From an uncultured Ignavibacteriota bacterium (GTDB lineage Bacteria; Bacteroidota; Ignavibacteria; UBA10030; UBA8401): a stretch of 64,000 nucleotides of DNA. The stretch is from positions 1 to 64,000 of the forward strand of contig CAIOTF010000051.1 in assembly GCA_903861125.1 (NCBI GenBank), given 5' to 3'. The notes under the pieces are model-generated. The model saw only the letters and a list, made by a program, of their open reading frames with translations. It did no database searches and was not told the DNA's origin. How positions within the stretch are numbered: position 1 is the stretch's first letter; the number at the start of each line of letters is the position of its first letter. Shown here piece after piece: positions 1 through 64,000 of the stretch. The position numbers and the translations under genes were made by a program.

Positions 1-1
1 C

Positions 2-199
2 CGGTATTCGGCAACACATCCGGCAGGTTTCCCGGCTTCACAGACGCAGGTTGTTTCCGTAGCATCACATGCAACGGTGGTAGGCGGAGTGGTGAAGGTA
101 ACACGGGCAGTGACGCAGACGGCAGTATATCAGTTCCACAACGGACGATGGAAACAGGTGCGGGTGTTTACAACAAGAAATTATCAGGATACATTCTAA
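2..199 (+). CDS. C-terminal fragment of an unidentified protein (5' end outside window)
   Basis: An open frame runs in from the left edge (codons starting at position 2) and stops at TAA 197-199, giving about 65 residues ending in HNGRWKQVRVFTTRNYQDTF. It has no start codon in the window because its 5' part lies outside. Alternating hydrophobic and polar residues suggest a beta-rich domain, but I do not recognise the family. A second frame (codons starting at 1) is also open here, up to about 213, but its Gly/Arg/Ser-rich translation looks less protein-like. A bidirectional terminator follows at 226-256, consistent with a gene ending here. Confidence 0.5.
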   Translation, partial: RYSATHPAGFPASQTQVVSVASHATVVGGVVKVTRAVTQTAVYQFHNGRWKQVRVFTTRNYQDTF

Positions 200-225
200 A
201 ATCATCGGGGTGAAATAAATAAAAA

Positions 226-256
226 GCGCCCGTTCCGAAAAATTCGAAACGGGCGT
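226..256. terminator. Bidirectional intrinsic terminator
   Basis: A stem of about 13 pairs (with one mismatch and a G-T closing pair) and a 3-base loop lies between two convergent genes. T-rich tracts follow on both strands, so it can terminate the plus-strand gene at the left edge and the pgsBCW operon on the minus strand. Confidence 0.8.
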
Positions 257-285
257 TTGTTTTTCAGGTAGAACCGCATTGGAAA

Positions 286-1341
286 CTATTTTCTTTCCGG
301 TGTATCTATTTTCACATTCCGCAGAAAAATTACGACCGCAACGAGAGCAAACAAAAAACAACTTAACACCCATCTATTGGGTGTTTGAGCTGTGTACAGT
401 GTATTGTTTGAAGTATGGGAATCAGATATTCCGTATTTCAAACCAAGATCCGTAATGTTGAGAAAGTGAATAATCGGGATTCCCGTTTCATGTATTCGGG
501 CGATCGCACCGCGGTCACTATGTACGCATATTTGCAGGGAACGGTGCAAACCGTTCGGCAGTGACGAGGCATGCACACAATTACCAAGCATTGCATGATT
601 GCCGCCGATATTGATCAGCAGTTTTATCCGGTGACGTGTCGCGATCTCTACACGTTTGCGTATTGCTTCTTCCAGTGATGCCGGAACCCAGAGTATTGTG
701 TTATTTCGTAATGCCGCTGAATCAACTTCTTCCCTACCACCGTCAAAAAATCCTTCGCCGTTATCGTTATCGCAGCCATAGGTCACAAGTTCGGATATGT
801 ACCGTAAACCTCCTTGCGCGAATAAAATATTTTCTATATCCAATATTGTCATTGCCGGTTGATTTGCACCGAATGATGATGCACCGACAGAAGTGACCAG
901 CACTGTCCGCTGATTTAATGTCTGCAGTGCGGCAAGTGTTGAAACCGCAATACCCGGAAACGAACCGGACGAAGCAACCATCACTTCGTCGGTGGAATCA
1001 AGTCCAAGTTCAGTGATCCAGCGGACGACAAGTGCGGCGATCTGCGGATTCACCGATATTTTTTTGGCTTCAAGTGCTCCAAGCGTCGTCGTCATCTCCG
1101 ATAATTCATCGCCGAGCATTGCCTCGGCAGGAAAATGATGTGCTTCGGCAGAAATGAGATGACGTGCTTCCTTTTCCTTTTGAATAATCTGCATCCATGC
1201 AGCCGCGCGCGCTGTTGCCTGCTTCATTATTTCGGAATTCTTTGCCGGACTATCGGCAGTAAAAAAGGTTTGTGAAATGACAACAAGAGTGATTGCGGCA
1301 ACGAAAGTTAAAAAGAATTGTATGTCCCGCGGCTTTTTCAC
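286..1341 (-). CDS. pgsW: Poly-gamma-glutamate system protein PgsW
   Basis: About 351 residues, matching the family annotated as poly-gamma-glutamate system protein (PgsW), a membrane-associated partner of PgsB/PgsC whose exact role is not settled. The N-terminus has a positively charged start (KKPRD) and one hydrophobic helix at residues 7-23. A second hydrophobic helix (about 324-342) lies near the C-terminus before a charged tail, so the central domain is probably outside the cytoplasm. I place the start at GTG 1341, five bases past the pgsC stop; the longer open frame to 1425 begins with TTG and would overlap pgsC by 80 bases. Third gene of pgsB-pgsC-pgsW, with a terminator directly downstream. 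Confidence 0.82.
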   Translation of the reverse strand: MKKPRDIQFFLTFVAAITLVVISQTFFTADSPAKNSEIMKQATARAAAWMQIIQKEKEARHLISAEAHHFPAEAMLGDELSEMTTTLGALEAKKISVNPQIAALVVRWITELGLDSTDEVMVASSGSFPGIAVSTLAALQTLNQRTVLVTSVGASSFGANQPAMTILDIENILFAQGGLRYISELVTYGCDNDNGEGFFDGGREEVDSAALRNNTILWVPASLEEAIRKRVEIATRHRIKLLINIGGNHAMLGNCVHASSLPNGLHRSLQICVHSDRGAIARIHETGIPIIHFLNITDLGLKYGISDSHTSNNTLYTAQTPNRWVLSCFLFALVAVVIFLRNVKIDTPERK

Positions 1342-1345
1342 GGCG

Positions 1346-1783
1346 TCACACGTACTGTTGAAGGATCGTAACGACAAAGAATACAATCGCAGTGACGATA
1401 CCGAGCGCGGAGATGGTCGGCACAAAACGCTGACGGGACATCTCGTTTGCTATCAGTCCGGGAATGATATACCCGATCGATTGAATATCAAAAGGAAACT
1501 GCTGCAGAGGCTGAATCCATTGTTCAATAAGGATCTTCAGGGAGAAACTGAGCAACAATGAAAGCAGCAGTTTTCGCCTGCCATAAACGATGAGATTTCG
1601 AGACAAAAGTTCCAGTATTCCCCACACGACAAGAGCAATAAGGATCGTCATAACAATCTTGTTCGGCTGATGAATAAATAATGCGAAATATCCGGGAGCA
1701 ATCACTCCGCCGGGCGAAACTCCGGTCAATTCGTAAAAGATAAATCCGATGATAAGTCCGATGAATAATGTTTCGATGACCAT
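1346..1783 (-). CDS. pgsC: Poly-gamma-glutamate biosynthesis membrane protein PgsC/CapC
   Basis: 145 residues, very hydrophobic, with about four to five membrane helices. The length and the N-terminal GLIIGFIFYELTGVSPGGVI segment are typical of PgsC/CapC, the small integral membrane subunit of the PGA synthase. In the Bacillus systems PgsB and PgsC together form the polymerising core at the inner face of the membrane. ATG at 1783 lies two bases after the pgsB stop, so the two genes are translationally coupled. No frameshift or truncation is visible. Family identity is firm; activity in this organism is inferred. Confidence 0.9.
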   Translation of the reverse strand: MVIETLFIGLIIGFIFYELTGVSPGGVIAPGYFALFIHQPNKIVMTILIALVVWGILELLSRNLIVYGRRKLLLSLLLSFSLKILIEQWIQPLQQFPFDIQSIGYIIPGLIANEMSRQRFVPTISALGIVTAIVFFVVTILQQYV

Positions 1784-1785
1784 TG

Positions 1786-2922
1786 TTATGCCGCATCTTT
1801 CATGGTGAAATATTTAATAACTGAAAATCCATCCCCGGCAATGTTGCCGAAACCAAAAATATCCGTTTCGGACCGTACTACTTCGCTCAGGTTGCCCGAA
1901 AGTTCCTCCACGCCGACACGACTGTAGAGGGAACCGGCGAGTGGTGTTTTCTTCAACGCTCGTAACGCATAGGAGGCATGAGTTCCTGTTATGAAACAAT
2001 GATGAAGATCCTTCACCGACGCACACCAATGCACAAATTCCAAAGTACGTAACGGACGATCGTTGCGGGTGTTAAGTATGATGATCGTTTTTTTTCTCCT
2101 GTTTCCGTCACTCCACCGATCAATGAACCGTTCTGCCGATGGAACATCGTTCACCGCAAATCCGTTGATAAACCGTACTGGGTATCCATTAATCGTTGTT
2201 TCAATACATGCCTTCTGTGAGCCGAGATTCTTTATCGCCGTAAATGCCGTATCCGCATTGATTCCGCAATGGGACGCAACGGCAAGCGCCAGGGAAACAT
2301 TTGCAGCAAACATTCCTGCCGGCAATTGCGCTGATAATACCGCATCGAGAGGAGGAACGACATGAACGGATGTTCCGCGTTCTTCGGCTAAGCGCTTCAG
2401 CAGATCAATCTGTTCCATGTCGACGGTAAAAACAAGAGAGTGATACGGAAGGCTTGCGGCAATCGATTCGACATGTTCCTGATGAGAGATTCCCATTTCT
2501 TCGCGATGATCGTCTTCGATATTTGTGATTACGGAGACGTTGGGACGGAAGATTCTTGATTCCAACTGCTGATATTCCGGTTTCAGCGACATGCATTCCA
2601 GCACCAGGGCATCGGCCCGTTGTGCAAACGCATGTGAAATGACCGAGAACTGTTCCTGAACTCTTGCCTTGCCCCATCGTTTGATCGGCTGTGATGAGCC
2701 GTTGGTACAATATAATGTCGGAATGACTCCGGTAATTTTTACGGCCGTCTTCACCGAAGCAGCGGACAATGCCGCGCCGATGTACCGTGCTACGCTCGAT
2801 TTGCCGCGCGTACCGTTTACATGAATCCGGTACCGAATACTGCCGGCACGGCGGGCGATGACGATCCGCTCAGCGATGAGGAATACAAGCGATGCGATTG
2901 TTATGGCAAGAACAATATTCAA
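1786..2922 (-). CDS. pgsB: Poly-gamma-glutamate synthase PgsB/CapB (Mur-ligase family)
   Basis: About 378 residues. An N-terminal membrane anchor (residues 3-17) is followed by the nucleotide-binding loop NGTRGKSS at 36-43, the PgsB version of the Mur-ligase P-loop, and by TNIEDDHREEMG, also typical of the family. PgsB is an amide ligase that uses ATP to activate the growing chain and add glutamate through its gamma-carboxyl. Length is close to Bacillus PgsB (~390). The start appears to be TTG at 2922, preceded by AAAGAG eight bases upstream; no in-frame ATG fits the anchor. First gene of pgsBCW. No pgsA/capA follows in the window, which is unusual against the Bacillus pgsBCA layout. Confidence 0.9.
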   Translation of the reverse strand: MNIVLAITIASLVFLIAERIVIARRAGSIRYRIHVNGTRGKSSVARYIGAALSAASVKTAVKITGVIPTLYCTNGSSQPIKRWGKARVQEQFSVISHAFAQRADALVLECMSLKPEYQQLESRIFRPNVSVITNIEDDHREEMGISHQEHVESIAASLPYHSLVFTVDMEQIDLLKRLAEERGTSVHVVPPLDAVLSAQLPAGMFAANVSLALAVASHCGINADTAFTAIKNLGSQKACIETTINGYPVRFINGFAVNDVPSAERFIDRWSDGNRRKKTIIILNTRNDRPLRTLEFVHWCASVKDLHHCFITGTHASYALRALKKTPLAGSLYSRVGVEELSGNLSEVVRSETDIFGFGNIAGDGFSVIKYFTMKDAA

Positions 2923-3005
2923 TGATTACTCTTTAAATAATTTCCGCTTCACCGTTATTGCTCCAAACGAGTGAAAGGCATTATGTGATGCGATAACATA
3001 CAAAA

Positions 3006-3037
3006 AAGTCACACGTCAAATCAATGGCGTGTGACTT
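3006..3037 (-). terminator. Intrinsic terminator after the gamma-glutamyltransferase gene
   Basis: A perfect 10-bp stem (AAGTCACACG / CGTGTGACTT) with a 12-base loop is followed on the minus strand by a run of six T. It separates ggt transcription from pgsBCW. Confidence 0.88.
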
Positions 3038-3076
3038 AAGGAAATTGAATTTCACAATCCGGGTTATTGAGCGGTA

Positions 3077-5068
3077 TTAATCACCGATCGCTGCACCGCC
3101 GCGGCGTGGATCAGCCGAACCATAAAACGTATGTGTTGCCGGGTCGATCATGATGATTTGTGCGCCGCCGAAGAAGAGATCAAACTCACCATGCTCGCGC
3201 AGGTTATGTCCTTTTTTCTTTAACCCGTCTATCACATCGGGACTAAACCGCGATTCATAATGAAGATATTCATCAAATTTCTGGCAGAAGAACCGGGGTG
3301 CCTTATTGTTCTCCCCGGCATCCATTCCAAAGTCAACGGCATTAACGATCAGCTGGATAATGGTGGCGGTGATGCGTCCGGCTCCGGGTGAGCCGACGGA
3401 CATAAACGGATTTCCATCTTTCAGTATGATCGTCGGCGAGATGGAACTCCGCGGCCGCTTGTTCGGTTCGATGGAATTGATCGCCGATGTTGTCGAAAAA
3501 TTGGAGAGCGAGCCGTTCATCATCACTCCGGCAACGGACAATCCGGAACCAAAAAATGTGCCGAGCGTTTGCGTTAGTGAAACAATATTACCGGATTTAT
3601 CCGCAACAGAAAGATGCGTTGTATGTCCGTCCCCTTCCAGCAGCGGCGGTTCTGCCAATTCAGCATTGAGAGCAAAATAATGTTCGGGATCGCGAAGAGT
3701 CTGTGACGATTCGATCTCCTGTTTTTCCGGTTCGTCTTTGTCTTTTACCTTGAAGTCAGGTGTTTCGTCTTTCCCTTCTTCTTTCACATCACCGGAAGAT
3801 TCGTCACTGCTGGCTTTCTTCTTTTTTCCCCAGTTATCGAAAGGATCTTCATCTTTTTTATATGAGCGTTCATCATCAACATCATCGCGTTCTTTTAGGG
3901 ATTGTTTTTTTTCTGCCGGTGCAACTGATCGTTTCACAGCTTTTGAATCATACGGAAGCGGGTTCCCGACTTTGGTTTTCCGGTAATCGTTCGGTTCCGC
4001 AGAAGCCATATTGATATCGTTGTACCGCACCGCTGCAAAATCCTTTGAGATCAATCCATTGGTCGGAACGTATGCGAAACGGGGATCCTGTATGAATGCC
4101 GTTCTGTCCGCATATACACGGCGCATTGTTTCGGCCATGAGATGCGTAGTATTAACGGAAGTAGAAAAATGACCCATTTTTGTAATGCTGGCGTTTTCCA
4201 GCATATTCATTGCTTGAATGATGGCGGCACCGGATTGCGGAGCGCCGGCAGAGAGAATCTCATAACCGCGGTATGTGCCGCGTACCGGTTCATCGATGAT
4301 GACCTCATAATTTTTAAGATCATCCATTGTTATCATGCCGCCATTTTCGGTAACACCTTTCACAATTTCCTCGGCGACCGGACCTTCATAAAATCCTTTT
4401 CGGCCCTGCTGCGCTATCGTCCGAAGCGTTTGCGCCAACTCCGGCTGTTTTAATATTTCCCCTTGTTGAATGGGAAATCCTTCCGGCAGATAGATCTTTG
4501 CTGTTGAAGGGTATTTAGATAACAGTTCATTATTATCAAGAATAATGCTCGATAATGTCTCGTCCAAAGGAAATCCTTCTTCGGCATATTTAATCGCCGG
4601 TTCGAGCACTACCATCAGCGGAAGGGTCCCGTATTTTTCCAATGCCGCGGTCAATCCCGCAACATTTCCAGGAACAAGGATCGTCTTTGCAGATTTATTA
4701 TCGCTTGCAGGATTATAATTCACCTCATTGATCTTTTCGGAAGCCTGCTGATAATAGTTGATGAAAATGGATTTCTTTTCTTTTTGGAGATAGATCACCA
4801 TTGCACCTCCTCCGCCGAGACCGGAGCCGTCCGATTCCACAACGCCGATCGCAAACGCCGCTGCAACAGCGGCATCGACAGCGTTGCCTCCGCGCTGGAG
4901 CATTTCCATCGCCGCTTTTGAAGCGAGCGGATGAGCTGTGGTTGCCATACCGTCTTTGCCGACGGCAACATCACCTTTGGATGCGACGCCGCCGGTTTGC
5001 GACAGCAGAAGAGATGAAACAATGACAAGTGAAAAAAAGAGGCGATAGATAAATCTTGAATATCTCAT
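3077..5068 (-). CDS. ggt: Exported gamma-glutamyltransferase with charged linker insert
   Basis: 663 residues, longer than the usual ~570-580. N-terminal signal peptide (about 1-25), then the large-subunit domain (GGNAVDAAVAAAFAIGVVE) and a small-subunit domain starting at the catalytic threonine T483 in GDGHTTHLSVADKSGN. Family members self-cleave before this Thr and transfer or hydrolyse gamma-glutamyl groups. GSPGAGRITATIIQ and RSSISPT are conserved. Two substrate-pocket motifs differ: the usual D-x-R-E-x-A-P region reads NYYQQASEKI, and the usual NNEMDDF region reads MNGSLSNF. An extra, very charged stretch (about residues 380-455, rich in Lys/Asp/Glu) lies just before the cleavage site. 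Next to pgsBCW but with its own terminator. It could act like CapD (PGA cleavage or anchoring) rather than on glutathione; that is inference. Confidence 0.9.
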   Translation of the reverse strand: MRYSRFIYRLFFSLVIVSSLLLSQTGGVASKGDVAVGKDGMATTAHPLASKAAMEMLQRGGNAVDAAVAAAFAIGVVESDGSGLGGGGAMVIYLQKEKKSIFINYYQQASEKINEVNYNPASDNKSAKTILVPGNVAGLTAALEKYGTLPLMVVLEPAIKYAEEGFPLDETLSSIILDNNELLSKYPSTAKIYLPEGFPIQQGEILKQPELAQTLRTIAQQGRKGFYEGPVAEEIVKGVTENGGMITMDDLKNYEVIIDEPVRGTYRGYEILSAGAPQSGAAIIQAMNMLENASITKMGHFSTSVNTTHLMAETMRRVYADRTAFIQDPRFAYVPTNGLISKDFAAVRYNDINMASAEPNDYRKTKVGNPLPYDSKAVKRSVAPAEKKQSLKERDDVDDERSYKKDEDPFDNWGKKKKASSDESSGDVKEEGKDETPDFKVKDKDEPEKQEIESSQTLRDPEHYFALNAELAEPPLLEGDGHTTHLSVADKSGNIVSLTQTLGTFFGSGLSVAGVMMNGSLSNFSTTSAINSIEPNKRPRSSISPTIILKDGNPFMSVGSPGAGRITATIIQLIVNAVDFGMDAGENNKAPRFFCQKFDEYLHYESRFSPDVIDGLKKKGHNLREHGEFDLFFGGAQIIMIDPATHTFYGSADPRRGGAAIGD

Positions 5069-5126
5069 ATTGGTAATGTAAGTAGAGTTGCAAAAATAGT
5101 TTCTTCACATTTGAAGTAACACAGCA

Positions 5127-5684
5127 TCAGTTCTTAACAAATGAACCTTCCAGCAGTTTTGCCGCATCGACGATCTTATCCACAAGGTCGATCCCGATCT
5201 TTTTTGCCGAGGCAATATCGGAAAAGAAATTGTCTTCGTTCCCCTGTTTCACAACTATCATATGCATTGATACTTCGGCACATAATCTGTTAAAGTCATC
5301 CGATTGCAGTCCGCGGCGCGGTTTGCCGCCGATGTGAAGGAGAAAGATTTTCATTTTTTGTTTTTGTGCTGCGGCGATCACTTCTTTTACGCGGTCCATT
5401 TCCTGTTCACGGCTGATCCCTGCAGCACCAAGTCCTTTGGAACTGAAACCGGGAACGATGATGACGGTCTTAACATCTTTTACATCAGCTGCCGTTGCAC
5501 GGTTAACGGTTTTTGCGTTCAAGCCAACTTTTTTGCACAACATTGCCGCCATGGTGACATCGGCGCTTTGACCGGCGGAAGTGATGAGGATGGGCTGTTC
5601 GCATTTTTCCTTTGATTGCGGAAAAAGCGGATACGCCAGTGATGCCATAAGGACGAGCAGAGTAAAAGAGCGGAAGAGTTTCAT
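5127..5684 (-). CDS. Secreted DUF6305-like protein, PGA-locus associated
   Basis: 185 residues with a cleavable signal peptide (about 1-23, ending near LFPQS). The mature part contains VIIVPGFSSKGLGAAGI, then LLHIGGKPRRGLQSDDFN, then a C-terminal region with VVKQGNEDNFFSDIASAKK. I recognise this as the style of the DUF6305 family, which I recall near poly-gamma-glutamate or TRAP genes; its biochemical role is unknown to me. The start is supported by AGGAG about ten bases upstream of ATG 5684. It sits between ggt and a desuccinylase-like gene in the same direction. A decayed homologue lies at 25574-25837. Confidence 0.75.
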   Translation of the reverse strand: MKLFRSFTLLVLMASLAYPLFPQSKEKCEQPILITSAGQSADVTMAAMLCKKVGLNAKTVNRATAADVKDVKTVIIVPGFSSKGLGAAGISREQEMDRVKEVIAAAQKQKMKIFLLHIGGKPRRGLQSDDFNRLCAEVSMHMIVVKQGNEDNFFSDIASAKKIGIDLVDKIVDAAKLLEGSFVKN

Positions 5685-5722
5685 GTGATATTTCTCCTGT
5701 TGTAAAATGAATAATTGTTAGT

Positions 5723-6841
5723 CTATTTCAAAAAATTGCCAACACCGCGATCAAGAACTGCCTGATATTCGGGAATATTCTCCACCGTGGCCGTGTTTTC
5801 CGGATGTTGTTCGTTGTATGCATTCACCAGTGTACGAAATCCCTGCACATGCCGCGCGACCCGAAGCGAAAGCGGTTCGCCGTTCAGCTCGTAGGTGATG
5901 CGGACATTCCCCAGTTGAGCCGCTGTTTTGTAGAACGAATCGTTTCCTGCAAGGATCAAATGTTCGTTCGTTACGCCGCGCAATCGGCCCTGAATCGGAT
6001 TGCTGGTTTCCATCAGGAACGGATAGACGTCGGTTGAATCGCCCCATTCGCGGTGGCTCAATCCGTGAAAATTTTTTGGGGATATTTCAAGTGAATATTT
6101 TAAATCTTCAAATTCCAGATTCAGAACGGCATTTGCTGCAATCTCGTTCCCTTTTTCGTGTGTGATGATTGCGTTGATAATCATCACTTCCGGCGCCGCC
6201 TCGTGCAGATCGAAAGCAATGCTCACCTTTTCTTTTTTGATCAGCTGAAGAAAAGCGTAACCGTTCCGCTCCATGAACGATCCGTCAGCCTTCCCCGGAT
6301 ATGAGCGGTTCAAATTTCTGCTCTCCATGCCGGACAATTGTTGTCCCGACGGGAAATGCCGGTACACCAGCGGATCGGGCCATTGATGAAGCGGATTTCC
6401 ACCGCGCGAGCCGAAGCGGAATGTACGGTTTCCGCTTTTCGTTGAAATTGTAAAATGTGTCGGACAGCCTTCAAGCGGATCGGTTGCCGTAAATCCGCTG
6501 GCACACGCCTGCGGGATAACGATCAATCTTCCTTTGGTCATCCGCGCATTTTCCACCAGCACCGCAGCCGCCATAAATCCGGCGGATTCATTCGGATGTG
6601 TGCCGCCGAGAAGCAGAATGGTTGCTCCGGGATTTCCGCTGTCAAAATAATAGACCGGGGTGTCTCCGCTTGTTCCTTTAATTGCTGCAAAGTAGTCGCT
6701 CAGCATCCCTTGTTTCGTCAACGACGGTGACGGGTAGAGCACATCCGGCTGATACATCGAGAGAAAATCTTTCGACGCAATAGCAGAAAAGACCAAAGCA
6801 AAAAACAAGAATAGCATTGCGGTATAATGATGTCGCTGCAT
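5723..6841 (-). CDS. Exported succinylglutamate desuccinylase/aspartoacylase-like zinc hydrolase
   Basis: 372 residues with an N-terminal hydrophobic export signal (about 8-22). The zinc site of the M14-related AstE/ASPA fold is visible: GGTHPNESAG with H82 and E85, and the later metal His in FDLHEAAPE near residue 215. RNLNRSYPG supplies the usual substrate-binding arginines. The family removes acyl groups from acidic amino acids or cleaves C-terminal residues. Export and the PGA-gene context suggest a role on glutamyl compounds outside the cytoplasm; that part is inference. The gene begins one base after the stop of the small membrane protein gene, so it is in one operon with it and the TRAP permease. 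Confidence 0.82.
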   Translation of the reverse strand: MQRHHYTAMLFLFFALVFSAIASKDFLSMYQPDVLYPSPSLTKQGMLSDYFAAIKGTSGDTPVYYFDSGNPGATILLLGGTHPNESAGFMAAAVLVENARMTKGRLIVIPQACASGFTATDPLEGCPTHFTISTKSGNRTFRFGSRGGNPLHQWPDPLVYRHFPSGQQLSGMESRNLNRSYPGKADGSFMERNGYAFLQLIKKEKVSIAFDLHEAAPEVMIINAIITHEKGNEIAANAVLNLEFEDLKYSLEISPKNFHGLSHREWGDSTDVYPFLMETSNPIQGRLRGVTNEHLILAGNDSFYKTAAQLGNVRITYELNGEPLSLRVARHVQGFRTLVNAYNEQHPENTATVENIPEYQAVLDRGVGNFLK

Positions 6842-6842
6842 A

Positions 6843-6989
6843 TTATTTTATATGAAATATTCTCAGTAAAAGGGGGATCAGGATAATAACCATTGCAAGC
6901 TGATGGCGCCAGCTTTTTTCACGGAACAATTCGGTAAGAACGATCGCCGCAATGACCGCTGCAATAATTATGTAAAGATAGAACAGCAT
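6843..6989 (-). CDS. Small two-helix membrane protein between permease and hydrolase genes
   Basis: 48 residues (MLFYLYIIIAAVIAAIVL at the N-terminus, a charged turn TELFREKSWRHQ, then MVIILIPLLLRIFHIK). Two membrane helices separated by a short basic loop. GGAG lies seven bases upstream of ATG 6989 and overlaps the permease stop; the stop codon is one base from the next gene's start, so position and ribosome site both support a real gene. Function unknown. It is too small for a normal DctQ subunit but could be an accessory of the adjacent TRAP-type permease. Confidence 0.72.
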   Translation of the reverse strand: MLFYLYIIIAAVIAAIVLTELFREKSWRHQLAMVIILIPLLLRIFHIK

Positions 6990-6999
6990 TCTGTTTCTC

Positions 7000-8268
7000 C
7001 TACTTTAAAAATGAACCGATATCGGCAGCGAAAATAATTGTTACGATTCCAAAAAGCAGCGCAAGAAGAATAGGAACAGCCGCTGCTTTTAATATGGTAA
7101 AGTGATTTTTTATTCCGAGCATCTGGGCAGCAAAGACGCACAACAGCGACGGCGGCGGCATAAGATCACCGATTCCTGCGATCAACGAAAGAGCCGAGGT
7201 TACAACAATCTCATTTCTTCCAAGGAAGACAAAGACCAGCGGAACGCCGATCACCGATGATGCTGCATAGGCGGAACCCATAGCAGGCATAATAAGTGCA
7301 ATACCGAGATACAGTAGTTCCGGCGGAAGCTGCAACGCGCTTACGGCAAGATATCCGCGAACACCGGTTAGCGTCATGATCTGCACAAACATTCCGACGC
7401 CGACAAGAATACCAAGGACCGGAAGCGCTTCGCGAATTGCCAGCTGCGATACTTTTACAACTTCAACTTTCTCCCCTGTCCGTATGCCGATCACGGCACC
7501 AATCATAAAAATCAACGGTATGCCGATATCGGGAACAAGATCCGGAGCAATTCGAATGCCCGCCATCAATCCGATCACCACGATCAGCGGAAGGAAGAGA
7601 ATCACTCCATGCTTAGCGTACACTGACGGCGGCAATTTTTCGAGGATCTCGTTCACGTCAATCTTCCGGATGTACCGGAACCGGAAATAAAGCGCCGTTA
7701 CGATTGCAAGCGGGAAGGTCATAAAGATAAGCGGTTTTTCGAACCCAACGTACGGCATATCAACACCGCCGCCGATGATCATCACGGGAATATTGATCGG
7801 CGGTGCAATCATCCCGAATACCGCCATCATTGCAATGAATGCACCGACTGAGACGGCCGGAATTCCCATTCCAACAAGCGCAGGAGCAACCAGTGCTCCG
7901 GTCGTAAGAATGCATGCTGACGATAATCCGGTCATCATTCCCGGGAACATCACAAAGAATGCAACAAGGATCATTAATAGCGTAGGGTAACGGTATAATG
8001 ATTTGATCATAGCATAGCTGATTGTGCCAAGCGCTCCGGTTGCTTCGACCACTTTCATAAAGATCATTGCCGTTGCGATGATCAGAACTGCATCCAGATA
8101 TCCGAACATTCCTTCCACAAGATGGCGCACCGGAACACCTTGTCCCGCCACAAGTGCGCCGACCACGGAGGCCGCCGCCATTGCCAGGCCGGAAGGAAGT
8201 TTCAGCCAAAACACTCCGCCGGCAAAGACAGCAAGCATGGAAAGTAAAATGATCAGTTCTAATGGCAT
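7000..8268 (-). CDS. TRAP-type large permease (DctM-like)
   Basis: 422 residues with about 10-12 membrane helices, matching the large (DctM) subunit of TRAP transporters in length and in GMMTGLSSACILTTGALVAP and MIAPPINIPVMIIGG. These secondary transporters take up carboxylates, including acidic amino acids, using a sodium gradient. No solute-binding protein (DctP) and no normal DctQ gene accompany it; the next gene is a 48-residue two-helix protein. Transcribed with the desuccinylase-like gene, so a glutamate-type substrate is plausible but inferred. No frame disruption seen. Confidence 0.8.
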   Translation of the reverse strand: MPLELIILLSMLAVFAGGVFWLKLPSGLAMAAASVVGALVAGQGVPVRHLVEGMFGYLDAVLIIATAMIFMKVVEATGALGTISYAMIKSLYRYPTLLMILVAFFVMFPGMMTGLSSACILTTGALVAPALVGMGIPAVSVGAFIAMMAVFGMIAPPINIPVMIIGGGVDMPYVGFEKPLIFMTFPLAIVTALYFRFRYIRKIDVNEILEKLPPSVYAKHGVILFLPLIVVIGLMAGIRIAPDLVPDIGIPLIFMIGAVIGIRTGEKVEVVKVSQLAIREALPVLGILVGVGMFVQIMTLTGVRGYLAVSALQLPPELLYLGIALIMPAMGSAYAASSVIGVPLVFVFLGRNEIVVTSALSLIAGIGDLMPPPSLLCVFAAQMLGIKNHFTILKAAAVPILLALLFGIVTIIFAADIGSFLK

Positions 8269-8387
8269 AGTATAATTTTATGAAAATGGATTATTGACGT
8301 AACAGTTGTTTGGGAGATATTCAATAGTTGGAAACAATCTTAAACTTTGGATATTGAGGAACAAGAAGAGTATGGACACAGTCGTTG

Positions 8388-9293
8388 TTAATTCAATCTC
8401 TCCGTAAATTTTTCACCACAATGAATGTTGAGATATTCAATAATCACGCTTACGAGCAGTTTTGCAGTAGATTCGAAATGGTCCTGTGACCGTAATTCCG
8501 GATTTAGTTCAAACTGCACGCCAAATATTTCCGTCGTATCTTCTGCGGCATGACGGAAGATCGTATAACCGCCGGAAAAGAATTTGTACGATTTCGGCGC
8601 AGGATCGGATGGACTCGGCGTTGAACGGACGCCATATGTATCGAACAGAGCTCCAAGACTATTTTTACCATGGATCAGTTCGGCGTGAGAATACGCGGAT
8701 ATTTTCACAAGATTCTTCAGACTGCTTTTTTCAATGTATTCCTTTGAATTCAAATCGGCATCAGGCATGGCTAATTCGTCGCTTTCCAGCCGGTACCCGA
8801 TTTCGATCCGTTGTTCAGGGTGATTCTGTCCGTGCAGATCAATCAAAAAACCTTTTCCGAACGATCTCCGTGCGGAGGCCTGGGCCGAATCAATGAATCC
8901 ATGATAATCGTTCCACGCGGTCAGTGCGGCGGTATTTTCCTGAGCTGCTTCAAATTCTTCCCGGTTCACATCAAGTTTCCTGCGCACCAGGTGAGAGAAG
9001 ATAACATGGGGTGACTTGCCGGTCCGGCCCATGAATTCCGTAATCATCTCGCGTGCTACTTCCTGCGTGCCATTATCTCTTGCGTTCACGCCGAATGTTC
9101 TATCCGAAATAATTTCCGGTTTCAAACTTCCGCCATGCGGAACAGAAATAATGATCGGTAAATTACCCGCAACGTATTCAACAAAGTGATTCTTTCCCCA
9201 ATATGAATTTCCCGGAACAAAGTCCGAGGATTGTGGAAAGGCACACTCAATAAAAATAAAAACCGATAACAGCAGAGAATAAATTTTCTTCAT
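8388..9293 (-). CDS. Exported N-formylglutamate amidohydrolase-like zinc hydrolase (copy 1)
   Basis: 301 residues. A signal peptide (about 1-20) precedes a domain with the N-formylglutamate amidohydrolase (FGase) pattern: IISVPHGGS (H53), RKLDVNRE near 105 and LIDLHGQNH near 150. These supply the metal-binding and carboxylate-binding residues. Classical HutG-type FGase is cytoplasmic and ends histidine breakdown; the signal peptide and the PGA genes downstream suggest another N-acyl or gamma-glutamyl substrate here. A paralogue with the same motifs lies at 20180-21130. The gap upstream carries the terminator of the preceding gene. Confidence 0.82.
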   Translation of the reverse strand: MKKIYSLLLSVFIFIECAFPQSSDFVPGNSYWGKNHFVEYVAGNLPIIISVPHGGSLKPEIISDRTFGVNARDNGTQEVAREMITEFMGRTGKSPHVIFSHLVRRKLDVNREEFEAAQENTAALTAWNDYHGFIDSAQASARRSFGKGFLIDLHGQNHPEQRIEIGYRLESDELAMPDADLNSKEYIEKSSLKNLVKISAYSHAELIHGKNSLGALFDTYGVRSTPSPSDPAPKSYKFFSGGYTIFRHAAEDTTEIFGVQFELNPELRSQDHFESTAKLLVSVIIEYLNIHCGEKFTERLN

Positions 9294-9302
9294 ATAAAAA
9301 CA

Positions 9303-9329
9303 AGAGGACGTTTCATGGAAACGTCCTCT
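9303..9329 (-). terminator. Strong hairpin terminator after cassette A cargo gene
   Basis: A perfect 11-12 bp stem (GAGGACGTTTC / GAAACGTCCTC) with a 3-base loop lies just past the stop of the gene ending at 9341. TTGTTTTTAT follows on the minus strand. Confidence 0.88.
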
Positions 9330-9340
9330 CTCATCAAGAA

Positions 9341-10399
9341 TTATTTCATTAACAACATTTTTTTAACGCTTACCATGTTGCCCGCTTGAATCCGGTAAAA
9401 ATACATACCGCTGGAACGGTTGCCGGCATTAAATTGAACGTTATGGTATCCTGCATCTTTGTTTTCATTGACCAGTGTCGCGATATCATTTCCCAGCACA
9501 TCGGATACCGTAATCCTTACAAAACTATTCGCAGGAATCTGATAACTGATTGTTGTTGAGGGATTGAATGGATTGGGATAGTTTTGATCTAAACGCATTT
9601 CGGTCGGTGAGGTTATCGCATTATTACCGGAAACCGAGGTCGATCCGGCTTTCGGCGTTACATCTGCCCATGTTTTACCGATTCTGAGTTCATCCAATTC
9701 AATAAAAGGAGTCGTCGTCGTACCGTCCTGCCGGATTTGTACTCGGGCCACACCTGTTAGATCGGCGACTGTATTTTTACTTGTCATTGTTGCTGTCGGT
9801 GCCGTCGTTGCGCCAAACGTCGATGGATCCGGATTGATCCAAATATTGCAGACATCGTTAGTATCGCCGGCAACAAAATTATATGATGCAACGATCAAAT
9901 ATGTTGTGCTGAGCGATTTCACGGTTGACCACGTGACGGGCGTATTGATTCGAACACTAATGCCGATATCATATGCAGCGCCATCAAGTCTGGTCCAAAC
10001 ACAAGAGCCTCCCGTGGTACTGGTTAAGCTCTGATAGAACGTTGTAAAATAGCCGCCGGTTGCACTTAGCGTTCCGACACTTGAAACATTGAGCAGATAG
10101 GAATAATATGCCGACCCCGTATTTAAAGAATCGAATTTTTTTGCCGCATCAACCCCGGCTCCATCATAAGCAATTTTATTTCCCGTTGATGCCGCGAATC
10201 CGGTATACGTCAAACTACCAGCGCTGACAAGAAGACTATCACCGGTGTTAAGACTTTGCCAACTGGTTTGCGCACCAAGATTTTGACCGACCGTATAATT
10301 AAAACCGTCATAATGCGGCAGTGTGACCTGTGCCGGCAATGATGCGCTCAGTAAAACAAAAATCGAGATGAACCAAAAAAAATTTACCATGTTTTTCAT
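9341..10399 (-). CDS. T9SS cargo protein of unknown function
   Basis: 352 residues: signal peptide (about 1-23, ending SLPAQ), a beta-rich lectin/jelly-roll-like central domain, and a C-terminal T9SS type A sorting domain with the NYPNPFNPST core and an ending of the MVSVKKMLLMK type. The central part (LPHYDGFNYTVGQNLGAQ, later ELDELRIGKTWADVTP) resembles surface proteins of Bacteroidota with a concanavalin-like fold and no catalytic signature. The start is backed by AGAGGT upstream of ATG. Last gene of cassette A, closed by the hairpin at 9303-9329. Function cannot be stated. Confidence 0.8.
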   Translation of the reverse strand: MKNMVNFFWFISIFVLLSASLPAQVTLPHYDGFNYTVGQNLGAQTSWQSLNTGDSLLVSAGSLTYTGFAASTGNKIAYDGAGVDAAKKFDSLNTGSAYYSYLLNVSSVGTLSATGGYFTTFYQSLTSTTGGSCVWTRLDGAAYDIGISVRINTPVTWSTVKSLSTTYLIVASYNFVAGDTNDVCNIWINPDPSTFGATTAPTATMTSKNTVADLTGVARVQIRQDGTTTTPFIELDELRIGKTWADVTPKAGSTSVSGNNAITSPTEMRLDQNYPNPFNPSTTISYQIPANSFVRITVSDVLGNDIATLVNENKDAGYHNVQFNAGNRSSGMYFYRIQAGNMVSVKKMLLMK

Positions 10400-10461
10400 A
10401 TCTACCTCTACGGTTAGTGAATGTGAAATTGTTAGTTAATTTGTTGAAACATTACACACTG

Positions 10462-12972
10462 TTATTTTATCAGAATCATTTTATTTATTTGAACGAAATC
10501 ATCTGCCCTGATCCGGTAAAAATACATTCCGCTGGAAAGATTGCCGGCATTGAATTGGACATGATAAAAACCTGCTTCCTGTTTTTCATTCACCAATGAA
10601 GCGATCTCTTTCCCTAAAATATCGAACACCGTTACCGTTACAAAACTGCTCGCCGGAAGCTGGTACCTGATTTCCGTGGATGGATTGAACGGATTGGGAA
10701 AATTTTGCTCGAGAACAAATTCGGACGGTAAAAACGTTGAGGTATGTTTAACGTCGGTAGCTCCGGTAAACTCATCGGCACCGATATCCGGTGTCTGGGA
10801 ATTTCGCGGATTGCCGTCAATGTCCGTTGTGATGCCGGGAATCGGTATTCCATGCCCTTCAATCAGTGTTACAGTCCCGTTCGGGATATGAAGATCGGAG
10901 TTACTCGTGAACTGAGGATTGACGCTGATGCTAGAAAAATCTCCTCCTGAAATTCCCGACCAGTCGGCAATGGTTCGATACAACACCGGATTCGTTGCAT
11001 TGATACGTCCAATTGCATGAGAGGTGTCTGCCATAGAGACATACAGATTATTATAATCCGACGATATCACGGTTGCAACGCCAGTTTTGCCGATGGCAGT
11101 GTACGCACCTCCTGCATCCGTACGGATATTCTGAACATTATTGTTTCTGAAAAATACTCCAGATGTTCCCGTCGATGAGGCACGATAGATTGCCACACTC
11201 TGCCGGATGCCAGCGCTTGAACCGAAGATGTTCACGGAATTATAGACGACGGTATCAGGATAGAGATTGCTCGTTTCATACATTGAGATACCATAGATGA
11301 TTCCTGTGCCGGTGGACGATTGATTCATACACACAAAATTATTGAAAACCGAGGTTCCGCCGTGGCTGGCCGAACCAACGCTGCAATATATCCCTGCAGT
11401 GGTCGATGTAGCCGAAAGCTGGTTGATATCGTGGACTTTGTTTGCATAAATACGAACGAAATCACAGCCGCTGCCGATATAGATGCCGTACATTGATGCG
11501 GAACTTCCGATCATCATTGCAATGTCGTTATTACAGATTTGTGCATTTGCAAGATAGGAAGTATAGACTCCGGCATTACCGATCGAATCGATAACATTCC
11601 CGCGGATAATCAATCCGATGAGAGAATCACCGGCAGCTTTACCGTAAGCGCGAACGCCGGTATATGCGATGCGCAGAAGATTGTTTTCGACAAGTGAAAA
11701 ATTCGCATTGGTACCACTTGCCACGCCCGGAAGCAAATCGATTGCGCGGTATGTCGATGCTGTTGCGGCACCTGCCCGCACGATACAATTTTTCACCGTC
11801 GTGTAAGACGATTGACTGTTGATCCAAATTCCTTTTTGAGCATTCACACCGAGACCGTTAACAATAAGGTTGCGGCTTGATGTCCCATTATTGCTTCCAT
11901 CGATAGTAACATACGACGAGCTATCGATCTTAATAACAAACGGCATAGCAGCGGAACCGCTGTCATTGATGATCACATTCGCACCCGCATCCGGTTTCAC
12001 GGTGATTGGTGCCGTTGATCCGCTTGTATTTGTTTGGATCAAGAGAGAATCTTCAAGATATGATCCGTCACGGATCAAAAATGTTACACCGGGAGGCACC
12101 GTGCCGCGCGCATTCAAATCCTTGATTGCCGCCTTGATCGTCATATAATCAGGGGTTGCACCGCCGATGGTCTTGGTTCCTGAAACCGCCGTTTGCGCTG
12201 TTGTTGTGAAGTCCAAAACCGATGACCACGCGCTCGTCCCCTGTGAATTCGTTGCATTCACTCTTGAATAGTATTTAGTTGAAGGGGTGAGATACCGAAC
12301 AAGTTTTACGGTATCCGATACGACCACATCTATTGCAAAGGTTGAGAATGCTTGATCCGTTGATACTTGAAGACGGTAAGATGCGGCACCCGATGAAGTA
12401 TTCCATTTCACAAGAAGCGTGGTGTTAGTATTTGTGGATCCCGATGCCGGTGTGATAAATGCGGGAGTTGCCGGCGCGTTAGTCGGGACAATAATTGTAA
12501 TAGCTTTGCTTGGTCCCCAATTCCAGACACCTGAAGATTGAGTTCTATTTGAACTGTACCCTGTAGAATAAATCGTATCCGTTCCGGCTGATACGGGAGC
12601 AGTATAAGAGAATTGATACGTAATAGACCCGCCGGAAAAAGCGGTGCTTGTATTTTGAACGAGTTCTCCACCATTCAACGTCATAAATGTTGAGATTGGC
12701 GTCAGTACACCCTGAAGAACAGCGATATCACATCCGCTGCCGGCACCAGGTCCGCCGGAAACTGTTAAAGTGAAGTTCGCCTTCTGTCCGGTAAACATTT
12801 GAGTTGGACCGGAGATGACGGCAAGAACTGAAGCCGTTGGTGACGACCCATGGCAGCTGCCGCATCCGCTCGTCCCGGATTTCAGCGTTGTACCCGTTCT
12901 TCCGCCGGGGTACGCAGCGGCGAAGCAAGAAAATACGATCGTCAAAAAAATTAATAATGGAATTCTTTTCAT
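10462..12972 (-). CDS. T9SS cargo protein with CxxCH motif, Fn3 and beta-helix domains
   Basis: 836 residues. After a signal peptide (1-20) comes GCGSCHG (C37, C40, H41), a c-type heme attachment motif, and a beta domain like the choice-of-anchor V type (about 45-165). Then a fibronectin type III domain (about 170-255), a long right-handed beta-helix region (about 265-730) with many short polar repeats, and a C-terminal T9SS sorting domain (NFPNPFNPST core). The beta-helix could bind or cut a polysaccharide, but no catalytic residues are obvious. Whether heme is attached depends on the cytochrome maturation machinery. Located directly after the PorV-like gene of cassette A. Confidence 0.78.
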   Translation of the reverse strand: MKRIPLLIFLTIVFSCFAAAYPGGRTGTTLKSGTSGCGSCHGSSPTASVLAVISGPTQMFTGQKANFTLTVSGGPGAGSGCDIAVLQGVLTPISTFMTLNGGELVQNTSTAFSGGSITYQFSYTAPVSAGTDTIYSTGYSSNRTQSSGVWNWGPSKAITIIVPTNAPATPAFITPASGSTNTNTTLLVKWNTSSGAASYRLQVSTDQAFSTFAIDVVVSDTVKLVRYLTPSTKYYSRVNATNSQGTSAWSSVLDFTTTAQTAVSGTKTIGGATPDYMTIKAAIKDLNARGTVPPGVTFLIRDGSYLEDSLLIQTNTSGSTAPITVKPDAGANVIINDSGSAAMPFVIKIDSSSYVTIDGSNNGTSSRNLIVNGLGVNAQKGIWINSQSSYTTVKNCIVRAGAATASTYRAIDLLPGVASGTNANFSLVENNLLRIAYTGVRAYGKAAGDSLIGLIIRGNVIDSIGNAGVYTSYLANAQICNNDIAMMIGSSASMYGIYIGSGCDFVRIYANKVHDINQLSATSTTAGIYCSVGSASHGGTSVFNNFVCMNQSSTGTGIIYGISMYETSNLYPDTVVYNSVNIFGSSAGIRQSVAIYRASSTGTSGVFFRNNNVQNIRTDAGGAYTAIGKTGVATVISSDYNNLYVSMADTSHAIGRINATNPVLYRTIADWSGISGGDFSSISVNPQFTSNSDLHIPNGTVTLIEGHGIPIPGITTDIDGNPRNSQTPDIGADEFTGATDVKHTSTFLPSEFVLEQNFPNPFNPSTEIRYQLPASSFVTVTVFDILGKEIASLVNEKQEAGFYHVQFNAGNLSSGMYFYRIRADDFVQINKMILIK

Positions 12973-13079
12973 TTAAATTTTCCTTAAAAATAGTTGAACG
13001 TGACTACAATAATAAGATACTCTCTTGTGAAACCAGCCGTATTAAATAACATTTCAAATTACACTGCTGCGTAAGCTGT

Positions 13080-14102
13080 TTATAACGATGCACTCAGCGT
13101 AAACTGTTGCACCGATCCAAGAATTCCAAACACCGCGTAACCATAATCAAATGAGAATGATGTGCTCCCCATAGGAATATTCAATCCGGCTCCCAGCGTT
13201 AACCCCTCTTCATCAGTTTGAAACACATAACCGCCGCGCACGGCAAATGTTTCCGCAAACCGGTACTCCCCGCCGATGCTGTAATGTTCGGGATTGTCAT
13301 TTAAATGAACGGCATCGAGCGCAAGAATAAATTGTGAATTTTCTAACTGCACCAACCCTTCATTACCGATGAGCGATAGCGATGTTGACACGCGATACGA
13401 TGTGGGCAATCCCCATTCCTGCGTCTGAACAGCTGTTTCAACATAAGGATTCATGGTACTGTTAGGATCTTGATCAACCTGGCGGATCAGTTCACGGCCG
13501 GACATTTTCAGATCGGGACCAAAATTCTGGAATGACAGTCCAATCTTCATATCCTTGAACCCTGTCGTGAGAATCGCGCCAAGATCAACGGCAAATGTCT
13601 CGGCAGATTCGTTCCATATCCGTTGGTTGATATACTTGACGGTTGCGCCAATGTGCACATTCTCCGTCATTGCGCGTGCGTATGACACTCCAACCGCAAA
13701 ATCCAATGCATCAAAATACGTTCCGGTTCCTTCGGGAAGTTCAATGGTCGTCTGTTCGATCTTATTTGTTTGCAGGGCAATGGCGCTGATACCAAACGTG
13801 CCTATTTCTCCGGCAGGGACAACAATTCCAAGAAAACTATGTGCCAATCCCGCTATCCATGTTGAATGCGAAACGGTACCCTGAATTTTATCCATGGACG
13901 TTATTCCGGAAGGATTCCAGTAGAGCGATGTAGCATCGTCAACAAGAGATGTGTATGCATAGGCCATACCAGTAGCTTTTGCACCAACGGGAATCTTTAA
14001 AAACTGAGCGGCCGAGGTCCCTGCTTTTGAAAAATCCTGTGCCGTAAGATTCAAAGATAACAGATTGACGCACATGAAAATGCCGGTGATTATTTTTTTC
14101 AT
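13080..14102 (-). CDS. PorV/PorQ-family outer membrane protein (cassette A)
   Basis: 340 residues with signal peptide (1-21) and a FadL-like beta-barrel: FSKAGTSAAQFLKIPVGAKA at the start of the mature protein, SLYWNPSGI, and a C-terminal amphipathic strand. This is the PorV/PorQ family pattern. PorV shuttles T9SS cargo to the attachment complex on the cell surface. GGAGG lies seven bases upstream of ATG 14102. The gene follows the 992-residue protein gene by 14 bases. Its homologue in cassette B (54803-55828) has the same neighbours, so this may be a cassette-dedicated version rather than the general PorV. Confidence 0.85.
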   Translation of the reverse strand: MKKIITGIFMCVNLLSLNLTAQDFSKAGTSAAQFLKIPVGAKATGMAYAYTSLVDDATSLYWNPSGITSMDKIQGTVSHSTWIAGLAHSFLGIVVPAGEIGTFGISAIALQTNKIEQTTIELPEGTGTYFDALDFAVGVSYARAMTENVHIGATVKYINQRIWNESAETFAVDLGAILTTGFKDMKIGLSFQNFGPDLKMSGRELIRQVDQDPNSTMNPYVETAVQTQEWGLPTSYRVSTSLSLIGNEGLVQLENSQFILALDAVHLNDNPEHYSIGGEYRFAETFAVRGGYVFQTDEEGLTLGAGLNIPMGSTSFSFDYGYAVFGILGSVQQFTLSASL

Positions 14103-14116
14103 TCGTGAACCTCCGA

Positions 14117-17095
14117 TTACTTAATAATTGCAAATTTGCCGGTTACCTTGCCGCCATCCGGAGTTTCGACAACATAAATGTACATACCGAACGAAACCTC
14201 TACGCTCGATTGATTTGTAAGATTCCAGTCTTCGGTGCCAGTTTGATTTGCGTGCCTCAGCCGATTTACCAATTCACCACGCACCGTAAAGATAGAAATC
14301 GTACACGCGGGGGGAAGAAATGTGAATTGCATTTTTCTTGTATTCTGCACCTGTTCCCATTTTGCCGTTCCGATATAGGGGTTCGGGACAACGCGTATGC
14401 GGCTTAACAGCTGTTCGTTTGTCATTCCGTTCGTAACAAGTGACGGCAACACCATTTCCAGCGTGAAGGTATCTTTCTGAGTGATGGCGCTGTATGTTTC
14501 AATTTTGAACGATTGTCCCGTTAAAGGAAGCCGCGGAGCAAGCAATGAATCGCGAGCGAGCGTATCGATCTTAATTGTGTAAGGTATTTTGGCGGCCGTA
14601 TAAAGTCCAAGACTGTCTCCAAGATTCACACTGATTTTATATGGAATATTCACGATGCGAATCACTTCGCCAAAATTGAGCTGTCCATTCCGATTGATAT
14701 CCTCTACAACGGCATTGACCTGACGTTGCGCACTGGGAACCGATACATTCCATATTTCGAACGGCATTTTTATTCGTGCAAACATTCCCTGACCGGTCGT
14801 TCCAGCGGTATCTGCATATGATCCGAACTGTGTGAACCGGAATTCATAGTCGCTTGTTCGTGCGGAAGTTTCCGCGCTTGCGTAATACGATTTTTGAGAA
14901 ATATACCAATACCCTGTTTGGTTCTTGGAAGTGGAACTGCTGACAATCTTGTTCGATTCATCGGTGATCTTCTTTATGCCCCCGATTGCTCCGTCTGTCT
15001 CTATGCGGACTCGAATTCCATCGATAACCTTCATTTCATCGGATGTCAGAGGAACTTTGGCCAGCACCGAATCATTTTTTCCCATAAAATAAAATGAGTC
15101 AGCAGGCGTTTTGTTAAAAAGTATTTTGTATTTCTGCACCTGCAGTTTCGAGGGATCGGCGATTGAAACGGCAACTGTTGCCTTACCGTTTGTTAAAGAT
15201 TTGGAAATGGTCGATCGCGATGAAACATAACCGGCAGGATCGGGCCGCGGTGTAAGATCGACAAGATTAATATCCGACGATGATGTGCCGCGCGATGATT
15301 CGAACGACTCGAGCAGCAATGGATCTCCGCAGTCATACGATGTGACACAATACGAATATTGGATTCCGTTGGAAACGGTTGTATCAACCCACATATGCCG
15401 TAATCCGGTATTTAATCCGAGAAAATTGAAATTATTCTGAGGATCGGTTCCTTGCACATCATTAACTTTATCAAATTGCGCAATCGGTACATAGCCAATC
15501 AGTCTTCCCTGTCCATCAACGACCTGTGTTCCCCACGTTGCACCCTGATCCTGACTGCGGTAGATTTTGTAACCTTCAAAATCAATTTTCTTCGTCATGA
15601 TGTCCGCTACTTTTTCCGGACTATCTGACCAGTACAGAGTGTTGCGACGGTCACCGGCAACGCCGGTAAGTTTCGGCGAAGGTGGAACAGAAGGCCCGTT
15701 GTATTCGGCAAGAATCAGCCGCTGTGCAGTAGCTATATTGCGTTTGAATTGATCCATTGTAGAACCCGCAGTGAAGGCTATGCATGCGCGTACCGATTTT
15801 CCGGGATCCAAACTAAAAAGGCCGGTGGATTGGATAACAGCAAACTGTGTAAAATCCCATCGGGTCGGAACCAGATACGTAGAGTCGAAAATATCGTATT
15901 TAAGGTTTGCTCCTCCATGAAAATAATTTGACGCACCACCGGTGATTCCTGCAAAAACCGGATCGGTAGGATTGCTGATCATTACCGGCCAGATTGTTCG
16001 TTTCGATTTCACCGGCTTGTATGTTGAATTGCCCCGGAAGAAATGTCCGTCTGTTACGCCAAGATTATTCGGCGTAGCTAGAATTGCGCTGCCAAAATAT
16101 CCGTTGTTGATCCCGCGATCCGGACTGGTTGCTCCATTCCAATCCCATGTGATAAGAGCATTGTCGTATCCCTTGGCATTTACACCTGTATTGTATGTCG
16201 TGTACCCTTCTTCGTTTGCGTCACCAAAGCGGTAATCAAGCATATATCCCCACGAACAGGAATCGAGACGAACATTGCTCTTATTGGTGATGGTAAAATC
16301 ATAGAATTGTATATCTTGAGCAAACCGTCTGCCCCAGCAATACGCTTGCATTTCCACCTGAATACCAAGCGGTTTATCGGGAAGTTGTGTATTGCGATCC
16401 GTGAAAATGGTGTACAATTCCCTGTCTGCCGCAAATTGTCCGGACAATTGTTGTTTGTATGTTGCGGAAGTGGAATCGGTATCAATACGAAAACGGCCCG
16501 GCCAGAAACGCCAAAGATTCTTTTCCTCATCGTACCAGGCACTGCGTTGTACAACAACATTTCGGTCTGCAACCGAGAGCTGATCCAATGCTCCCGTCGG
16601 CGATAGATGAAAGACATTCAGAGAATCGAAATATCCTGCGGGCCATGTTTTTGGGATGTCGCTGTGTGCCATACGAGGACCGCCATCCGGTGCTTTCAAA
16701 CTTGTTGGCTGATCGTCCGCAAAATATTTTCCCGATCCGCCAAGAATTCCCTGCCAGTCTTCGTTTTTGTAAAGGCTGTATCCATCAATGACATTTCCTT
16801 TAGAGCCAAACATGATCGAAACATCGTTGATGGCGTTTGACGAGGGAAGATTAGCGACGCCCTTGCTTTTGGGCCAGCGCATATCATACATCGTTGATTG
16901 ATAATAACTATCGGAGATCAATCCTTGATTTCCGCAGACATTAATGAGCTCACCCTTGTCGAGTATGCCCCACGCGTCTTCGATGCTTGTGTTCGGGTTG
17001 TTCGGCGATACTCCTGCTGCCGATTTCAATTGTCCACACATATACGCAGGAACCGCAAAAAGAATTCCGATAATAATCAATGATCCTGTCTTCAT
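14117..17095 (-). CDS. ~990-residue secreted protein of TonB/PorV cassette A
   Basis: 992 residues with signal peptide (about 1-21). The N-terminal motif NTSIEDAWGILDKGELINV, a large beta-rich body with many Trp/Tyr, a fibronectin-like segment (LTGVAGDRRNTLYWSDSPE) and a C-terminal FlgD/T9SS-like sandwich with the PNPYIGTAKWEQVQNTRK core. No catalytic motif found. The same protein (989 residues) occupies the same place in cassette B. It lies between a TonB-dependent receptor and a PorV-like gene, so a surface partner of the receptor, like SusD in role but unrelated in sequence, is a reasonable guess. GGAGA precedes ATG 17095. Confidence 0.8.
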   Translation of the reverse strand: MKTGSLIIIGILFAVPAYMCGQLKSAAGVSPNNPNTSIEDAWGILDKGELINVCGNQGLISDSYYQSTMYDMRWPKSKGVANLPSSNAINDVSIMFGSKGNVIDGYSLYKNEDWQGILGGSGKYFADDQPTSLKAPDGGPRMAHSDIPKTWPAGYFDSLNVFHLSPTGALDQLSVADRNVVVQRSAWYDEEKNLWRFWPGRFRIDTDSTSATYKQQLSGQFAADRELYTIFTDRNTQLPDKPLGIQVEMQAYCWGRRFAQDIQFYDFTITNKSNVRLDSCSWGYMLDYRFGDANEEGYTTYNTGVNAKGYDNALITWDWNGATSPDRGINNGYFGSAILATPNNLGVTDGHFFRGNSTYKPVKSKRTIWPVMISNPTDPVFAGITGGASNYFHGGANLKYDIFDSTYLVPTRWDFTQFAVIQSTGLFSLDPGKSVRACIAFTAGSTMDQFKRNIATAQRLILAEYNGPSVPPSPKLTGVAGDRRNTLYWSDSPEKVADIMTKKIDFEGYKIYRSQDQGATWGTQVVDGQGRLIGYVPIAQFDKVNDVQGTDPQNNFNFLGLNTGLRHMWVDTTVSNGIQYSYCVTSYDCGDPLLLESFESSRGTSSSDINLVDLTPRPDPAGYVSSRSTISKSLTNGKATVAVSIADPSKLQVQKYKILFNKTPADSFYFMGKNDSVLAKVPLTSDEMKVIDGIRVRIETDGAIGGIKKITDESNKIVSSSTSKNQTGYWYISQKSYYASAETSARTSDYEFRFTQFGSYADTAGTTGQGMFARIKMPFEIWNVSVPSAQRQVNAVVEDINRNGQLNFGEVIRIVNIPYKISVNLGDSLGLYTAAKIPYTIKIDTLARDSLLAPRLPLTGQSFKIETYSAITQKDTFTLEMVLPSLVTNGMTNEQLLSRIRVVPNPYIGTAKWEQVQNTRKMQFTFLPPACTISIFTVRGELVNRLRHANQTGTEDWNLTNQSSVEVSFGMYIYVVETPDGGKVTGKFAIIK

Positions 17096-17125
17096 GATCT
17101 TTATTTCTCCTGGTTGGTCGTGTGA

Positions 17126-19822
17126 TTACAAATCAATTCGTACGCCGGCTTGTATGCGGCGGCGAAGATCAACATTTCCCGGATTCCGTTGCCGATCCGG
17201 TGTATTCGCAGTACGGATACCCCCGTCCCACGGATCGCCGGTAGCCGCCCATACCAATTGCGGATTAACGGTATCAAAAAGATTCGCAACCTTGATGAAT
17301 GCCGAGAACTTTACATCATACAGCGAAATCCAGCGTTCAACGCGAAGGTCAAATTGGTATGTACTGCCTTTCCGTCCGGAATTTTTCTCGACGATCAGTT
17401 GATCCCCTTCTTCAGTATTGTTTGGCGTGTACGGAAGTCCGCTTGCCATCTGTAAAACAACATTCATATTAAAATTTTCGAAAGGATAGATGCCAAAGAG
17501 CAATGGTCCGAATTCCCGCGGGAAGACCAGGTTGAGAAGACCCGAGAGAACGTGCCGGCGGTCAAAATCAAGATAGAAAACCCTCTTGGGACGCAATATG
17601 GCATTCACACCTCGATAGTCGGCATATCCTTCGGTCGGGTCGGATTCATTTCCTTTTGCCACAGAATACGTATATGTCACGCTGCCTCCGAAATAACTGC
17701 TCATCCGTTTCGTCAGCGTAACGTCGAGGCCGTTCACTTTTCCATAGTTGGAATTGTCATAGATCGTGTAATTATAAGGGAATACAGTTCGATACGTACT
17801 TCCGACAAGATTGGTGATATCCTTAAAATACGATCCAATTTCAATTGTATAATGTTCTCCCAATTGCTGCCTAACCCCAAATTCAAAAGCAACGGTCTTT
17901 TGCGGTTCGATGCCGGGGTTGCCGACAAACGCATTGGGAATAGAAGGATCTCTCAGTGCATACATTTCTAAATAATCTGCGCGTTGAAAGAAATGTCCGT
18001 ACGAACTGTAAAACACCGTACGTTCGGTGATCGGGAATGCAATTCCTAAACGAGGACTGGTCTGCATCCGCGTTTGTGCTGGAATTTCATTCACAATGAT
18101 CCATTGTTTCAGCGTATCGTCAAGAAAGCCGCCAGGCGATGTGACGCTTGGCCACTGTGTATCCTTTACGTCAAGATAATCAAAGCGCAGGCCTGCGTTG
18201 ATGATGAAAGATCCCATCTCCAACTTATCCTGCAGGTAGGCGGCAACTTCAAGCGGATATTTTCTGAAATTTTCATATCCCCATGATCCGCCTTTCCAGG
18301 GCTGCGAATAGGCAAGTCTATTGATATCGTGGGAGGTAATTTCTGCACCGGTTTTGATCATGTTATAATGATCGATCTGTGTTGAAATATCCAATTTTGC
18401 GATGTAGGTCTGCAGATCGTTGTCGGAAAAATTTCCCAAATCTCCCGATTGTAAAAATTGATTTCCGCTGTTCTTTATATAATTCGATCCCAATAAAATA
18501 CCATCCGGCGAAAATATTGCATATTTACCCGGTGTATAGCGGCCGGATTGCCGGTCGTTATAGGATAGATTAAGCGTAGCATTTGTTTCATTGCTGGGGA
18601 AATAATTCACAGAAATATTTTCACGCGAAGTAGCTTCTTTGTTTTCACCGTACCCTTCGGGAACATATTTCCATGTATGTGAATAGCTTTTATATTTTCT
18701 CCACAAACGGCGGTCAGAAAAACTGAATTTGAAATCGCCCAGCAGATAGGAAATTTTCGCATTTGTTTCACGTTCTTTATTGTAGCCCCACGGAGATTGA
18801 TAAAGAGCGTTTTCCGAGCGGGCGGTCGTAAAGAACTTTAATTCCGGAATCAACGGCATCGGTCCGCTTACCATGAGAGACACTTGTCCCAGCATATTCA
18901 CGTTGGGAGAGAGAGATTGTGTCCCATCCAGTGTTTGTTGTTTGTAAGCAGAAGGAATGTTTTTAATCAACGTGCCTTTATCATCAGTACGGGGTGATAT
19001 CGTTCCGTCAGGATTGATACCCATATAGTCGAGTGCCAATGCATTTTCCGTGTGATATGGTGATTCATTGAGCTGTCCTGATTCATACTCCAATCTTGCA
19101 TTATACTTTGTGCCACCCTCTTTCGTTACGATGTTCACGACACCCGAAAGTGCCTGTCCATATTCAGCGCTGAATCCACCGGTAAGCACCTGCAGTTCCT
19201 GAATAGCATATTTATCAAGCTGTGTGCCCATTCCACCCGAAAGCGGATCACGTGTCGGCACGCCATCAACAAGATATACCAATTCACCGCTTCGTCCGCC
19301 GCGTGCGTGAATATCTCCGCTTCCGTCGGTAACAAAACCTGCTTGAAGCGCAACGATCTGCTGAAAACTGGCAATCGGCATATCCGAGAATGTTTCGGCG
19401 GAAATGACGGACATCTTTGAGGTTTCATCTTTTCTGATCATTGGGCGTTCGGCAACAATAACAACTTCATTGCCGAGTTCAATGCTGGTTTCATTCATTT
19501 CAAATTTAAGGTTTGTGGTTAAATCTGCACTCACAATTACATTCGTGGTTAATTGGGATGCATACCCCATGATCGTTGAGCGGACATTATAGGAACCGGG
19601 AGGAACATTGATGATCGTAAGCCAACCTTCCGTATTCGTTGTCCCGCCGATCGCTGTTCCCACAATAACCACATTAACCGACGGCAGAGCATCACCTGTT
19701 TTTTTATCTACTGCTCTCGCAACAATTTTTCCTGTTGTGCCCGCAATAACGATCGATGAAAACAATATCAAAATTGACGGGAGGAACCATTGAACGAAGA
19801 TTACTTTGCGCAGACGTTTCAT
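17126..19822 (-). CDS. TonB-dependent outer membrane receptor (cassette A)
   Basis: 898 residues. A signal peptide (about 1-27) is followed by a CarboxypepD-like regulatory beta-sandwich (about 30-115, GTTNTEGWLTIINVPPGSY), a plug domain (about 120-240, with ARGGRSGELVYLVDGVP and EYGQALSGVVNIVTKEGG) and a 22-strand-type barrel ending in a terminal beta strand GVRIDL. Such receptors import large ligands across the outer membrane with TonB energy. The substrate is unknown. It opens cassette A; the 357-base upstream gap contains a sigma-54-type promoter. The cassette B receptor (58831-61515) is clearly similar along its full length. Confidence 0.9.
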   Translation of the reverse strand: MKRLRKVIFVQWFLPSILILFSSIVIAGTTGKIVARAVDKKTGDALPSVNVVIVGTAIGGTTNTEGWLTIINVPPGSYNVRSTIMGYASQLTTNVIVSADLTTNLKFEMNETSIELGNEVVIVAERPMIRKDETSKMSVISAETFSDMPIASFQQIVALQAGFVTDGSGDIHARGGRSGELVYLVDGVPTRDPLSGGMGTQLDKYAIQELQVLTGGFSAEYGQALSGVVNIVTKEGGTKYNARLEYESGQLNESPYHTENALALDYMGINPDGTISPRTDDKGTLIKNIPSAYKQQTLDGTQSLSPNVNMLGQVSLMVSGPMPLIPELKFFTTARSENALYQSPWGYNKERETNAKISYLLGDFKFSFSDRRLWRKYKSYSHTWKYVPEGYGENKEATSRENISVNYFPSNETNATLNLSYNDRQSGRYTPGKYAIFSPDGILLGSNYIKNSGNQFLQSGDLGNFSDNDLQTYIAKLDISTQIDHYNMIKTGAEITSHDINRLAYSQPWKGGSWGYENFRKYPLEVAAYLQDKLEMGSFIINAGLRFDYLDVKDTQWPSVTSPGGFLDDTLKQWIIVNEIPAQTRMQTSPRLGIAFPITERTVFYSSYGHFFQRADYLEMYALRDPSIPNAFVGNPGIEPQKTVAFEFGVRQQLGEHYTIEIGSYFKDITNLVGSTYRTVFPYNYTIYDNSNYGKVNGLDVTLTKRMSSYFGGSVTYTYSVAKGNESDPTEGYADYRGVNAILRPKRVFYLDFDRRHVLSGLLNLVFPREFGPLLFGIYPFENFNMNVVLQMASGLPYTPNNTEEGDQLIVEKNSGRKGSTYQFDLRVERWISLYDVKFSAFIKVANLFDTVNPQLVWAATGDPWDGGIRTANTPDRQRNPGNVDLRRRIQAGVRIDL

Positions 19823-20179
19823 GGGAGCCTTTTGCGATTATAGTATGACTGATAATTTACGGTGTATCGTGTGTTTGATAACATTGTAAAAAGATCCGGA
19901 TAACCCTTTTCGAAATTGTGTAAGCCATGAACAAAAATAAATTCTTCATGTTGAACGAATTCATCTGATAGCATAAAAAGCATATCGGATACTCAGGACA
20001 CTCAACTTCTATGATAGCGCAATGATTATGCCATGAAAACCTTGAAAAATAGCCCAAATTAATATCATTTGATTGTCATAGTGGGAACAATCACCTCATT
20101 GGTGGGCGTAAACAGCACATTGCCCTAAATAATCAATAGACCAAAAATTTCACCTTGTCCAAATGACACGGCAGAGTTG
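19823..20179. other. Intergenic region upstream of cassette A
   Basis: No convincing coding frame. It contains the sigma-54-type site at 20019-20033 reading toward the TonB receptor gene, leaving a leader of roughly 185 bases. A short inverted repeat (CACC-TCATT-GGTG) lies near 20092. Confidence 0.6.
20019..20033 (-). promoter_or_regulatory. Candidate sigma-54 promoter for cassette A
   Basis: On the minus strand the site reads TGGCAT-AATCA-TTGC. It has the invariant GG and GC dinucleotides ten bases apart and matches the TGGCAC-N5-TTGC consensus at nine of ten positions. It points at the TonB receptor gene. An NtrC-type activator gene is in the window. Confidence 0.62.
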
Positions 20180-21130
20180 TTAATTGATTTTATTGGAAAT
20201 CCGGCGTTCATATTCATGAAGATATTCTATAAACACTTCTGCCGCCGTTTCGGCAAAGGCCTTCCAATTTTTTTCTTCGTCTCTCATTCCATCAATATAT
20301 GTTTCGAGCTGAACTCCTCCGAGCAGCCCGCCGCCAGCAGAACTATGGCGCTCCAGATTATATCCTCCGCTAAAATACGGTGTGCGACCCGGTGTCGGTT
20401 GTCTGGGACTGGGCACGGCAGGGATACTGTGTTTTTCAAATAACGCACCGATACTTTTCGGACCGCGGATCGTTTCGCTTAGCGACAGATGTTGTTGTAT
20501 AGCAAGTAATTCAACACTACTCGTAGAAAGAAGTTTTTGTGCATCTAAAGAATCATTATTCATTCCCAACTGTAATCCCACAAGAAGATATCCTAGTTCC
20601 AACTGCTGAATCTTATGTCTGTGCCCGTGTAGATCAATGTACAATCCAAATCCAAAAGATCTCCACACGGATGTTTCTGCCGAGTCGATAAATTGATGAA
20701 ACTCTTTGTATGCACTAAACGCCGAAGGATCGTCCTGTGTCGCATCAAATTCTTCACGGTTCGCATCCAGCTTATTCCGATGCAACCGATTGATAATGCA
20801 ATGAGGATATTTTCCTGTTCGCCGAAAGACCGCTTCGACCACCGCGCGGGCTAGTTCCTGCGTGTTAGCATCGTAGTGTCCTTTTGTGCCGAGTTCCCTA
20901 TTTGTGATTTCGTCCGGTTCCAAATGACCGCCGTGAGGAACGGAAATTACGAGAGGCATATTTCCGGCTATGTACTCGATGAAATTCTTTTCGCCAAAAT
21001 ATGACCGGCCTGCTACGTATGCAGAATCGGCCGAGATAACAGTTTGGAGGGTAAAGAGGAGGAATGCCAGAATGCCATTCCGATATGAAATGAATGAAGT
21101 GTGAAAGCTGGGACAATTGAATTGTTTCAT
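20180..21130 (-). CDS. Exported N-formylglutamate amidohydrolase-like zinc hydrolase (copy 2)
   Basis: About 316 residues from the ATG at 21130; an upstream ATG at 21151 is possible. The N-terminus has an export signal. The same motif set as the copy at 8388-9293 is present: VISVPHGGH, RNKLDANREEFDATQ and YIDLHGHRHK, plus the later FSGGYNLERH. The two copies are aligned through most of their length, so they are paralogues. It follows the Ntn hydrolase gene by 36-57 bases. Substrate not known; an acylated or gamma-linked glutamate is suggested by family and by the genes next to copy 1. Confidence 0.8.
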   Translation of the reverse strand: MKQFNCPSFHTSFISYRNGILAFLLFTLQTVISADSAYVAGRSYFGEKNFIEYIAGNMPLVISVPHGGHLEPDEITNRELGTKGHYDANTQELARAVVEAVFRRTGKYPHCIINRLHRNKLDANREEFDATQDDPSAFSAYKEFHQFIDSAETSVWRSFGFGLYIDLHGHRHKIQQLELGYLLVGLQLGMNNDSLDAQKLLSTSSVELLAIQQHLSLSETIRGPKSIGALFEKHSIPAVPSPRQPTPGRTPYFSGGYNLERHSSAGGGLLGGVQLETYIDGMRDEEKNWKAFAETAAEVFIEYLHEYERRISNKIN

Positions 21131-21186
21131 GAAATAGAAATAACAAAACATTAATACCGATTACGACGAGTAAGTTATTTCGCCAA

Positions 21187-22806
21187 CTATTTTTGGAGCA
21201 CCATTCTCTTTGTTATCATTGACGAACCAGCCCGCAGCATTAAGAAATACACACCGCTTGCTTTACCTTCTGCATTCCAATAAGCCATATACGGTCCGGG
21301 CGCGTGTTCTTCGTTGATCAACGTTTCAACTTTTCGCCCAAGCAGATCATACACCGCCAATGTCACCATTCCCCGTTCTGCAACGGAGAAACGGATCACC
21401 GTTGACGAATTGAACGGATTTGGATAATTCTGAGACAAAGAGAAACCGGATGGTGCAGCAAGAGTGGCTGCAGAAAAGACGCCGGTAATATTATTTTTCG
21501 CTGTTATGAGACCATTCAACGCAAGAGCGGCGTACGTAGACTCCGCCTTGAGCATAGTTGCAGCCGTATATTGCCCTTTGCGCCACCCGATCAACAATGT
21601 GTCTGCGGCGGCAAAGATACCATCCTCCGTTTGGAAAAGATTTCGCAGCAAACCGCCGCCATTATTATCCCTGAGAAGCTGAGTATTGATATAATTGCTC
21701 CACAATGTTCCTCCCGATATTTTGGTAAAGATGTCGTTGGAGATATTGTTCAATGCGGATTTTGGCAGATCCGCAGAGTTGAGAGGAGGTTCTCCCACCG
21801 GCCAATATGGAACGGCAATACCGGTTGCGGGACAGCCGAGTATTACCCAGAATGTCGACGTTCTCGCCAACTCCTTCGGCAGAACACCTTGGATCACTGT
21901 TGCCGAAACCGAAGAGAGCCTGCAGATTGTTTCCTGAATCGGAATATAACCGATTGGAGCGCCGCCGACGGTTCCATGGAAAGGAATTGCGTATGGAACT
22001 CCGGTAGAATCGGCAAAATCTCTCATCTGATACCGGAGAATACTCTTTGGAGTAATCGAATCCCCAACACTAAAATTTTTAAAAAGATCGGTTGTCCGAT
22101 TAAATCTCGCTAACCCAACAACTCCTCCGCCGGTAAAGGTGAAGTTTGTTCTCAGCACATACCCTTTGGGATACGCAAGCGAATCCTGTGCATCAAATTT
22201 CCAGTATTGATTGCCGCCTGTCTCAAAGATTGCGGCCGCACCGGTCGAATCCATAACAACAAAGTTTGCCGCAGTGCTCCGTTTAGTAATATTTGTACTG
22301 TCAAGAAGGTGTTTAAATTCGGCAACCGAAGCACACGTACCGGCAGCGAACGTCATCAGCGTGCCGTTTCCCATTCCCGACGAACCGGCGGAAAGATCGT
22401 AGGCAACTGAGTTGAGAATGGCAAACCCTTTCTCATTCAAAGCCATCCAAGTGCTCTTTCTGCTGCCGGCATCGATGACGGCAAGAAATTTGTAACGGTA
22501 TGTTGTATTCAGATACACTGCATTGTCACCGGTGGAAGCATCACGCGTCTTCCAGATCATCGGACGCCCGTCTTTTGTTGCCTTACCGGAAGCCGCTCCA
22601 ATTGTGCACTCCTCTAAAGGTTCATTTTCGGCCTTGTTGAAGGCGGCGGTGTCTGCCGATACAGCGGTATTTCTCAGCGGAATAATTTTATTCATCGCTT
22701 GATACTGGGCAATTGCGAAATGAGAATTCACCGCACACAGCGCAAGAAAATAACCCGAGAGAATAAGTAACCGTATCATTATTCTTTGGCGATTGTTTTG
22801 GAACAT
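21187..22806 (-). CDS. T9SS-exported Ntn hydrolase (C45-like acyltransferase/hydrolase)
   Basis: About 539 residues from ATG 22806, chosen because AGGA lies eight bases upstream and a normal signal peptide follows; an upstream ATG at 22860 is possible. The likely N-terminal nucleophile is C67 in EECTIGAASGKATKDGRP, followed by IWKTRD. This is the pattern of self-processing C45/linear-amide Ntn hydrolases, which expose the Cys by cleaving the preceding bond. The C-terminal ~80 residues are a T9SS sorting domain (NYPNPFNSST variant). Substrate unknown; the family cleaves or forms amide bonds of acylated amino acids or short peptides. Lies 60 bases or more after the M14 peptidase gene. Confidence 0.78.
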   Translation of the reverse strand: MFQNNRQRIMIRLLILSGYFLALCAVNSHFAIAQYQAMNKIIPLRNTAVSADTAAFNKAENEPLEECTIGAASGKATKDGRPMIWKTRDASTGDNAVYLNTTYRYKFLAVIDAGSRKSTWMALNEKGFAILNSVAYDLSAGSSGMGNGTLMTFAAGTCASVAEFKHLLDSTNITKRSTAANFVVMDSTGAAAIFETGGNQYWKFDAQDSLAYPKGYVLRTNFTFTGGGVVGLARFNRTTDLFKNFSVGDSITPKSILRYQMRDFADSTGVPYAIPFHGTVGGAPIGYIPIQETICRLSSVSATVIQGVLPKELARTSTFWVILGCPATGIAVPYWPVGEPPLNSADLPKSALNNISNDIFTKISGGTLWSNYINTQLLRDNNGGGLLRNLFQTEDGIFAAADTLLIGWRKGQYTAATMLKAESTYAALALNGLITAKNNITGVFSAATLAAPSGFSLSQNYPNPFNSSTVIRFSVAERGMVTLAVYDLLGRKVETLINEEHAPGPYMAYWNAEGKASGVYFLMLRAGSSMITKRMVLQK

Positions 22807-22919
22807 TTGGTTTTCCTGAAAAGTGATGCACCGTAAGATGCGGAGGAAATATTTTTTCATATTACACGCCTTAAGGAAAACGACAGAATATATATTGGTA
22901 ATGCAATAATTTAATGTGT

Positions 22920-25484
22920 TTACTTTCTCACGATCAGCGCATTCAGCAGCAATTTGTATGTTCCGTGTGTCTGAGCACGGTGCTGAACACCGAATCCGTA
23001 CATAATCACTTTTCCATTGCCAAACGGAATTTCAGCAAATGCTGTTTTCCCTTCCACATAGTCTTCGCCGATCAGCCAGCCGCTGCGGAGAGGATTGGTA
23101 TTTTCATACCAGCCGACCGAGGCACTCTGCCGTGAAGTCTGCAAGAGACGAAATACCGGATCGTTAGTAAAATAGATAAAAGCAGTTGAATTCATTCCAT
23201 AGGTCAATGGATGATTGGTATCGAGTGTGATTTCTAAAATCGAGCCGGAGGCATAAAAATCCTTGCTCGCCACTCCTTTCAGCAAATTCACCGCGGGAAT
23301 TCTTATCTTTTCTATTGCAAAGTTCGATGCGGAAGCAAATGTCAGCAATGAGCCGCCTGTGCGGATGAATTCTTTCATCGATTCAACACCTTCCTTGCCG
23401 ATGCCTCCCTGAAATTCCTTCGGCCGTACCGGAATACCGTCGATCGGATCATCGTCATCTTCATCGTTTTTTCCATCAACAATCATGTTCGCCGACATAT
23501 CGGGCAGGATGATCACATCAAAATCTTTTTTCAAGTCTTCACCTTTTTTCTTCATGTCGACATTTTTAAGAATGGTATACGCGATGCCGTACTGATCAAA
23601 GAGATAACGCGTCCATCCTTCGTCCACCGATGAACGCCAAGACTGGTACAAACCGATGCGCGCCGGCAGAGCCGCGCGCATTGATGTGGTATCGGATATA
23701 TCCATGCAGGTGATCTGCACATTCCATTTCTTTGCCGTTTCGTCCATGAATTTTCGGTCAGCCTTTTTCGCCGGAATTAAAAACGTTCCGGCTGATACTA
23801 TTCCGTTGTACAGCGTTTCAAATACAGAAATGTTTTTCTTTGACAGTGCATTCATTATTGCATAGGCAGTATTCCATCGCCGTTCGAGAACATAAAATGT
23901 TCCTGCGGTGCCGGTTATGCCGGAAGGAAGAGTAATTGAATCAGCCGGCACTGTTACTATTTTTGGGGTTTCGTTACATACGACTACTTCAACGCCCATC
24001 TGCATCGGCCAGGTCCATGCAGTAATGTCATATGGCGCACGCGGCGGCCCGCCCGGATATTGCTTCAGATCCGGATAATGCTGAATTTCAAAGAGATCTT
24101 TAACATAGGAGCGTGACGGCTGCGCGGCGGTGATCCACCATGATCCTTCGGCAATCGTCCGACCCTGGTACGGAAATGGTTCCGATATTTTTTTTATCTT
24201 CACGCCGGAAACTGCCAGACGCCGCACCATTTCAAAGGCGGCATTCGGGTCATGCTGATTCACTGGTATCATCCACCCGGCTGGAGTAAACGTGTTTTCT
24301 GCAGCGATCGCCTCGCGGTTGAGAGTAAGAAAATTCATTTTTATTTTTTCTTTTCTCACCGAGGCAAACTCGAGCATAGAACCGACGGCGTATTTTTCAT
24401 AGTCGATGATATTCCGCAAAGACCACCAACCACGTTCAAACGGATCGAGATGATTTGACTGTGCAATATTCGCAGAAAGAAATTGTCCCATTCCTCGCAC
24501 GCTGCCGCGGGGAAGGAATATTGGTGTTGCGAGATATGAGCTTGCCGCTTCAGACAGAATTCCGATCCGGTTATGCCACATCGGCGTCTTCGACAGTGTG
24601 CCGGGAAAATAACCGGTGAAAGTCGTTCCGGTAACAACACCTTTCAAACCTTGCTTGTGCAAATCGGCGACAATATATTCGCCAAGCAGATTCATTTCCG
24701 AAGAGAGGCGCGGATCAATATTCGGATTAACAGGATCCTCATACGGCGGCAGAAAGAACCGGGCATTATTTGTTCCCATCTGATGCTGGTCATACACGAT
24801 CTCGGGATACCAGTCTTCATATAACACTTTTGCTACCAGACGGCTTTCCGCTAAATTATACATAAACCAATCGCGGTTGTTGTCGTGCCCGGCGTAATAA
24901 TGATACAGCATCGGGGGCATCGACCCTTCCGCGGACGTACCAAGCGTCTTCCGGTACCACTCGACAACCATCTGCAGTCCATCCGGATTCAATGAAGGGA
25001 CCAACAGAAATACAACATCGTCCAGCATTTTTACTATCGCAGCATCTTGCGATGTTGCATAATCATAGATAAGCTCAACCGACTGCTGACTGGAAGCAAT
25101 TTCCCCGGAATGAATATTCATGCCGATAAAAACGACCGTTTTCCCCTCCCGAACAAGAGCAGAATCCTGCAGCTTTGTTATTCCATCAGGAAAGGCAATC
25201 ATTTTTTGAATCGCACGCAGCCGCTCAAGATTTTTCATGTTCTTTTCCGTGGACAGCGTCACAAGAATGAACGGTTTCCCCAATGTCGTTTTCCCCAATT
25301 CTGTTACCTGAACACGCGGAGATTTTTCCGCAGCCAGCTTGCTGTAGGAAACAATCTGCGGCCAATCAATCATTTTTTTCTCCGTTCCCATCGTAAATCC
25401 GAAGTATTCACGCGGAGACGGTAGTTGAGATTGAGCGGCTGCAGTGAGAGAAACAAAAAATATCAGGAAGAAAATATATTTCAT
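22920..25484 (-). CDS. Large secreted M14-family metallocarboxypeptidase
   Basis: About 854 residues from ATG 25484, where a clear signal peptide starts (MKYIFFLIFFVSLTAAAQS); the longer frame to 25541 adds residues with no signal character. The M14 zinc site is visible: MNIHSGEIA (H125, E128) and YDQHQMG for the third ligand, with LVPSLNPDG and NNRDW. A long C-terminal half (about 480-854) has a class-I glutamine amidotransferase-like fold and no sorting domain, which is typical of this large M14 subfamily. Likely digests peptides in the periplasm. It precedes the Ntn hydrolase gene in the same direction. Confidence 0.88.
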   Translation of the reverse strand: MKYIFFLIFFVSLTAAAQSQLPSPREYFGFTMGTEKKMIDWPQIVSYSKLAAEKSPRVQVTELGKTTLGKPFILVTLSTEKNMKNLERLRAIQKMIAFPDGITKLQDSALVREGKTVVFIGMNIHSGEIASSQQSVELIYDYATSQDAAIVKMLDDVVFLLVPSLNPDGLQMVVEWYRKTLGTSAEGSMPPMLYHYYAGHDNNRDWFMYNLAESRLVAKVLYEDWYPEIVYDQHQMGTNNARFFLPPYEDPVNPNIDPRLSSEMNLLGEYIVADLHKQGLKGVVTGTTFTGYFPGTLSKTPMWHNRIGILSEAASSYLATPIFLPRGSVRGMGQFLSANIAQSNHLDPFERGWWSLRNIIDYEKYAVGSMLEFASVRKEKIKMNFLTLNREAIAAENTFTPAGWMIPVNQHDPNAAFEMVRRLAVSGVKIKKISEPFPYQGRTIAEGSWWITAAQPSRSYVKDLFEIQHYPDLKQYPGGPPRAPYDITAWTWPMQMGVEVVVCNETPKIVTVPADSITLPSGITGTAGTFYVLERRWNTAYAIMNALSKKNISVFETLYNGIVSAGTFLIPAKKADRKFMDETAKKWNVQITCMDISDTTSMRAALPARIGLYQSWRSSVDEGWTRYLFDQYGIAYTILKNVDMKKKGEDLKKDFDVIILPDMSANMIVDGKNDEDDDDPIDGIPVRPKEFQGGIGKEGVESMKEFIRTGGSLLTFASASNFAIEKIRIPAVNLLKGVASKDFYASGSILEITLDTNHPLTYGMNSTAFIYFTNDPVFRLLQTSRQSASVGWYENTNPLRSGWLIGEDYVEGKTAFAEIPFGNGKVIMYGFGVQHRAQTHGTYKLLLNALIVRK

Positions 25485-25573
25485 AATTGATAATTCATAG
25501 CGTTGGTCGAATCGACAGAGTCGACAAAATGTTGGCACCAAACGGATGTTCCGACCTGCATATTCGAAACGGA

Positions 25574-25837
25574 TTATTTAAATAATATCTCTATCGGTGC
25601 TGTCACACCGGCGATGTCAGCGACGATAACAAGAAGAATCTTTTTCGCTGCGGCTACGTTGTTAATAAAATATTTTCGTTGCCCTGTTTTGCCACAATCG
25701 TATACGAAAAGGGCTTCACATGCAACACCAAACCCTTTGGAGCTAAATCCTGGAACAAACATTAACGTTTTATCCCGGGATGATCCGCAATATTCTTTGA
25801 AGATGATATTAGTATAAGTAAACTCTGATAGAAATAA
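25574..25837 (-). pseudogene. Decayed DUF6305-like gene
   Basis: An open frame of 87 codons bounded upstream by a stop at 25838-25840 carries DKTLMFVPGFSSKGFG, matching VKTVIIVPGFSSKGLG of the intact protein at 5127-5684. Then it jumps to VYDCGKTGQRKYFINNVAAA, matching VVKQGNEDNFFSDIASA. The middle segment of about 50 residues, including the HIGGKPRRG motif, is missing, and there is no signal peptide or proper start. It sits between the M14 and M6 peptidase genes. Best explained as a remnant of a second DUF6305-like copy. Confidence 0.75.
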
Positions 25838-25857
25838 TTATGCATCTTTCAGGCTTG

Positions 25858-28800
25858 TCATTTCATTAAAATCATTTTTTTTACGCAGGTAACATCCCCT
25901 GCTTGAAACCGGTAAAAATACAATCCGCTGGTGAGAGCGCCGGCATTAAATTGAATATCATAGAATCCTGCTTCTTGCTTTTTTTGCACCAATGCGGCAA
26001 CAGTTTTTCCTAAAATATCGAATACCGTTATCGTAACGAAACTGCTCGTAGGCACTTGATATCTGATCACCGTCGTTGGATTGAATGGATTCGGAAAGTT
26101 CTGGTGAAGCATAAATGCCGCAGGAGATGAAACAACGACACCGACGTCTGAGGAAGATGTTCTTGGCGTGACAGAAAAATCATCAATCGCAAATGAATGA
26201 TCATAACTTGCATCATCTTCATCTCTCCATCTCAGCATGATCTCTTCACCATGAGGGATCTGCACCGGAATCGAGGCATGCAGCACCGTGCGATTTAGAG
26301 GATTATTCCCATCAAGAGCAGTCTGGAACGGCGTTAATGAAGGAGAGGTAAAGGATAATGCGTTGAATGCCGTATATACCCCCGATGAGAGATCAAGAAT
26401 TTTCGGGGATTGCAGGTATTCAAATGCAAGCACATTAGGAATGCTGACAGTGGCAGAACCCCCGGTTCGCCATTGCTCGCCGCTGTAGGTGACTTCAAGA
26501 GAACGAATAAGTGAACCGGTGCTATTCTTGAATCTCATTCCATAAAACAATGTTCCAGTGATTGATGATTGTATTCCTCCCAATGAACGATCAGGGCTTG
26601 TCGGTGAATTTCCGTAATGATAAAAACCGCCGGTAGCCGTTGCACCGGCAGACCGGTTCAAAACATTCGGGACAGTATTGTCAATCGTTCGATAGGTATA
26701 TACGCCGGGAATAGACGTATTGTTAAAAAGGTAAAAAGTGGATGCCATTCCTAAACCATCAAAATTCTCTGAATAGGGTATATCCAGAGAATAGAAACAA
26801 ACCGGATCGTCAGCCTTCGCATTCAGATCATAGAAAAAAACACGGTTTGGTGATCCCTGGTTGACACCGCACAAAAATATTTTTCCGTTATCGGTATTTC
26901 GAGCAAGCGAAAGTCCTGCCGCCGCCGGGCTCCCTGCTCCTGATCCGGCTTCCTGCAAAACATCGTGAAACAAACCTGTTTGAGTTCCTTCGGGCAGTTT
27001 AAGCTGAACGAGATATTGAGGTAATCCGGTACCGGCGCTTCTGATGTAGGCCCACAAACATGGTTTGTACGAGCTGATGTAATCAATCACTAGTCCATAG
27101 ACTCTTGCAAGCCCATGGGCTGCCATGCTAATGTGGGAGAGTTCTGTTCCCTGACGATTCACAAGGACCAAATCGCTGGTCGTATCGCCGATCCAAAATC
27201 CGCCTTGATCAATGTTCGCATGCCGATCGAATGTCGCAAACCGCGCATTTATCGGTAAGGGAATCGTTTCCAGAAGAGTTCGTGTTACCGGATCGATCTT
27301 GTACATACTCGATCCGCCAGTGACGGCAAAAACGCTGGTGCTGTCTGAGGTCATCGCTCTGATGCCGCTTACTCCGAGAACGCTGAACTCTTCTAACAGT
27401 GAACCCGAGGCACTCCAGCGATGAAGCAGTGCGCTGTTGAAACGCGATGTCCAGAACTCATTTCCCATCATGACAATTCCCGCATTGTTGCTTCCGCCGG
27501 TAACCGCTGTTGCATCGAAGAGAGACAGCAGCGGATGAAAAGGCGGCGCGATAGCAAATGTAACACTGTCCGCAATGCCGGCAGAACCGGCAGACTGGAT
27601 CCGTATTTTGGACGTTCTCGATGGTGTGTTCGGTACGGTCCAGGTGTACGGTGAGACTGCCGCCGTCTGTAACACAGTCCAGGTGATTCCATTATCAGTT
27701 GAATAGTCAAGCCGCATCGGATCCACACCTCCGCCCGAGACCCACTGTATGGTACGCGTTGAACCGGTAACCCATTGTGCATTCACCCCCGGTGATGTCA
27801 ACGCCGCAAATGCGGAATCAATCGTCACCGTAAATGAAATCGTCGAGCCGAGCGTTCCAATATTTGAGATGCTGATATTGGCTTTTGAGCCATCCGTTAA
27901 GAAACAGGAAGGATTGGTGCTATTATTAAAAGCGGTGCGGCCTGCATCGGAACAGAATGTTGCATCAGCCGTCGATTGATAGACCAGGTGTGTTCCGTTC
28001 GGACGAAAAACATAGACAGCATCCGGCGGGCCATTGCGGTTGCCTCCGGAGACAGTAGTGTTGATACGATAAATCAACAAGCCTTCCGACGAAAGAGATG
28101 CTTCAAACTGTCCGACGATCTTCCGGTATTCGAGCATGAAATATTCAGTCGCCGAATTTGGAGAACGGATTTTGAAACAATTACTCGTCGAAGAAACTAA
28201 AGGATTCAGCTCATAGGTGCCGGTTCGTGTAATCTCCGGAACATCACTAATCCACTTCCCATAACGATATTTCATGTATGCAGTCATATGCTGCGGCGGT
28301 TTCTTGTTGTCCGCCATTAAATCCCAACGCCCGACCGGCGTATTGCCATCATCCGTATAGTGGTAGAGATCCGGAGATCCGAGTGTATGGAACATCTCAT
28401 GGGCGAAAGTGCTGGCACCGTTCTTCGCCGTTGCTTGTGTTGTCAGATTGTATTCATCACATTGGGCGCCGTTGATCATTACAACCCGGGAACTCGACAG
28501 CGATGTTTTATGCGGCCAAAGAAGATCGCCCCATCCTGTCGCATTACCATAGACGATGAAAACAACATTATCCACATATCCATCGTCATCGAGATCGAGG
28601 TCTAATTTGGAAGACACTTGGTCTTTCACATAATTCAATGCTTTTTCTATTAGTACTCCTTCACGCACCGCTTCCTGATCGCTGGTATAGCCGTCTGGAT
28701 TGCTCACGCTGTAGGGTTCATAATAAGAGCGGGCGTAAGAATCCATATACGATATCACCGTTGTCGTGCTCGAAACCGGATAAAAGGTTGAAGTAACCCG

Positions 28801-29340
28801 TAATGCCCCGTAAGATACTTCGTAGAAATAATTCCGTAAAGATACTGCTGTACTGATGGAATCATTAAAGATGCCATCATAGAGTGAGAGCGCATCGGTA
28901 AATTCCGGATCATTGTTGAACCGGATAAAAACAACAAGATTATTGATCGACCCGGACGTAAGGCTCGTGCTTGTGCCATCGTCATAACGAAGGTGTTTTG
29001 TACGAGCAGAATACGAAGCCCGGATCTTTTCTGGGGACTCCTTCAGCCATGGAATCAGTCCCTCTTTCGCCGGGTCTACCTTGCCGGGAATAAACGATGT
29101 TGGTGCAAGAGCGCCATTCAACTGCTGTGCATACACAAAATATCCATTGTTCGGGTTTTGTATAATCGTGTACCCCAGGCTGTCATGCATCCAGTGAAAA
29201 AATTCATCACCACTTGCATAACATTGAAGAATGACTCCATCGGGCTGCAACACTGTTTGCGGTACGAACTTGAGCGGTGCTGCGTCAAGGACAACACACA
29301 GCAGCATGGTAAAATAAAATGGAAGTATAGCAGATTTCAA
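25858..29340 (-). CDS. T9SS-exported M6-family metalloprotease
   Basis: 1160 residues. Signal peptide (1-20), M6 (immune-inhibitor-A-like) catalytic domain with the zinc motif H314-E315-x-x-H318 in FAHEMFHTLGSPDLYHY, then a beta domain (about 510-600), a propeller-like region, another beta domain with SSDVGVV, and a T9SS sorting domain (NFPNPFNPTT core). It would be released or held on the cell surface to cut proteins. The start is TTG 29340 with GAGGAG about 14 bases upstream; the next in-frame ATG (29307) would cut into the signal peptide. Preceded by the porin gene with an 84-base gap. Confidence 0.88.
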   Translation of the reverse strand: MKSAILPFYFTMLLCVVLDAAPLKFVPQTVLQPDGVILQCYASGDEFFHWMHDSLGYTIIQNPNNGYFVYAQQLNGALAPTSFIPGKVDPAKEGLIPWLKESPEKIRASYSARTKHLRYDDGTSTSLTSGSINNLVVFIRFNNDPEFTDALSLYDGIFNDSISTAVSLRNYFYEVSYGALRVTSTFYPVSSTTTVISYMDSYARSYYEPYSVSNPDGYTSDQEAVREGVLIEKALNYVKDQVSSKLDLDLDDDGYVDNVVFIVYGNATGWGDLLWPHKTSLSSSRVVMINGAQCDEYNLTTQATAKNGASTFAHEMFHTLGSPDLYHYTDDGNTPVGRWDLMADNKKPPQHMTAYMKYRYGKWISDVPEITRTGTYELNPLVSSTSNCFKIRSPNSATEYFMLEYRKIVGQFEASLSSEGLLIYRINTTVSGGNRNGPPDAVYVFRPNGTHLVYQSTADATFCSDAGRTAFNNSTNPSCFLTDGSKANISISNIGTLGSTISFTVTIDSAFAALTSPGVNAQWVTGSTRTIQWVSGGGVDPMRLDYSTDNGITWTVLQTAAVSPYTWTVPNTPSRTSKIRIQSAGSAGIADSVTFAIAPPFHPLLSLFDATAVTGGSNNAGIVMMGNEFWTSRFNSALLHRWSASGSLLEEFSVLGVSGIRAMTSDSTSVFAVTGGSSMYKIDPVTRTLLETIPLPINARFATFDRHANIDQGGFWIGDTTSDLVLVNRQGTELSHISMAAHGLARVYGLVIDYISSYKPCLWAYIRSAGTGLPQYLVQLKLPEGTQTGLFHDVLQEAGSGAGSPAAAGLSLARNTDNGKIFLCGVNQGSPNRVFFYDLNAKADDPVCFYSLDIPYSENFDGLGMASTFYLFNNTSIPGVYTYRTIDNTVPNVLNRSAGATATGGFYHYGNSPTSPDRSLGGIQSSITGTLFYGMRFKNSTGSLIRSLEVTYSGEQWRTGGSATVSIPNVLAFEYLQSPKILDLSSGVYTAFNALSFTSPSLTPFQTALDGNNPLNRTVLHASIPVQIPHGEEIMLRWRDEDDASYDHSFAIDDFSVTPRTSSSDVGVVVSSPAAFMLHQNFPNPFNPTTVIRYQVPTSSFVTITVFDILGKTVAALVQKKQEAGFYDIQFNAGALTSGLYFYRFQAGDVTCVKKMILMK

Positions 29341-29424
29341 GTTTATTATCCGGACTCCTCTTCAACTAGTCAATTGATTTTATTCAAATTATGACCAGAC
29401 ACTACTGAACATTTTAAATAAAGT

Positions 29425-30702
29425 TTAAAACTCTATTTGCCATTCGAGCATATAACTGTTTACCGAAACCCTGTCTTCGGATGATGTGATCAATCCGCCC
29501 CCGTCCTTGTCTTTATCGTCGCCGTTGGGTATGGCACGAGCAAAACGTATTTGGAATGCGGAATTATTCGTCACCGTATAATAGAGACGAACGGAGAATT
29601 CATCATCCATCGAATTGTAATTGTCGTTATTAACGTATTCACTCACTTTAACGTATTGTACCTGAAAGCGGATCTTCGGAAACATCTTCGGTATCACATA
29701 CATGCGCGTATACCAGATACGGCTTCCTTCAAGATTCTGGCTGTTGCGCGGATAATCCCCGCCAACTTCGCCGTTCACATATCCGGCCCTGCCTCCCCAA
29801 AAGAAATTGGGGTACGGCGGACTGAACTGTTCGATCTTTGTTGTTTTGGCATCATCGCCCTGGTATGCAGCGTACCGTGTTTCCAGTTTGATGGAACGAA
29901 ACGGTCCTAATCCCCACCGGTAACCGATTCCGCCCATGTATCCGATCCCTCCTTTTTCGGGAAGTCCGGGAGCCTGGTTAAACTGCTGGTATGCTCCTTC
30001 AACAAAATATTCGAGGTCCTTAAAATAGATCTCACCTGTTGCTCCCGCACCGTAGACAATATTGTCGTTGTAAGGACCACGTAGTTTTTGTTCGATGCCG
30101 TAAATCATCAGATCCTGTTCGAAAAAATTACCGCTTAATTTTGCGGCATAAATCTGATCACTTCCCGGATCGGGATAAAGACCGGAAGCGCTTAGGTTCT
30201 GTCCGGTTATTGCTCCAAACAATGATAATGTAACCGGAAAATAGGCAAGGTCAAGCCTGCCTCCGTCGAACTTATCCGAATAGTAATACGAATCTCCAAA
30301 CGACAAACCGTTTCCGATAGGAAATTGCTGGCGTCCAAGACGTACACGCGCAAGATCGAAGAACAGAACATTCTGCTCGGACATTTCCGCATAGATCTGA
30401 CTTATACCGAAGCGCATCGGACCGGTTCCCGCGATATTCCTAATCGGCTGGCCGGGACTGTCTATCAGCGTGATGAGTTCGGTGGTGAACGAAGTATTGC
30501 TTGTTACTTTTGCTTTTGCCCGCAGGCGTCCGAGATACCTCAGATAATTTTCCTGCGCACGGTTATCGCGCGCCCAGCCAAAACTGTCGGAATACCATCG
30601 CATCCGGAAATCTCCTTCAACATTGATCTGAGCTATTGCCTGAAGTGATGGTAACAGTAAAACAATAACTACGGCAAGTATTGAAAAATATATTTTCTTC
30701 AT
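29425..30702 (-). CDS. Outer membrane beta-barrel, alginate-export/porin-like
   Basis: 425 residues with signal peptide (1-25, ending AIAQ) and alternating strands throughout, ending in a terminal strand with C-terminal Phe (LEWQIEF), as in outer membrane barrels. RLGRQQFPIGNGLSFG and SDKFDGGRLDLAYF resemble the alginate-export (AlgE-like) porin family. The ligand is unknown. It begins ten bases after the lipoprotein gene, so it closes the operon that starts with the glutamate racemase. Confidence 0.78.
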   Translation of the reverse strand: MKKIYFSILAVVIVLLLPSLQAIAQINVEGDFRMRWYSDSFGWARDNRAQENYLRYLGRLRAKAKVTSNTSFTTELITLIDSPGQPIRNIAGTGPMRFGISQIYAEMSEQNVLFFDLARVRLGRQQFPIGNGLSFGDSYYYSDKFDGGRLDLAYFPVTLSLFGAITGQNLSASGLYPDPGSDQIYAAKLSGNFFEQDLMIYGIEQKLRGPYNDNIVYGAGATGEIYFKDLEYFVEGAYQQFNQAPGLPEKGGIGYMGGIGYRWGLGPFRSIKLETRYAAYQGDDAKTTKIEQFSPPYPNFFWGGRAGYVNGEVGGDYPRNSQNLEGSRIWYTRMYVIPKMFPKIRFQVQYVKVSEYVNNDNYNSMDDEFSVRLYYTVTNNSAFQIRFARAIPNGDDKDKDGGGLITSSEDRVSVNSYMLEWQIEF

Positions 30703-30712
30703 AGTACGATCC

Positions 30713-32548
30713 TTATTTTGCTACATAGACTAAACCGGTGAATTGCGGATCACCGCTTACTGCCGGACGGAATGTTTGAAGCACTGTTCCTGTTGTTGTA
30801 ACCTTGAATACATAATCCGATGCCGTTGTGCTGTTGGCGATCCAGAAATTCGTACCATCCCATGTCAGTCCGGTTGAGAATCTGCTGGCGCCGCCATACG
30901 TCGGCGTTTGGAACTTAGCACTCCATGCACTTCCGTTGAGACTATACACAGAATCAAGATCGGTGTCATTGCAATAGAGAACGCCTCCCGCAAATGTAAC
31001 ACCTCTCGGATTTTGTCCCGGTGATGCGATGGAATCCAAAACCGCTCCGGTCGCGGGATTCATTTTATAGATCCTTCCACCGCCGCCCGTGATAAGACTA
31101 ATGGAGACCCAGACATTTCCGGATGCATCGAATGTAATTCCCCGAACAGTTCCGCCAACCGCAGGAACGGTAATCGACGCAAGCGAGGCTAACGATGCGC
31201 CGGTCGTGTCGATCTTATGGATCTTCCTATCCGTGCCGGAGGTGCTCATCCAAAAATTCGTTCCATCGAATGCTAATCCCTGTGCACCACTCGAGGAAAG
31301 AATAGCGGTTGTGGACCACGATTTGACAAGCGTTGTATCTGTTGTCCGTATTTTATGAACGGCATACTGTCCTGCTGCCTGATCGGCGATCCAGAGGTAC
31401 GGAATCTGTGGTGTGGCGGTCACTTCAAAGAGCGTGTCGCCGACGGCAAATTTCCCGTTTGGATTGGTCACTTTTACATTTCGTTTTCCGGTCACCGCTG
31501 CCGGATCTATAATAATGCTCACTTTAAGTTGCGACGCGCTAACAAATTGCGGTGCACTTACCGAAATTCCCACACCAAAATCGACAGCAACACCGTATCC
31601 GGGCTTAAATCCTGTCCCAAATACATCCACGGAATAATTTGAACCGGGGACTCCGGAAGAAGGCGAAACAGATGTAACGGAGACCGCATCCGTTACACGT
31701 ACATCAACTGATGACCATACGAGAGTCGCCATTGAAGGATACGGCAGATCATACCGGATCTGTTCTTTATTGGTATACGAAATTCTATATAAATGATCGG
31801 CAACATTGCTGCTGTTGATAAGCCAGAAGAATGTTCCATCATATGCTAATCCTGCTGGATAAATGTAACTGGCTCCAAGCGGCGGTTTTGGGGCCGAAAA
31901 AACCGTATCAAAGTAAGGTATTGACGGCAAGAATTTATACACTTTATCGGAAGTGACATCGGAATAATACAGACCAGGATCCGGTCCGCGTCCGTAAACA
32001 TCCAATTTCGGATTGACAAATACCAAACCCCGAGGATCGGATGAAGGAAGTAGGAATTCAGAAAGGACAACTCCATTTCCATCCAATTTGTATAGTTTCG
32101 CAGGGGATGCATACGTGGCCGATCCGCTGTTCAGCGCCCACAGATTGCTTCCGTCCCACGCAATGCCACGCACGGTTCCCTGTTTGAGAGGCGGTGCATC
32201 GAAAGATTTCATTACAAGCAGTGTATCGCTTGAGGCATCCACCTGAAATATCTTGTCTGAATTTCCGGCTGACGAGAGCCAGAGCGATTTCCCGTCTGTG
32301 GTGATCCCCTGGATACTGCTGTCGGCCGTAACAAGAAAATAATTCCATCGTTTCAATTCCCGCAGATCGGAATTGAGCATGATGATTGATGTGGAATTTC
32401 TTTCCGTGATGTAAAAATATCCTTTGGCGGGAACGATCGACGAATCGGTATTCCCGTCGCTGTCAAACACATCGCAGCCCGCAAAGAGCAGCAGTATCGC
32501 GGACGCGGCGCATATGACACGATGTTTCATGGATGAAATAGAGTTCAT
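30713..32548 (-). CDS. Lipoprotein with beta-propeller and IPT/TIG domain
   Basis: 611 residues. A lipoprotein signal ends in the lipobox LFAGC, lipid Cys C25, followed by Asp-Val, so it is membrane-anchored. Two beta-propeller-like regions with repeated GITFDGTNFWM / GLAYDGTFFWL units flank an IPT/TIG immunoglobulin-like domain (about 295-390, VTSVSPSSGVPGSNYSV). No catalytic motif; likely protein or ligand binding at the membrane. Its ATG overlaps the upstream stop by four bases (ATGA), showing translational coupling to the T9SS protein gene before it. Confidence 0.8.
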   Translation of the reverse strand: MNSISSMKHRVICAASAILLLFAGCDVFDSDGNTDSSIVPAKGYFYITERNSTSIIMLNSDLRELKRWNYFLVTADSSIQGITTDGKSLWLSSAGNSDKIFQVDASSDTLLVMKSFDAPPLKQGTVRGIAWDGSNLWALNSGSATYASPAKLYKLDGNGVVLSEFLLPSSDPRGLVFVNPKLDVYGRGPDPGLYYSDVTSDKVYKFLPSIPYFDTVFSAPKPPLGASYIYPAGLAYDGTFFWLINSSNVADHLYRISYTNKEQIRYDLPYPSMATLVWSSVDVRVTDAVSVTSVSPSSGVPGSNYSVDVFGTGFKPGYGVAVDFGVGISVSAPQFVSASQLKVSIIIDPAAVTGKRNVKVTNPNGKFAVGDTLFEVTATPQIPYLWIADQAAGQYAVHKIRTTDTTLVKSWSTTAILSSSGAQGLAFDGTNFWMSTSGTDRKIHKIDTTGASLASLASITVPAVGGTVRGITFDASGNVWVSISLITGGGGRIYKMNPATGAVLDSIASPGQNPRGVTFAGGVLYCNDTDLDSVYSLNGSAWSAKFQTPTYGGASRFSTGLTWDGTNFWIANSTTASDYVFKVTTTGTVLQTFRPAVSGDPQFTGLVYVAK

Positions 32549-33747
32549 TTGATCAGTACCATCCTTATTGTTCGTATGTATGAAGTTGTTTTTATATTAC
32601 AAAAATATATTCCGGACGAATATTGTTCTGCGTTGAATTGGACGGAATGGAATCCGCGCGCTGTATGATCGTTCATCAGGAGGTTGATCTCTTTTCCCCA
32701 TAGATCGTACACCGACAGCCGCACCCATTCATCGCTCGGGATGTAAAATTGGATCGTCGTCGAAGGATTGAACGGATTCGGATAATTGTTGAGCAATTCA
32801 AAATTTATTGCGGCAGCATTATTTTTTCTTTCAACCGACGTTTGAGGTGTGAATGTTTCACAGATCGCATCGATTGACAATAATTGTTTTGATAGGGTCG
32901 TTCGCAGCGGATAATCATGCTCAATGTGAACAAATAACTGCCCGTTGCTGTTCGACCATTGACCTTGTTTATTCGTCGTAGCGCCGAGATTTCCCAATTG
33001 CATAAAAGTCGATGCACTGAACACTCCCGCCGTAAATCCTTTCGATTCATATTTTGTTTCAAGTGTCGAGAGAATTGAAGGGGGATTCAGCGTTCCATTA
33101 CTGATGACAACATCGGGATATCCGGCATTACTTCCCGATTTGCTGAATCCATGGATCTGCACTGCTTTCGATGTTCCCGAGCGTTTATGAGCGACATAAA
33201 ACACGGATTGCGTAACGTGTGCCATGTCCGATGACGAATCGGCATTGCAGTAGCGGTGCGTTCCCGCCAGAATAAACCATTTCGAATCCGCTTTAATAAA
33301 TAACCTGATCGCCAATTCCCATGAATTGGTATCCCACAGGGGATGCGGGGTTTCAATCGTCAAATCATTCGCAGCGGCAGGATCGAAAATATACGTTCCC
33401 CAGCCGCGCAACACGGGAATATTTTCTTTTAGTATATACAGGGTGTCATTCGTTGCCGTATTCACGAACTGAATAAATTGATATCCGTACAGTGATGCCC
33501 GTGCTGAAATGGTCAAGAAATTTTTCTTCTTGAGATCTATGAACAACGTGTCAAAATAATTAAGATGAGCGTTGGTAGGAATAAAAAATTTATTGGTTCC
33601 TATATCCGGCATCGCGTCCTTGATTGTTTTGATGAACTGAACAATGTCACCGGACATCAAGGACTGCGACCGTAACGGAGTCGCAACGCTCATTAGTAAG
33701 CTGAGTATCATACAATATTGGAGTACTATTTTGCTCTTCTTCATCAC
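32545..33747 (-). CDS. T9SS cargo, possible metallohydrolase of an unnamed family
   Basis: 400 residues: signal peptide (about 1-28), a domain of about 270 residues, and a T9SS sorting domain (NYPNPFNPST core). The domain has a chain of conserved-looking polar motifs, PHPLWDTNSWELA, AGTHRYCNADSSSDMAH, VQIHGFSK, DVVISNGT, LGATTNKQGQ and VHIEHDYPLR, laid out like an enzyme with metal or phosphate ligands. The His/Asp/Glu pattern recalls N-formylglutamate or PGA-hydrolase-type enzymes, but I cannot assign it. It overlaps the racemase gene upstream and the lipoprotein gene downstream by four bases each. Confidence 0.65.
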   Translation of the reverse strand: MMKKSKIVLQYCMILSLLMSVATPLRSQSLMSGDIVQFIKTIKDAMPDIGTNKFFIPTNAHLNYFDTLFIDLKKKNFLTISARASLYGYQFIQFVNTATNDTLYILKENIPVLRGWGTYIFDPAAANDLTIETPHPLWDTNSWELAIRLFIKADSKWFILAGTHRYCNADSSSDMAHVTQSVFYVAHKRSGTSKAVQIHGFSKSGSNAGYPDVVISNGTLNPPSILSTLETKYESKGFTAGVFSASTFMQLGNLGATTNKQGQWSNSNGQLFVHIEHDYPLRTTLSKQLLSIDAICETFTPQTSVERKNNAAAINFELLNNYPNPFNPSTTIQFYIPSDEWVRLSVYDLWGKEINLLMNDHTARGFHSVQFNAEQYSSGIYFCNIKTTSYIRTIRMVLIK

Positions 33748-34757
33748 TTTCTCTGGAACTCAAACAGATCTTTTTTCAACGTATATTTTTGGAGAGAATT
33801 TGCTGTGACTGCGGATTGGCCCATGATCAATGCGCCGATCGATCGTGTCTCCTGCTGAGTAATTGCAGCCCGTGAGACAACATTCACACTCACTGTTGTT
33901 GAGACGAACCGTTTGTTTGACTTTACTGGAAATATTACACCGCTCATAGAGCGCGTAGGATCGATCACGAATGTTTTTCTTTTTGAAGCATCATTCACTC
34001 CCTGCAGGAAATGTTCGGATGCGTACCCAAAATGGGTGCAGCACAAGCCGACATACACATTTCCGGAAACAGCCGGTAGTTTTTTTGCGGCATCATCGGA
34101 ATAAAATCCGATCATCGTCGCAACGGCATCGCTCGAAGCATCGCTTTGAATTTCACCGGCAAGATCCGGACAAGCCTGGGTTACGATTCTGTCCTCCGTA
34201 ATTCCATTCTTCAGTAGCAGCGATTGATGACTGCGTGCTTCAATTGTTGTCTCTGTCCCGAAAATGACTATTGATGAGGTTGTATCTTTTTTCAATGCGT
34301 CCGTCATCATATCAACTCCAATGTCAACGATACTGATGACGGGGATTTTTGCATTGAGGAAATAATCGGTTTGTTCATAAAGAACAGAAAGAGTGTTGCA
34401 TGCAATCAAAATTATGTCTGGCGAATACCATTTTGTCATCCCGTCAAGAGCGGCGGAAAAAACACGTACTTTTTCTTCCGTCGTTTTCATATTGTTGTAT
34501 CCGTAATCGGATTCCGGCAAAGCGTTGCAATAAATGATTTTGACCGATTTGAATGGATGCTCTGAACGAAATCGACTCTCAATATCGGCGCAAACGGCTA
34601 TTCCCCCCAAACCTGAATCTGTAATCAAGATTGTAACTTCCTCTTTACTTAAAAATTCATTGAACAACAAATACTTATTAACATCACGTGATTGGACAGA
34701 ACCCGCTGTTACCTGCAGTAGTGAAAATATTAATGCAATTAATTCTGTATTCCGCAT
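33744..34757 (-). CDS. Exported glutamate (Asp/Glu) racemase homologue
   Basis: 337 residues. A hydrophobic N-terminal segment (about 6-20) looks like a signal peptide, unlike cytoplasmic MurI, which starts directly at the DSG motif. All racemase active-site parts are present: ITDSGLGG (D47, S48), LIACNTLS (C120) and GLCCTHFGY (C240, H242), the pair of catalytic cysteines that deprotonate each face of glutamate. MurI makes D-glutamate for peptidoglycan inside the cell; an exported form would more likely interconvert glutamate released from D-containing polymers. It heads an operon of four genes, three of them overlapping by four bases. Cleavage of the signal is predicted, not shown. Confidence 0.82.
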   Translation of the reverse strand: MRNTELIALIFSLLQVTAGSVQSRDVNKYLLFNEFLSKEEVTILITDSGLGGIAVCADIESRFRSEHPFKSVKIIYCNALPESDYGYNNMKTTEEKVRVFSAALDGMTKWYSPDIILIACNTLSVLYEQTDYFLNAKIPVISIVDIGVDMMTDALKKDTTSSIVIFGTETTIEARSHQSLLLKNGITEDRIVTQACPDLAGEIQSDASSDAVATMIGFYSDDAAKKLPAVSGNVYVGLCCTHFGYASEHFLQGVNDASKRKTFVIDPTRSMSGVIFPVKSNKRFVSTTVSVNVVSRAAITQQETRSIGALIMGQSAVTANSLQKYTLKKDLFEFQRK

Positions 34758-34889
34758 TTTTCAATTGTTCTCAATGATACGTTCCGATCGTTCTATTGAA
34801 TTTCAATATTTCAGTAATGTGATTCTATAAGAATATTCACTTGATTGACTGAACACGGGCAAACCTTGCTATTCCCCGGGACTACATTG

Positions 34890-34906
34890 TCCAACTATTG
34901 TGCCAT
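34890..34906 (-). promoter_or_regulatory. Candidate sigma-54-like promoter toward the racemase operon
   Basis: Minus strand TGGCAC-AATAG-TTGGA. The -24 half is perfect; the -12 half has GG in place of GC. Leader to the racemase ATG would be roughly 120 bases. Confidence 0.38.
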
Positions 34907-35042
34907 CTTTTAGGGCTTTGTTTGAGAGAAAAAATGCTATATTTTCAAACAAATGAGCTATATGCGTACACTGTGTATGAGCGGAATCCGCCCATCCAAT
35001 ATCATAATCCACTATTTTGAATGGGATTTCTCTTAAATAGGA

Positions 35043-35058
35043 TGGCACAATCTTCGCT
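35043..35058 (+). promoter_or_regulatory. Candidate sigma-54 promoter of the two-component operon
   Basis: TGGCAC-AATCT-TCGCT, with GG and GC ten bases apart; one mismatch in the -12 half. It ends only 12 bases before the kinase ATG at 35071, so the leader would be extremely short. Confidence 0.45.
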
Positions 35059-35070
35059 TTCAATTACTGT

Positions 35071-36615
35071 ATGAAAACCATCGGCGTATCTAAAAAGACC
35101 ATCATTATTTTCGCGACAATTCTTGTCATCATCGGAATTTCGGCATACGGCGCAAGCATTTTCCTTAACCGATGGACTGATGAAATTATTCAGACGAACA
35201 CGGAGCTAACACGGGAAACAGTCAGAAAGATCATGACCGCTTCAGTATCGGTCATTGATAGTCTTGAACAGCAGAATTTCTTTTCACGCGAGACCCTGTC
35301 AAAAAAAGAGTGGCGGACTATTGATAATCTTTTTTCCGCGATTACGGCAAGCCAGGCACACTCCGTTGTCGGGATGGAAGGGGGATTTTATTTTGTCTCA
35401 TTCGACGAAATGATCGGCTATTCGTGGCCAACGGCACCGGATCCCGCGCCGGCGTACGGACCTGCTCCCCGCTCGTACCCAATCATCAAATCTCAGATCA
35501 TAAAATCCATTCATCTGCGTAAGTCGTTATTGGAATTTCATTCATTCGATTTTGCTGTTTTTCCGTTGGCAACCGAACCAATTATTATCCGCAACAGAAT
35601 TGTCGGCGGAACGTGGGCACGCATTCATGTTGAACGGGAACTTCCGTCGAGCAAATTAATGCACATATTGAACATTGCTGCAATCGTAGCCATTGGTGCT
35701 CTCGGTGCCGCAATGATCCTGCTCTGGTTCCGCCGAAGACACGTCAATGCCATCCGCGCAGGTCTCGATCTGGTAAAACTTGATCCGTCATACCGTCTTC
35801 CCTTGGAATCAGGCGTCTATGGCGCGATCGCAGCATCGATCAATTCAATGGTCGATGCATTGATTCAGGAGCAGCACATACGAGAACAATTGGAACGGAA
35901 TCTCCATCAGCAGGATAAAATGGCGACGCTCGGGAAATTGATTGCCGGTGTTGCACACGAAGTAAAAACTCCGCTGGCAATTATTAAAACTCGTATTCAG
36001 ATGTGGCAGCGCGATCTTCAGCAGGAAAAACCCGAAGGCGAATTGCGAACAACCGTCTCCGATGATTCAATGGAACTGGTCGTCAAGGAAATCAACCGTC
36101 TTTCCAATCTGGTGAAACGCCTGCTGGTCTTTGCAAAGCCGACACAAAATAAATTCCAAAAACATAACATCAACGATGTTGTCCGGCAGACGGCATTGAT
36201 CATTCAAGTGGAAGCGGAAAACAAACATATTTCTGTCATCATGGAGTGTGCAGAGAATCTTCCGCTGCTTGAATTCGATCATCAGGCAATGGAGCAGGTG
36301 TGCATCAATCTGTGTGTGAACGCCGTGGAATCGATGCAGGAGAACGGCACACTGACGATCTCAACATGGATCAGCGATGATGGTGGATCGGCCTTTGTTC
36401 AATTCAAAGATACCGGCAAAGGAATACCGGAAGAACTGCGGCAGAAGATCTTCGATCCGTTCTTTACAACAAAAGAGCATGGCGTCGGTCTCGGACTTTC
36501 CATCTCATACGAAATCGTGAAAGCACACGGCGGAAAGATCGAATTCATTCCGACCGAAGGAGAAGGAGCTACCTGCCGCATTACTTTGCCAACTCAGATA
36601 AAAGGAAAAAAATAA
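35071..36615 (+). CDS. Membrane sensor histidine kinase (NtrB/AtoS type)
   Basis: 514 residues. First membrane helix at 9-28, an extracytoplasmic sensor of about 170 residues with a Pro/Ala-rich loop (PTAPDPAPAYGPAPRS), second helix near 205-225, HAMP-like linker, HisKA with phosphorylatable H296 in GVAHEVKTPLA, and an HATPase domain with N-box CINLCVNAVE, G1 DTGKGIPE, F-box FDPFFTTK and G2 GVGLGLSIS. It should phosphorylate the response regulator encoded four bases downstream. The signal is unknown; the surroundings suggest a peptide or glutamyl compound. Only plus-strand pair among minus-strand operons. Confidence 0.92.
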   Translation: MKTIGVSKKTIIIFATILVIIGISAYGASIFLNRWTDEIIQTNTELTRETVRKIMTASVSVIDSLEQQNFFSRETLSKKEWRTIDNLFSAITASQAHSVVGMEGGFYFVSFDEMIGYSWPTAPDPAPAYGPAPRSYPIIKSQIIKSIHLRKSLLEFHSFDFAVFPLATEPIIIRNRIVGGTWARIHVERELPSSKLMHILNIAAIVAIGALGAAMILLWFRRRHVNAIRAGLDLVKLDPSYRLPLESGVYGAIAASINSMVDALIQEQHIREQLERNLHQQDKMATLGKLIAGVAHEVKTPLAIIKTRIQMWQRDLQQEKPEGELRTTVSDDSMELVVKEINRLSNLVKRLLVFAKPTQNKFQKHNINDVVRQTALIIQVEAENKHISVIMECAENLPLLEFDHQAMEQVCINLCVNAVESMQENGTLTISTWISDDGGSAFVQFKDTGKGIPEELRQKIFDPFFTTKEHGVGLGLSISYEIVKAHGGKIEFIPTEGEGATCRITLPTQIKGKK

Positions 36616-36619
36616 CTCC

Positions 36620-38002
36620 ATGAAAGAGAAAAGAACTATTCTTGTTGTTGATGATGAAGCATCCATGCGGACCAACGTTGTCGAATTATTATCGCGCGAA
36701 GGATATTCAGTATTTGAGGCGTCCGACGGAGCAGAGGCATTGAAGGCTATAAAATCGCATTCGCTGAATCTTGTACTGCTTGATATTAATCTGCCGAAGA
36801 TCGACGGCATTACGGCATTGAAAGAGATCAAGAAGGATTTTGCCGACCTTCCTGTTATTGTCTTTACGGCATACGGCACCAGCGAGCGAGCCATTGAAGC
36901 AATGAAAGCAGGCGCGTACGATTATCTCGACAAGCCGTTCGAACTGGACGAATTCCTTCTAATTGTACGGCGGGCATTAACGTTTGGCGACCTCCTCGGC
37001 GAAGTGAAGCAATTGCGCTCCACAGTCTCTAACAACACACAGCTTTCCGCAACAAGTCAGCTTGTCGGTATCAGCCAAAAATCGCAGGAGATCTTCAAGT
37101 TGATCGGCCGCGCAGCTCCGAGCGAAGCAACCGTTCTAATCCAGGGTGAAAGCGGTACGGGAAAAGAGCTCATCGCCGATGCAATTCAGCGGCACTCGTT
37201 GCGCAAAGAAAAACCGTTCATTAAAGTTGATTGCGGCGGATTAACGGAAACCTTGCTGGAAAGTGAATTGTTCGGGCACGAAAAGGGATCTTTTACCGGT
37301 GCTGTTTCACAGCGCAAGGGACGGTTCGAGCTGGCAGACGGCGGAACGATTCTGCTGGACGAAGTGAACAATATGACACCGGGGCTGCAGATGAAACTGC
37401 TGCGCGTACTGCAGCAAAAGACATTTGAACGAGTCGGCGGAAAAGATACCCATACCGTTGACGTGCGCATCATCGCCGCCACCAACAAAAATCTTGAAGA
37501 TGAAATGAAGGCCGGACGCTTCCGTCAGGATCTATTCTACCGCCTCAACGTAATTCATATTGTTATTCCTCCCCTGCGTGACCGGCCGGAAGATATACCT
37601 GTGCTTGTTGACCATTATTTGAAGCGGATTAAACCAACAGAAAAGATTATTGTTCCGGACGAATCGTTGACAAAACTTATGGCCTATTCCTGGCCCGGCA
37701 ATGTTCGTGAGTTGGAGAATGTTATCCAACGCGCACTCGTTATGACACATGGAAGCGTGATCACGATCGATCACGTGCCGTTCTCTGCTCAGCCCGTGAC
37801 CGGGAATACCGGCGGGAACAATGTGCTGCAGGAAGGATTCAATTTGAAATCGTATCTAACAGCCATGGAAAAGAATTTGATCGTGGAAGCGCTGGAAAAA
37901 ACAAATTGGAACCGGACCTTAACAGCGAAGATGTTGAATATTAACCGGCGATTGCTCTTTTCAAAAATGCTTTTCTACAATCTCAATCGAAAAAAGATGT
38001 AG
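36620..38002 (+). CDS. NtrC-family sigma-54-dependent response regulator
   Basis: 460 residues. Receiver domain (about 5-120) with phospho-acceptor D55 in LVLLDINLPK; AAA+ sigma-54 interaction domain (about 145-385) with Walker A GESGTGKE, the sigma-54 contact loop GSFTGA (a normal variant of GAFTGA) and Walker B GGTILLDE; C-terminal Fis-type helix-turn-helix (about 415-455). It would activate sigma-54 promoters when phosphorylated by the upstream kinase. Several candidate sigma-54 sites lie in this window, including one just before the kinase gene, which would allow autoregulation. Confidence 0.93.
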   Translation: MKEKRTILVVDDEASMRTNVVELLSREGYSVFEASDGAEALKAIKSHSLNLVLLDINLPKIDGITALKEIKKDFADLPVIVFTAYGTSERAIEAMKAGAYDYLDKPFELDEFLLIVRRALTFGDLLGEVKQLRSTVSNNTQLSATSQLVGISQKSQEIFKLIGRAAPSEATVLIQGESGTGKELIADAIQRHSLRKEKPFIKVDCGGLTETLLESELFGHEKGSFTGAVSQRKGRFELADGGTILLDEVNNMTPGLQMKLLRVLQQKTFERVGGKDTHTVDVRIIAATNKNLEDEMKAGRFRQDLFYRLNVIHIVIPPLRDRPEDIPVLVDHYLKRIKPTEKIIVPDESLTKLMAYSWPGNVRELENVIQRALVMTHGSVITIDHVPFSAQPVTGNTGGNNVLQEGFNLKSYLTAMEKNLIVEALEKTNWNRTLTAKMLNINRRLLFSKMLFYNLNRKKM

Positions 38003-38026
38003 TCCGTTACATACGCAGCAGTACCC

Positions 38027-39991
38027 CTAACGGATTAAAATCATTTTCTTCTGTAACCGCACACCATCTGCCGATAGGCGGCAGACATAGACTCCGCTGG
38101 CAGAGAAAGCGGGAGTCCAATGGTAATCATAACTCCCCGGCATCTGCTTTGCGTCAACAATCGTTGCAACCTTTCGTCCAAGAAGATCATAGACCTCCAG
38201 CGTTACGTGCGCCGAAACCGGCAGAGAGTATTGTATCGTGGTGGTGGGATTGAACGGATTGGGATAGTTCTGCTTCAGTACGAAATCCGCCGGAAGAACA
38301 TCCGATCCGGAAAAGACCCTTTTTAAAATCCATCCGTCGGGATCGAGAAGAACAGATACAGGCTGCACAGGAAAACGGATACTGAAGATTTGCGACTGCA
38401 TATTATTGAAGAGCGTTACCGTCGTATCCACTCCGTTCGCACTGATACGAAAATCGATCGGCATAATAAAATATTTCGGATTCGTCCGATCCGCCGGCTG
38501 GCGAAGTGCTATGGTGAGCATTGACGAATCCCCCGCCGGTTTCCACTCCCAGGAATATTCGTAACTTGGAATATTCTCCCCGTATATCCATTCCTGAAAG
38601 AAATACGCAAGATCTTTCTTCGAAACTGTTTCGCAGACCGTCTGAAAATCCTTTGTTGTTGCCGTGGAGTATTTCAGCAGCGGATCGTTGGCATATGAAA
38701 ATAATGAACGATAGAAAAGACTGTCCCCCAATGTATGGCGAAGCATGTGAAGCACACTCGCCCCTTTCGAATACATCAACAGCGAATAAAATAGAGTGCT
38801 TGGATTAGTGGTATCCGGCACTCCGATCACTCCGTGCGTCAGCATTCCTCTTTGCAGTTGAGGATTCATGTATTCCCAGTACGATGCGACACCATATTTT
38901 TTTTCACGGTAGAGAGCTGTGCAATACTGCGCAAATCCCTCATTCAGCCACAGATCGGACCATGTGCGGCACGTGATCATATCGCCGAACCATTGATGAG
39001 CCAGTTCATGCGCAATCACATCCTCGTCAAACGTTCCCAGCGACGTCATCGTTTGGTGCTCCATTCCGCCGCTGCCGAATTCCGCATGACCGTATTTTTC
39101 TTTAATGAACGGATATTGACCGAACATGTTTGAATATATTGCAAGCATTTCAACAACACGCGGAAGCGCCTGCTGTGCCTCCGAATAATGTTCCGGCAGC
39201 ACGTAGTTCAGCACTTCCATGGAATCTGTCGGCGAATACCGGTACCAGTTGGAGAATTGAACATAATTTGTCATGGAGACCGAAATAAGATATGCCGCAA
39301 TCGGATACCGTTCTTTCCAGTGATATGTCGATCGTCCGTTTCCATGATTTACCGCTGAAACAAGAATTCCCTGCGAACCGACCTTGTATATTGAATCGCA
39401 CGTGACAATAATATCAGCAGAATCCGCCTTGTCACCCGGATTGTTTTTGCACGGCCACCAATCGCTCGCCCCGAACGGTTCGCTCAGCGAATACACCCAC
39501 GAAACGTTGGAATGACTATAGAACACAAAACTGCCGAATCCGGTTGCCGCCGGCGTTCCCTGATAGTAAACATCCACCGAAAGAACTTCTCCTGTTGTAT
39601 ACACGCGGTCAAGTATGATCTCGCAGGAATGGCTCGTCTGTTGGAACGCATTCCTTTTTCCGTTCAGCAGAACCGAATCCACACGCATTGTGTTTTCAAG
39701 ATCCAAAATCAGCAACGTTGAACTGTTCTGCAGAGACGTTCCGCCGATGGTGACTTTTCCGGAAAGATAATTGGGATTTGTTGTGATGTTCAGTTCCAGT
39801 TTGTAATACGTAACATCAAACCAGCTGCTGGCCGAAGTTGTTACTGCCGATTGACGTTTAACCAGTGCGCTCTTTTCAAATGGAGAATGAGTGAGCGTTT
39901 GCCCAACGGCAATGGAAAGATATAATAACGACAGCATAAGCGTAATACGGAGTCGGAGGATAATCGGTAAAGAGAGTTTCCGCCGTATCAT
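38027..39991 (-). CDS. T9SS-exported M1-family aminopeptidase
   Basis: About 654 residues from the ATG at 39991, which starts a signal peptide (MIRRKLSLPIILRL...VGQ); ATGs at 40015 and upstream to 40093 are possible. M1 gluzincin signature: HELAHQWFGD with the downstream Glu in LWLNEGFAQY, and the exopeptidase motif GGMEH in place of the usual GAMEN. The C-terminal ~80 residues are a T9SS sorting domain (NYPNPFNPTT core). It would cut N-terminal residues from peptides outside the cell. Convergent with the NtrC gene, 24 bases apart. Confidence 0.88.
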   Translation of the reverse strand: MIRRKLSLPIILRLRITLMLSLLYLSIAVGQTLTHSPFEKSALVKRQSAVTTSASSWFDVTYYKLELNITTNPNYLSGKVTIGGTSLQNSSTLLILDLENTMRVDSVLLNGKRNAFQQTSHSCEIILDRVYTTGEVLSVDVYYQGTPAATGFGSFVFYSHSNVSWVYSLSEPFGASDWWPCKNNPGDKADSADIIVTCDSIYKVGSQGILVSAVNHGNGRSTYHWKERYPIAAYLISVSMTNYVQFSNWYRYSPTDSMEVLNYVLPEHYSEAQQALPRVVEMLAIYSNMFGQYPFIKEKYGHAEFGSGGMEHQTMTSLGTFDEDVIAHELAHQWFGDMITCRTWSDLWLNEGFAQYCTALYREKKYGVASYWEYMNPQLQRGMLTHGVIGVPDTTNPSTLFYSLLMYSKGASVLHMLRHTLGDSLFYRSLFSYANDPLLKYSTATTKDFQTVCETVSKKDLAYFFQEWIYGENIPSYEYSWEWKPAGDSSMLTIALRQPADRTNPKYFIMPIDFRISANGVDTTVTLFNNMQSQIFSIRFPVQPVSVLLDPDGWILKRVFSGSDVLPADFVLKQNYPNPFNPTTTIQYSLPVSAHVTLEVYDLLGRKVATIVDAKQMPGSYDYHWTPAFSASGVYVCRLSADGVRLQKKMILIR

Positions 39992-40187
39992 CGTATCGCT
40001 TGTTGTTATACGCATATTCATCAACGGAAATGTAACCAAAGAATTGCAGATGAGAAAGAGAAAGTTCGGCTGGGATATATTCAGAATCTTCACATCATAA
40101 ATACGTAATTATCTTTCTCCGAATAACCCAAAATATATTTTATTGCACAATACTCAGATTTGAATATTTTTAATCCACGGTATAAAA

Positions 40188-40214
40188 ACAACGCCCGACA
40201 ATTAACCGGGTTGT
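40188..40214 (-). terminator. Terminator after the deacetylase-like gene
   Basis: Stem ACAAC-CCCG / CGGG-TTGT with a one-base bulge; a TTTTTA tract follows on the minus strand. Confidence 0.7.
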
Positions 40215-40219
40215 GTAAT

Positions 40220-41344
40220 TTACTTCACGAGCATCATCTTCTTCACCTCGGAAAACGATCCGGAAGTAAGCTTGTAGATATACATACCGCTAGAGAGTTT
40301 CGAAGCATCGAAATTCACCGAGTAACGACCGGATTCCTGATGAGTGTTCACCAATGTCGATACTTCACGGCCAAGCGCATCATAGACTTTCAACATGACA
40401 TTGCCTGCTTTTGGTAGTGCGTAGCTGATGGTTGTTGTGGGGTTGAATGGATTTGGATAGTTTTGAGATGTAAGGGACTGTATCACAGGTGGACCGCTCT
40501 GTGATAGTGATGTTACCGTTTTGAAATACTGAGCGGCACCACTCAGCGTCATATACTGCACGCGGTTTCCATACCGGAGGTTCAACGAGTCCATCACTTC
40601 CCCGATCCACCGGACAACAATGCCCCCTGCATACGCCTGCCTGATGAAATAATCGTGGAAAAGGAGCGTATAGCATCCCTGCGGTTCTCCCTCGGCGCGT
40701 ATATGGTTCAGCGCCGATTCAAGTTGCGACCGGTAGTTCGCATCGGTCATGGACCATGTATATTCTGCATCGGATGGAAGATTATACAGACCTGTAAAAA
40801 TATCCTTCCGCACCGATTTCGTCGTTGAGATCCATAGAAAACCATTATCGGTCAACGCCCGGTATGTCGTGCTATCCTCGTTATGTCCCGGCGAAACAAA
40901 AAGGGCCGCCGTTACACCGATACTGTCCTGCAGAAGTTTTCTTCCGCTTTGTATCAGTTGCATCTGTTCGCTGTAGAGCAACGGACGGGTGGGACACCAC
41001 ATTTCGTGACCGGATTGACCGCACACGAGACAGATATGATTGTATCCGTGCTGGGCAACTTCATGTCCGCGTGACACTGTTGTTTTCAGTTCACGAACAA
41101 GCGATCCGTCGGCGTTTGCCGATTCGATCAGCCGGTGCGGAATAACAAGCCATGTAACCTTCCCTCCCCGCTGCTCCACTGCATTCTGAAATGGCGTGAT
41201 GGATCGCGGAAGAATCTCTGTATTACGAGAAAGAACATCGTCCACCCGGAGAACAATAACGAGTTTGCTTTGCGCGACACTCTTCGACGGAATGAAGCAG
41301 AGTAACAGCAGATATAAAAAATATATAAGGGATTTTATTTTCAT
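40220..41344 (-). CDS. T9SS-exported polysaccharide deacetylase-like protein
   Basis: About 374 residues from ATG 41344, which begins a good signal peptide (MKIKSLIYFLYLLLLCF); the longer frame to 41410 lacks one. The catalytic domain has the NodB/DUF2334-type order: VLRVDDVL (metal Asp pair), VSRGHEVAQHGYNH (metal His residues), VSPGHNED, and LLFHDYF near the end. These enzymes remove acetyl groups from polysaccharides; DUF2334 members have less certain substrates. The C-terminus is a T9SS sorting domain (NYPNPFNPTT core) ending in VKKMMLVK. Lies downstream of the amylase gene but with a hairpin and about 110 bases between. Confidence 0.82.
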   Translation of the reverse strand: MKIKSLIYFLYLLLLCFIPSKSVAQSKLVIVLRVDDVLSRNTEILPRSITPFQNAVEQRGGKVTWLVIPHRLIESANADGSLVRELKTTVSRGHEVAQHGYNHICLVCGQSGHEMWCPTRPLLYSEQMQLIQSGRKLLQDSIGVTAALFVSPGHNEDSTTYRALTDNGFLWISTTKSVRKDIFTGLYNLPSDAEYTWSMTDANYRSQLESALNHIRAEGEPQGCYTLLFHDYFIRQAYAGGIVVRWIGEVMDSLNLRYGNRVQYMTLSGAAQYFKTVTSLSQSGPPVIQSLTSQNYPNPFNPTTTISYALPKAGNVMLKVYDALGREVSTLVNTHQESGRYSVNFDASKLSSGMYIYKLTSGSFSEVKKMMLVK

Positions 41345-41429
41345 ACCGATGCAGTATACGGAGAGATAAGATAATTTGAAAGAGGACTCGGCACTCAAAT
41401 AAATGCACACTTCATTCGCGGGAACTAAT

Positions 41430-41445
41430 GCCCTCCGAAGAGGGC
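41430..41445 (-). terminator. UUCG-type hairpin after GH13 gene
   Basis: Minus-strand RNA would form GCCCUC-UUCG-GAGGGC, a very stable tetraloop hairpin eight bases past the gene's stop codon. No long T run follows, so it may act in mRNA 3'-end protection as much as termination. Confidence 0.55.
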
Positions 41446-41452
41446 TGCGAGA

Positions 41453-43108
41453 TCATTGTATCAATTGCATTTTTTTCACATCCGTAAATATTCCTGATTG
41501 CAGTTTATAAAAGAATAAACCGCTCGTACGCCGTGAAGCGTCGAACCGTACAGAATAACTTCCAGCTTCTTGTTTTTTGTTCACCAGTATCTCTATTTCT
41601 TTTCCAAGAATATCGTAGACGGTCAACTTCACAAAACCGGGAACAGACAATTGATATTGAATTGTTGTTGAAGGATTGAACGGATTGGGATAATTCTGAA
41701 AAAGTGAATACGTTTGCGGCGCATTTGCATTATTAACGGAGACACCGGTGTTTGAAATCTTTTCTATAATTTTATAACCCCAGGCCGGCAGGGTCATACT
41801 GGAATTGTCGGTCAGGGTAATCAGCGAATCGGTAAAAACATCTTTGTATGTTCCGCTGTAACTGCTTCCTGTAACCGAAAATGTTCTTTGCTGATTGGAC
41901 AGATTGAAAAGAGCACAGAGACGGTCCTTTTCATATTGGCGCATAAATGCAAATATGTATTGATCGGTATTTGTTCCAATGCGCACCGGTTCTTCACCCA
42001 TCGAGCCGTTCCAGAGCGCCTGATGGTCCTTTTTATAATGCAGCATTGTTTTATACTTGCCGGCCATCGGATGTGATTTCCAGACGATCTCATCTTTATC
42101 AAAAAATTTCAGCCGGTGATTTAATCCTGCTTCCTGCCCGCTGTATATCAGCGGCACACTTCTGAACGTTAGCGCAAGAAGAGAAAATTGTTCTGCGGCG
42201 GTTCCGAACAGTTCGGTATCGGTGCCGTACCACGAATTTTCATCGTGATTGGATGTGAAATATAATCTATTGTTGTTTCCCGGATAGAGAAGAGCCTCAT
42301 TAAGAGCATACGTGGAAAAAGTGTTGGCATTACTTGTTCCTTTATATAATCCGGGCAAAATGCCTCCTCCAAATCCGTAAAAACTCCACGCATACGTCAC
42401 ATCAAATCCGGCAGTATAATATTTTGCAGCGTCATCTTCGGCAATCATAATGATGCCCGGTTTTACGCTTTTTAGTGCTGTAACCGCCTGGGTCCAAAAA
42501 TCAATCGGAACAAAACTGGCGGCATCACACCGGAAACCATCAACATGTATTTCGGTAATCCAATATTTCATCGCCTCTATCATATATGCCCGCATCGATT
42601 GATTCCCGAAGTCGAGTTGAATAACATCTGTCCAATTTGTGCCGTGCGGCGAAATAAAGCCGCCGGTGGAATTTTTTTCATACCAGTCGGGGTGGGATTG
42701 CGTTAATACGTTGTCCCAGGATGTATGATTTCCCACCCAATCTATGACAACATACATCCCTTTTTTGTGGATCGAATCAACAAGCGCTTTAAATCCTTCA
42801 ATGGTCCCGAACTCGGAATTGATGCCGTAATAATCCTTCACCGAATAGTAACTGCCAAGGCTGCCGAGACGGTTCTTCACTCCAATCGGGTGAATAGGCA
42901 TGAACCAGATAATGCCGACACCAAGATCCTGCAAGCGGTCAAGGTGAGTTTGGAATGCGGCAAATGTTCCTTCTTTTGTGTATTGACGGACATTCACCTC
43001 ATAGATGCTTAGGTTGTAGCTCCACTGGGTGTGGTCCTGTGCGGTTCCCATCAATGGAACTGCACACGTAATGAAAGTGAGGAAGGCAATGCGTTTCATA
43101 TGATTCAT
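41453..43108 (-). CDS. T9SS-exported GH13 alpha-amylase-family enzyme
   Basis: 551 residues with signal peptide (about 1-23). The (beta/alpha)8 GH13 motifs are present: VVIDWVGNHTS (region I), VDGFRCDAASFV (nucleophile Asp), IMIAEDD (acid Glu) and FTSNHDENSW (third Asp). A small C-terminal beta domain precedes the T9SS sorting domain (NYPNPFNPST core). It would act on alpha-glucans on the cell surface. The sorting domain is about 87 percent identical to that of the GH81 gene upstream. Confidence 0.9.
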   Translation of the reverse strand: MNHMKRIAFLTFITCAVPLMGTAQDHTQWSYNLSIYEVNVRQYTKEGTFAAFQTHLDRLQDLGVGIIWFMPIHPIGVKNRLGSLGSYYSVKDYYGINSEFGTIEGFKALVDSIHKKGMYVVIDWVGNHTSWDNVLTQSHPDWYEKNSTGGFISPHGTNWTDVIQLDFGNQSMRAYMIEAMKYWITEIHVDGFRCDAASFVPIDFWTQAVTALKSVKPGIIMIAEDDAAKYYTAGFDVTYAWSFYGFGGGILPGLYKGTSNANTFSTYALNEALLYPGNNNRLYFTSNHDENSWYGTDTELFGTAAEQFSLLALTFRSVPLIYSGQEAGLNHRLKFFDKDEIVWKSHPMAGKYKTMLHYKKDHQALWNGSMGEEPVRIGTNTDQYIFAFMRQYEKDRLCALFNLSNQQRTFSVTGSSYSGTYKDVFTDSLITLTDNSSMTLPAWGYKIIEKISNTGVSVNNANAPQTYSLFQNYPNPFNPSTTIQYQLSVPGFVKLTVYDILGKEIEILVNKKQEAGSYSVRFDASRRTSGLFFYKLQSGIFTDVKKMQLIQ

Positions 43109-43228
43109 ACAATTTTCCCGACGACAGTTATATATTGAAACATCTGAAATATCTTACATCACTGTCATTCCGGACAATGGACAACAAATTATTCAGAGGT
43201 CTGATATTTACAAAACAACAGCTATTTA

Positions 43229-46200
43229 TTATTTGATCAGTTGCATTTTTTTCACATCCGTAAAAGTTCCCGACTGCAGTTTATAAAAGAACAAACCGCT
43301 CGTACGGCGGGAAGCGTTAAACTGTACGGAATAATTTCCGGCTTCCTGTTTTTTATTCACCAGTGTCTCAATTTCTTTTCCAAGAACATCAAACACGGTC
43401 AGCTTCACAAATCCGGAAACCGGCAATTGATATTGTATGGTGGTTGATGGATTAAACGGATTTGGATAATTTTGCTCCAGCGAAAATGTTGACGGAGCCA
43501 AAGTATGATCAATTACTCCGGCAGAATTTGACAGTTTCACCTGAATGGAATTCAGACTGAACAGCCAATTTGCTTTCTCTGACGGCGTATCTGTATCTAT
43601 TTCTATCCGCAGAATTTGTTTCCCCGCTTTCAGCGGCACGTTCAGAATACTGACCGGCTTCCACATTTGCCATCCGCCGGTATTCAATACTGCCTGCTTT
43701 CCGCTGATATCAACATTGTTGATCAGAATATGAAAATTTCCAAAACCGGGCACGGTGGCAACATTGGGAATGACATCGTAATTTCCATCATTCGGTACCT
43801 GTATTGTATACTCAAGCCATTCGCCGGCCGTCATCCAATAGACATCAAATCCCTGATCGTTCGACGCTTCAAGATCGACCCCTTCGTTCGGACGGTATGC
43901 CAATCCGACATTCTTTGCATCATTATCATGATACGCTACACCTTCGCCGCCGTTGTCATAATTTTCGGCCTGAATAAGTGCGGGAACCAGAATCGGCGTG
44001 CCGGTATACGGTGTACCATTTCCGAGAACTGTTATCACCGAACTGTCCTTCGTTGAAAGCTGAAGCTGATTGGTTACCGTCATCACAACTTTGTATGTGC
44101 CCGCATCGGTGAAGAGGTGAACTGTATCAGCCGTTGAGGCGGATTTTCCGTCGCCGAAATTCCATGAATACGAAAGGGGTGAATTGTTCCGGTCAGAACT
44201 TTTACTTCCGGTGAAACTTACTTTCAGCGGCATTTTGCCCCGCGTCTTATCTGCGATCAGCAGTGCAACCGGTGCATTAAGATTGACTGCTGCTGTGCTG
44301 ACCGACCGCATACGTTTCGGAGGAACGTTCAACGTATATCCATCCGAAAAATGAACGCTCACACTGTCTGGAGCAGGATTGTATGCAACGTACGTTTTTT
44401 CGCCGGTGCTGTTTTTCAAAACGGCGTATGTTGGAAGATCGGCGGTGACCGTAATATCCAGCTGTCCCATTTTTTTCATGTTGCTCAGCCAGTGATACGT
44501 ATGTGCTTTTGTTTCACCGTCGAACGGAGTATATGACGGGTTTGCAAAATACAACGACAGCGCCGCTGCGGGATCGGTCAATGACAAATATTGCCAGATA
44601 ATATCCGGCCATGTTGAGGGAGGTCCGTTCAATTCTTTTACGATCTCGTCGTAATTTGCTTTCACGTAATCAGGACGGCGGCCAAGATAGAGCGATCCTC
44701 CGGTGAACGGAAGCATGTTAATCCCGTGGATGAATTCCGGATTTGCTCCGAACCATGTGGAATGAACCCCTTTCCCTCCCCACACCATTCCTAATGCCTT
44801 AAAAGAATATGAAGCAGGAAAAACGGCATCATCCACATCGAACCAGTATTGTTCAATGGCGGTCCGTTCTGTTGCATAAAGATAAATTCCCAGATCACGT
44901 ACATCTTTTTGGCCTGTAACAGCTCCCCACAATGTTACCGCGGTGGCAAAGTTCATCGACTCGGAACTGGATTCTTCATTATTGCCGTCGCCAAAATCGC
45001 CGTGCCCTGCTTCCCATGAATGTCCGGCATACGGATCGAACGCTCTCAGGAACGGAAACCGTGTATCGCTCCGGTCGTAATTATTGCCATCCCTGATCAG
45101 CAGATCCACCATTCCGCCCCAGTTTTCTTTTGCCCCCCATGCGGAATCAAATTGCGCAACGATCGCAGCCCCCATAATGGCATATCCTGCGTGGAAATTA
45201 TGGTCGTTAATCTGATTATCCGCGCCGTAGCCTGAAGGATAACCGGTCAAGGTTTTCCAAGTAGTATTATAGACGTAGCTCTGCGTGCCGCCGGCAGTGA
45301 ACCATTCTTCCAGACGTTTTTTTATCTCGGAAATGAATTTGTCTCGCGCCGTTGTTGCTCCAAGCTGATCGGCAATATTTACCAGATGAGCAAACCGGGC
45401 GATCGCTTTTCCATTCTCGTACGTTCCCGTTACAGGAAGTGTTTCTGAAGAGACAGCATTGACCATGGCAAGAAGATCGGTACGGTTGTAATCTCCCTGA
45501 TCCGGCAATGCGGGCAAAACTCCTTCGAATGTAAGGACCGTTGTGAACTGATTGCCGTCGAACACTTTCATTTTTCCCGCAACGGAAGTGTATTCATAAC
45601 TTGTCAGCGTTGACGATGTATTCAGCCATTGATGACGGTACAACGCGGTGAGCGTTTGGTTGAGATTTCCGTTTTTAGCTTCTTTCAATTCGGTGGTGTA
45701 TGTAAACGTGGAAGTGAGTTTCGCCGTTGCTTCGTTATACGCCCACGAGACCGAACTTCCGGTAACAAATGCATAGGCATGCTGGCGGTACGTTTCAAGT
45801 GTTGCGGGAGTGTTATCCGGAAGCAGTGCAACGGAAAAATAATTTTTTCCGTTCAGCGATGACTGCAGCGTTGTCGTTCCGCTCCAGGTGGAACTGTCCG
45901 GCGCAAAGATACCGTAATGCCGTCCGTCAACGGTCATTCCGACAACACCTTTCTGATTGTACCAAATTGTCGGTGTAGTTCCGCTGGTGATGCTTGCGTT
46001 GCCGCCGGAGATTATAAAATAGACGAATGGAAGTCCGTGGCCGAGTGTTGCTTTCATTGTACGTGTTCCATCATCCCACAAAGCCGTAACCGTCCAATCA
46101 CCGTAATCATCCGTAAAAGTTTTTGCTGCGCTCAATCCTGCCACACCGATGGTCAGCTGCTGGGAAAACGGGAATAAATAATCAGATGCGGCGTATGTCG

Positions 46201-46513
46201 GCGTCGTAGTATAACCGACCTGCAGTCCGTTGTTCTTAGCTCTGTAATACAGCGGATGTGCATACATATTATTCGAGAAAGCATCCCCGTAAAAAGGATA
46301 GATCAGACTGCTCCAGTAATCATTCGTCTGCACCGGCTTCTGAAATGCGGCAGAAACCTTCGGAACGGCAACGGCCCCTGCGGATGTTTGCGGACCGACG
46401 GCGCCGGAGGGAAGTGTTGTTCCATAGCTTCCTTTCCCGACCGTTACGCTTTGAGCCGAACCGATGATTACGGCAGAAATGAACAGACAGACAATCATTG
46501 TAAATTTTTTCAT
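43229..46513 (-). CDS. T9SS-exported GH81 endo-beta-1,3-glucanase with PKD and CBM6
   Basis: About 1094 residues from ATG 46513, preceded by AAGAAAGAG and starting a signal peptide; the frame to 46549 adds a non-signal leader. The GH81 domain (about 30-730) has NDHNFHAGYAIMG and NNEESSSESMNFA with the expected catalytic glutamates. Then a PKD domain (YSWNFGDGKSAS), a CBM6-like carbohydrate-binding module (LIQAENYDNGGEG, GEWLEYTI) and the T9SS sorting domain. GH81 enzymes cut beta-1,3-glucans such as laminarin. A weak sigma-54-like site lies about 57-71 bases upstream of the ATG. Confidence 0.92.
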   Translation of the reverse strand: MKKFTMIVCLFISAVIIGSAQSVTVGKGSYGTTLPSGAVGPQTSAGAVAVPKVSAAFQKPVQTNDYWSSLIYPFYGDAFSNNMYAHPLYYRAKNNGLQVGYTTTPTYAASDYLFPFSQQLTIGVAGLSAAKTFTDDYGDWTVTALWDDGTRTMKATLGHGLPFVYFIISGGNASITSGTTPTIWYNQKGVVGMTVDGRHYGIFAPDSSTWSGTTTLQSSLNGKNYFSVALLPDNTPATLETYRQHAYAFVTGSSVSWAYNEATAKLTSTFTYTTELKEAKNGNLNQTLTALYRHQWLNTSSTLTSYEYTSVAGKMKVFDGNQFTTVLTFEGVLPALPDQGDYNRTDLLAMVNAVSSETLPVTGTYENGKAIARFAHLVNIADQLGATTARDKFISEIKKRLEEWFTAGGTQSYVYNTTWKTLTGYPSGYGADNQINDHNFHAGYAIMGAAIVAQFDSAWGAKENWGGMVDLLIRDGNNYDRSDTRFPFLRAFDPYAGHSWEAGHGDFGDGNNEESSSESMNFATAVTLWGAVTGQKDVRDLGIYLYATERTAIEQYWFDVDDAVFPASYSFKALGMVWGGKGVHSTWFGANPEFIHGINMLPFTGGSLYLGRRPDYVKANYDEIVKELNGPPSTWPDIIWQYLSLTDPAAALSLYFANPSYTPFDGETKAHTYHWLSNMKKMGQLDITVTADLPTYAVLKNSTGEKTYVAYNPAPDSVSVHFSDGYTLNVPPKRMRSVSTAAVNLNAPVALLIADKTRGKMPLKVSFTGSKSSDRNNSPLSYSWNFGDGKSASTADTVHLFTDAGTYKVVMTVTNQLQLSTKDSSVITVLGNGTPYTGTPILVPALIQAENYDNGGEGVAYHDNDAKNVGLAYRPNEGVDLEASNDQGFDVYWMTAGEWLEYTIQVPNDGNYDVIPNVATVPGFGNFHILINNVDISGKQAVLNTGGWQMWKPVSILNVPLKAGKQILRIEIDTDTPSEKANWLFSLNSIQVKLSNSAGVIDHTLAPSTFSLEQNYPNPFNPSTTIQYQLPVSGFVKLTVFDVLGKEIETLVNKKQEAGNYSVQFNASRRTSGLFFYKLQSGTFTDVKKMQLIK

Positions 46514-46569
46514 AGACTCTTTCTTAAGAAATGTTCGTTCTCGATACAAGCATTAAATCAATGTTTTGT

Positions 46570-46584
46570 GCATAAATCGAGCCA
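46570..46584 (-). promoter_or_regulatory. Weak sigma-54-like promoter of GH81 gene
   Basis: Minus strand TGGCTC-GATTT-ATGC, with GG and GC ten bases apart and one mismatch in each half. Leader of about 45 bases. Confidence 0.35.
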
Positions 46585-46733
46585 CGTTATAGAACTTAAA
46601 AAGCATCGGGAAAGAGAGGAAGGCGGAGATCACGATAGCAATAATTTATCAATATGATAGCAAATTTCTTATCAAATTGATAACGGTAAATGAAATTACA
46701 CGGAGCGGAATATTGTAAAAGATTATAAAATGG

Positions 46734-46761
46734 AAAACGCCACATTTTCAAAGGGCGTTTT
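46734..46761. terminator. Hairpin downstream of the 47021-62559 gene run
   Basis: Perfect 8-bp stem AAAACGCC / GGCGTTTT with a 12-base loop. A-rich on one side and T-rich on the other, so it could stop transcription in either direction; about 260 bases past the alpha/beta hydrolase stop. Confidence 0.5.
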
Positions 46762-47020
46762 GTTGTGCACCGGAAGAGAATCTAACTCCTCGCACTCAGC
46801 CCCGCTCCGAAGGAATCCCTCAGGGAGAATCTTACTTTTTTCATGAATTGAAGTGTGAGATTTCTCGTGGTGGACCTTTGGGGAATTGACAATGCACAAC
46901 TAGTTTTTCAGAAGTTTGTATATCATTGATTTCGTCTGCACAACCAATGAAAACCGATAATAATCAATGATGAAGCATTGAGCATAGCTCATACCGTATG
47001 CTTAGTAGTGACATTGATTT

Positions 47021-47833
47021 TTATTTGTTCACTGAAGACAAATATTCATCCACGATGTTATTAAATACTTTGGGACATTCAAAGTATGTTGAATGTCCTG
47101 CCTTTGGAATTGATTTCCAATGTGCATCAGAAAGAAGAGATGCGGCCGCGGCCGCTGCCGTTGGAGGGAAAAGCAGATCCTCTTCCCCTGTTATAAAACA
47201 AACCGGAATCTTTAGTTCGGAAAATTTTTTAGGAGAAAGAGTGCGGGTGTTGTGAATACGTACGCGCAAAGATTCTTTAAAGTCAGTCGGTGACAATTCA
47301 TTGATATGTTTGAAGAGATAATAGAGAGACGCTTGTTCGTCTGCCATGCGACGACCGGCCCCGGGGAGAATACTGTGAGCGCGGAGATTTGATTTTTCCT
47401 GATCTGCCCAAACTTTCCACTGTTGAATGTGAACAATTTCAGGATGCTCGATCGATTCATAGTTCAGTGTGCCTGTTGTCGATGCCATGATCAACGCAGA
47501 CACTTGAGATTGTTTACGTAACGCATATTCCAAACATGACCATCCGCCAAACGATTGAGCAACCAGTGAGACACTATCCAATTTCAGATGGTCGATGAGT
47601 GCAGAAAGGTCATCGGCAAAAACAGATATTTCAGGGATCTCAGAAATGAAAGCGTTAGGCCAAAAACCGCGATGTGAAAAAGTGACGCACGTAAATTTTT
47701 TTTCAAAGTGTGGAATTTGCTGCCACCACGAAAGAATATTTCCGCCAAGCCCATGCACAAAAACAAGCGCCGGGCCACTTCCGGTCACTTCATAGTATAT
47801 TTCACAATCCGGACGTTTGAGAGATCCTTTCAT
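47021..47833 (-). CDS. Alpha/beta hydrolase
   Basis: 270 residues, no signal peptide, cytoplasmic. The oxyanion region is VHGLGGN, the nucleophile S94 is in VAQSFGGWS, the acid Asp is in TGEEDLLFPP and the His is in KAGHSTYFE, a complete triad. The family includes esterases and proline iminopeptidase-like enzymes; nothing in the sequence decides between them. Its start overlaps the POT transporter stop by four bases, so a role with imported peptides is plausible. Last gene of the long minus-strand run. Confidence 0.85.
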   Translation of the reverse strand: MKGSLKRPDCEIYYEVTGSGPALVFVHGLGGNILSWWQQIPHFEKKFTCVTFSHRGFWPNAFISEIPEISVFADDLSALIDHLKLDSVSLVAQSFGGWSCLEYALRKQSQVSALIMASTTGTLNYESIEHPEIVHIQQWKVWADQEKSNLRAHSILPGAGRRMADEQASLYYLFKHINELSPTDFKESLRVRIHNTRTLSPKKFSELKIPVCFITGEEDLLFPPTAAAAAASLLSDAHWKSIPKAGHSTYFECPKVFNNIVDEYLSSVNK

Positions 47834-49224
47834 CCTTGAACCTCTGTGAGACTAGAAGAATTTTTCGCAATATCATTCCGCCGCGTTACTATAATAAACA
47901 ACAGCAGGCAGGCTGAAGTAAAAAGGCCTATACCAATAAAATAGTACCAAATCTGGTGCGCGTCCTGATAATAGACCGCCCGCTCAAGTACGGTCAATCC
48001 TGCCGGAAGTGTCTTCGGGTCTGGACAATAGCGGTCCAGCAAATATCCGGAAAGAATAAATCCTGCAATAGCGGCAAAGAAAGAATAGAGATAACTGAAA
48101 CCGAGGTACGCCCCCTCTTCCCCTTTCGGCGCCAGCAATGAAAAATATTCGAGATACCGCGGCGAAATGAAACTTTCCGCAAATCCCTGCAGCGCAATCC
48201 CTACGACCAATGTAATGACAAGAGGATGAGCGGAAAAAAGCCCGAAGAATGAAATTGAACTGCCAACCGCACCTTCCATCATCTGACCCAGGGAAATAAC
48301 GAATGCCGCCACCGGAACAAGCAGCATTCCGATAAAGATGGATGTGGATGCCTTTCTCTTGCTCATCAACTTTGTTATCAGCACAACAAAAAGTACCACA
48401 ATCAACGGATTGATGTTGGCGATCCATTCCGGTTTTGCATTTTCTCCCAGCAGACGGATCACATATTTTGGCATCGTTGCGTATAATTGATACTGCGTTG
48501 TCCAAAATCCGGAGACAATGAGGATCAGCATCATGATGCGGGGATTTGAGACAACCTTCCGAAGTGAATGGATAATTTCCTTGATGCTTTTTGTCTGCCG
48601 CTGATTCGGCTCATTTTTGAACGCAAACAAAGCAAACAGCAACGCTATAAACGACATGCCCGCCGAAAAGAAATTAACAAAATCGAGGCCCCAGCCGATC
48701 CGTATAAATGGGACAAATGTTTTTCCGCTGAACGAACCGATATTGACAATCCAGTAGAACAGCGCAAATCCTTTTGCACGATTCTCTTCCGTTGTCAGTT
48801 TCGTTATTGTTCCGGCGATCAGCGGTTTAATGAATGATCCGCCGATGGCGATCATCGCTAAAGTAAAGAGAACAACGGTTTTGGTTTGATACAGGCCCAG
48901 TAATGTATAACCGATCGTGAGAAGTGAAAAAGCGGTTACCAGTCCATTCTTAAAGCCGATCCTGTCAGAAATTGCACCGGCAAACGGAGGTAAAAAATAT
49001 AAGAACGCAACAAATGCACCGGCCACGTAGCCGGTTTCTTTATCAGTGAATCCTACTCGATCCGTCAAGTACAGCGTGATCGCAATATAGAATCCATAGA
49101 ATGCCGCACGCTCCAGCAGTTCCATGAAATTGGCGGTCCAAAACGCTTTCGGAAACTTTTCGGTATTTTCAGCCTGCTCTGTCATTGTATCTGCTGCATC
49201 AACTTCCTGCAATCGTTTCATCAT
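47830..49224 (-). CDS. POT/PTR-family proton-dependent peptide transporter
   Basis: 464 residues with about 12-14 helices. MELLERAAFYGFYIAITLYL carries the N-terminal E-x-x-E-R-type motif and Y-G of the POT (PTR2) family, which imports di- and tripeptides with protons. The first ATGs (49224, 49221) lie inside the end of nhaC; ATG 49185 with AGGAAG upstream is an alternative start that removes the overlap. It sits between nhaC and the hydrolase gene, downstream of peptidase genes, consistent with uptake of their products. Confidence 0.82.
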   Translation of the reverse strand: MMKRLQEVDAADTMTEQAENTEKFPKAFWTANFMELLERAAFYGFYIAITLYLTDRVGFTDKETGYVAGAFVAFLYFLPPFAGAISDRIGFKNGLVTAFSLLTIGYTLLGLYQTKTVVLFTLAMIAIGGSFIKPLIAGTITKLTTEENRAKGFALFYWIVNIGSFSGKTFVPFIRIGWGLDFVNFFSAGMSFIALLFALFAFKNEPNQRQTKSIKEIIHSLRKVVSNPRIMMLILIVSGFWTTQYQLYATMPKYVIRLLGENAKPEWIANINPLIVVLFVVLITKLMSKRKASTSIFIGMLLVPVAAFVISLGQMMEGAVGSSISFFGLFSAHPLVITLVVGIALQGFAESFISPRYLEYFSLLAPKGEEGAYLGFSYLYSFFAAIAGFILSGYLLDRYCPDPKTLPAGLTVLERAVYYQDAHQIWYYFIGIGLFTSACLLLFIIVTRRNDIAKNSSSLTEVQG

Positions 49225-50629
49225 CCTGTTTCAGCGGCGCGGTCTTAAAACCTATTGCTCCGTACAGTAATGGAAATAAAAATCCAATGTAATTGAATAC
49301 TGCCCACGGAGCGTACTCCCACGTGGAAACTCCCAGTGTACCGGTCATATACACGCCGGCTATTGCCCACGGCACAACCGGAACTATGGAATGAGCCTCC
49401 TGTGTTGCGCGCGCAAGATTTTTCGCCGCCAGACTCTTTGCTCGGAACGCAGGAGCAAATAGTTCGCCGGGAATCAGTACGCTTAGATAGGCGCTTCCCG
49501 TCACCAAGGCCGTCATTAACGCAGCGGCAACTCCGGAAGCAATAAGAAGAGCGGTAGTTTTTGCAAAGTGAAGAATCTTTTCCAGAAGAAGATCGAGCAT
49601 TCCCGCTTTTTGTACTATTCCCGCAAAGGCAAATGCGCAGAATGCAAGCAGGGATATCTTCATCATTTCCTGCAATCCGCCGCGGGAAAGAAGCTGATTC
49701 ACTTCCGGCATGTTCGTTGCAGCCGTGTAACCGGAAACACAATATTCCATTCCGTTCATCAGCGGCTTTCCCTGGAGCGTTGATGCAAGAATAAGCGCGG
49801 TTGCCGCCGAGAGAAGCATTCCGGGTATAGCCGGCTTACGCATGAACGTTAGCACTAGAACGATGAGAGGGGGCAACAGAAGAAGCCAGTGGTAGGTAAA
49901 GTTCGACCGCAATGTTGTTTGAATAAGAATAATTTTTTCGGTGCTGACGCTATGAATGGCAAATTGCGTACCGGCGATCCAGTATACAATAAGACCGATG
50001 ACGTATGCGGGAAGTGTTGTCCAGAGCAGGTGCTGAATGGTATCGATCACATTGCAGCGAACGGCTGCCGAAGCAAGATTCACCGATGCGGCAAATGGAG
50101 AGATCTTATCGCCGAGATACGCTCCGGCCACGATTGCTCCGGCTGCAGGTGCCAACGGTATGCCCATTCCCTGCGCAATGCCGATGAATGCTATTCCCAC
50201 CGTACCCGCCGTACCGTATGCCGTGCCGGTCAACAGCGAAATTATTCCGCACACAACGCACGCCGTCACCAGAAACATCGAGGGTGAAACGATGCCCAGT
50301 CCGTAATCGATCAACATCGGAATGGAGCCGCACGCGATCCATGATGCAATCATAACGCCGACAACAATAATGATCATCTGCGCCGGCATTGCCTTCGCAA
50401 TTGAATCAATGATACCGCTTTCAATATCCTTCCAGTTATATCCCAGCCGAAGCGCCATGCCTCCGGCAATGATGGAGGCGCAGATCAGCAGTATCTCTAC
50501 AGGATATTGCAGAACACCATATCCGACGCCGAGAAGAATTGCCATTCCGATGATCGGTACAAACGCTTCCCAGAGTTCCGGTTTACGCTTTTTTTTCAAC
50601 TTTTTCACGGTATTTGATGAAGGATTCAT
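49199..50629 (-). CDS. nhaC: NhaC-family Na+/H+ antiporter
   Basis: 476 residues, about 11-12 helices. The family hallmark GAYLGDKISPFAASVNLAS is present, along with LTGTAYGTAGTVGIAFIGI. NhaC members exchange sodium for protons, and relatives swap other ion or organic-acid pairs. It stands between the M14 peptidase and the POT transporter genes with a 36-base gap before it, suggesting a link with ion-coupled peptide uptake. Confidence 0.88.
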   Translation of the reverse strand: MNPSSNTVKKLKKKRKPELWEAFVPIIGMAILLGVGYGVLQYPVEILLICASIIAGGMALRLGYNWKDIESGIIDSIAKAMPAQMIIIVVGVMIASWIACGSIPMLIDYGLGIVSPSMFLVTACVVCGIISLLTGTAYGTAGTVGIAFIGIAQGMGIPLAPAAGAIVAGAYLGDKISPFAASVNLASAAVRCNVIDTIQHLLWTTLPAYVIGLIVYWIAGTQFAIHSVSTEKIILIQTTLRSNFTYHWLLLLPPLIVLVLTFMRKPAIPGMLLSAATALILASTLQGKPLMNGMEYCVSGYTAATNMPEVNQLLSRGGLQEMMKISLLAFCAFAFAGIVQKAGMLDLLLEKILHFAKTTALLIASGVAAALMTALVTGSAYLSVLIPGELFAPAFRAKSLAAKNLARATQEAHSIVPVVPWAIAGVYMTGTLGVSTWEYAPWAVFNYIGFLFPLLYGAIGFKTAPLKQDDETIAGS

Positions 50630-50665
50630 TCTTTGCTTTCACAATGGATTTGAGGTCTTCGTTGG

Positions 50666-52141
50666 TTATTGTACAATTCTATAAATGGGATATTCGCTGT
50701 TCGGCATCCGCAATGCGGAGAATGATTCTTCCTGCGCCACTCCCCACATGGAAGCCGGTTCGAGTGCAATCACCAGCATCGTTGATGCCGGTTGGGAAAG
50801 AGAAATCAGATAGTCACCGGGATTCGCAGTCATTGATCCGTTTTTTACTTGAGTCGATATGTTGATGAATGGTTTATTTTCCATCCAAACCGGCGCAGTG
50901 TTCGTGATCGTATATTTCTCAACATTTTGCACATATGATGTTTCAACTTTTTTCATCTGCACGCCATGGCGCTTTAATAGTTCGATGATCGCAGACTGAG
51001 ATTGAGGAATGAGATACGCTTTCGGTCGGGTCACAGAAAAAAGGGGCTTTACTTCGGGTGCAGATCTCATTGAAACAAGCGTATCGGAATCGGTGGCGAG
51101 ACTTTTCATCGGCAACGTAATGTTTTCCCCGGCATGAAGATAGTCCATTCTGACGATAACCGGCTCTACGGTTGTGAGCAATTTCTTCTTCTCATTCTGA
51201 ACCAGCAGATGAATTTCGCCGGAATACCGGTCGGCAAACCGGAGGAACGCCTCGACCGCACATACCTGTCCGTCTGTTCTCCGTTTGATCTCATCATGGA
51301 AATTACGCCCGTTTTTCCCTTCAAGAATGAATGAAAATGTATTGAGGATGGCAAGACTTTGACGTCCGTCGTCGATGCTGGTGGTACTCGGCCGCACGGT
51401 ATCGCCCGGTCCGTCCATCTTTAGATAATTTGAAAACCGGAGATTCTGTTTTGACAATTCTGTTTCAAGAAAAGGAAAGAGTTTTTTTAATCCATACTCC
51501 CTTATGGAAAGCGGAATATTGAGATTGCTCGGTGCACCAAACTGTTCGTCGACAGCGCGGACATATCCGGCCGCAAGGAATTCCTTTCGATAGGCTGAAA
51601 ATTCATGCACGTCCAGCGTCACTTCCGGCTGAATGCGGGCAAATGCGGCATGGATCGCTTGCGTTTCGGGCTGCGAAAGCAGTACGTGATCGCGGTTCAA
51701 ATCCTCCTTATTGGCATTCGCCCGTTTGCCTGATTCATTTCCGTCGGGATTTGCGGACGGAAGAACATACAGATCGATGTTGGGATACAGAATATTTTTT
51801 TCATCCGACGCGATCTTCTGCAATATTTCCAGCGCTGCTTCTTTTCCGGATGCCTCGTTACCGTGCTGCTGACAGAAAAGAAGTACCTTGATCTTCGCTC
51901 CTCCCCCTTTTGGTGTCACGTGAACAAGCGGTATCGCCCTTCCCTGTACCGACATACCGATTGTATCAACGACAAATCTTTTTGACAGCAATGAAAGCTC
52001 GGTGACAAATGAAAGTAATTCATTGTGCGACGTGACTTTTTTGAACTGATTGCGTGCCAGCGGTGTGAGCGGTGATTCTGCCTGTACAACAAATGAGAAA
52101 ATAGTGAGATGGACAATGATGGAGACGAAAATATTTTTCAT
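50666..52141 (-). CDS. Exported M14-family zinc carboxypeptidase
   Basis: 491 residues with signal peptide (about 1-21). Zinc ligands H93 and E96 in FCQQHGNEASG and the third His in TLDVHEFSAY; LPSANPDGNESG and EDLNRDH are the usual substrate-binding parts. A C-terminal beta domain of about 170 residues follows; no sorting domain, so probably periplasmic. Related to, but shorter than, the 854-residue M14 enzyme at 22920. Directly after the M20 peptidase gene in the run. Confidence 0.87.
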   Translation of the reverse strand: MKNIFVSIIVHLTIFSFVVQAESPLTPLARNQFKKVTSHNELLSFVTELSLLSKRFVVDTIGMSVQGRAIPLVHVTPKGGGAKIKVLLFCQQHGNEASGKEAALEILQKIASDEKNILYPNIDLYVLPSANPDGNESGKRANANKEDLNRDHVLLSQPETQAIHAAFARIQPEVTLDVHEFSAYRKEFLAAGYVRAVDEQFGAPSNLNIPLSIREYGLKKLFPFLETELSKQNLRFSNYLKMDGPGDTVRPSTTSIDDGRQSLAILNTFSFILEGKNGRNFHDEIKRRTDGQVCAVEAFLRFADRYSGEIHLLVQNEKKKLLTTVEPVIVRMDYLHAGENITLPMKSLATDSDTLVSMRSAPEVKPLFSVTRPKAYLIPQSQSAIIELLKRHGVQMKKVETSYVQNVEKYTITNTAPVWMENKPFINISTQVKNGSMTANPGDYLISLSQPASTMLVIALEPASMWGVAQEESFSALRMPNSEYPIYRIVQ

Positions 52142-52201
52142 ATGGTTAGAGTGAAAAGGTATGATGTCAATAAAATCCGAAAAGCAGCCGCCTTAGTATT
52201 A

Positions 52202-53329
52202 CTATCCCTTGGCGATCTGACGGACAAGATTCAATCCAATCCGTGCCGTTGTGATAAGATCTTCTACGGCAATATATTCCTGAAATGAATGCGCATTTTT
52301 GAAACCGACTCCGAGATTGAGCATGGGGATGCCGTTCTTGTTCAGCACGTTGGCGTCGCTCCCTCCGGCATATTTCAATGGCGTTGGTTCAAGGCCGGCT
52401 TCGCGGATCGCTGCGGAGGCAATACGGATCATCGGGTTTTCGTCCGTAAATTGGTAGCCGCCGTATTTTTCCACAAAGGTGAGTTCGACAGTTCCGCCCG
52501 CATCGGATGCTGCATTGTGAAAGGCTTTCTTAATATATTCTATTTGATACTTCAGTTTTTCTTCGTTTGCATTGCGCGTTTCTCCGGTAATTTCCACAAC
52601 GTCCGGGACGACATTGATGGAAGTACCGCCATGGATCGTACCGATATTCATCATACCGGTCTGATCCCAACGTCCCAGTTTCAATGCTGCAATCGACTTG
52701 CTGGCAATTTCAATGGCGTGGATCCCTTTTTCCGGCGAAACAGCTGCATGGGCAGAACGACCATGCACAACAGCCTTAAACGAAACGGCCGCCGGCGCTT
52801 CAACAATATAATTTCCCGGTGATGCCTGGCAGTCGAAAACGAATCCAAACGGTGCAGAAAAATCCGACCGCTTCACATATTTTGCGCCGTGCATTCCCGC
52901 TTCTTCGCAGACGGTGCATAATACTTCAATAGGACCATGTGGAATTTTTTCATCGTGCAGAGTCTGAAGAATTTCAAGGATAATGGCCAGACCAGAACGG
53001 TCGTCACCGCCAAGAATCGTTGTTCCGTCTGTCGCTATCGTTCCATTCTTCAGAACGTGTTTAAGATTTTTTGTCGACTGTACGGTATCCATATGCGCGC
53101 AGAGCAGAACAGGCTGAACGTCAACCGTCCCCTTTAAGCGTGCATGAATATTTCCGGAGTTGCCGCCGAATGTTGATCCGGCATCATCGATGCGCGATTC
53201 CATTCCAAGAGCATCAAATCTCACGGTCATTTCGCGTGCCACGTCCGATTCTTTTCCGTGGATACCGTCAATCAGACCAAGCGTCAAAAAATTCTGTACT
53301 AAACGATCGTTATTTACCATACGGTTCAT
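52202..53329 (-). CDS. M20-family peptidase, PepT-like
   Basis: 375 residues, no signal peptide. Di-zinc site: CAHMDTVQ (H79, D81), LGGDDRSG (bridging Asp near 109-110), CEEAGMHGA (catalytic and metal Glu 142-143), the later Asp in FDCQASPG and the last His in NAHSFQEYI. The dimerisation domain lies about 180-290. This fits the PepT/tripeptidase T-like branch of M20, which splits small peptides in the cytoplasm. Follows the esterase-like T9SS gene by 28 bases. Confidence 0.88.
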   Translation of the reverse strand: MNRMVNNDRLVQNFLTLGLIDGIHGKESDVAREMTVRFDALGMESRIDDAGSTFGGNSGNIHARLKGTVDVQPVLLCAHMDTVQSTKNLKHVLKNGTIATDGTTILGGDDRSGLAIILEILQTLHDEKIPHGPIEVLCTVCEEAGMHGAKYVKRSDFSAPFGFVFDCQASPGNYIVEAPAAVSFKAVVHGRSAHAAVSPEKGIHAIEIASKSIAALKLGRWDQTGMMNIGTIHGGTSINVVPDVVEITGETRNANEEKLKYQIEYIKKAFHNAASDAGGTVELTFVEKYGGYQFTDENPMIRIASAAIREAGLEPTPLKYAGGSDANVLNKNGIPMLNLGVGFKNAHSFQEYIAVEDLITTARIGLNLVRQIAKG

Positions 53330-53357
53330 CTTTCATTTTAAAAATCCGGCAATACAA

Positions 53358-54806
53358 TTATTTAACGAGCAGCAATTTAATCGTTGAACTGCCAATATCA
53401 TTCCGGAGAACACACAAATACATTCCATTCGAGAGAGAGGCACCGGAGAACCGATTACGGTATTCGCCCGGTTCCAAATATTCGTCAACAACACTCCTGA
53501 CCTTCTGGCCAAGGGTGTTGTAAACAATAACGGTCACATGCGATGCCTTCAAAACGGAAAATACAATTTCTGTGGATGGATTAAATGGATTCGGATAACA
53601 TTGCAATGCCTGCCTCGTTGGAACCGCATTCGCTGTACGATGCACTCCTGTCAGCGAACTGATATATTGTCCGGCCGCAACAGCCATCTTCTGATATTCA
53701 TGAGCAGATCCAACCACATCGATCAATTTCCAGTTAAGAGTTGAACTTATCGCTTTTCCTTTTTGGAAAAAATATCCTGCTCGTTCGTACCGATTCCTCC
53801 CCTGTGCATCTGAAAGCGGATCGATATTGAGATTTGAATCGCGCAGAGTATCGGCGGTACCGCGCATAATAACCATCTCACGGGAAGCAAATTCAAGAAG
53901 GTTTTGAGAAGAGATTGACAGAAGCGAATGCTTCGTTCCCCACGGATAAGCAATTGTACTGTCCGGCGCGGTGTACCATCCCGAATTTGCCGGTATCGCG
54001 CGACGGATGAGCGGATCAAAAGCAAACAGGACCATCCTATGAACAAATTGTCCTCCCGCTGAGTGTCCCCACAAAGTATAGGATGAATCTTTTAAGCCCA
54101 ATCCTCGGCAAAGTGCGCGCTCAATTTCGGAAACAACAGTGAACGACCATTTCGTTTTTGGATTGAGCGATCCGGCACCGTCATTACCGGTGAACATGTT
54201 CCCTAATGCATAAGCGTCGCTTGGCCAATCGGTGGTAGTAAATTCCGGCGCAAGAATGATCCAGTTGTTAGCGGACGCAAACGCACTCCACGATAATCCG
54301 TAGTTGTAGGCATTTCGATCAACGCCATGCATCGCAACCAACAACTGATTGTCCGGAGAGAATCCTCCGGAAAGATAGATATGCACCGGGATCGGTTTTG
54401 TGGGGAACGATGGTGACCGGTAAAGATATTTTTGCATCGAACCTTTGCTGAATACCTGCAGCTCAAGAGAATCGTTATCGCTTCCTGACACGGCAAAGAT
54501 TTTATAATACGTATACTTGGAGGCATATTTTATCAAAAGAACTTTTACCGAGTCGCCCGTACCGGAAATTGTATCTCCCACTACCGCATATGCACCGCTG
54601 GTTTCGTCGATCGTATACGTGAATACTTTCCAGTCGATCTGTTTACCGGAATACGATGGGAGAACTTTCACATAGGCGATCCTCACCGTTTGAAGCGGAG
54701 GGATTCTTTCAATAATGGTTGAGGCAGAAAGAGTAGAGATAAAAAGAAAGAGAAGTCCAAAAATAATTTTAAGATTTTTTGTTCCACATCTCAATATGCC
54801 GGTCAC
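53358..54806 (-). CDS. T9SS-exported esterase/depolymerase-like alpha/beta hydrolase
   Basis: 482 residues: signal-type hydrophobic N-terminus (about 12-29), a beta domain, then an alpha/beta-hydrolase domain with LLVAMHGVDRN and nucleophile motif LWGHSAGGQF, and a T9SS sorting domain (CYPNPFNPST core). Similar to secreted PHB-depolymerase or feruloyl-esterase-like proteins. The start is GTG 54806, overlapping the PorV-like stop by four bases; no better in-frame ATG exists. It takes the cargo position of cassette B. Confidence 0.82.
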   Translation of the reverse strand: MTGILRCGTKNLKIIFGLLFLFISTLSASTIIERIPPLQTVRIAYVKVLPSYSGKQIDWKVFTYTIDETSGAYAVVGDTISGTGDSVKVLLIKYASKYTYYKIFAVSGSDNDSLELQVFSKGSMQKYLYRSPSFPTKPIPVHIYLSGGFSPDNQLLVAMHGVDRNAYNYGLSWSAFASANNWIILAPEFTTTDWPSDAYALGNMFTGNDGAGSLNPKTKWSFTVVSEIERALCRGLGLKDSSYTLWGHSAGGQFVHRMVLFAFDPLIRRAIPANSGWYTAPDSTIAYPWGTKHSLLSISSQNLLEFASREMVIMRGTADTLRDSNLNIDPLSDAQGRNRYERAGYFFQKGKAISSTLNWKLIDVVGSAHEYQKMAVAAGQYISSLTGVHRTANAVPTRQALQCYPNPFNPSTEIVFSVLKASHVTVIVYNTLGQKVRSVVDEYLEPGEYRNRFSGASLSNGMYLCVLRNDIGSSTIKLLLVK

Positions 54807-55828
54807 AATCGTATCCCGATTGAAAATACATGGACTGCCGAAAAGACACCAAATGATGCATAGGCATAGTCGATCGTGAAAGAACTCGTACCGGCGTCAA
54901 GATTCACCCCTCCTCCAAGCGTTAAACCCTCTTCGTCTGTATTGAATACATAACCGCCGCGCAGGAAGAGTGTGTTTTCGAAACCATATTCTGTACCGAT
55001 ACTGAAATGTTCCGGATTATCAACAAGATGCACTCCGTCCACGGCGAACAGGAGTGATGATGATCCCGAGGAAAGCAGTCCTTCGCGGCCCACAACAGGC
55101 ATCGACATCGACACGCGGTAACTTGCCGGCAGTGAGTATGACTGCGTTGCGAGATTTGCCTCGATCACAGGATTCACTTCGCTGTTCGGATCAAGATCGA
55201 CCGTTTTAATGAGATCGCTTCCGCTCATTTGCAATGCAGGACCAAAATTCTGAAACGCTAATCCCATTTTCATTCCATAGAATCCGGTCTTCAGCAGAAT
55301 GCCCAGATCGAATGCGACCGTTTGGGCGCTCGAATTTGCAATTCGTTGATTGATATATTTAGCCGATACTCCAACGCTCACCTGCTCCATAATTGCTTTT
55401 GCGTAGGACAACGACAGCGCCATATCCGCAGTAGAATAGAATGTGCCGGTTCCTTTCGGCGACTCAACGGTGGTCATTTCGATATCGCCGGAACCGAGCT
55501 GGTTCACCGAACATCCGATTGTACCGTTATCCCCCATGGGCAGCACAACACCGAGAAAGTTATGACTGATGCCGGCGATCCAGGAATTGTGCGTCACACC
55601 CACTTCAAACTGATCAAGAGTAGTGGCCCCGGCCGGGTTCCAATACAGCGTGCTGATATCGTCCGAGACAGAAGTGAAGGTACTGGCCATTGAAACGGCT
55701 TTGGCGCCGACCGGTATCTTAAGAAATTGTCCTGCAGCAGTGCCTGCCTTTGTGAACTCTTGACCGGCAGCTGTGCCGGCAATACCGAGGAGAACAATAA
55801 AAATTATGAAAGGTTTCATTGGATACAT
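54803..55828 (-). CDS. PorV/PorQ-family outer membrane protein (cassette B)
   Basis: About 341 residues from ATG 55828, preceded by GGAGAAAA; a GTG at 55843 and an ATG at 55819 are alternatives. Signal peptide, then FTKAGTAAGQFLKIPVGAKA, STLYWNPAGATTLDQFEVG and a barrel-type body. It aligns with the cassette A protein (13080-14102) over the full length, including GGYVFNTDEEGLTLGGG near the C-terminus. Probable partner of the 989-residue protein encoded just upstream. Confidence 0.86.
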   Translation of the reverse strand: MYPMKPFIIFIVLLGIAGTAAGQEFTKAGTAAGQFLKIPVGAKAVSMASTFTSVSDDISTLYWNPAGATTLDQFEVGVTHNSWIAGISHNFLGVVLPMGDNGTIGCSVNQLGSGDIEMTTVESPKGTGTFYSTADMALSLSYAKAIMEQVSVGVSAKYINQRIANSSAQTVAFDLGILLKTGFYGMKMGLAFQNFGPALQMSGSDLIKTVDLDPNSEVNPVIEANLATQSYSLPASYRVSMSMPVVGREGLLSSGSSSLLFAVDGVHLVDNPEHFSIGTEYGFENTLFLRGGYVFNTDEEGLTLGGGVNLDAGTSSFTIDYAYASFGVFSAVHVFSIGIRL

Positions 55829-55839
55829 TTTTTCTCCAA

Positions 55840-58800
55840 TCACTTTATGATTGAAAATTTGCCTATCGTTTTATCGCCGGAAGAGACTTCGACAGTATAG
55901 ATATAGAGACCATACGCGACCTCCACGCCCGATTGATTGGTGAGATTCCAGTCTTCGTCGCCCGTTCCGTTGATATGATCTAATCGTTGAATTAACTCGC
56001 CGCGCACGGAATAGATGGATATGGTGCATTCCGGCGGAAGGAACATGAACCGTAATCTGCGGGTATTCGATACCTGCTCCCATTTTGCATTGACAATGTA
56101 TGGATTCGGTACAACACGGACACCCGAAAGACTGTTCGCAATTGTCTGACGGTCACGCTGAATTATCGGTGCGGAAATCTTTACGGCAAAAGTATCGTTC
56201 GACGTTAATTGGCTGTACGATTCGATTGTGAATGATTCTCCGGTTACCGGAAGGCGTGAATTCGAAGTAGATCCGATAGCGATCGAGACAGTATAATACC
56301 AATAGAGAAGGTTGAATGTTCCGATAGTGTCAGCGCGGACCACATACGGCGAATTTACAACACGCATTTCATCACCAAGGTCGAATGTATTGCTCGCATT
56401 TTTATCCACGAGTACACAGCCTACTTGATACGCTTTTTCCTTTATGGATACGTTCCAAATTTCAAATGGAACAGTAAACTTTTTTATCATCGGCTGACCT
56501 TGTCCGGTTAAACCCGCGGCAAAAGAACCGGTGGATGTAAATCGAAATTCATATTTGCATCCCCGGGCCTGAGTATTTGCCGAAGCATTTCTAACAACAT
56601 CTTTCACATACCATTTACCGTCCGGCTGCAGATTAAGACTGTCGTAGACATTGTTTCCCTTGTGATCCTTCAGCGACTTGACGGTCCCTGTTTGCGCATC
56701 ACCATCAATACGGATTTTGAATCCTTCGCACACGACCATGGCATCGGAAGCGATCGGCGCTTTTGTGAGCCTGATGTTTGTTCTTTGGCTGGTCACCGAA
56801 AAACTGTCCGCCGGAGATTTATTGAATGTCAGCAGATAGGTATCGCCCGTCAGCGATGAAGGATCTACGATCTGTGTTAAGAAGGATCCGTTACCAACAT
56901 CCGATGTTTGCCGCACCGATACGCTCCCATTCACAAATCCTATCGGATTGGAGCGCGGCGTTACATCCACAAGATTGGCATCTGCTGCAGTTGTTCCGCG
57001 TGCTGATTCCAGCGACTCCAGTTCATTGGATACTGAACCTGAATCGTACGACGTAATGGTATAGGAATAATTCACTCCGTTGTTCACCGTAGAATCAATG
57101 AACATGTGAACCAAGCCTGTGTTGTCTCCCAAATAATTTGCCTGGTTCATCGGGTCCGGACCTTGTATCAGATCTTTTTTATCGAATTGTGCAATGGGAA
57201 CATAGCCCAGAAGCTTCCCTTTTGAGTCGGTGATCGTATTTCCCCAGGACGAACCTTGATCTTGACTCCGGTATATTTTATACCCTTGAAAGTCTGCCGC
57301 TTTTGCTATCGGATCGTTTGCCTTCTCCGGTGAATCATCCCAATACAGTGTCACTTTCTTATCGCCGGCCACGGCATGCAGCTTCGGCGACGGCGGAGCT
57401 GCAGGACCCAGAAATTTATTCAAATACAATTTTTGCGCCATTATAAAATTCTTTTTCAATTCAGTCAGATCTTTGCCTGCCGAAAATGCTACGGTCGCTT
57501 TCATTGCTACGCCTGGCTGCAGCGTAAATGGACCGGTGGTCACAAACATCGTCCAATTATTCGGGCCGGGACTTTTTCCTAACGCGGTTAAACTGAAATC
57601 GTCAAAATGCGTGTTCGTTCCATGAAAATAATCGGCCTTCGTGGCTAAAAGACTCTTGCTGTTCGGATCGCTGATGATCACGGGCCACATCTGTGCGTCT
57701 GTTCCCGGTGTTACACTTCCGGAAAGATCGCGGAAAAAATGCGCATCGGTCACACCAAGATCGAACGGTGTGCCCAGAACCATCATACCCATATATCCTT
57801 CTTCAATATTGCCGGGACTTGAACCGTTATAATCAAACTGGTAATACGCATTATCGAACCCCTTGGCGTTTACTCCGGAGTTGTACGACCCCCATGTCTC
57901 CTCCAGCACATCGCCAAATTGGAAATCGATATAGTATCCGAACCAGCAGCTGTCGAGCACCTTCGAACTATTATTGGTGATGGTGATATCATAAAACTGA
58001 ATATCTTCGGCAAACCGCCGTCCGTACGAATACGCCTGATCTTCCATCGTGAGGCCGATCGTCACCGAGGGGAGCTGAGGACTCCGGTCGTTCATGATTG
58101 CATACACTTCTCTGTCCGCCGCAAATTCACCGGGAACTTCCTTTCCAAAATTCGGCGAGAGCGGATCGACATCGATGCGGAATTTCCCCGGCCAGAAGCG
58201 CCAGACATTTTTTGTTCCGTCATAATATGCCCCTTTTGCCTGTACAATCTTTTTATCAGCATCCGATAACGAAGAGAGCGTGCCGGTGGGTGCTGCGTGC
58301 CACACTTTTAAGGAATCGTAGTATCCTTTTGGCCATGTAACCGGTATATCGCTATGCGCAAGCCGTGGAGCACCGTCGGGCGCAAACAATTCTTCCGGCT
58401 GATCGTCGGCATGGGTATGACCCCGTGCGCCAATAGGAGCGTTCCAATCTTCATTCCGGTACATCGTGTATGTGTCGAGAACATTTCCTTTATAGGCAAA
58501 CATTATTGAGGCATCATCGATCGCATTGACATCCCCCAGATTCGGATTGGCAACTCCCTTGCTTTTCGGCCAACGGAAATTATAGATGAGATTCTGGTAG
58601 TATGAATCGGTGATCATTCCCTGGTTTCCGAGAATGTTGATCAATTCCCCTTTATCCAGAACGCCGAATGCATCTTCAACAGATGTATTCGGTTTCATGA
58701 ATGTTCTTTTTTCTGCCGGATCATCGTTGGGTATTCTCTGTGCAGCAACGTGTCCGATGGAGAGTCCAAAGAGAATAAGAAATAAGAATATTTTTTTCAT
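55840..58800 (-). CDS. ~990-residue secreted protein of TonB/PorV cassette B
   Basis: About 986 residues from ATG 58800; a GTG at 58809 would add three residues. Signal peptide, then NTSVEDAFGVLDKGELINI, a large beta-rich body matching cassette A block by block (for example WRFWPGKFRID, GYKIYRSQDQGSSWG), and a C-terminal domain with VRVVPNPYIVNAKWEQ. No catalytic motif. Eleven bases before the PorV-like start and 30 bases after the TonB receptor stop. Its conservation next to both receptors supports a shared surface complex. Confidence 0.8.
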   Translation of the reverse strand: MKKIFLFLILFGLSIGHVAAQRIPNDDPAEKRTFMKPNTSVEDAFGVLDKGELINILGNQGMITDSYYQNLIYNFRWPKSKGVANPNLGDVNAIDDASIMFAYKGNVLDTYTMYRNEDWNAPIGARGHTHADDQPEELFAPDGAPRLAHSDIPVTWPKGYYDSLKVWHAAPTGTLSSLSDADKKIVQAKGAYYDGTKNVWRFWPGKFRIDVDPLSPNFGKEVPGEFAADREVYAIMNDRSPQLPSVTIGLTMEDQAYSYGRRFAEDIQFYDITITNNSSKVLDSCWFGYYIDFQFGDVLEETWGSYNSGVNAKGFDNAYYQFDYNGSSPGNIEEGYMGMMVLGTPFDLGVTDAHFFRDLSGSVTPGTDAQMWPVIISDPNSKSLLATKADYFHGTNTHFDDFSLTALGKSPGPNNWTMFVTTGPFTLQPGVAMKATVAFSAGKDLTELKKNFIMAQKLYLNKFLGPAAPPSPKLHAVAGDKKVTLYWDDSPEKANDPIAKAADFQGYKIYRSQDQGSSWGNTITDSKGKLLGYVPIAQFDKKDLIQGPDPMNQANYLGDNTGLVHMFIDSTVNNGVNYSYTITSYDSGSVSNELESLESARGTTAADANLVDVTPRSNPIGFVNGSVSVRQTSDVGNGSFLTQIVDPSSLTGDTYLLTFNKSPADSFSVTSQRTNIRLTKAPIASDAMVVCEGFKIRIDGDAQTGTVKSLKDHKGNNVYDSLNLQPDGKWYVKDVVRNASANTQARGCKYEFRFTSTGSFAAGLTGQGQPMIKKFTVPFEIWNVSIKEKAYQVGCVLVDKNASNTFDLGDEMRVVNSPYVVRADTIGTFNLLYWYYTVSIAIGSTSNSRLPVTGESFTIESYSQLTSNDTFAVKISAPIIQRDRQTIANSLSGVRVVPNPYIVNAKWEQVSNTRRLRFMFLPPECTISIYSVRGELIQRLDHINGTGDEDWNLTNQSGVEVAYGLYIYTVEVSSGDKTIGKFSIIK

Positions 58801-58830
58801 AAAGTGCACTGCAATGGTGAATGAGAAAAA

Positions 58831-61515
58831 TTAAAAATCCAACCGGATACCGGCCTGAACCGACCGGCGGATATCGACATTGCTTGGAACCCTCATCCGG
58901 TCCCGCGTTCTGCTGTACGACGGACCCGCATCAAGGGGATCGCCGGATGTTGCCCACACGTTCAAAGCGTTGATGTCATCGAATACGTTGTTGACGATAC
59001 CGAAGAGTGTCACCTTCACATCGGCAAAACGGATCGTCTTTGATAATCGCAGATCGACCCTTTGATCTGATGACATGCGTCCCGAATTTTTTTCGATCAG
59101 CAGTGTATTACTTTCATCCGGAGCCTGTGGAGTGTACGGCAATCCGGTGGAGGCACGAACAACAACGTTTAAAGAAATATTTTCGAGCGGAAATACATCG
59201 AAGAGTGACGGTCCGAACTCTTTCGGGAATTCGAGACCGAACGTGCCGTAAAAAACATGTTCGCGGTCGAACGCAAGCAGAAAGACACGCTTCGGACGAA
59301 GCAATGCGGATGCTCTGCGGTAGTCGTTATATCCTTCGCGCGGATCTGATTCATTTCCTTTTGCAACCGAGTAGGTATATTTCAGATCGGCAAACCAATA
59401 GTCGCTCTGTCTTTTATTCAAACCGATCTCGAATCCCTGCACTCCGCCATAATTGGAGTTGTCGAATACCGTATATTCATATGGGAAAACGGTCAGATAC
59501 GTACTTCCCGTAAGATTGGTGATATCCTTGGAATACGCAGAGAGTTCTATCGTATAGTCGCTGGCAATTGTATGCTTCACGCCAAATTCGAATGCCACAG
59601 TTTTTTGAGGTAATATCCCCGGATTCCCAACGATTGCACCATCAAGCGTGGGATCACGCAGCGTATACATATCGATGTAATCGGGAAGCTGGAAAAAATG
59701 ACCATAGGAACTATAAAAGACCGTCCGCTCGCTCATCGGGAATGCGATACCCAGGCGCGGACTGATCTGCTGTTTTGTCGGCGTGCTTACTTCTCCGACC
59801 GGCACCCATATTTTCTGGTCGTTCACATATCCGGCCGGAGCGCGCAAGGATGCCCAGCGTGAATCATCAACATCGGCAAAATCGTACCGCACACCGGCAT
59901 TGATGATGCAGATATCGAACTCTATCTTATCCTGAACAAACGCCGATAACTCAAGCGGATACTTCAAATATTTTTCATACGCATGGAATCCGCTCGGATA
60001 CGGTTCCTGAAAACTCAAGCGGTCAATCGCGTAGCGTCTGATTTCAAATCCGCTCTTCGCCAAATTATGCTGACCGATCTGCGAATTAAAATCTCCTTTA
60101 AGAATGATTGTCTCCACTTCATTTCGGATATAGATGCCATTATCGGTACCGGTCCAAAACGGAGGAGTGTTGCTGTTTTTGACGCGATAATTTGATGCAA
60201 GCAGCTGACCATCGGCAGAGAACGTCGCATATTTTCCCGGCTCATAACGGTTGAAATATCTGCGTTGGTACGATGCTGATGCTTCGTAGAATGTTCCGGG
60301 AGATAGGATATGACTTACTTTCAGATTGTCCCTCCAGGAAAAATCTTTCCGTACTTCATAACCATCCTGCAGATATTTCCACGTGTGAGCATATGGCTGA
60401 TAAAGTCTGTAAAATCTTTGCGAACTAAGATTCAGCTTGAGAGGACCAACTCCGTACGTCAGTTTAGCGTTGATTTCCCTCTCCTTATTATATCCCCACG
60501 GCAGCTGATCGAGCGTGTTCAGATATCTGGCGGTGACAAAAAATTTCAACTCAGGCAGATACGGAACCGGTCCATTAAGCATCGCCGAGAATTGACCGAG
60601 CATATTAAAATCGGGCCATAATCCGGGTGTGCCGGATAACGATTGTTTTTTATATGCCGAAGGATAATTGTTGACAAGATTATATCCGCGGTTATCAACA
60701 CGCTGCACCAGTGCACCGTTCGGATCAACACCCCATTCGTCCAACGCCAAGGCATCAGCTTTATGGTACGGTGATTCATTCAGTTGATCGGAGGTATATT
60801 CAATGCGGCCGCTGTATGTATCGCCCCCTTCTTTGGTTACAATATTCACTACGCCGGATAAAGCCTGACCGTATTCCGCATTGAATCCGCCGGTGAGCAC
60901 CTGTAATTCTTCAATAGCGTATTTATCAATCTGACCGCTGAAACTTCCGGAAAGCGGATCACGTACGGGAAGACCGTCAATTAAATATGCAACTTCACCG
61001 CCGCGGCCTCCACGTGCATGCAGTTCTCCGTCCGCACCGGTAGTAAAACCAGCCTGCAGACCGACCACATCCTGAAATGAAACAACCGGCAGATCGGAGA
61101 ATGTTTGCGAATTGATAATGGATGTCCGGGATGTTTCATCTTTGTTGATCATCGGACGCTCCGCTTTCACGATCACCTCTTGGATGGCAATCGAACCTTC
61201 CGTCAAACGAAAATCGATCTGTGTCGTCAGGTCCGCCCGCACCTGAACTTCGGTAACAACCTGTTCAGAAAAACCGAGCAGATTCGCTTTGAGCGTATAG
61301 GTCCCGGGCTTTAGCTGGAGGATAACAAAATAACCGTCCGGATCGCTTGCCGCACCAAATTTTTCCCCGGCGACCTGGATATTCGCCGATGGCAGAGGTT
61401 CGCCGGTCGCTTTGTTCAGCACCTTGCCGGCAATTTTTCCCGTTGTTCCGGCGAATATGATCGCCGGAACAATGATCAGGAACATGACTGTATAACAAGA
61501 ACGTACGAGATGCAT
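58831..61515 (-). CDS. TonB-dependent outer membrane receptor (cassette B)
   Basis: 894 residues. Signal peptide (about 1-22), CarboxypepD-like domain (about 24-110, GAASDPDGYFVILQLKPGTY), plug (about 115-235, ARGGRGGEVAYLIDGLP, EYGQALSGVVNIVTKEGG) and barrel ending GIRLDF. Very similar in domain order and motif spacing to the cassette A receptor. GGAGAGC lies a few bases before ATG 61515. Follows the lamin-tail gene by 30 bases, in a run controlled from the 62560-62757 region. Confidence 0.9.
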   Translation of the reverse strand: MHLVRSCYTVMFLIIVPAIIFAGTTGKIAGKVLNKATGEPLPSANIQVAGEKFGAASDPDGYFVILQLKPGTYTLKANLLGFSEQVVTEVQVRADLTTQIDFRLTEGSIAIQEVIVKAERPMINKDETSRTSIINSQTFSDLPVVSFQDVVGLQAGFTTGADGELHARGGRGGEVAYLIDGLPVRDPLSGSFSGQIDKYAIEELQVLTGGFNAEYGQALSGVVNIVTKEGGDTYSGRIEYTSDQLNESPYHKADALALDEWGVDPNGALVQRVDNRGYNLVNNYPSAYKKQSLSGTPGLWPDFNMLGQFSAMLNGPVPYLPELKFFVTARYLNTLDQLPWGYNKEREINAKLTYGVGPLKLNLSSQRFYRLYQPYAHTWKYLQDGYEVRKDFSWRDNLKVSHILSPGTFYEASASYQRRYFNRYEPGKYATFSADGQLLASNYRVKNSNTPPFWTGTDNGIYIRNEVETIILKGDFNSQIGQHNLAKSGFEIRRYAIDRLSFQEPYPSGFHAYEKYLKYPLELSAFVQDKIEFDICIINAGVRYDFADVDDSRWASLRAPAGYVNDQKIWVPVGEVSTPTKQQISPRLGIAFPMSERTVFYSSYGHFFQLPDYIDMYTLRDPTLDGAIVGNPGILPQKTVAFEFGVKHTIASDYTIELSAYSKDITNLTGSTYLTVFPYEYTVFDNSNYGGVQGFEIGLNKRQSDYWFADLKYTYSVAKGNESDPREGYNDYRRASALLRPKRVFLLAFDREHVFYGTFGLEFPKEFGPSLFDVFPLENISLNVVVRASTGLPYTPQAPDESNTLLIEKNSGRMSSDQRVDLRLSKTIRFADVKVTLFGIVNNVFDDINALNVWATSGDPLDAGPSYSRTRDRMRVPSNVDIRRSVQAGIRLDF

Positions 61516-61545
61516 ATTGCTCTCCGTGATTTCAAAAAAAACGAA

Positions 61546-62559
61546 TTATTTCAGCAAGAGCATTCGTTTTGTTTCCGAGAATGATCCGGCTTCAAGTTTG
61601 TAAAAATATACGCCGGCAGACAAGTTCGCCGCATTGAATGATACATGATATTGTCCGGCACCGATTTTTTTGTTCAACAGAGCAGCAACCTTGTTTCCAA
61701 GAATATTGTAGACCGATAACTGTACCAATTCTTCTTTGCTTGTGGTAAAACTTATGACAGTAGAAGGATTGAACGGATTAGGATAATTTTGCTGTAATGA
61801 TATTGTTGCGGGAACTGCATTGTTCAATCCATTATTGACACCGGTGGTTGCATCGGGAAGAAATCCGGGTGAAAAATACAAAGCTGTATCTTTTGCGACA
61901 TCTTTATGCCGGCCCCATTTTCCCGTCGCAATTTGGTAATGCAGTGACTGTCGTATCTGTCCCTGTATCGTATCGGCTTTAACGGATTTTGCTCCTGCAA
62001 TATATGTTCCTTTAGACCACAATGGTTTTACAGGCTGCGGCGGTACCTGGTTATCATATCCCCATGCTACTTCGGCAACGGTATCGGCAACAAGCTGATT
62101 CACGATCATCACTCTGTCGCCGTTGGAGGCCAGATTACCCTTCGTTGTACCTGTGGATGTCTTCACCGGCCCAAATCCGGAGTCGACCGCAGCGGACCTG
62201 TTGGAAAATTTCAGTGTGCCGGCGGGAAAAGCCGTTCCCCATGTAGTCGTAATTGCGTTTCCGAAAACAACGGTAAATTTTTTCGATCCAAGAATGGCTC
62301 CGACCGGAAACGTGAATACCACTTGTTTTTCACGTTCAATGAACACGTATCCGCTTAAATCAATGGATGCGTTGGTGTTGTTGTACAATTCAAAAAACTC
62401 ATCGCCGGCAGCCTGTCGCGTTCCATCACCGTTCGGATCACCGTTAGGGCTTGCCGGGATATCGTAAAGAACTTCCGTCAGCAGAAGGCCGCTTTGCCCG
62501 AGACCAATGGCACTGCAAAGAACACATAAAAACAGAGTTGCAAATATTTTGTTGACCAT
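61546..62559 (-). CDS. T9SS cargo with lamin-tail domain
   Basis: About 337 residues from ATG 62559, chosen because a strong GGAGG lies five bases upstream; the frame to 62589 has no signal peptide. Signal peptide (about 1-20), a lamin-tail (LTD) domain with DEFFELYNNTNASIDLSGYVF typical of surface proteins, and a T9SS sorting domain (NYPNPFNPST core). LTD domains are structural or ligand-binding; function unknown. First gene of the long minus-strand run, opposite the RpiR regulator. Confidence 0.82.
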   Translation of the reverse strand: MVNKIFATLFLCVLCSAIGLGQSGLLLTEVLYDIPASPNGDPNGDGTRQAAGDEFFELYNNTNASIDLSGYVFIEREKQVVFTFPVGAILGSKKFTVVFGNAITTTWGTAFPAGTLKFSNRSAAVDSGFGPVKTSTGTTKGNLASNGDRVMIVNQLVADTVAEVAWGYDNQVPPQPVKPLWSKGTYIAGAKSVKADTIQGQIRQSLHYQIATGKWGRHKDVAKDTALYFSPGFLPDATTGVNNGLNNAVPATISLQQNYPNPFNPSTVISFTTSKEELVQLSVYNILGNKVAALLNKKIGAGQYHVSFNAANLSAGVYFYKLEAGSFSETKRMLLLK

Positions 62560-62640
62560 AGAACCTCCGTTGAGTTTTGTGGGTGACATATTTTCAACAC
62601 GCCGTTTGAACGCATGCCGAATATTACTTGATTTGAAATG

Positions 62641-62660
62641 GAATAATTACTATCATATTC
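62641..62660. promoter_or_regulatory. Weak inverted repeat, possible RpiR operator
   Basis: Arms GAATA and TATTC separated by 10 bases. Imperfect relation to the two stronger repeats beside it. Confidence 0.3.
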
Positions 62661-62664
62661 TAAT

Positions 62665-62686
62665 TTTTGGAACATATATTCCAAAA
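62665..62686. promoter_or_regulatory. Perfect inverted repeat, likely RpiR operator
   Basis: TTTTGGAA-CATATA-TTCCAAAA: 8-bp arms without mismatch and a 6-base spacer, about 72 bases before the RpiR ATG. Confidence 0.55.
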
Positions 62687-62694
62687 TCAATATT

Positions 62695-62706
62695 GGAAAA
62701 TATTCC
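62695..62706. promoter_or_regulatory. Second inverted repeat, possible RpiR operator
   Basis: GGAA-AATA-TTCC, sharing the half-site of the perfect repeat nine bases away. Confidence 0.42.
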
Positions 62707-62757
62707 TTCTCTGTCAAGGCATTTTTGTTCCATTAAACTTGTTTCCGTAAGGCCGAT

Positions 62758-63618
62758 ATGAAATCAACAACGCAATTCAAACGACTTCACACTGCAATCC
62801 ATAACCGCCTGGAGACCCTTACTCCGACCGAACGGCGGATTGCATCCTATGTGCTGGAACAGACACATGAAATAGCCTTAGTTTCCGTTCAGGAACTTGC
62901 GACACGGCTCAATACGGGGCCGGCTTCGATCATGCGCGTTGTACGAAAACTGGGATATCATGGTCTTGCCGATCTAAAGAATGAACTTCGCAACGAGATA
63001 CGCGCCGGAGGATCGCCGGTGGCCAGTTTCAAATCGACACTCAGCCACGGTGTGGAACCCGGACTTGCAGAGGTAAGATTGATCGCAGAGAATGAAATAA
63101 AAAACATCAATGATTCTCTTGCACTGCTCGATCAGAATTCATTTCTCCGATGTGTGGATCTGGCGGTGAAAGCAAAACATATCTACACGGTTGGGATAGG
63201 AACATCGATGCACCTTGCGGCAATAACGGCGTTTCTTTTTCGCAGGATCGGTATGAATGCCGATGCTATTGCACACACAGGACTTCGTTTAACGGAAAGC
63301 ATGATCTCGCTCGGCAAACAAGATGTTCTGTTTGTTTTTTCGTTACCGCCGTATTCTGAACCGACACTCGAAGCAGCGAAGGTCGCAAAAAAACAGGGTG
63401 TCTCCGTCATCGGTGTTACAAATAGACTGCTTGCACCGGTTGCAGAACACTGCGATGTGGTGCTTGTGGGAAAATCTGAGAGTAGAATCCCTGCTAATTC
63501 GCTTTCTGCACTCTTAATGCTCGTCTATGGTCTCACTGCGGTAACGGCTGCAAAATCACGGAAACGTTCTTCCCATGCATTGGATGAAACGATAAAACTG
63601 CGGAAGAAAAAACAATAA
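62758..63618 (+). CDS. RpiR/MurR-family transcriptional regulator
   Basis: 286 residues. N-terminal HTH_6 domain (about 10-85) with LTPTERRIASYVLEQ and the recognition-helix region NTGPASIMRVVRKLGYHGLADLK, and a C-terminal SIS sugar-isomerase-type domain (about 120-265, VGIGTSMHLAA, FVFSLPPYSEPTLEAAK). Family members usually bind phosphosugars, including MurNAc-6-phosphate for MurR. Divergent from the ten-gene run, so its likely targets are that run and itself. The ligand cannot be read from the sequence; a cell-wall sugar is possible. Confidence 0.9.
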   Translation: MKSTTQFKRLHTAIHNRLETLTPTERRIASYVLEQTHEIALVSVQELATRLNTGPASIMRVVRKLGYHGLADLKNELRNEIRAGGSPVASFKSTLSHGVEPGLAEVRLIAENEIKNINDSLALLDQNSFLRCVDLAVKAKHIYTVGIGTSMHLAAITAFLFRRIGMNADAIAHTGLRLTESMISLGKQDVLFVFSLPPYSEPTLEAAKVAKKQGVSVIGVTNRLLAPVAEHCDVVLVGKSESRIPANSLSALLMLVYGLTAVTAAKSRKRSSHALDETIKLRKKKQ

Positions 63619-63685
63619 ATATCGGTCTAAAATAAACATCATGTTTTACTGACGAAGAAATACATTGAGACATAATTGAATTTTT

Positions 63686-64000
63686 TCATCTCGAATGTGG
63701 ACCAACATCGTTCGCCGTGAGCCGACGTAATTTCATTTTTGATGGACTCAACCCTTTCGGTAATAATAATCCATTCGTGCGCACCAACCGGGGATCTTTC
63801 ATCTTCACGCCTGAAAGATCATTACTCATTGTAGCGGCACCGCTTCTCGAATAGACAGTGTTATTTTCAAATACTGTATTGGTCGGTGTATCCATGAATT
63901 TTACAAGCGTATCACTGCTTCCGGTAATGATGTTGTTCCTGATCATCATCCGATCAGGCGCTTTATGCCACCAATTTCCCTGGAAACCGGCACCGTCAAA
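63686..64000 (-). CDS. C-terminal part of a beta-helix protein (5' end outside window)
   Basis: The minus-strand frame is open from the right edge to the stop at 63686, giving 104 residues. It starts FDGAGFQGNWWHKAPDRMMI and continues with MIRNNIITGSSDTLVKF and FENNTVYSRSGAATM, the N-N-x-I rung pattern of right-handed parallel beta-helix (pectate-lyase-like) proteins. No T9SS sorting domain is seen at its C-terminus. Convergent with the RpiR gene, 67 bases apart, without a clear terminator. Confidence 0.72.
   Translation of the reverse strand, partial: FDGAGFQGNWWHKAPDRMMIRNNIITGSSDTLVKFMDTPTNTVFENNTVYSRSGAATMSNDLSGVKMKDPRLVRTNGLLLPKGLSPSKMKLRRLTANDVGPHSR

What the first reader, a model, noticed from the sequence alone, without database searches (positions are those of the whole stretch)
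286..9293. Poly-gamma-glutamate island without PgsA, joined to exported glutamyl-processing genes and a TRAP permease
pgsB, pgsC and pgsW are clear by motif and order, but no pgsA/capA is seen. Next to them in the same direction lie GGT, a DUF6305-like protein, an exported desuccinylase-like zinc enzyme, a 48-residue membrane protein, a DctM-type permease and an exported FGase-like enzyme. Together they look like a make, cut and re-import cycle for a gamma-glutamyl polymer. This is an unusual setting in a Gram-negative T9SS organism.
Basis: partly seen in the sequence, partly recalled or inferred. Interest (0 to 1): 0.78.

Follow-up and report, generated by a model that had tools for sequence, protein, structure and literature searches.

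The report
Poly-glutamate make, cut, re-import operon
A nine-gene operon in an Ignavibacteria-like bacterium joins the genes that make a glutamate polymer to genes that look built to cut it up outside the cytoplasm and bring glutamate back; most of the set recurs in three gene orders and in a second phylum, so it is a real, apparently undescribed variant of a known capsule system, though no activity has been shown.

Summary
Window 286-9293 (minus strand) carries FGase-like, DctM, a 48-aa membrane protein, exported AstE-like, DUF6305, GGT, pgsB, pgsC, pgsW, bracketed by two strong terminators. The neighbours are not chance: DUF6305 occurs in 22 of 391 genomes of the class and 19 of these have PgsW (Fisher p 5e-19). 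DctM/48-aa/AstE/DUF6305/pgsBCW persist in three gene orders, one in Cetobacterium (Fusobacteriota). FGase is linked more loosely. The GGT lacks the lid loop, like Bacillus GGTs that digest poly-gamma-glutamate. A CapA-family gene exists elsewhere in this genome, but four relatives with pgsBCW have none, so PgsW probably replaces PgsA. DctM has neither DctP nor DctQ beside it; three carriers have no DctP at all. A make, cut and re-import cycle for a gamma-glutamyl polymer is the best reading; no product or activity has been shown. New variant of a known kind.

The parts
227..255 (-). intrinsic terminator after pgsW
   Evidence: 13-pair hairpin + U tract, -21.6 kcal/mol, z -5.7
286..1341 (-). 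pgsW: membrane-anchored protein with extracytoplasmic alpha/beta domain between two TM helices; probable stand-in for PgsA
   Evidence: TIGR04332 257 bits vs cut-off 100; start corrected; weak AF2 model pLDDT 60
1346..1783 (-). pgsC, PGA synthase membrane subunit
   Evidence: TIGR04011 and PF14102 over cut-off
1786..2922 (-). pgsB, PGA synthase ATP-dependent ligase (GTRGKS loop)
   Evidence: TIGR04012 254 bits vs 222.7
3077..5068 (-). exported gamma-glutamyltransferase, lid-loop negative, catalytic Thr483
   Evidence: PF01019, TIGR00066; 11-residue lid gap against E. coli GGT and in all 13 cluster GGTs
5127..5684 (-). DUF6305, exported Rossmann-like protein of unknown role
   Evidence: PF19823 161 bits; AF2 pLDDT 69
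5723..6841 (-). membrane-anchored/exported AstE/AspA-like zinc amidohydrolase
   Evidence: PF24827 30.6 vs 25 bits; H82, E85, H213, NxNR 176-179, E278 near-invariant in 17 sequences
6843..6989 (-). 48-aa two-TM membrane protein, beside DctM
   Evidence: hmmsearch finds it in 25 places across the module loci; pN/pS 0.10-0.42
7000..8268 (-). DctM-like permease without DctP/DctQ
   Evidence: PF06808 25.3 vs 23.8 bits; no DctP at all in G144, G212, G152
8388..9293 (-). exported FGase-like protein
   Evidence: PF05013 E 1e-5, below cut-off; recurs at varying positions
9302..9330 (-). intrinsic terminator of the preceding gene, upstream limit of the unit
   Evidence: 13-pair hairpin + U tract, z -5.8
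20180..21151 (-). second exported FGase-like protein
   Evidence: PF05013 31.6 vs 28.9 bits; its homologue lies downstream of pgsW and the C45-like gene in L022
21187..22860 (-). C45-like Ntn hydrolase with T9SS sorting tail
   Evidence: NF040521 44 bits, under its cut-off; PF18962 tail; directly after pgsW in L022
29425..30702 (-). outer-membrane porin-like protein; homologue adjacent to DctM in L022 and L034, upstream of it in L063 and L065
   Evidence: weak NF033939
33744..34757 (-). exported glutamate-racemase-like protein
   Evidence: TIGR00067 E 2e-14; both Cys kept in 14 sequences; in 16 of 17 genomes with a Type I module
35071..36615 (+). sensor histidine kinase, divergent from the racemase
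   Evidence: PF02518, PF00512; conserved arrangement in nine genomes
36620..38002 (+). NtrC/AtoC-type sigma-54 response regulator
   Evidence: PF00158, PF00072

Best explanation
The operon runs an extracytoplasmic cycle of a gamma-glutamyl polymer, most likely poly-gamma-glutamate. PgsB with PgsC joins glutamate at the inner membrane, and PgsW takes the part PgsA has in Bacillus, helping assembly or passage across the membrane. In the periplasm the lid-less GGT removes glutamate from the amino end, and the AstE-like zinc enzyme (with the FGase-like protein) cuts the N-acyl-glutamate bond at the carboxyl end. The exported racemase-like protein interconverts D- and L-glutamate. DctM, with the 48-residue protein in the place of DctQ, brings glutamate or short oligomers back. 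DUF6305 is an extracytoplasmic partner that binds polymer, glutamate, PgsW or DctM. The porin and the surface (T9SS) hydrolase suggest that material outside the outer membrane is used too, and the HK/NtrC pair suggests nitrogen or carboxylate control, so the likely purpose is a reversible carbon and nitrogen store, or control of chain length. Shown: gene content, intactness, key residues, operon limits, conservation and co-occurrence. Inferred: every enzymatic step, substrate, localisation and purpose.
For: Family assignments over cut-off for PgsB, PgsC, PgsW, GGT, DUF6305. Co-occurrence of DUF6305 with PgsW 19/22 vs 2.1 expected, p 5e-19. Same genes in three orders, incl. Cetobacterium; partner and pgs divergence correlated, r 0.79-0.88. 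GGT lacks the lid loop as PGA-hydrolysing Bacillus GGTs do (PMC8062742). Zinc and racemase residues kept. Exported racemase linked to the module. Operon bracketed by terminators. Four pgsBCW genomes have no CapA-family protein.
Against: Half of the PgsW genomes lack the partners and a few loci have the partners without adjacent pgsBCW (G152 has no PgsW at all). Type II clusters lack the GGT. The racemase also occurs in six genomes of the phylum sample without DUF6305. No polymer or activity tested. In Francisella, where a locus of this sort is named capBCA, no PGA capsule has been tied to it (PMC4688374).
Confidence: 0.5

Rival explanations
1. Two systems side by side: a salvage system for gamma-glutamyl compounds from outside (PGA of other bacteria, glutathione, gamma-glutamyl peptides) made of porin, surface and periplasmic hydrolases, racemase and DctM, and a separate pgsBCW that makes a capsule or periplasmic polymer. 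They share regulation but do not form a cycle.
For: Module without pgsBCW in L034 (G152), L059 and the first module of L057; porin next to DctM and a T9SS-tailed hydrolase imply an outside substrate; pgsBCW alone in L013-L018.
Against: Full linkage of the two halves in three different orders and two phyla and correlated divergence are hard to explain if they are unrelated.
Confidence: 0.27
2. PgsBCW here does not make a long polymer: it ligates glutamate to another acceptor (a lipid, small peptide or metabolite) and the GGT/AstE/DctM set matures or recycles that conjugate, gamma-PGA being a wrong label.
For: No PgsA; PgsW unrelated to CapA by profile; PgsB and PgsC only 36-64% alike among module loci; the Francisella capBCA locus without a detected PGA capsule (PMC4688374).
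Against: PgsB and PgsC pass equivalog cut-offs; lid-less GGT fits a bulky polymer; F. nucleatum with homologous genes is reported to make polyglutamate (cited in PMC3815933).
Confidence: 0.15
3. Chance neighbourhood: pgsBCW happens to lie beside unrelated exported enzymes and a permease.
For: The FGase-like gene is not constant, and some pgsBCW loci lack the rest.
Against: Cross-phylum conservation of seven genes including a 48-codon one, in three orders, p 5e-19.
Confidence: 0.03

Closest known systems
Bacillus pgsBCA(E) with pgdS and ggt (gamma-PGA synthesis, later use as nitrogen source; PMC4497714, PMC8062742)
   Same: PgsB and PgsC of the same equivalog families; a secreted lid-less GGT that can act on polymer
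   Different: PgsW instead of PgsA; GGT inside the operon; AstE-like, DUF6305, 48-aa protein, DctM and exported racemase have no counterpart there
Bacillus anthracis capBCADE (named only, from PMC4497714)
   Same: synthase genes next to a GGT-family gene (capD)
   Different: no CapA in the locus; the GGT here groups by residues with hydrolysing Bacillus GGTs; no sign of a wall anchor; added uptake genes
NCBIfam TIGR04332 pgsBCW loci, incl. plain ones in L013-L018 and the Cetobacterium locus
   Same: pgsB-pgsC-pgsW order
   Different: plain ones lack all partners and carry an exported protein plus an outer-membrane barrel instead; Cetobacterium has the same partners in another order
TRAP transporters (DctPQM)
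   Same: DctM-like large permease
   Different: no DctP and no DctQ in the locus; a 48-residue two-TM protein beside it; three carriers have no DctP gene at all
Glutamate racemase MurI
   Same: both catalytic cysteine motifs (ACNT, CTH)
   Different: signal peptide, only 26-32% like cytosolic MurI, well under the family cut-off

Membership tests
gamma-PGA synthetase PgsBCA | PgsB ligase of TIGR04012 | tested here: met
   254 vs 222.7 bits
gamma-PGA synthetase PgsBCA | PgsC of TIGR04011 | tested here: met
   123 vs 96.45 bits
gamma-PGA synthetase PgsBCA | PgsA/CapA (PF09587) in the locus | tested here: not met
   none in the cluster; one unlinked copy in the genome; four pgsBCW genomes have none
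gamma-PGA synthetase PgsBCA | gamma-linked glutamate polymer is made | not testable with these tools
   needs chemistry
pgsBCW system (TIGR04332) | PgsW over cut-off, next to pgsB and pgsC | tested here: met
   257 vs 100 bits; order
PGA-hydrolysing GGT (lid-loop negative) | GGT family with catalytic Thr and no lid loop | tested here: met
PGA-hydrolysing GGT (lid-loop negative) | activity on gamma-PGA | not testable with these tools
   needs assay
AstE/AspA amidohydrolases | zinc ligands HxxE...H, NxNR and catalytic Glu | tested here: met
   H82, E85, H213, N176, N178, R179, E278 near-invariant in 17; alignment to DoeB and relatives
TRAP transporter | DctM large subunit | tested here: met
   25.3 vs 23.8 bits, narrow
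TRAP transporter | DctP and DctQ with it | tested here: not met
   none recurrent in the loci; no DctP in G144, G212, G152
glutamate racemase (MurI) | both catalytic cysteines | tested here: met
   ACNT and C-T/S-H kept in 14 of 14
glutamate racemase (MurI) | TIGR00067 equivalog cut-off | tested here: not met
   53.9 vs 146.65 bits
N-formylglutamate amidohydrolase (PF05013) | score over Pfam cut-off | tested here: inconclusive
   8388-9293: 25.8 vs 28.9; paralogue 20180-21151: 31.6

The most novel reading that the evidence does not exclude
A self-contained extracytoplasmic glutamate-polymer cycle in Gram-negative bacteria: a PgsA-free PgsBCW synthase, hydrolases for both chain ends, an exported MurI-like glutamate racemase, and a TRAP-derived permease that works without DctP and with a 48-residue stand-in for DctQ, run by an NtrC-type regulator as a reversible nitrogen and carbon store.
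Probability: 0.3. Interest if true: 0.78.

Novelty: new variant of a known kind. Interest (0 to 1): 0.63.

Why it matters
What pgsBC genes do in Gram-negatives is unsettled: the Francisella capBCA locus matters for virulence, yet no PGA capsule has been tied to it (PMC4688374). A cross-phylum set that links PgsBCW to hydrolases, a permease and a racemase gives a concrete role to test, places DUF6305 and a 48-residue membrane protein in a pathway, and points to a possible periplasmic MurI-like glutamate racemase. If the polymer is found, it would be a nitrogen store kept outside the cytoplasm.

Tried and rejected
Chance neighbourhood: rejected for the core by co-occurrence and re-ordering. PgsW as a distant PgsA: profile comparison with the genome's CapA-family protein gave nothing (one sequence on that side, so weak). 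PgsW and DUF6305 as relatives of each other: hhalign 17% probability, not accepted. Structures: only sequences from the window and loci of the search for related loci were allowed in the alignment, so models were weak (PgsW pLDDT 60, DUF6305 69); fold searches gave only generic Rossmann-like matches, which I do not use. Viral-contig scans for PgsW and DUF6305 found no relatives. The genome-contig scan with PgsC alone found two close relatives; an alignment would have been a better query. Sigma-54 promoters: no consistent site before DctM or the racemase; a good match 25-32 bases before the histidine kinase in five loci, but so close to the start codon that I give it little weight. No Rfam family in the window. 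Plasmid searches with DUF6305, PgsW and AstE gave Cetobacterium only.
Full report
WHAT IS THERE. The reported interval is real. Nine intact genes run on the minus strand from 9293 to 286: FGase-like, DctM, a 48-codon gene, AstE-like, DUF6305, GGT, pgsB, pgsC, pgsW. PgsB, PgsC and PgsW pass the NCBIfam cut-offs of their own families; GGT, DUF6305, AstE-like and DctM pass Pfam cut-offs, the last two narrowly; FGase-like is slightly below its cut-off. PgsW should start at the GTG at 1341, four bases after the pgsC stop, not at 1425. Gaps between the genes are 1 to 154 bases, and two 13-pair hairpins with U tracts, after pgsW and before the FGase gene, bracket the interval, so it reads as one transcription unit.

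THE MISSING PgsA. The genome has one CapA-family gene (PF09587), on another contig, beside a dehydrogenase-like, a TPR and a thioesterase-like gene (the neighbours are named from their sequences by eye). That family is common (7 of 14 control genomes), so its presence says little. More telling, four of the pgsBCW genomes tested (G224, G383, G168, G251) have no PF09587 match at all. PgsW shows no similarity to the genome's CapA-family protein. PgsW therefore probably fills the PgsA role with a different protein.

IS IT A UNIT? In 391 genomes of the class, DUF6305 is over cut-off in 22 and PgsW in 38; 19 genomes have both, 2.1 expected, Fisher p 5e-19 (the genomes are related to each other, so the p-value is only a guide). 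Of the three exceptions, two (G407, G567) have contigs that end inside the cluster; only G152 truly seems to lack PgsW. Mapping shows three orders. Type I, as in the window: DctM, sp48, AstE, DUF6305, GGT, pgsB, pgsC, pgsW, in twelve complete loci of several families. Type II: pgsB, pgsC, pgsW, DUF6305, DctM, sp48, AstE, without GGT, in six genomes of one family (one locus is cut off by its contig end). Third: in Cetobacterium somerae (Fusobacteriota) GGT, DUF6305, DctM, 47-aa protein, AstE, pgsB, pgsC, pgsW. Divergence of pgs proteins and partner proteins is correlated (r 0.79-0.88, 0 of 5000 permutations; common descent contributes), and the Type I locus of G224 is nearer to Type I loci of other families than to Type II loci of its own family, for pgs and partner genes alike, so the cassette seems to be inherited as a whole. 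The 48-codon gene is a gene: found in 25 places across the module loci, with pN/pS of 0.10 to 0.42.

Recurrent neighbours in relatives led to more members in the window. An exported glutamate-racemase-like protein with both catalytic cysteines is at 33744-34757; it is in 16 of 17 genomes with a Type I module and in none of seven other pgsBCW genomes tested, and in the phylum sample it goes with DUF6305 (5 of 6; p 1.5e-7), though six genomes have it without. In G152 it follows the 48-codon gene directly. Divergent from it in nine genomes are a histidine kinase and an NtrC/AtoC-type regulator (35071-38002 here). In G240 the whole row lies together: NtrC, HK, racemase, sorting-tail protein, beta-propeller, porin, DctM, sp48, AstE, DUF6305, GGT, pgsB, pgsC, pgsW, C45-like hydrolase, FGase-like. 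In the window the same genes are split by about 20 kb. Cetobacterium also has a two-component pair next to its cluster.

HOW IT PROBABLY WORKS. The GGT keeps the catalytic threonine and lacks the lid loop, as do all 13 cluster GGTs aligned, while two GGTs near plain pgsBCW loci have it. Lid-less GGTs are the ones tied to PGA hydrolysis, and Bacillus uses PGA as a late nitrogen source (PMC8062742). The AstE-like protein keeps its zinc site; its relatives release an amino acid from an N-acyl amino acid, and gamma-Glu-Glu is chemically an N-acyl-glutamate, so removal of the carboxyl-terminal residue is plausible (inference). A polymer with D-glutamate would call for a racemase (inference), and one with a signal peptide is there. 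DctM then re-imports glutamate (inference); no DctP or DctQ recurs beside it, and three carriers have no DctP gene. DUF6305 is predicted as a Rossmann-like domain without a specific relative. The likely purpose is a reversible store under nitrogen or carboxylate control; this is the weakest part.

LIMITS. No product, activity or expression was tested. pgsBCW exists without the partners in half of the PgsW genomes; the six such loci read in detail are followed by an unknown exported protein and an outer-membrane barrel. The partners exist without pgsBCW in a few. That allows the rival view of a salvage system beside a separate capsule system. Spread outside the window's phylum is shown for one further organism only. 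The literature searched does not describe the accessory set, but the library holds open papers only.

VERDICT. A real, conserved, apparently undescribed variant of the pgs/cap theme; interesting and directly testable, not a new kind of biology by itself.

Noticed in passing
L013-L018 (for example L013:6653-11456): pgsBCW loci without the module are followed by a ~310-aa exported protein with no Pfam match and a predicted outer-membrane barrel: a possible route for the polymer across the outer membrane.
   Followed up: partly
L069:12644-14425 (also L057, L059, L071, L073): A signal-bearing C69-family Ntn hydrolase follows AstE in Type II clusters, where the GGT is missing; it may replace it.
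   Followed up: partly
window 33744-34757; L136, L137, L138, L139, L140, L141: Exported MurI-like racemase family also occurs without the module, in L136 and L127 beside a C45-like hydrolase.
   Followed up: partly
window 35043-35058, upstream of the histidine kinase: Sigma-54-like site (TGGCACAATCTTCGCT) 28 bases before the start codon, similar in four relatives; too near the start to be sure.
   Followed up: partly
window 3077-5068, about residues 370-480 of GGT: A long charged, lysine/aspartate-rich insert of roughly 100 residues precedes the catalytic threonine; its length differs among relatives.
   Followed up: no
window 13080-19822 and 54806-61479: A PorV-like / large T9SS-type protein / TonB-type receptor triplet is present twice in the window (50-54% identical); the first copy sits beside the cluster here and in several relatives.
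   Followed up: no
L025:418-5099 (Cetobacterium plasmid): A second, divergent GGT and a split chromate-transporter pair lie next to the two-component genes and the cluster.
   Followed up: no

Follow-up and report, generated by a model that had tools for sequence, protein, structure and literature searches.

The window analysed here, a 64,000-nucleotide stretch of a contig from an uncultured Ignavibacteriota bacterium, contains a MurI-related racemase gene with a predicted export signal (33744–34757, reverse strand; 337 amino acids), whose open reading frame begins with ATG and is preceded by an in-frame stop two codons upstream. It heads an operon, on the same strand, in which the second gene (32545–33747) encodes a secreted protein of 400 amino acids with a T9SS C-terminal sorting domain (PF18962, 37 bits, cut-off 27; TIGR04183, 37.3 bits), the conserved third gene (30713–32548) a 611-amino-acid lipoprotein with the lipobox LFAGC and a probable beta-propeller and TIG-like domain, and the conserved fourth gene (29425–30702) a 425-amino-acid outer-membrane porin-like protein. 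The racemase and T9SS-protein genes overlap by 4 nt, as do the T9SS-protein and lipoprotein genes, the porin-like gene lies 10 nt further on, and the same gene order recurs in loci L038, L039, L040, L042, L044 and L056. A first-pass annotation, made without database searches, had described the genes following the racemase as encoding a T9SS protein, a lipoprotein and a porin-like barrel; the first two assignments held, and the third is plausible but not shown, being supported by a sub-threshold match to NF033939 and a C-terminal Phe in addition to its conserved position. Further along the reverse strand lie genes for a T9SS-secreted M6-family metalloprotease (25858–29340; TIGR03296, 138.6 bits), a secreted M14-type Zn carboxypeptidase of 873 amino acids (22920–25541; PF00246, 65.9 bits) and an N-formylglutamate amidohydrolase (FGase)-like protein (FGase-like protein 2, 20180–21151; PF05013, 31.6 bits, cut-off 28.9). 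Compared with its L038 counterpart, the M6 protease gene shows 99% identity (dS 0.017), and the four operon genes just upstream of it have dS values of 0.26–0.38 against the same locus; this sharp break may reflect recent recombination or an assembly effect.

A block of poly-gamma-glutamate (PGA) genes occupies the beginning of the window, also on the racemase strand. It comprises genes for a poly-gamma-glutamate system protein (gamma_Glu_sys, 286–1425; TIGR04332, 256.7 bits, cut-off 100; start of the reading frame uncertain), PgsC/CapC (1346–1783; PF14102, 124.4 bits, cut-off 27), the PgsB/CapB poly-gamma-glutamate synthase (1786–2922; TIGR04012, 254 bits, cut-off 222.7), a gamma-glutamyltransferase (GGT) with a signal peptide (3077–5068; TIGR00066, 462.7 bits, cut-off 357.85), a predicted exported DUF6305 protein (5127–5684; PF19823, 161.3 bits), a leader-bearing and thus predicted exported AstE/AspA (M14-like) Zn hydrolase of 372 amino acids (5723–6841; PF24827, 30.6 bits, cut-off 25), a DctM-like membrane carrier of 422 amino acids (7000–8268; PF06808, 25.3 bits, cut-off 23.8) and a further FGase-like protein (FGase-like protein 1, 8388–9293), which has an N-terminal signal peptide and scores 25.8 bits against PF05013, below the cut-off of 28.9. 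Our criterion for a PGA locus, PgsB and PgsC both above cut-off, was met, and PGA production by the organism is inferred from these genes only. In PGA loci DUF6305 is repeatedly found between the genes for the M14/AspA hydrolase and GGT, and it is possibly a new component of the PGA system. In the window this block and the racemase operon are approximately 20 kb apart, with other genes of the same strand in between, and the physical linkage is weaker than in other genomes.

Divergent from the operon, on the forward strand, are genes for a histidine kinase (35071–36615; PF00512, PF02518), whose position is conserved in L038, L042, L056, L072, L073 and L086, and an NtrC-type sigma-54-activating response regulator (36620–38002; PF00158, 231.9 bits; PF00072). 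Between the operon and this pair lie two divergent TGGCAC-type, sigma-54-like elements (34890–35058) conserved in three species (including those of L033 and L034): TGGCACAATAGTTGGA upstream of the racemase operon (34890–34905, reverse strand), with an imperfect -12 element, and TGGCACAATCTTCGCT upstream of the kinase gene (35043–35058, forward strand). When the whole window was scanned for sigma-54 sites, 9 matches were obtained against approximately 6 in shuffled sequences, and we therefore report only these two conserved, operon-adjacent sites. Control of the racemase operon by the kinase/NtrC pair is inferred and appears likely.

The racemase itself scores below the curated thresholds of its nearest families (TIGR00067 glut_race, 53.9 bits over residues 43–253, cut-off 146.65; PF01177, 27.5 bits, cut-off 31), and a phmmer search against PDB sequences retrieved glutamate racemases only (best 1b73, E 3.1e-10). 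The motifs D47-S48-G49, C120-N121-T122 and C240-T241-H242 are all present; D47, S48, C120, N121, T122, C240 and H242 are invariant in an alignment of 22 relatives, and T241 is Ser in three of the 22. The invariant set matches D7/S8/C70/T72/C181/H183 of Helicobacter pylori (PMC6927343). An AlphaFold2 model built from a six-sequence alignment (pLDDT 76.4, pTM 0.76) has the MurI alpha/beta fold, and its first 45 Foldseek matches in the PDB were all glutamate racemases/MurI (E 4.1e-12 to 2e-7); a single-sequence model was discarded (pLDDT 33). Comparison with the nearest relative (87% identical) gave a dN/dS of 0.16 overall, with 0.13 in the domain and 0.55 over residues 1–30, as expected under purifying selection on a working enzyme whose signal peptide is free to vary.

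While the fold, the two catalytic Cys and the Asp, Ser, Asn-Thr and His residues are shared with MurI/RacE, several features set the protein apart from it. The MurI stretch GDTxxxPYG is replaced by NALPxxxxGYN, in which N78, A79, P81, Y87 and N88 are invariant or nearly so among relatives; Gln204 occupies the position of MurI Glu150; and approximately 60 additional C-terminal residues end in a conserved LF motif. These comparisons were made by alignment with an ordinary MurI encoded elsewhere in the same genome (G000:C23:275217-275942), which scores 260.6 bits against TIGR00067 (cut-off 146.65) and begins 12 residues before its catalytic Asp, compared with 46 in the window racemase. In a maximum-likelihood tree, the racemase family forms a clade apart from MurI with 100/100 support. 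Together with the sub-cut-off score, the altered loop and the C-terminal extension, this identifies the window protein as MurI-related but not MurI itself. A census of 151 genomes (150 near ones and that of the window) found true relatives in 20 genomes, at 36–87% identity, and further members occur in other families in a sample of the phylum; family loci named in public records belong to uncultured Ignavibacteriae and Lentisphaeria. As a separate observation on MurI in this class, two genomes of 97% completeness (G131 and G140) gave no MurI-like match at E 0.001.

The N-terminus resembles a signal peptide (residues 1–23, MRNTELIALIFSLLQVTAGSVQS; 34689–34757, reverse strand), with a hydrophobic core (11 residues, mean Kyte-Doolittle value 2.6) and a cleavage site of the V-x-S type, and residues 1–27 have pLDDT <50 and lie outside the modelled domain. 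Leaders were scored with a simple rule of our own (hydrophobic core, non-negative n-region, and cleavage motif or lipobox) and no trained predictor, with the start codons of relatives picked by us. Under this rule all 16 PGA-operon-linked members carried a leader, as did 7 of 20 unlinked members, and the 11 MurI controls had none; the association of leader with operon linkage gave Fisher p = 5e-5, a value that overstates independence, as the sequences are related. The n-h-c architecture is retained among relatives although the sequence is unconserved; in L020 the leader ends in a lipobox (LFGC), and in L078 no ATG, GTG or TTG start was found before it. That the leader lies outside the folded domain is clear from the model, and Sec export of the racemase is inferred; the seven leader-bearing unlinked members indicate that export is not confined to such loci. 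The first-pass annotation had claimed that the active-site motifs (D47-S48, C120, C240-H242) are intact and that a hydrophobic leader precedes the domain, and both statements held, with the residues where it had placed them. It had named the absence of a second, normal murI, or a leader forming part of the folded domain, as refuting results; neither was obtained. The phylogeny against MurI that it proposed yielded the separate clade described above.

Linkage of the racemase to PGA genes is best seen in other genomes of Ignavibacteria. G012 (L089) carries the uninterrupted order racemase–T9SS protein–lipoprotein–porin–DctM–M14/AspA–DUF6305–GGT–PgsB–gamma_Glu_sys, and unbroken runs from the racemase to PgsB/gamma_Glu_sys also occur in G013 (L044/L088) and in G414 (L086/L087), a one-contig genome from another family. 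The DctM-like gene directly follows the racemase in L052, L053 and L055, and in L052 and L055 the M14/AspA gene comes next. G281, a 99% complete genome, contains the racemase, DctM, M14/AspA, DUF6305 and GGT genes, and a search for PgsB in it found none. Across the 151 genomes, PGA markers were detected in 13 of 20 racemase carriers and 17 of 131 non-carriers (p = 2e-6), and the M14/AspA hydrolase in 11 of 20 and 4 of 131, respectively (p = 1e-8), both without correction for shared ancestry. We rejected the proposition of universal co-occurrence in carriers, as 7 of the 20 near carriers lack PGA genes; conversely, no racemase was found in four genomes with the M14/AspA hydrolase, and the racemase is therefore not obligatory. 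Genes for 2-oxoacid:ferredoxin oxidoreductase adjoin the unlinked members in L043 and L046 and flank the PGA locus in L084, a neighbourhood that fits glutamate catabolism. Separately, C69-family dipeptidase genes lie beside the PGA module in L052, L055 and L082, and in L055/L082 the DctM-like and M14/AspA genes are also present there in a second copy; a BLAST label of FGase for the second gene of L086 was dropped, its product being a 399-amino-acid protein with a weak T9SS tail.

Leaderless relatives in two Lentisphaeria genomes (L035 and L036) bear on the substrate. In both, this relative is the sole MurI-like candidate and MurD is present; no canonical MurI or D-amino-acid transaminase was found above cut-off, although these are drafts of unstated completeness and such absence is weak evidence. 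The L035 gene is preceded by MurF and a CapA-like gene and followed by one for a D-Ala-D-Ala-ligase-like protein. On the basis of these observations we infer that glutamate racemisation is likely to be the ancestral activity of the family. The L035 cluster (L035:3-4745; the CapA-like product matches PF09587) is also of interest in its own right, as a possible case of replacement of MurI by the racemase family. For the window protein, the NALP...GYN loop and the substitution of Gln204 for Glu150 leave room for a modified or bound form of glutamate as the substrate.

The reading that we favour, with moderate confidence, is that the window encodes an extracytoplasmic, cofactor-independent, MurI-related glutamate racemase dedicated to PGA turnover; its export, activity, substrate and direction of reaction are all inferred. 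Under this hypothesis, the leader would target the racemase to the Sec pathway for passage through the inner membrane, and the secreted GGT and the M14/AspA and FGase-like hydrolases, judged from their families, would free D- and L-glutamate from the organism's own or foreign PGA. Bacillus GGT is secreted and takes single glutamates off PGA, and the PGA hydrolase PghP is a Zn enzyme resembling carboxypeptidase A (PMC4497714). The racemase, whose fold and residues are established but whose activity is inferred, would then use its Cys120/Cys240 pair to turn D-Glu into L-Glu, which may be taken up via the porin-like protein and the DctM-like carrier and catabolised. An exported racemase would thus let all of the released glutamate enter as L-Glu. 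PgsB works in the cytoplasm with glutamate and ATP and so cannot be supplied by a racemase on the other side of the membrane, making a scavenging or turnover role more likely, and the module without a detected PgsB in G281 favours breakdown and uptake. Several points count against this interpretation, namely the family scores below the MurI and Pfam cut-offs, the altered loop, Gln204, the leaders found outside PGA loci and the four genomes with the M14/AspA hydrolase in which no racemase was found. The first-pass annotation had suggested D-glutamate recycling from PGA or peptidoglycan; the former is supported by the PgsB/PgsC/gamma_Glu_sys/GGT locus and the conserved operon linkage, evidence that it had not cited, and for the latter there is no positive evidence in the leader-bearing form. 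Its description of a surface-protein operon was too narrow: what the racemase heads is a cluster of PGA genes.

Compared with known systems, the locus most resembles the Bacillus PGA system (pgsBCA, ggt, pgdS and the cytoplasmic racemases RacE/Glr/YrpC) in bringing together PgsB, PgsC, a secreted GGT and a racemase, but differs in having the racemase inside the cluster and equipped with an export signal, and in the addition of the TIGR04332 protein, the M14/AspA and FGase-like hydrolases and the DctM-like carrier; none of the window genes scanned was seen to be PgsA/CapA-like. Glutamate racemases are described as cell-wall enzymes of the cytoplasm, and one source places the known types there (PMC6927343), as the first-pass annotation had also stated for MurI; no exported MurI-type counterexample was found in the open-access literature searched, most subscription papers being outside the search. 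BsrV-type periplasmic broad-spectrum racemases are PLP enzymes with the alanine-racemase fold; they share a location outside the cytoplasm with the predicted window enzyme, which differs in its MurI fold and its membership of a cofactor-independent superfamily.

Among the alternatives, the racemase could make D-Glu for PgsB in the manner of Bacillus RacE/Glr, with the leader serving merely as a membrane anchor or part of the protein staying in the cytoplasm. The presence of PgsB and PgsC in the locus and the supply of D-Glu for PGA by Bacillus glr (PMC5751247) support this, but the leader is kept in all operon-linked members, the genome has a cytoplasmic murI and G281 retains the module with no PgsB found, so that we consider it unlikely. 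A bolder and also improbable proposal is that the exported MurI-fold enzyme epimerises glutamate within PGA chains or gamma-glutamyl oligomers outside the cell, the D/L composition being set after polymerisation. The altered substrate loop, the conserved 60-residue C-terminal extension, export and PGA linkage are in its favour; against it, characterised MurI enzymes use free glutamate, and the position of the leaderless Lentisphaeria relative, beside MurF and a Ddl-like gene, hints that the family acts on free glutamate. It is similarly doubtful that the enzyme acts on D-amino acids, D-Glu among them, originating from peptidoglycan turnover or from signalling, with PGA linkage incidental: M14 enzymes include murein peptide amidases (here a weak MpaA match) and leaders also occur outside PGA loci, but conservation of the association with PGA genes runs deep, extending over several families. 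Finally, the protein could have the racemase fold and either catalyse another reaction, as an isomerase or decarboxylase, or be a pseudo-enzyme, as the sub-threshold scores and the Gln at the Glu150 position might indicate; this is likewise improbable, with the invariance of both catalytic Cys and of the Asp, Ser and His residues and strong purifying selection counting against it.

No published account of PGA metabolism in Ignavibacteria was found in the open-access literature searched, and this locus provides a concrete candidate for it. If our favoured hypothesis of an exported racemase dedicated to PGA turnover is true, a Gram-negative bacterium would re-use a D-Glu-rich polymer without moving D-Glu across the membrane, and the handling of PGA stereochemistry and turnover outside Bacillus becomes testable.
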